A DNA stretch of 25,553 nucleotides from Synergistaceae bacterium (GTDB lineage: Bacteria; Synergistota; Synergistia; Synergistales; Aminobacteriaceae). Both the position numbers and the translations under genes were made by a program. The notes under the pieces are model-generated. The model had not been told where the DNA came from. It made no database searches and worked only from the letters and a program-made list of their open reading frames with translations. This document shows, piece after piece, positions 1 through 25,553 of this stretch (positions within the stretch are counted from its first letter, which is position 1; the number at the start of each line of letters is the position of its first letter). The stretch is from the NCBI GenBank assembly GCA_017475805.1, contig JAFVEW010000236.1, forward strand, positions 1 through 25,553, in the 5' to 3' direction.

Positions 1-2
1 AT

Positions 3-65
3 TTTGTATCAGTGCTTATGGGCAACGGAGCGTTAATTAATCAAAATGATAATGAAAATTCTTAA
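3..65 (+). CDS. 3' end of an upstream CDS (partial, unknown function)
   Basis: An open frame runs in from the window edge and stops at TAA 63-65. The last residues read VLMGNGALINQNDNENS. It ends 18 bases before the next start, and that gene's ribosome-binding site follows at once, so it is probably the preceding gene of the same operon. Twenty-odd residues are too few to name a family. The tail looks like a polar, disordered C-terminus. Confidence 0.45.
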   Translation, partial: FVSVLMGNGALINQNDNENS

Positions 66-83
66 TGAAAGGATTTAAATCTT

Positions 84-389
84 ATGAGTTCTAATGAGCT
101 GTATTTTACAGTTTTAGGCGCAAGCGGTGCCGGTAAGACTACTTTACTTGCTTGCATGAATAAATTTTTCAGTGAAGTTTTTGCTGGCGTCTTTTCTCCG
201 GGCGATCAAAAAACTTTTGAAGTTTTATCTGATGCTTACAAACTTCTTGAGAACGAAGCCAATACAAGTGAGTTGGAATTCGGTTCTCCTATAAAAAATA
301 CTGAAGAAATACGCGAGTATTTTTTTAATATTAACGGCAGAATCATAAAATTCCTGTGCATTTTTATGATTTTCCGGGCGGATGGTTAA
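84..389 (+). CDS. N-terminal part of double-GTPase protein (first P-loop), frame broken
   Basis: This is the start of a P-loop GTPase. A GASGAGKT Walker A motif lies at residues 12-19, next to the N-terminus, and AAAGGA stands about 12 bases upstream of ATG 84. The frame stops at 389, but the last 13 residues look like nonsense. In the -1 frame the same DNA reads IPVHFYDFPGGW, the expected G3 (DxxG) strand. The two frames join cleanly at the AAAA run 347-350: one extra A, or a -1 slip there, gives an uninterrupted protein of about 1180 residues. I therefore treat this entry and the next as one gene with a single-base frameshift. The cause could be a true mutation, an assembly error in the homopolymer, or programmed slippage. 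Only the first 89 residues should be trusted. Confidence 0.8.
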   Translation: MSSNELYFTVLGASGAGKTTLLACMNKFFSEVFAGVFSPGDQKTFEVLSDAYKLLENEANTSELEFGSPIKNTEEIREYFFNINGRIIKFLCIFMIFRADG

Positions 390-3300
390 ATTCAGCTGAT
401 GACAATGCGAATTTCAAAAGAGTTTCAGATATTGTGAATAAGTCTGATGTTATACTCGCAGTTGTCAATGCGCCTTATTTAATGGAATACAAAGGGAAAT
501 TTATTGAACGGGCTAAAATCAATGAGATTCAGAAATTGTTAGCTGACAGCCTGCAAAATCTAAACGGGGATAAATTAATTCTCATTGTCCCGTTAAAATG
601 CGAAGCCTACATGAAAAACGTTGATGATTTATACAATAAAATCAAAGAGGCGTTCAGCGATACAATAGATTTAGCAGAAAATAACGATAGAGCTGCATTA
701 GCCGTTTTGCCCGTCAGGACTGTCGGTAATGCTAAGTTCAGCCGTTTTGATTTTGAAAAGGACGAAATAGTCAGCGAAGTATTTAAAAAGCAGGCTAATT
801 CAAAGTTTATGCCTGAGAATATTGACCAGCCGCTTCGTTTTGCAATGAGTTTCTTTTTAAATCATTTTGAGCTTCCGAAGGATTTAGGGAAACTCCGTGA
901 CGATATTCAGAAGGGCTTAAAAATAGAGCAATCGCAGATTTTATCCGGCTCAGGTTTAATCACAGGCGAAGGAATAATAACACGTATTCCGCTCGTTGAT
1001 GCCGTCGATGCTGTTGATGGCGTAAATCCTTCAGCTCCGTCAGCGTCCTCAAAGCCGTCTTCGAGAATAGAAAAACAAGATAAAAAAACAAACTCTCATG
1101 ATTATAAAATTGCAATCATGGGGGCAACCGGAGTAGGAAAAACTATTTTTCTTGGTTCATATTTCTATCTTGCGGCCATTGAAGCTACAGCGAAATATAC
1201 TATAGAGCCATCGTCGCAGATAGTAGCCAAGAGAATGAAAGATTTGAGTGTAAAGCTCGTTAAAGATAAAATTATCGAAATGGGCACGTCTGTACGTGTA
1301 AATTTTAGCTTTTCTGTTGCTTCACTCAATAATATGAACGTTGAACTTTACGATATTCCAGGCGGTCATGCACAAGACATGGACGACTGGGCGCGTGAAA
1401 AAATCCTTCCGGACTTACTCAGAGCTGACGGTGCATTATTTTTTATTTCCGGCGAAGATTTAGTTAACAATCCCGATAAAACTTGGGAAGATACAATGGT
1501 GTATCAAAAAGCAATTTCACTGCTGCGTCAAAATGTTGATAAAAGTTACGGCGGCCGTGCTGATATTCCGATTTATTTTATAATAACAAAGGGCGACACA
1601 ATTCCTGATGTCTCTCTTGATGATTTGAAAAAGCGCATACATGCATTAATAAAAAGAGCGTCTGCTTCACCTGAAGAAGCCGGCGTTATTGAAAAAATGT
1701 TTTTTAAAAAAGGCAAAAATGTAAAAATTTATAAAACCGAAGCGATGGGGAAATGGCCTTCAGCAACAACAATTCCGCCTGACTATCAGCCCGTAAACGT
1801 TGCTGAGCCTATGGATGACCTATTGCGCACAATGTACGACGCCCGAAAAGGTAACATAAAAACTCGCCGCTGGCTTAAATCTATCGCTGCTTGTATTGCT
1901 TTCGGCGCTTTATTGGCAGGCGTTTATAATTGGGATCATAGTAATTGGCGTAAAGCACAGGATAATATTAGAGCAGCTTTGAGAAAAGCCGATTATCCGA
2001 CAGCGCAAAAAATTATCGAGAATTTTAAATCGCCTACGGTATTTTCAATTTTGTATCCGAAGTTTTTACGCGCTGACAGTAAAATTAATCAAGGTTATGC
2101 AATGTACGAAGAGACACTATACGCTTTGATTCAATCGGATATTGCGGCAATAAATGAGGATATTTTGCCGACAGTAAATCAAGATTTTATGGAAGCCGTT
2201 GAAAGAATTAATAATTATTTAGCTGTCAAAAACTTTGCAGCCGTTGCGCCCGCACACTACGAACGAGTTAAAAGCAAAAAATGGTATTTTGACATGGCTA
2301 TATTATTTAATTTTAACGTCTCTCAGGCAGTGCAGTCTCCTGATGAATTTATGAATCTAATTTCACGCTGTCTCGAACAAGAAACGCCCGAAGCATGGAA
2401 GCCGAGAATAAATTCAAAAATTGAAAGTCTCATACAAGCATGGGGTCAGGCTGTGCCTTCTAATACTACGCCTGATATTTTGCAGTCGTATATTTCTGCA
2501 GCTGAAAGTTTGTTAAATAATCAAAGTCTGTCAGACAGAGCGAGAAACGAGCTTGATTTATATAAAAAGAATTGGGAAGCAACTCTCGATGAACATTATA
2601 TAGCTCTCGTAAAACAATGGCTTTCAGAGTACCGTCAATATACGGACATATCGCAATTACAAGCGCTTATGAAATCTAATCCCGATATGACTCCGGCAGC
2701 AAGAAAATTGCTGGCTGACGGAATAAATGAGCTTGACAGAGTTCGAATTGATAAAATTGCCGGAAGTCTTGCAAAATCGCGTTCAATCGAAGAGTTGTCA
2801 AGAGAAACCCGTAAACTCGGCACAGACGCAAATAATGACGTAATTAAGTCTGTTGTAAATTCCACTACGCAGGATTTAACGAAAGAAGAATTAAGCAAAA
2901 TTAGAGAAACGGCTTCGGGCTACTTAAGAGACGGCCGTTTCGCGGAAGGAAGAAAGACAGTACTGAATAGTATAAATTTGCTTCGTAATTCAATTAGGGG
3001 CGGTACGCTGTCTCAAAAAGATTATGACACAATCGCGGGCGGCGTTGATAATTTTGAAAAATCACTCTTAGGCGAAATTCATGACGCTCATCTCAACGCT
3101 TGCCGTCAGACTTTTAATAAGTATAAAAACAGCCTAAAAAATAATGACATTACAGCTTGTATCAACGAGCTTAACGATTTTATCAGAACATGGACGGATT
3201 CAAGCGAACTCGCAACAGTTCAAAAGGTTTTGGATTTCTTAAATACAATTCAAAACGGCATTCATGGAACTCTCATAATAGTCGGCGGCGATTTCAGCGA

Positions 3301-3625
3301 TGCAGACAGTTGGTCCGATACTCCTGATGTTTTTGTTGAAGTTTATCAGAATAATCAGTTGCTCTTAAGAACAGAGGTTGAAACTGATAAAATACGTCCT
3401 GCTTTTAAAGAAAGTATCGCTTATACATGGAAAATAAATGATTCTCCGCTTACGTTCGCAGCCTATGAGAAAGACGTAACGAGCAATGAGCTGTTATTGT
3501 GGCAGCAAGTTAATTTATCAGGCTTTTTCGGGTACGAAAATCTTTCACAAGTCTTGAAAAAGTCCAACGGCTGCGCATTGCAAATAAAATTTGACGCGAA
3601 TGTTCCATCGTGTCCGTGGCGTTAA
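356..3625 (+). CDS. Double-GTPase membrane protein with helical region and C2-like C-terminus (main part)
   Basis: This is the main body of the frameshifted gene that begins at 84; GTG 356 is not its true start. Visible domains (numbering from 356) are: the rest of GTPase 1, with G3 DFPGG at 5-9 and a G4-like VPLKCE near 79-83; a Ser/Pro linker near 225-240; GTPase 2, with P-loop GATGVGKT at 256-263, G3 DIPGG at 333-337 and G4 TKGD at 411-414; one membrane segment near 505-525; about 440 mostly helical residues; and a beta-rich C-terminus from about 970 resembling a C2 domain (DVFVEVYQ, then a basic strand, then AAYEKD). Basic residues (KTRRWLK) precede the membrane segment, so the GTPases should be cytoplasmic and the rest outside. 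The architecture resembles the double-GTPase proteins (DO-GTPase) of bacterial conflict systems; assignment to a Pfam family is inference. It is the first substantial gene of the operon. Confidence 0.8.
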   Translation: MHFYDFPGGWLNSADDNANFKRVSDIVNKSDVILAVVNAPYLMEYKGKFIERAKINEIQKLLADSLQNLNGDKLILIVPLKCEAYMKNVDDLYNKIKEAFSDTIDLAENNDRAALAVLPVRTVGNAKFSRFDFEKDEIVSEVFKKQANSKFMPENIDQPLRFAMSFFLNHFELPKDLGKLRDDIQKGLKIEQSQILSGSGLITGEGIITRIPLVDAVDAVDGVNPSAPSASSKPSSRIEKQDKKTNSHDYKIAIMGATGVGKTIFLGSYFYLAAIEATAKYTIEPSSQIVAKRMKDLSVKLVKDKIIEMGTSVRVNFSFSVASLNNMNVELYDIPGGHAQDMDDWAREKILPDLLRADGALFFISGEDLVNNPDKTWEDTMVYQKAISLLRQNVDKSYGGRADIPIYFIITKGDTIPDVSLDDLKKRIHALIKRASASPEEAGVIEKMFFKKGKNVKIYKTEAMGKWPSATTIPPDYQPVNVAEPMDDLLRTMYDARKGNIKTRRWLKSIAACIAFGALLAGVYNWDHSNWRKAQDNIRAALRKADYPTAQKIIENFKSPTVFSILYPKFLRADSKINQGYAMYEETLYALIQSDIAAINEDILPTVNQDFMEAVERINNYLAVKNFAAVAPAHYERVKSKKWYFDMAILFNFNVSQAVQSPDEFMNLISRCLEQETPEAWKPRINSKIESLIQAWGQAVPSNTTPDILQSYISAAESLLNNQSLSDRARNELDLYKKNWEATLDEHYIALVKQWLSEYRQYTDISQLQALMKSNPDMTPAARKLLADGINELDRVRIDKIAGSLAKSRSIEELSRETRKLGTDANNDVIKSVVNSTTQDLTKEELSKIRETASGYLRDGRFAEGRKTVLNSINLLRNSIRGGTLSQKDYDTIAGGVDNFEKSLLGEIHDAHLNACRQTFNKYKNSLKNNDITACINELNDFIRTWTDSSELATVQKVLDFLNTIQNGIHGTLIIVGGDFSDADSWSDTPDVFVEVYQNNQLLLRTEVETDKIRPAFKESIAYTWKINDSPLTFAAYEKDVTSNELLLWQQVNLSGFFGYENLSQVLKKSNGCALQIKFDANVPSCPWR

Positions 3626-3638
3626 AAGGCGTTAAAAA

Positions 3639-4829
3639 ATGAGAAATTTATATTATTTCGTCTTTACATCAGGCGAAGAGGGCGTTCACGGTCTTGACTG
3701 GGGAATTAAATTCTCATCTAAAGTCTTAGGAGATGCCGTAAATTTAGATATTAATTACAGAGATTTACTGGAAAAATTCGGCCTGTCTCCAAGTCTTGAA
3801 CGCCCTAATAAAGATAACGATGTAGGACTGTTACTGCTCCCGAATAACAGCGGTAAATTATTAATATTTATATTTCCGGGAAAAGATTTGCAAGAAAGAT
3901 TAAATACTATTGCTATAGCTTGCAATATTCCTATAGACTTGACGTTTTCTTTCAGTGTTCGTGAAGCTGCGCGCAGAATTTGGAGCGCTAATGATTTAAT
4001 GAAAATATCGGGGCGAAATTCCTTTCGTCCTGATACTCTCATTTTCCCTGATGAACCTGCTCCGGATATCGAGTATCCTTTTGCTGCGTCTTCCGGATTA
4101 ATGCAATGGCCTGAAAATAATGGCTATTTATCAATCGATCGCAATATCAGAGAGCTTTCACTTGTTCGGGCTGAAGTTATTGATGAGCCTGTTATAGTTA
4201 GTAATAGCGATAAAATTAAAAAAAGCTTTCAGTTGCTTAAAATTTTAATATTTGCCGGCGCGATTGGTGTAATTTTTTGTGTTGGATTTTATATATTACC
4301 GGAAATCTTAGATCTTGATGAACAAACTGTTATTATTGAAGAGCCTATTAAAGTTCAGCAGCAAACAAAAAGTCCGGATTTACCGCCGGTGCTTCAATCT
4401 CCGACAGTTCTGCAAAGTGAGAGCAGTGATAAGCAGATCGCAAAACAAAAAGATAATTCTAAAGAAATAGCAATTAAAAAAGAAATAGAAAAAGAAATAG
4501 AAAGAGCAACAAAAAAAGAAAAAAATAATTTGCGTGAAGCTTTAAAATATTTTAAACCAACGAAAGACGGAGCTGTAATACGTTTAGATAAGGGGAATAA
4601 ATTTTTATGTTTCGATATAGAAAATTATAACGAGAATGAATTTTTATCAAAAATTGAAAATCATGAAGTTCGGTCGCATATTTATATAGAGTCCAATAAT
4701 CGCGGACTTTATGTCGTTCGTTGTTATTTTTGGAACGACGATGAAAAATTAACTATAGGCCTGATCGATTTTGATATAGCCTTAGAAATATTTATAAATC
4801 AGGCTATTAAAGTTATGGAGGCGAAATAG
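3639..4829 (+). CDS. One-pass membrane protein with short copy of the shared C-terminal domain
   Basis: The function is not recognised. The N-terminal ~190 residues start with YYFVFTSGEEGVHGLDWG, which loosely recalls the N-terminal domain of GTPase-associated proteins (GAP1-N); this is a weak resemblance only. A membrane segment lies at about 196-222 (ILIFAGAIGVIFCVGFYILP), with lysines before it and acidic residues after, giving N-inside/C-outside topology. A Pro-rich then Lys/Glu-rich charged linker follows (about 240-300). The last ~95 residues are a shortened version of the domain shared by the next three genes: an HIYIESNNRGLYVV strand and a terminal EIFINQ helix. The start ATG has a weak AAAAGG site and lies 13 bases after the preceding stop. 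It probably links the cytoplasmic GTPase to the secreted partners. Confidence 0.75.
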   Translation: MRNLYYFVFTSGEEGVHGLDWGIKFSSKVLGDAVNLDINYRDLLEKFGLSPSLERPNKDNDVGLLLLPNNSGKLLIFIFPGKDLQERLNTIAIACNIPIDLTFSFSVREAARRIWSANDLMKISGRNSFRPDTLIFPDEPAPDIEYPFAASSGLMQWPENNGYLSIDRNIRELSLVRAEVIDEPVIVSNSDKIKKSFQLLKILIFAGAIGVIFCVGFYILPEILDLDEQTVIIEEPIKVQQQTKSPDLPPVLQSPTVLQSESSDKQIAKQKDNSKEIAIKKEIEKEIERATKKEKNNLREALKYFKPTKDGAVIRLDKGNKFLCFDIENYNENEFLSKIENHEVRSHIYIESNNRGLYVVRCYFWNDDEKLTIGLIDFDIALEIFINQAIKVMEAK

Positions 4830-4831
4830 AA

Positions 4832-6595
4832 TTGAAAAAAATTTTGCTCATGCTTACGGCAATTTTTATCGTGAGTTATTTACTCGTAACTTCAGCCTGT
4901 GCGCAGCCTGTTACAGTAAATTATTCTGTTACGTTTGATTTTGACGATTTTAAAGATTGTTCAGAGCCGCAATGTAAGCTTTTATCTCGTTTATGGGAAC
5001 GCTGCAGCGATGATATACAAAATTATTTTGCTTCGCTCGCGTCTTCTAATAGCATCGTTGATGAAACAGTTGAAAACAATAGCATCAATGTGAATATAAC
5101 TATATCGCACCCCTCGACTTTGACAAGCTACTTCAAAAAAATTGGGAATTATGTTTATGATTTCTGGGCGTCTGAATCCGGCGCAACGGAGGATTCACGC
5201 ATAAAACTTCAAGATATTCATGAAAAAGCTGAAAATACAGCAAGAGAAATTTTAGAGCGTATCACAACAAGCGGAGAGCTGTATTGCTTGGATTTTGTCA
5301 AAGACGCATCTTATAGCGAATTAATTTTTGGAAATAATGATGTCAGCAAATTAACTTTTTTTGATGAGAATACAAATTTTTTAGACTCTGAAAGTCTATT
5401 AAAAAGCTTAAAAAAAATTTGCAGCGATGAGCTTGTTGTAAGAAGCAATACACGTTTTATGTGCGCTCCGACTGTTGATTTATCTCCTGAAAATTTTGAA
5501 ACATTTCTGCATGATATAGCTGCAAAGGCTGTGTTTAATGCTGAAAAATTGCAAAATCAATCAGGAGATTTTGATTCATCTTTACATAAAAAATTAACGA
5601 GTTGGCTTGAAAAAAATAACAATGAGATAACCGGCACATTCAGATTTTTCTTTAATACCAGCCGTGAGGGCGTTTATATTGTTGAAGCATTGAAGTATCC
5701 TGAAAAAGAAAGCGTTCTGAGCATTGCGGGCGAAAACGCGGCGGTTATCAACTGTAACTTGGAACGCGAATTGGAAAAATCACTTTCTCTTTTATACGGC
5801 GACCTTGATTTTTGGCTCACAAGAGAATCCAGCTTCTTAGATGATCCAAATATAACGCTTGATAATTGCTTAAAAATATTTATTGATGATATTAAAGACC
5901 GTCTTGCTGCAAGTAAGATAACTGAAGCTGATATTGAAGAATTAAAAAAGCGAATCAGCGATTGGCGGCTGCTTGAGTTTTTTGAAAAAGGAGCGTTAGA
6001 AAAGATCGATTCTGTTGCTGCAATCAGGAACGATGATTATTTTATTGAAGGCAATTTAGCATTTTGTAAAGCATTTACAAACTCTATAGCAAATTATGCC
6101 TTTATAAACGAAGATAAATTTAAAGAGTTTTTAAGCTCGTTTAATGACGGCGAACTTTCGACGCGCGGGCAAAGTTCATTTAGTTTCAAATGTTCTAAGA
6201 CTTGGAGACCGGACGCTGATTTTCTTTTACTTTCAATTAAGTCTTTGAAGCCCGAATACGCTGATGAAACAGAAAATCTTTATGAAGACAGCGGCATAAC
6301 GAGATTATTTTTTAAGACTAATATTAAAAACGTGTATTTAGTAGCGATTTTGCAAAATGATAAAGACGCTAAATTTTATATTGCTTCCCGTCAGTCATTT
6401 TTCAGCAAAGATAGACTTAACGAGCTGCTTCGCGATGAAAAAGTAATAAATTACGAGTATGAACGTGGCCGGATGACGTTTAATCTTTGGATGCCTGACA
6501 GCAGACTGCTAAACGGAGATGCTGAGCAGTGCATAAATATTTTTGTAAATCAATTCTTGCAGCGGGCTGAAAATTTTGAAACTGCAAGATGGTAA
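4832..6595 (+). CDS. Secreted protein with two copies of the shared domain
   Basis: The function is unknown. It starts at TTG 4832, 10 bases after GGAGG 4817-4821. A clear signal peptide (MKKILLML... to about residue 25) ends in ACA|QP, a type I cleavage site; the cysteine is not in a proper lipobox. After that comes a short module with FKDCSEPQC and INVNITISH, which recurs in the next gene. Two copies of the shared domain follow, at about 150-370 and 390-587. Each contains a pattern RFFFNTSREGVYIV / RLFFKTNIKNVYLV and ends in CLKIFI / CINIFVNQ. The TTG is only 2 bases after the preceding stop. The protein is expected outside the cytoplasmic membrane. It could be a scaffold or ligand-binding partner; no enzyme motif is visible. 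Confidence 0.8.
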   Translation: MKKILLMLTAIFIVSYLLVTSACAQPVTVNYSVTFDFDDFKDCSEPQCKLLSRLWERCSDDIQNYFASLASSNSIVDETVENNSINVNITISHPSTLTSYFKKIGNYVYDFWASESGATEDSRIKLQDIHEKAENTAREILERITTSGELYCLDFVKDASYSELIFGNNDVSKLTFFDENTNFLDSESLLKSLKKICSDELVVRSNTRFMCAPTVDLSPENFETFLHDIAAKAVFNAEKLQNQSGDFDSSLHKKLTSWLEKNNNEITGTFRFFFNTSREGVYIVEALKYPEKESVLSIAGENAAVINCNLERELEKSLSLLYGDLDFWLTRESSFLDDPNITLDNCLKIFIDDIKDRLAASKITEADIEELKKRISDWRLLEFFEKGALEKIDSVAAIRNDDYFIEGNLAFCKAFTNSIANYAFINEDKFKEFLSSFNDGELSTRGQSSFSFKCSKTWRPDADFLLLSIKSLKPEYADETENLYEDSGITRLFFKTNIKNVYLVAILQNDKDAKFYIASRQSFFSKDRLNELLRDEKVINYEYERGRMTFNLWMPDSRLLNGDAEQCINIFVNQFLQRAENFETARW

Positions 6596-6619
6596 TTTGA
6601 AAGGAGATTGTTATATACA

Positions 6620-8236
6620 ATGATTGTCAAGAAAGTCAAGAAAAAAATTGTTGTTTTATTGCTAATCGCTTCTTTTTTGGCGTTAGCATGTGCGGCGTCG
6701 GCTAATTTCAAAATTTCTGTTAATGAAAAAAATTTTGAATCATGCTCAGAGGCAGCGTGCCAAGAAATTCTTGATTTATTCCGTAAACTTGAAAAAATAT
6801 CTGCGGAAAATGAGAATATAAATATCTCAATAAAAGTAACTCATGGTGCTGAATGGTCGATGAGCCAAGGCTTTGAAGCTCTAAAGTCATACGGCAGCGC
6901 CGGAATTGACTCGCTCATACAATACGGCTTAGAAGGATTAAATTATCTTAAGTCTTATGATGAAGAAGGCTGGAAATATTTAGTGTCTTGCGGCGAAAAG
7001 GGTTTGCAGTTTTTGAGTTTGTGCGGGCAAGCCGGTTTAGAATACTTGCTTGGGCATGGCGATGAAGCTTGGAAATATCTTTTACAGTGCGGAGATGCCG
7101 GAGTTGAATTTTTGAAATCGCTGGGCGATGCCGGATTATATTATTTACGCAACCATAGCGAAAGTTGGTCTTATTTCTCGCAATTAGGCGAAAAGGGACT
7201 TGAGCTTTTAAGGCCGCACGCTGAAGAAGGCTTGAAATATATCATCGAGGGCGGCTCGCAGGGCTGGGAATACATAAAGAGCTGCGGCGCTGCAGGATTT
7301 GAATTTATAAAATCTCTTGGGCAAGCTGGCTTAGATTATGTCTTATCTTTCGGTAAAGCCGGCTTAGACTATTTATTATCTTTTGGAGCGGAAGGCCGGG
7401 ACTTTTTATCTAAGTTTAATTACGATGTTACAGAACTTCTCAAGGATATTCCGGTTGAAATTCCTGAACTTCCAAAGGAATACAAACCCGATAATATTAT
7501 CAAGACTATTTTCCCTCACGCTGAAAACGTCAATATTAATACCGGTGAGATTAAGCGTTTTATTGAAGCTGATGCCCTTGAATGGATAGATGTTGTATCT
7601 GATTTCAAAGACAAAGATTATTTTAACGAAGGGGCGCTGAATTTCTGCCGCGAATATACAAATTCGTCTTCAAGCTATGGATTTGCAAACAAGGAAGATT
7701 TAATAAACAAAATTAAAACTTTTTATGGCGGCGGCTTTGCTTGTGATACTAATCGAAAATTCTCGTTTAATTTGTCAAGCAGCACGGTTCTTTGGAATAA
7801 CACGATAAGATCTGCAGGCGAGGAATCGTTCTTTTCTTTGAAAAATTTACAGCCCGGCAAATCCGGCGATATGATAAGCCTTGCACTTAGGCTTCTTCAG
7901 ACTTTGAAAGATAAGAACATCGATAATAACAGCGCAGTAAGATTATTTTTCAGGACTAATTACGATTGGCTTCAAGTCGTCGCTGTTATAAGAGAAAATG
8001 CTGATCCGACTTATTATCTTGCCGGAAACAGGCCGCTTCTCGAAAAAAATTCGCTTGTTAAAACTTTAATGGATAATAATATAATAACGTTAGATTCATC
8101 AATGGAAAGATTGATATTTAATTTGTTGAAATCTGACAACCGTTTGAAATTCGGAACAAATATTGATACGTGTCTTGATGTTTTTATAAATCAAGTTTTT
8201 GAAAGTCTTGACGCTATCGCAATAGAAAGGAAGTGA
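6620..8236 (+). CDS. Secreted protein with sixteen 11-residue repeats and shared C-terminal domain
   Basis: ATG 6620 is chosen over TTG 6608 because TTG lies one base from the AAAGGAG site (6600-6606), while ATG gives a spacing of 13 and opens a good signal peptide (MIVKKVKKKIVVLLL, cleavage near ASA|NF). The mature N-terminus repeats the Cys-containing module of the preceding gene (FESCSEAAC, INISIKVTH). Residues 90-264 (6887-7411) are sixteen tandem 11-mers of the form SxGxxGLxYLx; one copy is 10 residues long. Trp replaces Leu in copies 3, 6, 9 and 12. The C-terminal ~210 residues are a full copy of the shared domain (RLFFRTNYDWLQVV, CLDVFINQ). The repeats could form a long amphipathic or hendecad helix outside the membrane. 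Function is unknown. Confidence 0.82.
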   Translation: MIVKKVKKKIVVLLLIASFLALACAASANFKISVNEKNFESCSEAACQEILDLFRKLEKISAENENINISIKVTHGAEWSMSQGFEALKSYGSAGIDSLIQYGLEGLNYLKSYDEEGWKYLVSCGEKGLQFLSLCGQAGLEYLLGHGDEAWKYLLQCGDAGVEFLKSLGDAGLYYLRNHSESWSYFSQLGEKGLELLRPHAEEGLKYIIEGGSQGWEYIKSCGAAGFEFIKSLGQAGLDYVLSFGKAGLDYLLSFGAEGRDFLSKFNYDVTELLKDIPVEIPELPKEYKPDNIIKTIFPHAENVNINTGEIKRFIEADALEWIDVVSDFKDKDYFNEGALNFCREYTNSSSSYGFANKEDLINKIKTFYGGGFACDTNRKFSFNLSSSTVLWNNTIRSAGEESFFSLKNLQPGKSGDMISLALRLLQTLKDKNIDNNSAVRLFFRTNYDWLQVVAVIRENADPTYYLAGNRPLLEKNSLVKTLMDNNIITLDSSMERLIFNLLKSDNRLKFGTNIDTCLDVFINQVFESLDAIAIERK

Positions 8237-8242
8237 TACAAA

Positions 8243-9613
8243 GTGAATGAACCAACGCAAAAACCTGAAAACGCGCAAGAAGAATTTGACTTGAGTGTCT
8301 TGCAGAACACGCTGCTAAGCTTGACGCATGGTTTTGATTTTAAAGATGCGCAAGCAAAACTCGCAGAACTCGAATCTTTTAAAAGAGAAAATCAGGACTT
8401 GCGGAATAAGCTTGATAAATTGAGTGAGAAAAATCAGGCACTGCAGAGTGAACTTGATAAATTGCGTGAAAAAGATAAGGAACGGCAGGGTGAACTTGAT
8501 AAATTGACGCAGGCTTTTAAAGATGTGCAAAAAGAAAATAAAGAAACGACTGATAACTATCAAGGCTTGCATGAAACAGTGCAAGGAATTGCGGTGGGTT
8601 TTGCAGATTTTAAAAGTCAAAATCAGGCACTGCAGGGTAAACTTGAGGGTAAACTTGATGATTTGACGCAGGATTTTGAAGAAAAAACTAATGACTTGAG
8701 CAAAGAAAATCAGGGCTTGCGTCATAAAATTTTGCACGTGTTTGTGCTTGTATTGTTGCTGATAGCCGGCATATTGACAGGATATTATTTGCTTATGCAA
8801 AACATGGACACATTAAGCAATGCAATTAAAATTTTGCGCCAAACGGCGGCTCTGCGCATTGAAGAGCGAGAACTAAAAAATAGAGCCGAAGAGGTTGTAG
8901 CAACTGTAGCAAACGACTTATTGCTAAGAAAATACTACAACGCTGGTGCGCTTGTTTATGTTGATTGCGCCCGTAATTTTTCAAATAAAGATTATATTGA
9001 AAATATTGAACGCGGGGAAACTATCGCAGGTAATTTGTCAATTCCTAAATTTTTTTGCAAAGAATATTATGAATCTTCGTCTGAAAATGGATTTTTTAAT
9101 GCAAGCGGCTTAAAGGCAGCATTTAAGTCGCTTAATAAGGGAGATTTGAGCATAAGAAGCAATGAGCGTTTTATGTTCACAGCCGATGATAATTCTACGT
9201 TGTCGGAAAAAATAGAATTACTCGCTAATGAATCTTTATTTTCGCTTAAAACGCTCCAAGAACGGCCTGGAATTTTTTTAGAAAATTTAGAAGAAAAAAT
9301 TGCCCGTTATTTTAAAGATAATAAAAATAACTTAAATGACGAGATTTTTTTTCGTTTTTTCTTTGCTACGGCTTCGGACGGCATTTATCTTGCAGCAATC
9401 GTAAATAACAGCAGATTAATCGGCTGTTATCTTGCTGCAAATTCGCCTGCAGTCAGCAGAGCTTCGATTTCAGAAGCTCTAAAAAAAAATTTAAATCAAA
9501 TCGGCGACGGTTTAGATATTCATTTATTGAAACCTGATGCAAGGCTGAATAACAGCGTAGATTTTGATACTTGTATCGACGTTTTTATAAAGCAATTAGC
9601 AGAGAGGAGTTAA
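8243..9613 (+). CDS. Coiled-coil, one-pass membrane protein with shared C-terminal domain
   Basis: It starts at GTG 8243 behind AAAGGAAG, 4 bases after the preceding stop plus a short spacer. The N-terminal ~165 residues are a strongly charged coiled coil containing three near-identical 14-residue (double heptad) repeats, KLDKLSEKNQALQS and two variants, at 8408-8533. A membrane helix follows at about 170-190 (VFVLVLLLIAGILTGYYLL), preceded by RHKILH, so the coiled coil is cytoplasmic. The C-terminal ~220 residues lie outside and are a full copy of the shared domain (RFFFATASDGIYLA, YLAANSPAV, CIDVFIKQ). The layout suits a rod that connects a cytoplasmic partner, perhaps one of the GTPases, to the extracytoplasmic proteins. 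No family is recognised. Confidence 0.78.
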   Translation: MNEPTQKPENAQEEFDLSVLQNTLLSLTHGFDFKDAQAKLAELESFKRENQDLRNKLDKLSEKNQALQSELDKLREKDKERQGELDKLTQAFKDVQKENKETTDNYQGLHETVQGIAVGFADFKSQNQALQGKLEGKLDDLTQDFEEKTNDLSKENQGLRHKILHVFVLVLLLIAGILTGYYLLMQNMDTLSNAIKILRQTAALRIEERELKNRAEEVVATVANDLLLRKYYNAGALVYVDCARNFSNKDYIENIERGETIAGNLSIPKFFCKEYYESSSENGFFNASGLKAAFKSLNKGDLSIRSNERFMFTADDNSTLSEKIELLANESLFSLKTLQERPGIFLENLEEKIARYFKDNKNNLNDEIFFRFFFATASDGIYLAAIVNNSRLIGCYLAANSPAVSRASISEALKKNLNQIGDGLDIHLLKPDARLNNSVDFDTCIDVFIKQLAERS

Positions 9614-9617
9614 AAAA

Positions 9618-11930
9618 TTGATATACGAGAACATTCAGGCAATAATACAACAAAGACAGCCTATGGCTTTTCGTGTTGCAAAAGTGCGTGAGGCTCTGTC
9701 TTTAGTTGTAAATAATTTTGAAAAATTCCATCTTCAGTGTATGGAAATTTTTAAGGACAAAGCCATTGCTAACGAATTTGGGAATATCATAAAAATTCCT
9801 GAAGACTTCGAGAAAATCACTGCTGAAATTACACAACGCAGAGATGAATTAAAGCATCTCGAAAGACGCTTAAGCCGTGGTACGCTTAATATTGCGGTGA
9901 TAGGGCGGGCACGTCAGGGAAAAAGCCGTTTGCTTCAGACGATAACAGGCTTAAGCACGACAGAAATTCCGGACGGCGACGGGCAATTCTGTACAGGTGT
10001 CAGAAGCGATATAATTAACGAGGATACGGATTTGACATATGCCGTCGTTAATTTCTTAAGCGAAAGTAAATTTATAAATGAGAAAGTTGCCCCTTATTTT
10101 GAAGCATTAAGAGAATATAAACCGGACAGTTTCTCTATTACGCCGACGTCTTTACAGGAATTTAAAAATATTCCGCTTCCGGCAGTGAGTTCGTTTGAAA
10201 AATACTCTGACACTCAAACGGCAATGAGACTTCATTTACAAAATTTGACTGAGTTACAAAGTCATGCCGCGCAATATGAAGAATTATTAAACAGCCGACC
10301 GCTTAGAATTAAAAAAGAAGAAATTCGTAAATATGTCGCTCAAGATGATAGCGACGGCAACAGAGTTTACTTTAATCATTTTGCGGTTGATAATGTTGAA
10401 ATTTATTGCAAATTTCCTAAGCAAGATGTTGGAAATCTGAGGCTTATAGATCTTCCCGGATTGGGAGATATGCGCTTTGGAGATGTCAGCAGACTTATAA
10501 ATGCTTTGAAAGATCAAGTTGATCTTGTTTTATTCCTTTCAAAGCCCTCAAACTCCGGACAATCTTGGAACGATGTTGACATTGATTTATACAGCAAAGC
10601 AAGAAGTGCGTTAGGCGAAAAACTTCCGATTGAACGCTGGGCATTCTGGGTTTTTAATAGAGATTCAAGACTGGGTGCAGACAATGAAAAACAGTGCAGA
10701 ATGCTGCAGGAAACGATAGCGCAAGCTCAAATTAAAGTTGCTGATACTGTTATAGTAGATTGTACTAACGAAGAAGCTGTGTCAACAGATTTAATTAACC
10801 GCGCACTCGAGCATTTATCAAAGAATATCGAACAAAATGATAAAGAATACGCGGAAAATTTACAAAACGTGTTAAATGCTACTGTAAGTGATATGCGGCA
10901 CTTCGCTGAAAAAATTCGTAGGTCTCTCACAGAAGGCGATTCAGATATGGATAGAGATTACGATACTTTTGAAGTACTTTTTAGCGGTCTTTGGGAAGAT
11001 ATCAGAATGGCAATGAATAATCTTGTCGGCCCGGATTCTGAATTAAGGAAAAATCGCGAAAAGCCATACGAGGAACTTCAAAATCAAATTGAAAAAGTTC
11101 TTGATGACGAAGGCATCCAACTTCCACTGACTGAAAATGATATTCAAAAATATTCAGTAACTGGCGGCGGAATACTGAGAACCTACGAAAATGCATTAGA
11201 CTATTTAAGAACTCGTCTAAGCGGGAAACTGCAGGAACGCCTCGATGAAATTCTTACAGATGCTTTACAAGCAATGAAAAGCCAATTCTGTAAAATATTA
11301 GCGACGACAGGACGCCTAAAACTTCAAGACAACGGCCGTTTTAAATTTGATGATTATAGGCTCTTAGGAGAAATGATCGACTTTATTGAAGCTTCAGGGT
11401 ACAGTCAGGATATGCCTAAACTTCTAACAGGGCTCAAACTTTTAGATACTTGGACTATGAGCTATAGAAGTTTCATTCAGCACCGTGTGCGTAAAGCCTT
11501 GAACGGCCTTGACCCTAATGACGAAGAATGTATATCTCAAGGCAGGCCTAACGATGCAGCACAAGCCTTCAAAATGCTTGAGATAGCATATAAAGAAACA
11601 GCTGACAGAGTTAAGCAAGCTCTTAAAGATGTTTACACAGAGCCTAATGAAGCTGCTTTTGCCGTTGCCGAAGAATTTAAAGATATTATGATACGTTCAG
11701 ACGAGATGTTATCGATGTCCGAAGATAACACGATTGAAAAGCAGCGTCAAAGACATAAGTACGCTTTAACTCTCCAATGGAAACGTTTTTATAGGCCGAT
11801 TCGCGGAGATATATGGCCGGAAGAATTTGGAAGTTCGCAAAAGAGACGGGATATAAATACAAAACTTCGGGGCTCGCTCGATACGTTATTGCCGCTTCTC
11901 GCTAATGAAAAATTTGAATTTTTGCGTTAA
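9618..11930 (+). CDS. Dynamin-like GTPase
   Basis: This is a large GTPase of the dynamin-like type, last gene of the operon. TTG 9618 is well placed 8 bases after AGGAG (9605-9609). About 90 helical residues precede the P-loop GRARQGKS (96-103). G3 is DLPGLGD (278-284), and the likely G4 is NRD at 347-349 instead of NKxD. The G1-G3 distance of about 180 residues is long and implies an insertion in the G domain. The remaining ~400 residues are predicted helical, as in dynamin stalks, ending QRRDINTK-like basic and LLPLLANEKF. No transmembrane segment is visible. In this family nucleotide-dependent oligomerisation on membranes is typical; here the partner is probably the membrane assembly encoded upstream. 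It is confidently a P-loop GTPase; dynamin membership is somewhat less certain. Confidence 0.8.
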   Translation: MIYENIQAIIQQRQPMAFRVAKVREALSLVVNNFEKFHLQCMEIFKDKAIANEFGNIIKIPEDFEKITAEITQRRDELKHLERRLSRGTLNIAVIGRARQGKSRLLQTITGLSTTEIPDGDGQFCTGVRSDIINEDTDLTYAVVNFLSESKFINEKVAPYFEALREYKPDSFSITPTSLQEFKNIPLPAVSSFEKYSDTQTAMRLHLQNLTELQSHAAQYEELLNSRPLRIKKEEIRKYVAQDDSDGNRVYFNHFAVDNVEIYCKFPKQDVGNLRLIDLPGLGDMRFGDVSRLINALKDQVDLVLFLSKPSNSGQSWNDVDIDLYSKARSALGEKLPIERWAFWVFNRDSRLGADNEKQCRMLQETIAQAQIKVADTVIVDCTNEEAVSTDLINRALEHLSKNIEQNDKEYAENLQNVLNATVSDMRHFAEKIRRSLTEGDSDMDRDYDTFEVLFSGLWEDIRMAMNNLVGPDSELRKNREKPYEELQNQIEKVLDDEGIQLPLTENDIQKYSVTGGGILRTYENALDYLRTRLSGKLQERLDEILTDALQAMKSQFCKILATTGRLKLQDNGRFKFDDYRLLGEMIDFIEASGYSQDMPKLLTGLKLLDTWTMSYRSFIQHRVRKALNGLDPNDEECISQGRPNDAAQAFKMLEIAYKETADRVKQALKDVYTEPNEAAFAVAEEFKDIMIRSDEMLSMSEDNTIEKQRQRHKYALTLQWKRFYRPIRGDIWPEEFGSSQKRRDINTKLRGSLDTLLPLLANEKFEFLR

Positions 11931-11950
11931 TTATTAATTATTAATATGTT

Positions 11951-11991
11951 AAAAGAGCCGGTGTGCCGAGCGGCTCTTTTAATTTTTTTTT
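11951..11991 (+). terminator. Rho-independent terminator of the first operon
   Basis: A perfect 10-bp stem, AAAAGAGCCG (11951-11960) with CGGCTCTTTT (11971-11980), has a 10-nt loop and is followed by AATTTTTTTTT. It sits 20 bases after the dynamin stop and closes the operon. Confidence 0.9.
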
Positions 11992-12030
11992 ATAAATTCA
12001 AAAAAATTTATGTATCTCATGAGGTAAAAA

Positions 12031-12588
12031 ATGAACTATGATATAAATTTCAGATTTGTAACGCGGACTTTGAAAGAAGATTACCGTGTTTATACAAATT
12101 CAGGCAAAGAAATTTTAAGCGATATTGCAGAATTTGCGCCGCTTAGAAAAAAATGCGGAATTCTTTCTGAAGATGGAGGCTGTGCAGTAATCTTTGAAGA
12201 TTTTAACAAAATATTTTTAATTGTCTCAGGTCTTCAATCAGGAAGAAAAGATTTTGCGGGGCGTGCAATTCGATTTTCATTTTGCAGAATATTTCAGAAT
12301 GGCGATAAGATCGACGCCTATAAGTCTTTTATGAAAGCAATAACTCAATGGGAAAATATGCAAATTGAACTTCAAAGTTTATTTCAAGAACAACATAATT
12401 ACGTATTTTTCGATGAGAAAGCATTTATAAATTGGCTGCAAGATGGGATTTTGCCAAGAAATAATTTTGAAATTTGCAAACACGGAGATGTTCGAAGGCT
12501 TTACGATGTTATATGGCCGCCGCAAAACTGTATGCTTAAATGGCTTCTTTCAGAAAATGATGAAATTTTTTGCCGCGAATTTTATTAA
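12031..12588 (+). CDS. Hypothetical protein, 185 aa
   Basis: A soluble protein of unknown function. ATG 12031 is preceded by GAGGT with good spacing. It stands alone between the terminator of the first operon and the second operon. A likely core is a beta-rich stretch with a FLIVSGLQSGRKDFAGR motif followed by IRFSF (about residues 66-90); this looks like a conserved surface or binding loop. The C-terminal half is helical and Trp-rich (WLQDG, WPPQNCMLKWLL). No signal peptide or membrane segment is visible. Its position between two GTPase operons suggests an adaptor or regulator of one of them, but nothing in the sequence proves that. Confidence 0.65.
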   Translation: MNYDINFRFVTRTLKEDYRVYTNSGKEILSDIAEFAPLRKKCGILSEDGGCAVIFEDFNKIFLIVSGLQSGRKDFAGRAIRFSFCRIFQNGDKIDAYKSFMKAITQWENMQIELQSLFQEQHNYVFFDEKAFINWLQDGILPRNNFEICKHGDVRRLYDVIWPPQNCMLKWLLSENDEIFCREFY

Positions 12589-12739
12589 AATTTTTAGATA
12601 TTATTGTTTGCCAGAATAAAAAGTTTTTTCGATTTTTTAAGAATTTATTATAGATAAAAAAGCATATTAAAAATTTTTTGCTGTAAAATAATAAAAATTT
12701 ATGCGGAATTTGAGAAAGTAAAATACGCTTAAAGTAACG

Positions 12740-12767
12740 TTGTATTTTGATATATTAATTTTATATT
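12740..12767 (+). promoter_or_regulatory. Possible promoter of the second operon
   Basis: TTGTAT (12740-12745) and TATATT (12762-12767) are separated by 16 bases in an AT-rich gap, about 50 bases upstream of the first dynamin gene. In so AT-rich a region chance matches are common. Confidence 0.3.
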
Positions 12768-12769
12768 TG

Positions 12770-12803
12770 AAATTGATGAAATTGATGAAATTGAATTGAA
12801 TTG
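12770..12803 (+). repeat. Short tandem repeat in the 5' leader (AAATTGATG / AATTG)
   Basis: Two exact copies of the 9-mer AAATTGATG are followed by AAATTG and two AATTG units. The array ends right at the AAAAAGG ribosome-binding site of the next gene. Units of 9 and 5 bases could gain or lose copies by slippage. Confidence 0.7.
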
Positions 12804-12814
12804 AAAAAGGCTGA

Positions 12815-14212
12815 ATGATAATGAAGACATTTATGTTTGCGCGTCATGCTATTGCTAAAAGTTTTTTGTTTAGTTCGTTCAGAGCTGATTATCTCTGTGC
12901 GCTTGAATATTTTTTAAGAAAATTTGCAGCAGATGATCCGGCAGCGCATGAGTCTTTTAAAGTTTACGTTGATAAGCTTTTATCTAATGGAATTAACGGA
13001 ATGCCTTATTCATATTTCGGGGACGCCAAAGCCCTTGATATTATTCGTTCATTTTTGGGGGCAAAATCAGATTTTCTGACTTTTTATTATAGATTTTTCT
13101 GCGCAGCTCTATTGATAGACTGCCTTTCGTTATTGGCATTTTCTGATTTAGATTTAGATAAAGCCCGTGCAATTTTAAGCGATTTTTACAGTCTTTCACC
13201 AAAAAGGTATCATCAATTTTTTAAAAGCTTATTTGATTATCTTTATGCCGAAGACCATAGCAAACCTGTCACTTTCAAAGGTATTTGGATAGCTAAAAAT
13301 CAAATTGAATGTTGGAACGCTGAAAAAATCTTTGAACAAAAGCCCTTGAAGAAAATTTTATTCACGGCTTCAATGAGCGCTGGAAAATCAATGTTGATTA
13401 ACGCGATAGCGGGCAAGAAGATAACGCGGACTAAAAGTACAGCAGCAACTGGAAGAATTCATTATATTTACAATAAGCCTTTTGAAGACGGCCTAACCGC
13501 AAAATTGGAAGATAACGGAAGTCTCACAATGGACGCTTCTGAAAAAGAACTTATGGATGAGAACAATAATGACAGCGTCCAAGTTTGGACTTATTTCAGG
13601 TCATTTTTATCGAATAAATTCCGTTGGTGCTTAATCGACACGCCTGGCGTAAATTTTTCTCGGAATCCCGAACACGCTGAAATTACGCACAAAGCTATTG
13701 AAAAAGAACCTTGGGATTATTTAATTTACATCGTTAACGGCGAATATATCGGAACAATTGACGATCGGCAGCATATTGAATATATTGCGGATCATGCTCC
13801 CGGAAATAAAGTTATCTTTTTGTTAAACAAACTGGATAATTATAGCTTAAAAGACGATTCAATTCCTGATGCGGTTTCAGACCTGCACGATGAACTTGAA
13901 GAAATCGGGTTCAAACATCCTGTAATATGCCCGATTTCTGCTTATACGGCTATGCTTGCGAAAAAATATCTTTTAAAGTCTGATTTTAATCCCGATGAAA
14001 AGTATGACTTTGACCTTCTGCGCCGCAAATTTATGAAGGCTGACTATGATCTCTCAGTTTATTCAAAATTTTTGACGGACGAAGACAGAGCGCAGCGTTT
14101 TGATATGCCGAAAAATTTTTTAAAAAAAGAAAATCCGATAATCAAAGACTGCTACAACTTGCTTATTAACAGCGGGCTTTCAGGCTTTGAAAAAATTTTA
14201 TCCGAGGGGTAA
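12815..14212 (+). CDS. Short dynamin-like GTPase
   Basis: The start is ATG 12815 or ATG 12821; the latter is 10 bases after AAAAAGG and may be preferred. About 175 helical residues precede the G domain. The P-loop is ASMSAGKS at 185-192, with Ala in place of the usual first Gly. Further motifs are a Thr-rich switch I (KSTAATG), G3 DTPG at 275-278 and G4 NKLD at 338-341. Only about 125 residues follow G4, so there is little room for a dynamin stalk. It lies 6 bases upstream of a second, longer dynamin-like gene with the same SAGKS signature. Paired dynamin-like proteins of unequal length are known in bacteria and can form hetero-oligomers. This one may be the regulatory or nucleating partner. 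Confidence 0.8.
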   Translation: MIMKTFMFARHAIAKSFLFSSFRADYLCALEYFLRKFAADDPAAHESFKVYVDKLLSNGINGMPYSYFGDAKALDIIRSFLGAKSDFLTFYYRFFCAALLIDCLSLLAFSDLDLDKARAILSDFYSLSPKRYHQFFKSLFDYLYAEDHSKPVTFKGIWIAKNQIECWNAEKIFEQKPLKKILFTASMSAGKSMLINAIAGKKITRTKSTAATGRIHYIYNKPFEDGLTAKLEDNGSLTMDASEKELMDENNNDSVQVWTYFRSFLSNKFRWCLIDTPGVNFSRNPEHAEITHKAIEKEPWDYLIYIVNGEYIGTIDDRQHIEYIADHAPGNKVIFLLNKLDNYSLKDDSIPDAVSDLHDELEEIGFKHPVICPISAYTAMLAKKYLLKSDFNPDEKYDFDLLRRKFMKADYDLSVYSKFLTDEDRAQRFDMPKNFLKKENPIIKDCYNLLINSGLSGFEKILSEG

Positions 14213-14218
14213 TTCAGT

Positions 14219-16519
14219 ATGGTAGAAGTTTTTATTAAGTACAATCCGTACAAACTCGAAACGGATGCTAAAATTAATGGCGAAGATGTCAGAGAATACG
14301 GGCCTTTCTTAAAAAAAGGGAAGCGTTTGCAGGAATGGATTGAGAAATTGCCCGACATGCTCAGAGAAGTAGGCAATGACAAAAATTTTCACATTGTCTT
14401 TCGCGGCATTTCTCCTGACTTTGAAGATTTGCAGCTCATCGCCGAAAACGCAAAAAAAGACGGCTTTAACATTATGTGCGAGCATGAACATGCAACAGAA
14501 ACTGAAGATAAGATCCCCGTAATTGAGAAGATTTTCGAGGATATTCAAAAATGCCCGTATGACTTTGCTGAACTAAGATTGCCGGATTTAAGGGACGCTT
14601 TTGAAAAAGCAAAAAATGAAGAATTTAGCGTCGATGTTATTGGAACGATGAGCGCAGGAAAGTCCACAGTAATAAACGCTTTGCTTGCGCATAAGCTTAT
14701 GCCGTCGCAAAAAAAAGCTTGCACGGCGAAAATAACTGAAATTAAAGACCGCGATGAATTAGGCGATGTCTTCAATGCAGACGTTTACGGCAAGGACGAT
14801 AAGCTTATTGAGCATATTGAGAATTTGACCTATGAAGATATGCGAAGGCTTAATCGTAAAGAAGATGTTTCGAAAATTAAAATTGAAGGCAATATTCCTT
14901 TTGTTTCTTCAGACGGTAATTCACTTGTGCTTGTTGACACGCCCGGCCCTAATTCAATTCGACAAGAACATCAGAGAGCAACTTACAACATGATTGAGCA
15001 GTCATCAAAAACTCTCGTGCTTTATGTTCTGGATTGTCAGTTTGAGGCTTTAGATACCAGCAACGTACTTGACTACATTGCTAAAAGCATGAGTGTCGGC
15101 GGCAAACAGTCAAAAGACCGTTTTATTTTTGTCGTTAATAAACTCGATGATCTCAACTCCAGCGAAGACAGCGTAGAAGAAGACCTCGAAGAAATTAAAA
15201 AAATTCTTGAAGAGAAAGGGATAAAAGACCCTAATATTTTCCCTGCTTCTGCTTTGACGGCTCTCGATATCAGGACAATTTTCAGCGGTGTAGATTTAAG
15301 CAATTTTGATCGTAATAATGCTGATGACGAAACCAAAAAAGCTTTCGGGAGAATTGAGTCACTCAACAGTAATAGTAATAATGGTGAAAAGCATTTCGAA
15401 ACATATGCTCCGTTAATTCCAAGTCTTAAAAAGAAAATTGACGGCGAATTGGCAAAGGCAAAAAACGAAAATGATCCTAAGGCTGAAGCCCTTGTTCATA
15501 GCGGTATTCTTTCTGTTGAAGCAGCTATCAGCTTGTACGTTGAAAAATACGCAAAGACAGCAAAAATTAAAAACCTTGTCGATACTTTCAACGCAAAATT
15601 GGGAAACGCAGAGACTATTGAAAAGCTAAATAAAGAAATCGCGTCTAATAAAAATTTTGCTGAAAAAATTGAAAAAGAAATCATCGTTATTCAACGTGAG
15701 CTTCAAAGCGGAGAAAATGCGCGTGAATTTGAGCAGAAAATTTCAGAAATTAATTACAAACGAGAACTTGCTGATGTTATCAAAAATAAGAAAATAGAAA
15801 TCCAAACTGAAAAAACGCGCAAACTTGAGGCTTCAAGGGGAAAACTTGATAAACGGCAGGCCAAAAATGCTTGTGAAAACCTTGCTAAATTCGCCGAAGA
15901 GCTGCAAGCAAAGACCGTAGTTGAGCTCGAGAAAGCTATTTCCGCTCACGTACAGAAAAATGCGCAGGATCTACTCGATCAATATAAACAACGGCTCGAG
16001 AATTTAACAGGCGAACTCGAAACCAGCGATAAAATTGAATTAAAACCGTTGGAACTGATGAGCGGAACTGTCAGCGGCAACGCGGATAATTTGATTACAA
16101 ACCTTGCAAAAACAGAACGAGTTAAAGCAGGCGAACGCTGGGTTGAAAACAGAGATAAACACTGGTGGAATCCGTTTACATGGTTCGATCCCAGCGGCTG
16201 GTACGAAAATACTTACAAAAATGTAGAATATATCGAAGGCGAAGAACTTGCGCAGAAATTTTTGGCGCCTTTTGAGGAAAATCTCTATAAAAACATTGAA
16301 ACCGCCGAAAGATATGCGGCTGAGCAAGCTGAAACTGTCAAAGAGGCTTTTAAAAAAGAATTTAAGAAACTTGACAAAGTTTTGCATGAAAAACTCGAGG
16401 CTCTTTCACAAAAAGCTCAGGAACGCGATGACACAGGCACAGCGATTAAAGAATCCGAAGAGCGGCTTGAGTGGCTTCAAGGTATTCGCGGAAGAATTGA
16501 CGCCATTTTGGAAATCTAA
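14219..16519 (+). CDS. Dynamin-like GTPase with Trp-rich hydrophobic segment
   Basis: ATG 14219 follows GAGGGG at a spacing of 9. The N-terminal ~100 residues form a compact domain (VEVFIKYNPYKLETD..., RLQEWIEKLP) that I cannot name. The G domain has P-loop GTMSAGKS at 142-149, G3 DTPG at 240-243 and G4 NKLD at 307-310. From about 420 the protein is long and helical with coiled-coil character, as in bacterial dynamin-like stalks. Near residues 640-665 lies a Trp-rich patch, HWWNPFTWFDPSGWYENTY, between helices. It is a candidate membrane-inserting paddle. The length of 766 residues fits bacterial dynamin family proteins. With the preceding gene it forms a likely membrane-remodelling pair. Confidence 0.85.
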   Translation: MVEVFIKYNPYKLETDAKINGEDVREYGPFLKKGKRLQEWIEKLPDMLREVGNDKNFHIVFRGISPDFEDLQLIAENAKKDGFNIMCEHEHATETEDKIPVIEKIFEDIQKCPYDFAELRLPDLRDAFEKAKNEEFSVDVIGTMSAGKSTVINALLAHKLMPSQKKACTAKITEIKDRDELGDVFNADVYGKDDKLIEHIENLTYEDMRRLNRKEDVSKIKIEGNIPFVSSDGNSLVLVDTPGPNSIRQEHQRATYNMIEQSSKTLVLYVLDCQFEALDTSNVLDYIAKSMSVGGKQSKDRFIFVVNKLDDLNSSEDSVEEDLEEIKKILEEKGIKDPNIFPASALTALDIRTIFSGVDLSNFDRNNADDETKKAFGRIESLNSNSNNGEKHFETYAPLIPSLKKKIDGELAKAKNENDPKAEALVHSGILSVEAAISLYVEKYAKTAKIKNLVDTFNAKLGNAETIEKLNKEIASNKNFAEKIEKEIIVIQRELQSGENAREFEQKISEINYKRELADVIKNKKIEIQTEKTRKLEASRGKLDKRQAKNACENLAKFAEELQAKTVVELEKAISAHVQKNAQDLLDQYKQRLENLTGELETSDKIELKPLELMSGTVSGNADNLITNLAKTERVKAGERWVENRDKHWWNPFTWFDPSGWYENTYKNVEYIEGEELAQKFLAPFEENLYKNIETAERYAAEQAETVKEAFKKEFKKLDKVLHEKLEALSQKAQERDDTGTAIKESEERLEWLQGIRGRIDAILEI

Positions 16520-16534
16520 CAAGGAGGCTTGGCT

Positions 16535-16987
16535 ATGCCGGTAACTTCAGACTTCAAAAAAGCAATAAAAGAAAAAAACGTAGGCCGCGTCAGAATAATG
16601 ATGAAAGACAGCTTAGTGCGCGATCCGTCATTTGAGGAATTTGACGAGATGACCCGCGAAGCTGAAAAATATCTCGGCTCGGGCATACTTTACGACAGGC
16701 ACGACGGCGAAACGTTCAGCACTGATAAGTCAGACTGGAATAAAGCTTACATGAATAATCTTCTGGTAGATTTAATGTCTAATTTTTCGTGTGAACGCCT
16801 TGATCATCTTAAAAGCGTCTGCGGTGTAATTTATGCTGACGAAATCAAGAACTCTCAGCAAGCCAAGAGAGTAACAGAAAAGCACCAAACGAGCCGTGAA
16901 AAAAACAGCAGTTCATTAATATTTATTATAATTGCTGCTATTTTAATAATTACTCTGCTTATTTTTATAATCATGAGGAATTTTTAA
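16535..16987 (+). CDS. Small tail-anchored membrane protein
   Basis: ATG 16535 is chosen because AAGGAGG (16521-16527) is 7 bases away; TTG 16529 is too close. Residues 1-105 make a soluble helical domain with VRIMMKDSLVRDPSFEEFDEM, YDRHDGETF, and NFSCERLDHLKSV. Similar pattern blocks recur, as far as I recall, in proteins beside bacterial conflict genes, so this may be a portable adaptor domain. After a polar linker the last ~25 residues are a single hydrophobic helix (LIFIIIAAILIITLLIFII) followed by MRNF, making it a tail-anchored protein facing the cytoplasm. It lies 15 bases after the dynamin stop. It may recruit the dynamin pair or the HerA ATPase to the membrane. Confidence 0.75.
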   Translation: MPVTSDFKKAIKEKNVGRVRIMMKDSLVRDPSFEEFDEMTREAEKYLGSGILYDRHDGETFSTDKSDWNKAYMNNLLVDLMSNFSCERLDHLKSVCGVIYADEIKNSQQAKRVTEKHQTSREKNSSSLIFIIIAAILIITLLIFIIMRNF

Positions 16988-16995
16988 GATTTAAT

Positions 16996-17030
16996 ATAAT
17001 ATAAGATAAGATAATATAAGATAAGATAAG
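16996..17030 (+). repeat. Short tandem repeat in the leader of the HerA gene (ATAAG/ATAAT pentamers)
   Basis: Seven pentamers (ATAAT or ATAAG) run in tandem: two perfect 15-mers plus ATAAG. They directly abut the AAAGGAGA ribosome-binding site (17031-17038). The array contains a TATAAT-like box at 16995-17000. Confidence 0.8.
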
Positions 17031-17044
17031 AAAGGAGACAGAAA

Positions 17045-20000
17045 ATGCCTGACAAAAATTTTTCGGAACAGAATTCTCTGAGATCTGCCGCGCGGACAGA
17101 GAAAAATCTGAGCGAGCGTAAAGAACTCGAGCAGCAAACGAAATTTTTTGAGCAATTAAATTCAGCCTTATCAATGGCCAGCGATGTTGTCTCAAAAAAT
17201 TATCTGGCTGGGCTTAATCGGCTGGAGGTTATTCCGTTTAATTCAAAAACTGACATCAGCCGTGATTTAAGGATTTTCAAGATTACTGAAATGACCTATG
17301 AAAAAGATGAGTTTGCCTCTTATAAATTTGCAGCGGCGTTTAATGCGTTATCGTCGATAAATTGCGCCGTTTTCCTGATAATTCAGAGCGATGGGCAAGA
17401 CACTTCTTTTTATCTGGGAGTACGTTCAAATGATAAGGCTCACGAAATATCATCAATAAAGAACACGCTTAAAAAAGCACTCATCGGACAGTTCCCGGGC
17501 ATTAAAATCAATGATAATTATCTTAATGACGACATACAAAATTTAATTTCAAGCATTGATACGCATAGCATCTGTGCTGTTTCCTGCGTTGCCGGCAGCA
17601 AAGAGGGCGAAAATAAATTGAACTCAGCTTTTGTTCAGGGGCTTGAAAAATTTGCTTTGTCAATGCAGGGCGAAAAATACACGGCTGTGATTTTAGCTAA
17701 TAGCAATCCGAGCGAACACATTATAAAACTTCGCAATGACTATGAAACTATTTACAGTAATCTTTCAATGTTTGCCTCGAAACAGATAAGCAACTCTGTA
17801 AATAATTCTATAAGCTTTTCAGAGGCGCTGTCTCAAAGCGAGACACATGGAACAAGTTCGTCAACAGGCTCATCCATTACTACAAGCCACTCAACTTCAA
17901 AAACTGAAGGGACAAACGAGGGAACTTCGGAAAAGTCTGCGGCTGGAAAAGGATTATTGGTTGGAGGAGCTGCGTTAGGGGCTGCAGCAGCTTTCTTTCC
18001 GCCAATAACACCAGTTGCTATCGCTGTCGGAGCATTAAGCGGCCTTACAGCGACAAAAACAACTGGGACAAATTCATCAAAATCTGAAAGCGACAGCGTA
18101 TCCCAAAGCACTCAAGAAAGCCATGCCATTAATGACAGCGAGAGTAAAAGCCAGACGCGGACGGCAGCTAATCAAAGCGGAACGTCTCAGAGTGTTACAT
18201 TTACACAAACGGACAAAAAGATCAGCGGCCTTCTTGAGAGAATTGACACACAATTAAAACGTGTCAAAGAATTTGAAAGTCTCGGAATGTGGGAATGTGC
18301 GGCTTATTTTATGGCTGAGGACGTTCATACTGCTGAAATGGCGGCATTGTCTTATAAAGCCCTGATGAGCGGTGCAAATTCCGGCGTTGAAACAAGCGCA
18401 ATAAATTCTTGGAACGAAAGCAGCAGAGATGAACTCGTTAAAGCGAGAACCGCTAAAGTCGCAAAATACATAAAAAATTTCGTCCATCCTGTTTTCAAGT
18501 ATGGCAGCGGCATACCTGTGACTCCGTCAGCTTTTGTCAGCGGAAATGAATTAGCTTTGCATATGGGCTTGCCCCGTCATTCAGTCCGTGGGCTTCCTGT
18601 TATAGAACATGCAAAATTTGAACTTGAAATTATACGTTACGATAATAAAAAGCCTGACCATTCGCTGTATCTTGGAAATTCATTTAATATGGGCAGTGAA
18701 ACCGCAGGCTGCGTTAATCTTGACCGCGGCAGCCTGACCATGCACACTTTTATTACTGGGTCAACGGGCTCAGGCAAGAGCAGCACTGTTTACGGAATGC
18801 TTGAACAGCTCAAAAAAGCAAAAATAAATTTCATGGTAATAGAACCAGCAAAAGGCGAATATAAAAATATTTTGGGAATTTACGATGACGTTTTGGTTTT
18901 AGGTACAAACCCAAATTACAGCAAGCTGTTGAAAATAAATCCATTTAAATTTCCTAAAGGCGTTCATGTTCTTGAACATATTGACAGGCTGCTTGATGTT
19001 TTTAACGTATGCTGGCCGATGTACGCCGCCATGCCCGCTGTTTTAAAATCTGCGGTGAGTAATGCCTATGAAACTTGCGGCTGGGATTTATTAACTTCAC
19101 AAAATCGTTTTAATGAAAAATTTTTCCCGACTTTTGCCGATTTGTTATTTGAATTATCGCAAGTTATTTCAACGTCAGCATATTCTCAGGAAACAAAAGG
19201 AGATTATATCGGAGCTTTAAGCACGCGTATAAGTTCGCTTACGAACGGGATTAACGGGCAAATTTTCTGCGCTGACGAAATCGACAATCAAACTTTGTTT
19301 GACGGCAGCGTCATAATAGATTTAAGCCGCGTTGGTTCAATCGAGACGAAATCGCTGATTATGGGACTGCTTTTAATTCGTTTACATGAATACAGAAGCT
19401 CAAACAGCGGGGTAATGAATGCGGCCTTGAAACACGTTACAGTACTTGAAGAAGCTCATCATTTATTGAAGCGCACAAGCACGGAACAAAATTTTGAAGG
19501 CGCAAATTTAGCAGGAAAATCCGTTGAGATGTTAGCAAATTCTATTGCCGAAATGCGGACTTGGGGCGAGGGATTTATTATAGCTGACCAGTCGCCGAAC
19601 GCCTTAGACCCGTCAGCGATCAGGAACACGAACACAAAAATTATTATGCGTCTTCCTGATGAAGCTGACCGCAGACTGGCAGGAAAATCAGCGTCATTAA
19701 AAGATGAACAGCTTGAGGAACTTGCAAAACTTCCGGGCGGAGTTGCTGCCGTTTATCAAAATGATTGGGCAGCTCCCGTTTTATGCAAAATCAGAAAATT
19801 TGAAACGAGCGCTAAAAAATTTGAGTATGTTCCCGATTTAAGCGAACAGTTTAATGAACGTATGATTAAAAATGCGCTGATGAAATTTTTATTGAAGAGC
19901 AGGATTCCGGACAATGCAGAACCTGACCTTGAAATCATCGAACGCGGCTTGAAAAAACTGCCAGTGCATACAAAATTAAAACTTGCCTTGCTTCAAAATG

Positions 20001-20317
20001 TCCAACAATATAAACGTGACGGGAAAATTGCGTTATGGGACGAAGAAAGATTTTCTGAACTTGCCAAAGTCGTTACGGATTTAATATGCGGCAAAGAACG
20101 GCTTGAAAAAATCATCAAGCCGGATTCGTCTGCTCACGAAGTACAGGAATTATTATTTCATGAAATTGACAGGTACGCTCCTGAAATGCCGTCAGCTTTG
20201 CAATTTGCAGTCTGCCAGTGCCTCATGAAAAATTATTCACGGACTGACGGCGAACGCTTAAATTTATACTCCGAGTGGCGCGAGTATGCTATTAAAAGAG
20301 GAGCTGAAATTAAATAA
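17045..20317 (+). CDS. HerA/FtsK-type ATPase with Ser/Thr-rich insert
   Basis: A large motor ATPase of the HerA-FtsK superfamily (DUF87-like). ATG 17045 is 6 bases after AAAGGAGA. Residues 1-250 are an uncharacterised alpha/beta region. Residues about 252-390 are very rich in Ser and Thr, interrupted by an Ala/Gly-rich hydrophobic hairpin (about 300-340) around FFPPITPVAIAVG. The ATPase core carries Walker A GSTGSGKS at 572-579 and Walker B VTVLEEAHH at 798-806, followed by DQSPNALDP and IIMRLPDEADRR, typical for HerA-like ATPases. The family usually forms hexameric rings that pump DNA or work with nucleases; some members may export proteins. The stop overlaps the start of the nuclease gene by one base, so the two are probably coupled. 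Confidence 0.85.
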   Translation: MPDKNFSEQNSLRSAARTEKNLSERKELEQQTKFFEQLNSALSMASDVVSKNYLAGLNRLEVIPFNSKTDISRDLRIFKITEMTYEKDEFASYKFAAAFNALSSINCAVFLIIQSDGQDTSFYLGVRSNDKAHEISSIKNTLKKALIGQFPGIKINDNYLNDDIQNLISSIDTHSICAVSCVAGSKEGENKLNSAFVQGLEKFALSMQGEKYTAVILANSNPSEHIIKLRNDYETIYSNLSMFASKQISNSVNNSISFSEALSQSETHGTSSSTGSSITTSHSTSKTEGTNEGTSEKSAAGKGLLVGGAALGAAAAFFPPITPVAIAVGALSGLTATKTTGTNSSKSESDSVSQSTQESHAINDSESKSQTRTAANQSGTSQSVTFTQTDKKISGLLERIDTQLKRVKEFESLGMWECAAYFMAEDVHTAEMAALSYKALMSGANSGVETSAINSWNESSRDELVKARTAKVAKYIKNFVHPVFKYGSGIPVTPSAFVSGNELALHMGLPRHSVRGLPVIEHAKFELEIIRYDNKKPDHSLYLGNSFNMGSETAGCVNLDRGSLTMHTFITGSTGSGKSSTVYGMLEQLKKAKINFMVIEPAKGEYKNILGIYDDVLVLGTNPNYSKLLKINPFKFPKGVHVLEHIDRLLDVFNVCWPMYAAMPAVLKSAVSNAYETCGWDLLTSQNRFNEKFFPTFADLLFELSQVISTSAYSQETKGDYIGALSTRISSLTNGINGQIFCADEIDNQTLFDGSVIIDLSRVGSIETKSLIMGLLLIRLHEYRSSNSGVMNAALKHVTVLEEAHHLLKRTSTEQNFEGANLAGKSVEMLANSIAEMRTWGEGFIIADQSPNALDPSAIRNTNTKIIMRLPDEADRRLAGKSASLKDEQLEELAKLPGGVAAVYQNDWAAPVLCKIRKFETSAKKFEYVPDLSEQFNERMIKNALMKFLLKSRIPDNAEPDLEIIERGLKKLPVHTKLKLALLQNVQQYKRDGKIALWDEERFSELAKVVTDLICGKERLEKIIKPDSSAHEVQELLFHEIDRYAPEMPSALQFAVCQCLMKNYSRTDGERLNLYSEWREYAIKRGAEIK

Positions 20318-21072
20318 TGTTTCGTTTATTTAAACATTTTAATGAAGTCGAAAAAACGCAACAGGGACTCGAAAAAGCTGTCGAGTGGACGAAAGCAAGA
20401 ATCGCAGCTCTCGATAAACCTATTGCAATGGAAATAGCTTTTGATAAGTCTGCATCTATGCAAGAAGAACTTTCTCAAAATGTTACGGACTTAAAAGAAG
20501 CCAAAAGCGATAACACGGAGCTTGCTGAACCGAGTAAAAAAGAAATCGCAAACGAAACTGATACGGGCTTTGATGATAAGAAAAAGGAAACGCCTTTTTA
20601 TGACGACAATGGAAATGAGTACCGTATCGGTAACGAGCTTCTTCCTAATAATAGCTATGAGCTGAACGGATATAAGTTCACAACGGACGAAAACGGCAGA
20701 ATTATTTCGGCGGAGGGAACTTTGCATATGACAGAGCGTGAAAAACGCCTCAGAATCAAAGATTCCATAGAAGATATCGGCAAGGGGGATCAGAGAGAAG
20801 GGGACGACAGAGGGCATTTAATCGGCGATCAATTTGATGGCCCTAATGGGATGGAGAACTTAATCCCACAAGATGCTGCTATTAACCAAAAAGACTATCG
20901 AACTTTTGAGAACCAATTAGCAAACGCAGTAAAAGAAGGAAAAACTGTGTATGTGAAAGTTGAACCGTATTACGAAGGAGCTTCCCGCAGACCGAGCGAT
21001 ATTGTAGTAACATATAATATCGATGGCAACGAAAATATCAGGGTTTTTCCTAATAATAAGGAGGCAGTATAA
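20317..21072 (+). CDS. DNA/RNA non-specific endonuclease toxin
   Basis: A His-Me finger nuclease of the Endonuclea_NS_2 type. The catalytic motif DRGHL is at residues 164-168, followed by D171, and by N181 and N190 in ENLIPQ and AINQ, matching the family. Before it, residues about 95-140 hold the usual pre-domain (EYRIGNELLPNNSYELNGY, then TDENGRIISAEG). The N-terminal ~90 residues are helical, then charged and linker-like. There is no signal peptide, so delivery or intracellular action must rely on another factor. The ATG overlaps the HerA stop by one base, and its own stop overlaps the immunity gene. It should degrade nucleic acid of a target cell, or of the host when unleashed. Confidence 0.9.
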   Translation: MFRLFKHFNEVEKTQQGLEKAVEWTKARIAALDKPIAMEIAFDKSASMQEELSQNVTDLKEAKSDNTELAEPSKKEIANETDTGFDDKKKETPFYDDNGNEYRIGNELLPNNSYELNGYKFTTDENGRIISAEGTLHMTEREKRLRIKDSIEDIGKGDQREGDDRGHLIGDQFDGPNGMENLIPQDAAINQKDYRTFENQLANAVKEGKTVYVKVEPYYEGASRRPSDIVVTYNIDGNENIRVFPNNKEAV

Positions 21073-21449
21073 TGAATAGCAGAGTCTTTCAGGAGATATA
21101 CGATGTTTTAGCGGTACTTCTCCCTGAACATTGGAAGAAAGTAATTTTTCGAGCGGCATATACTACGGGCAGTTATAGCATAAAGTATTATGTTGAAATT
21201 GAGGACGGCACATTTGTCGATTGTTTTTCTTTGCCTGGAATTTCGCGCTCCCAGCTCATCGAGGCTTTTATAAGCATTAATAAGATTATATCCGCAGATC
21301 GGAAAGAATTATCCGAAAAAGACAAATGGTCGGTTCTGACGATGATTATTAATACGGATGGGACGTTTAAGACGGAGTTCGAATATACGGACATCACAGA
21401 AAATGCCGTATCATATCTTGAAGCGTTGGAAGAGAAGTATTTGAAATAA
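21072..21449 (+). CDS. YezG-like (DUF600) immunity protein
   Basis: A 125-residue acidic protein with the features of the YezG/DUF600 immunity family: IYDVLAVLLPEHWKKVIFRAAY at the start, KYYVEIEDGTFVD, KWSVLTMIINTDGTFKTEFEY in the middle and a final LEEKYLK. Members neutralise nuclease toxins, including those of LXG type in Bacillus. ATG 21072 overlaps the toxin stop by one base and is 7 bases after AAGGAGG, so it is made together with the toxin, as an antidote should be. Confidence 0.85.
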   Translation: MNSRVFQEIYDVLAVLLPEHWKKVIFRAAYTTGSYSIKYYVEIEDGTFVDCFSLPGISRSQLIEAFISINKIISADRKELSEKDKWSVLTMIINTDGTFKTEFEYTDITENAVSYLEALEEKYLK

Positions 21450-21460
21450 TTATAATTATT

Positions 21461-21570
21461 ATGAAAAAATACTATCTGTCAAAATTTCATACAGCAGGCA
21501 TTTTCATGCCTATCGTCTCGAAAATACAGGAGATTTCCTGATGATTATTACTCCTGAGAAAGCAATATAA
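21461..21570 (+). pseudogene. Possible gene remnant (frameshifted)
   Basis: ATG 21461 opens 26 codons starting MKKYYLSKFHTAGIF, which resembles the start of HIRAN-type domains. In another frame the DNA continues as HAYRLENTGDFLMIITPEKAI to TAA 21568-21570. Both halves look coding-like, but no ribosome-binding site is visible. The call is weak. Confidence 0.22.
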
Positions 21571-21576
21571 AAAAAT

Positions 21577-21616
21577 GCCAGTACCTTTATTTATAAAAAA
21601 TTTAGGAGGTACTGGC
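21577..21616. terminator. Inverted repeat, possible terminator of the toxin operon
   Basis: GCCAGTACCT (21577-21586) pairs exactly with AGGTACTGGC (21607-21616) around a 20-nt AT-rich loop. On the plus strand TGTTTATTT follows; on the minus strand a TTTTTTT run follows. It could act as a terminator in either direction, or be an operator for the WYL regulator that starts 88 bases downstream. Confidence 0.45.
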
Positions 21617-21703
21617 TGTTTATTTCCAGCTCTTTATTTAGACGAGAATTTATTTTTATTTAATTCAAATTTAAATTCTTTAAATTCATAGGAGAAAAAA
21701 CTT

Positions 21704-22699
21704 ATGGCACGCGCAATTACTTCATTTAGAATAAGACGACTGCTTAATCTGGTAACATTCCTTCGCAAAAAAGGTGAATACGGCGCAGAGGTTGCTGATA
21801 TTATGGATTACTGCGAATATAATGACCGCCGTGCACTTCAAGAAGATATAAGAATGTTACGAGATGAATACAGAACAGAAATAATTTTTAAGCGAAAGAA
21901 GCCTTATAGGTACTGCCTAAAATCCGAGGGCGATTTTTTGCTTTCATTAAATCTCAACGAAGAAGATGTCATAGCTTTGGCAGCGGGTTTGGGAATGGTA
22001 TCGCATTTTATTCCGCCTATGGAAAATAATTGTAAATTTCTTTGGGATAAAATAAAAAAAATTTTGCCGGAAAATTTGGTAAATTTCGGTCAATGGCTTT
22101 CGGGCGTTGCAACAGTAGCAACGCCGGTTTCAGGCATGAACGCTGAAATTTTTAATACTATATTAAAAGCCCTGCGAGACAAATCAATGCTTGAACTTAA
22201 TTATACTTCGCCGTACAAAAAACGTGAAACACATTCGCATATCCTCGCGCCGTGGGGAATTTTCTTCCGCGCTCATGCTTGGTATTTACTCGCTGGGAAA
22301 CAAGAACAACAAATTCCTTACGTGTTTCGAATTTCAAGAATCAGCAAAGCTGAAATTCGTTCTGATATTGTATTTATCGAAAAGCCCAAGAATTATTCGC
22401 AGGAAATTTTTACTGCTTCAGCTTGGTATGCCGCGCCAGGAGAATTAAATTTCAACATAAAATTAAAAATCGTAGAACCAATGGCTACAATAGTTATGGA
22501 AACAACATGGAATCCAACGCAACAAACTCGAAGAATTGACAAAGACACAATCGAATTAACGGCTCACGTTCCAGATCTGAAAGAAGCAGCTCTCTGGGTA
22601 CTTTCATCTGCTCCATATATCACAGTTGAAGAGCCTTACGCACTGCGGGAAATCGTATGGGAATTAGCTCAAAAAATGATGACCTTAAACAGCATATAA
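21704..22699 (+). CDS. WYL-domain transcriptional regulator
   Basis: A 331-residue regulator with the usual WYL layout: winged helix-turn-helix at about 1-60 (RRLLNLVTFLRKKG, DRRALQEDIRMLRDEY), a middle linker, the WYL domain at about 150-230 with the literal W193-Y194-L195, FRISRI shortly after, and a WCX-type C-terminus (240-331). ATG 21704 is 8 bases after AGGAG. WYL proteins bind nucleic acid ligands and repress or activate DNA repair and anti-phage loci. Its position next to the toxin operon suggests control of this island. It is followed by a separate promoter, so it need not be co-transcribed with the next gene. Confidence 0.88.
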   Translation: MARAITSFRIRRLLNLVTFLRKKGEYGAEVADIMDYCEYNDRRALQEDIRMLRDEYRTEIIFKRKKPYRYCLKSEGDFLLSLNLNEEDVIALAAGLGMVSHFIPPMENNCKFLWDKIKKILPENLVNFGQWLSGVATVATPVSGMNAEIFNTILKALRDKSMLELNYTSPYKKRETHSHILAPWGIFFRAHAWYLLAGKQEQQIPYVFRISRISKAEIRSDIVFIEKPKNYSQEIFTASAWYAAPGELNFNIKLKIVEPMATIVMETTWNPTQQTRRIDKDTIELTAHVPDLKEAALWVLSSAPYITVEEPYALREIVWELAQKMMTLNSI

Positions 22700-22707
22700 T
22701 AAATATT

Positions 22708-22737
22708 TTGAAATATAAGTTATAATTACTTTATAAA
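22708..22737 (+). promoter_or_regulatory. Possible sigma-70 promoter of the PLD-like gene
   Basis: TTGAAA (22708-22713) and TATAAA (22732-22737) are spaced 18 bases apart, 42 bases before the next ATG. AT-rich context lowers certainty. Confidence 0.4.
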
Positions 22738-22779
22738 TATGGGCATTCAACATCTTAAGATAGAAAGGCAGAGATAAAA

Positions 22780-23538
22780 ATGTCAGATAAAAAGAATAGC
22801 AAGAAAACAAAAATTAGTTTAGAGCATTTAATTAATATTGTTATTTTGCTTATTGGAATAATTACGATATGCATAGGCGTATTTGTAAATGAAAAAGCTG
22901 AAACTATACTGGTTAGTATAGGAGCATCTATGGTTGCAAGCTCAGTAGTTTCATTCCTGACTTCAATTTATATTTTAAAATACCAACGAGCAAAAGAAAT
23001 TTCAGAAATATGGGGAATTCATTCTATTCAAGAACAACGTGCCATAATGAATATTCAAGTTAATGAACATATGCTTAGAGCAAAAGAGCATATCGATATT
23101 ATTGCATACGGGCTTAAGTCATTAAGAGAAAATAGAACTTATGTTATTGAAAATGCCTTAAAAAGAAATGTTCAAATAAGAATTATTACAGTAAGTCCTA
23201 ATAATAGTATTTTATTATTTAAAGATAAAGATGAAAATAAGGTTGAAGGCAGCACAGCTAAATCTATTAAGGAACTCATAAAATGGGCAAGTCAGCTGAA
23301 AGTAAATAACAATAATATCGAATTTAGATTTTGCGAAACATTGCCTTCTGAACTCTATTACAGGGTGGATAATTATGTTTATGTAGGCCCTTATCAATTT
23401 GGACGTGAAAGTCAGCGCACTATTACTACAGAATACAAAGCTCCCGGAGACGGTTTCAAATATTATACAGGCTATTTTGAATATTTGTGGGATAACAAAA
23501 ATTTTTGTTCAAATCATAGTTTCAGTTCTGATGTATAG
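22780..23538 (+). CDS. Two-pass membrane protein with degenerate PLD-like domain
   Basis: ATG 22780 is preceded by GAAAGGCAGAG. Two membrane helices lie at about 17-36 and 43-66, and the short lysine-rich N-terminus suggests both ends are cytoplasmic. The C-terminal ~180 residues look like a phospholipase D-type fold: HMLRAKEHIDIIAYGLKSL, then NALKRNVQIRIITVSP, then YYRVDNYVYVGPYQFG near 200. In true PLD enzymes the last block carries HxK...D. Here the His is missing (YRVD), so catalysis by the canonical mechanism is unlikely. Membrane-linked small effectors are common in abortive-infection loci, but this role is inference. PLD-like assignment is moderate; the membrane helices are clear. Confidence 0.6.
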   Translation: MSDKKNSKKTKISLEHLINIVILLIGIITICIGVFVNEKAETILVSIGASMVASSVVSFLTSIYILKYQRAKEISEIWGIHSIQEQRAIMNIQVNEHMLRAKEHIDIIAYGLKSLRENRTYVIENALKRNVQIRIITVSPNNSILLFKDKDENKVEGSTAKSIKELIKWASQLKVNNNNIEFRFCETLPSELYYRVDNYVYVGPYQFGRESQRTITTEYKAPGDGFKYYTGYFEYLWDNKNFCSNHSFSSDV

Positions 23539-23856
23539 CTAAAGCACTTAGAAACTAAAATCTCAGGGGGCTTTTGCTTGGAAGTCTGCACCGGAGCTTT
23601 TCTGTCAGTTCAGGACCTCTCCCCCATAGTAAGATCAAGACTATAAATTTTTAAAGTGTGTTAGCTATAAAAATATCTCCAGAGAAATTTATTTGCTGCT
23701 GTTATAATAACGTGATTATATTTTCACAATTTAATCAAGCCCCGCAGCGTCAAGCACTCGCTTACGGAGCTTGATATAAGCCTTACGCCTGTATTAACCG
23801 AGAATGTACACTGGTAAAATTATTACAAAAATTTTAAATTAAATTTTAATTTTTAA
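23539..23856. other. Non-coding gap between the island and RNase G/E
   Basis: No convincing gene or RNA gene is visible. The gap holds CTCAGGGGGCTTTT (about 23563-23576), which looks like the right arm of a terminator without its partner; a GGGGG/CCCCC pair (23567-23571 and 23621-23625); and a small hairpin TCAAGC/GCTTGA (23750-23755 with 23769-23774). Convergent genes flank it, so terminators are expected, yet none is strong. It may be the scar of past insertion or deletion. Confidence 0.4.
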
Positions 23857-25371
23857 TTATAAAGCCTCGAGCTGCTGCGCCCGATACTCGACAGCTTGCA
23901 AGTCGCCCTGAGCTTCGACTCGATACTTTTCCCACGCGAAGTCAGCCGCCGGTGCTGCAAAAATTTTTATTCCAAATTCCTCCTGCCAGACTTTTAAATA
24001 ACTCGACTTCAAAAATTCTGCGATGGTCGGGTTCATCTGAATTAAAATTGCTTCGCACTTGTTCGTTAAGATTATCTTGCGGATAAATCTTTTAATCTCC
24101 ATTGCCATAGTGTCCTCACGCAGAACCCAGCCGTTGTCAGAGCAAAACGGGCAGCCTCGGGTCAGCACGCTGCGCAGGTCAGGCCGGCCGCGTTTGCGCG
24201 TCAGCTCCACAAGTCCTAACTGCGTAACACTAAATACTCTTGCCCGAGACCTGTCATTTATAAATGCCTTCTCAAGCCGCGATATTAACGTCCGGCGGTC
24301 CTCTTCATATTCCATATCAATAAAATCTACTACTATAATACCGCCGATAGATCTTAATCTTAACTGCCGTGCTATCTCGTCGGCTGCCTCAAGATTTGTT
24401 GCTAAAGTCGTGAGGCGCATATCATTGCCGCCGATGAACTTGCCTGTATTAACATCTATCACTGTCAAAGCTTCAGTCTGGTCTATTATTAAATAAGCTC
24501 CGGACTTAAGCCAAACTTTACGATCTAACGCCTCTGCGATCTCACGCTCTATGCCGTAATACTCAAATATCGGCGTTATACCGTTGTATAAACTAACCTG
24601 CGGCCTTGAGTTTACATTATAAAAAGTCTCGGCAAAGTCATTCACATGCGTAAACTCTTCACTGCTGTCAACTATAATTTCGTCAACGTCGCCGTGGACT
24701 TCGTCGCGCAGCACGCGGCCAAGCGCGCCCATATCTCTATACAGCAGGCACGGCGCGTTCTGCAGCTCAGCTCCGCGCTTAATCTCACGCCATAATTTTA
24801 TTAAAGACTTAATATCCGCGCTTAATGCCTCTTCGTCAACTCCCTCGGCTGCCGTCCTGATTATTAATCCAAAATTAAAATTTTCGCTGCACTCGACGCT
24901 TTTTAAATCTTTAGCGAACTTTCTAAGCCGCTTGCGTTCGGCCTCACTTGCTATGCGCCGTGATACTCCCGTCTCGTTGCCGTTAGGCACTAACACTACG
25001 TAACGGCCCGGCAGCGATATGCGCGGCGTGACCCGAGCGCCTTTATTTTTACGCGCAGCCTTAGTGACTTGCACTATAATTTCCATCTCGGGCTTAATCT
25101 CCATGCCGTGAGCGTCGTTTAAATATAAAAATGCGTTGCGGCCCTCGCCTATCGTTGCGAACGCTGCATTAAGCCCGGGCACTACGCTCTCAACCCGAGC
25201 TTTATAAATCTCACCGGCCTTTTGATTGTCCCACATTCGCTCTATAAATATCTCAGCCAGCCGTCCCCGCTCGACTATCGCCACCCGAGTTTCTTCGTTC
25301 TCACGCGTGTCGGCGATAATCTTACGGTCAAACTTAATGCCGGCCGCAGCATCATCAATATTTATGTTCAA
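23857..25371 (-). CDS. rng: Ribonuclease G/E family endoribonuclease
   Basis: A core endoribonuclease that cuts single-stranded AU-rich RNA and matures rRNA or degrades mRNA. The start is TTG (complement of 25369-25371), 8 bases from AGGAGG. It carries an S1-like RNA-binding region (about 50-120), the 5'-phosphate sensor R172-T173 in RTAAEG, the Mg-binding D306 in IDVNTG and D349 in VVDFIDM, and the Zn-link cysteines C407-P-F-C410. All are offset by three from the RNase E residues 169/170, 303, 346 and 404/407, so the catalytic core is intact. At 504 residues it lacks the long scaffold tail of enterobacterial RNase E, hence RNase G-like. Its codons are visibly more GC-rich than those of the island genes. 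Confidence 0.93.
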   Translation of the reverse strand: MNINIDDAAAGIKFDRKIIADTRENEETRVAIVERGRLAEIFIERMWDNQKAGEIYKARVESVVPGLNAAFATIGEGRNAFLYLNDAHGMEIKPEMEIIVQVTKAARKNKGARVTPRISLPGRYVVLVPNGNETGVSRRIASEAERKRLRKFAKDLKSVECSENFNFGLIIRTAAEGVDEEALSADIKSLIKLWREIKRGAELQNAPCLLYRDMGALGRVLRDEVHGDVDEIIVDSSEEFTHVNDFAETFYNVNSRPQVSLYNGITPIFEYYGIEREIAEALDRKVWLKSGAYLIIDQTEALTVIDVNTGKFIGGNDMRLTTLATNLEAADEIARQLRLRSIGGIIVVDFIDMEYEEDRRTLISRLEKAFINDRSRARVFSVTQLGLVELTRKRGRPDLRSVLTRGCPFCSDNGWVLREDTMAMEIKRFIRKIILTNKCEAILIQMNPTIAEFLKSSYLKVWQEEFGIKIFAAPAADFAWEKYRVEAQGDLQAVEYRAQQLEAL

Positions 25372-25473
25372 ACAAAAATCCTCCTGATTTAAATCTTTAA
25401 TTAATAAATTTCATTAATATATTAAGCTCAAACAAAATTTTTCGCGTCAGTATTTAAGCCCGAAAATTTAGAG

Positions 25474-25479
25474 TATAAT
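25474..25479 (+). promoter_or_regulatory. -10 box of the downstream plus-strand gene
   Basis: An exact TATAAT lies 40 bases before ATG 25519. No good -35 hexamer is seen 16-18 bases upstream, so the call rests on the -10 and position alone. Confidence 0.4.
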
Positions 25480-25518
25480 TAAATTTATTTTTAATTTTAG
25501 ATTAAAGGGGATTTTATT

Positions 25519-25553
25519 ATGAGCGATGCGATTTTCGATAAATCGTGGCAGCG
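25519..25553 (+). CDS. 5' end of a divergent CDS (partial)
   Basis: ATG 25519 follows AAAGGGG at a spacing of 8 and opens MSDAIFDKSWQ before the window ends. The first 11 residues do not identify a family. It is divergent from the RNase gene, with a shared AT-rich upstream region. Confidence 0.6.
   Translation, partial: MSDAIFDKSWQ

Follow-up and report, generated by a model that had tools for sequence, protein, structure and literature searches.

The gene set at the 5' end of contig JAFVEW010000236.1 of a Synergistaceae bacterium (positions 1 to 25,553, referred to here as the window) combines two modules that are usually found separately: one made of a dynamin-like GTPase (DYN), soluble DO-GTPases and a small protein (s185), the other of a membrane-anchored GTPase and its one-pass partner (A396). 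We tentatively read the composite, at slightly under an even chance, as a variant DO-GTPase system in which a predicted membrane-spanning double GTPase, switched by a predicted longin-type partner, relays outside events to a cytoplasmic dynamin-like GTPase.

Distribution of the two modules in Synergistota

Profiles for the GTPase, DYN, s185 and A396 were searched against 185 Synergistota genomes. The GTPase profile matched 28 of them; soluble GTPases homologous to GTPase domain 1 of the window protein were present in 18 genomes, membrane proteins homologous to GTPase 2, with a helical outer part and a C2 tip, in 12, and both together in three (the G050 GTPase row, comprising the rod part only, and the 62-residue row G069:C280 were left out of the co-occurrence counts). 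DYN was found in 16 genomes (18 matched; the fragments of 50-63 residues from G053 and G070 were dropped, and 29 rows were merged to 20 pieces), s185 in 15 (19 matched; four weak rows from G013, G016, G069 and G166, with E values of 2e-4 to 6e-4, and the weak second rows of G063 and G046 were dropped) and A396 in seven, in G049 as a fragment. All 16 DYN genomes carried a soluble GTPase and 15 of them s185, and for 17 of the 20 DYN pieces a soluble GTPase was no more than 2.5 kb away, the exceptions being one G001 copy, located in the composite operon, and pieces from G083 and G075 on other contigs. A396 was encoded directly 3' of the membrane GTPase in every genome having it (7/7). Five genomes had the membrane GTPase without A396; in G058 and G029 the locus was cut by a contig end, and G031, G027 and G030 lacked A396 there. 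Linkage within the modules was tight (Fisher p 3e-21, 4e-21 and 6e-10), while the two modules shared three genomes (p 0.07).

These distributions do not support the single six-gene machine in the form proposed in the initial annotation: the genes fall into two modules in the 185 genomes, and the full set recurred in one other genome (G001), over two contigs (L001 and L041) broken inside the gene for C542. The co-occurrence expected of the six genes was borne out within each module, but not between the modules, which are mostly apart. The window lineage and G001 both have a soluble-type GTPase fused to the membrane GTPase and followed by A396, the outer-domain proteins, DYN and s185; in G001 the composite operon is trailed by another DYN, two soluble GTPases and another s185. 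Further operons of this kind are suggested by database relatives whose longest contigs match in length, for example P0006 with P0104 and P0005 with P0128 (each GTPase and DYN) and P0004 with P0057 (GTPase and A396). A decayed locus was also observed (L002:9989-12667), with a membrane GTPase broken by two stops, its A396 neighbor reduced to a fragment, and then an outer-domain protein.

Gene order was recorded at 15 DYN-module loci, being DYN-GTPase-GTPase-s185 in ten, DYN-s185-GTPase in four and DYN-GTPase-s185 in one. At least one of four recurring neighbor families (HAD hydrolase, PTS permease, flavin reductase and GGDEF protein, as in L048) was found near the module in 10 of the 15 loci. 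A transmembrane segment was present in 15 of the 16 s185 relatives at the loci, and was lacking in the s185 of the window and in its G001 ortholog.

Organization of the operon in the window

Six open reading frames (seven with 84-389 included) were encoded on the forward strand between 356 and 11930, with intergenic gaps of 2 to 13 bases, and the same-strand run extended from 84 to at least 12588. The close spacing agrees with the six-gene operon previously claimed, but its end does not lie at 11930, since s185 (12031-12588), of a family conserved beside DYN and DO-GTPases, is a conserved neighbor. Positions 1-65 hold the tail of an upstream gene; by eye it resembles the C-terminal end of the AI-2E-family transporter encoded ahead of the operon in L001.

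The first gene (84-3625) encodes a double GTPase protein with one predicted membrane segment, a predicted helical outer part and a predicted C2 tip. The product of 356-3625 matched DO-GTPase2 (PF19993, E 7e-10, 39.3 bits against the Pfam cut-off of 27), has a hydrophobic segment near residue 506 and continues for about 565 residues after it, in keeping with the earlier description of a double GTPase with a membrane anchor and large outer part. In the window contig, GTPase domain 1 is split over two frames overlapping at 356-389, the P-loop lying in 84-389 and the remainder in 356-3625. A database protein (P0002) is an intact single chain of 1180 residues with two P-loop domains and differs from the 356-3625 product at one of 1089 residues, so we take the frame break to be local to this contig and not a trait of the family. 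Paralogous pairing of GTPases was seen in the two P-loop domains of P0002 and in the tandem soluble GTPases of 10 of the 15 DYN-module loci.

GTPase 2 (1097-1852) is predicted to have a Rag/Arf-like fold, the best rows of the fold search being Rag/Gtr, tied with Arl2. Hydropathy places a membrane segment at 1871-1927, and secondary structure in the P0002 model a predicted helical outer part at 1943-3253. The outer end (3254-3622) is a predicted C2 fold: in the same model it matched many C2 domains with a Foldseek probability of 1.00, and PF00168 (C2) is present in the relatives P0010 and P0015. The calcium-type acidic residues are incomplete in the window. The first Foldseek row was the Munc13 MUN-C2 region, with an E value of 2e-7 but a TM-score of 0.07.

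One strong hydrophobic segment each was found in A396 (3639-4829; transmembrane segment 4242-4298) and in D456 (8243-9613; coiled coil, transmembrane segment 8738-8794), in line with their initial annotation as one-pass proteins, and B587 (4832-6595) and C542 (6608-8236) open with signal-peptide-like segments by hydropathy, as expected of secreted ones. C542 also contains 11-residue amphipathic repeats (6833-7402; 35% identity at lag 11).

The A396 partner and the shared outer domain

The inner domain of A396 (3639-4067) is predicted, from a structural model and fold searches, to adopt a longin-like and TagF-like fold, similar to that of the longin proteins that regulate Rag GTPases in eukaryotes; a PDB sequence search with the A396 profile returned two chance matches only. 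A396 has diverged faster in its outer part than in its inner one (24% and 66% identity to the G001 protein, respectively), a pattern that C542 does not follow (63% identity to G001 over the part compared). The source-named database relatives of the GTPase protein and of A396 were Synergistota, and the nine loci in named genomes belonged to Synergistales or Synergistaceae, including Fretibacterium. Kinship between s185 and A396 was considered and rejected, with a profile-profile probability of 7.2% on full alignments and 0.3% on N-terminal parts, and HMM scores that did not exceed those of the best shuffled controls; both families conserve a D-x3-R turn (residues 83 and 87 of A6, 74 and 78 of A3), a likeness that is weak alone.

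The C-terminal 100 or so residues of B587, C542, D456 and the related G001 proteins were made into a profile. In a set of 439 sequences, composed of the window proteins, 58 A396 relatives from the database and the open reading frames of 30 loci, its matches at E ≤ 0.05 were confined to its own family and to those of F19 and A396. B587 holds two copies (5615-5905 and 6275-6574; domain E 1.5e-8 and 5e-42), C542 one at 7913-8212 and D456 one at 9323-9610. Among A396-family rows, 38 of 66 were matched at the C-terminus and 28 were not; the match of the window A396 (4566-4826) was weak (E 0.003) and that of the best A396 relative strong (2e-9). A C-terminal domain is therefore common to all four middle proteins, and because two of its carriers open with signal-peptide-like segments it is most likely extracytoplasmic. 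This lends independent support to the cytoplasm-in orientation of A396 and D456, which had been assigned from the charge rule.

DYN and its relatives outside Synergistota

DYN (9618-11930) has a P-loop and weak MMR_HSR1 and Dynamin_N matches below the Pfam cut-offs (Dynamin_N 18.7 bits against 27), consistent with the dynamin-like GTPase named initially; NCBIfam gave a weak match to slr1306. It belongs to a separate full-length family that also occurs in cyanobacteria and is linked to DO-GTPases. The DYN profile matched 510 proteins, and among the 120 relatives in the matches listed 49 carried PF00350 by hand count; named sources in the list include members of the Synergistaceae as well as filamentous cyanobacteria (33-36% identity, with at least 95% of the length covered). 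As regards a viral origin, no DYN match was obtained in phage records, and none of 57 candidate stretches in viral contigs was confirmed.

When a cyanobacterial DYN was searched against plasmids, ten records matched and all ten were examined. Four (Nostoc carneum, Aulosira laxa, Nonomuraea and Streptomyces) encode DYN, a DO-GTPase-like protein and a 290-340-residue protein with one membrane segment near its end, the Nostoc carneum and Aulosira laxa loci being near-duplicates. The Nostoc and Nonomuraea GTPases exceeded the Pfam cut-off for DO-GTPase2, while the Streptomyces one (L076) fell below it; in Stanieria (L068) DYN is followed by a DO-GTPase also below the cut-off. The other five plasmids (Pseudanabaena, two Calothrix, Nostoc ATCC 53789 and Anabaena cylindrica) contained no such triplet; in Nostoc ATCC 53789 GTPase genes lie beside DYN on the opposite strand, and in Anabaena cylindrica a DYN fragment has a GTPase gene and a DUF87 gene in its vicinity. 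The profile for DO-GTPases outside Synergistota ("sol") comprised 29 sequences, among them, by oversight, two rod or tip pieces from L007; Pfam supported its assignments over the cut-off for L066 and L069 and, as noted, not for Stanieria and Streptomyces. The reverse plasmid search, with the Nonomuraea GTPase, returned five records, the same four and Geminocystis, which had no DYN among the genes checked around its DO-GTPases. The Geminocystis plasmid (L080:4821-10536) encodes three DO-GTPase-like proteins interleaved with two similar-looking proteins of 417 and 467 residues.

For the third gene of these cyanobacterial and actinobacterial loci no sequence tie to s185 or A396 was found, the agreement being limited to position and the single membrane segment near the end; tblastn of two such proteins against plasmids returned self-matches only. 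No report of DYN beside DO-GTPases was found in the available portions of the DO-GTPase, conflict-system and dynamin literature (subscription journals being outside the scope).

Genes downstream of the operon and at related loci

Two more dynamin-like genes lie directly 3' of the operon (12815-16519), their G domains 27% identical and the first with a LeoBC-like PADLOC match (E 1e-8). They are followed by a small one-pass protein with a weak EssA match (16529-16987; E 0.009), just 5' of a HerA gene, and by a row of genes for a HerA/DUF87 ATPase, an NS_2 nuclease and a YezG-like immunity protein (17045-21449). Further on are a WYL-type regulator and a protein with two transmembrane segments and a weak PLD-like match (21704-23538). 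The HerA/NS_2/YezG trio also occurs beside the membrane GTPase/A396 pair in L004 (16140-21099), and in L074 a DUF87 gene is adjacent to a GTPase near a DYN fragment. Two HSP70-like proteins flank the pair in L004 (8362-9843 and 14247-15923), and HSP70 genes are named in one theme of GAP1-N2 systems in the available text of PMC7159879.

Proposed mechanism and alternative explanations

Under the favored reading of a variant DO-GTPase relay, the two G domains of the GTPase protein would pair, as proposed for DO-GTPases in the available text of PMC7159879. The shared outer domains may join into one assembly that includes the outer part of the GTPase protein, and the outward-facing parts of the two anchored proteins would, along with the secreted and coiled-coil proteins, bind to or sense some component of the envelope. 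Lipid is the leading candidate ligand because of the C2 tip and the 11-residue repeats, both of which might touch envelope lipid. An outer change would shift the longin-like domain of A396, which is tethered to the same membrane as the GTPase protein, against the paired GTPase domains and so control their nucleotide state, a role that longin and roadblock proteins have towards Rab, Rag and MglA (available text of PMC10933270). The GTP state would then recruit or release DYN, the output of the switch, which may act on the membrane so as to keep the envelope sound or stop an attacker. A more ambitious version, which we consider unlikely, is that the system represents a transmembrane bacterial counterpart of Rag/GATOR logic, in which a Rag-like double GTPase and a longin regulator, each held in the inner membrane and each with a large outer part, read the envelope state and command a dynamin; the TagF-like regulator fold would then make the switch a cousin of type VI secretion control parts.

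A DO-GTPase-type system for phage defense or conflict, whose outer domains would detect attack and whose DYN would be a membrane effector stopping the infected cell, is possible but rather doubtful. DO-GTPases have been described as conflict systems (available text of PMC7159879), the outer part of A396 varies fast, the HerA/NS_2 nuclease/YezG cassette lies 3' in the window and beside the GTPase/A396 pair in L004, and DYN relatives occur on plasmids. However, the six operon proteins gave only weak or coiled-coil PADLOC matches, in agreement with the initial expectation that they would not match known conflict systems one by one; none of the effector domains listed in the available text of PMC7159879 was found in the core by Pfam, and in 10 of the 15 Synergistota loci the DYN module has a recurring set of metabolic genes nearby, which looks like stable inheritance.

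That recurring chromosomal setting would suit a housekeeping envelope tether or lipid-homeostasis device, in which the C2 tip and repeats join two membranes while dynamin and GTPases remodel the inner one. The predicted C2-like tip and helical outer part, the 11-residue repeats and the dynamin-like gene are consistent with it, yet the GTPase was matched in only 28 of 185 genomes, so the system is not essential to the phylum, lipid binding is putative and the calcium-type acidic residues are incomplete in the window; we judge this explanation improbable.

It is very unlikely that the operon encodes a secretion or injection machine of the type VI kind, with the GTPase in a TssM-like role and the regulator in a TagF-like one. 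The parallel with TssM drawn initially gained from the predicted TagF-like fold (TagF being a type VI accessory) of the A396 inner domain, in addition to the TssM-like topology, but was weakened by the lack of any IcmF/TssM or TagF family match and of VipB. In line with the initial annotation, which saw no sequence homology to TssM, neither IcmF/TssM nor TagF was among the Pfam matches listed at E ≤ 1 (for D456, the best 25 of 29). TagF and A396 were compared by fold only, since a TagF_N search gave no match even in a control plasmid. The VipB sheath gene (PF05943) was found in none of the 24 Synergistota carriers searched, of 28 matched, while the control plasmid and E. coli were positive; a contractile type VI machine is already mostly refuted. 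The slimmest chance is left to a fortuitous neighborhood of unrelated genes, which the scarce co-occurrence of the two modules (p 0.07) would allow but which is already refuted for the modules by their internal linkage (Fisher p as given above), and is opposed by domain sharing among the middle proteins and by the same composite order in G001.

In eukaryotes, nutrient sensing depends on Rag GTPases acting in pairs and on regulators with longin domains, an arrangement whose bacterial roots are unclear. With a doubled GTPase, its second domain nearest in predicted fold to Rag/Gtr and Arf-like proteins, encoded beside a predicted longin-like protein, each having a membrane anchor and an outer part, and with a dynamin-like gene in the same operon, a GTPase switch across a bacterial membrane becomes testable with expressible parts. 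DO-GTPase systems would in turn gain two kinds of partner, a dynamin-like protein and a longin-like anchor, that are unnamed in the available text of their founding description (PMC7159879).

Comparison with known systems

Kinship with the DO-GTPases, proposed initially as the nearest relatives, was supported by the PF19993 match over the cut-off. The DO-GTPase/GAP1 systems (Kaur et al. 2020, PMC7159879), as described in the available text, have in common with the present one the GTPase family PF19993, its occurrence in pairs or as a double protein, membrane segments, beta-sandwich fusions on the far side of the membrane and a partner gene immediately 3'. Here, in contrast, a dynamin-like GTPase, a predicted longin-like partner, a predicted helical outer part with a C2 tip and a repeated outer domain are added; the word dynamin is absent from the main text of that paper, which defines the DO-GTPases, in the version available. 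GAP1 was not among the Pfam matches listed for window proteins at E ≤ 1, and GAP1-N2 was found neither in G001, G002 and G052 nor in four plasmid records, with a positive control; A396 or s185 could be divergent GAP1 counterparts. No Pfam match to GASH or FNIII was listed for the operon proteins (for D456, among the best 25 of 29), and since no such component was found the system is classified as a DO-GTPase variant and not as a typical member.

With the Rag/Gtr GTPases and their longin regulators (GATOR1, FLCN/FNIP and Lst4) it shares paired GTPase domains, of which the second domain comes closest to Rag/Gtr in predicted fold, in a tie with Arl2, and a predicted longin-like partner. Each Rag carries a C-terminal roadblock domain. 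The present system differs in being bacterial and membrane-anchored with outer parts, and no roadblock scaffold was identified in it; the likeness is one of predicted fold. MglA/MglB of Myxococcus likewise combine a bacterial small GTPase with a roadblock-type regulator, but are soluble and single-domain, while here each partner is anchored and has an outer part. The type VI secretion proteins TssM and TagF resemble the GTPase protein in topology and the A396 inner domain in predicted fold, respectively, and differ in that there is no sequence match among the Pfam hits listed and no sheath gene in the carriers searched. Finally, the bacterial dynamins LeoA/LeoBC are connected to the dynamin-like genes by weak PADLOC HMM matches, yet their gene context is another one, and DYN forms its own full-length family.
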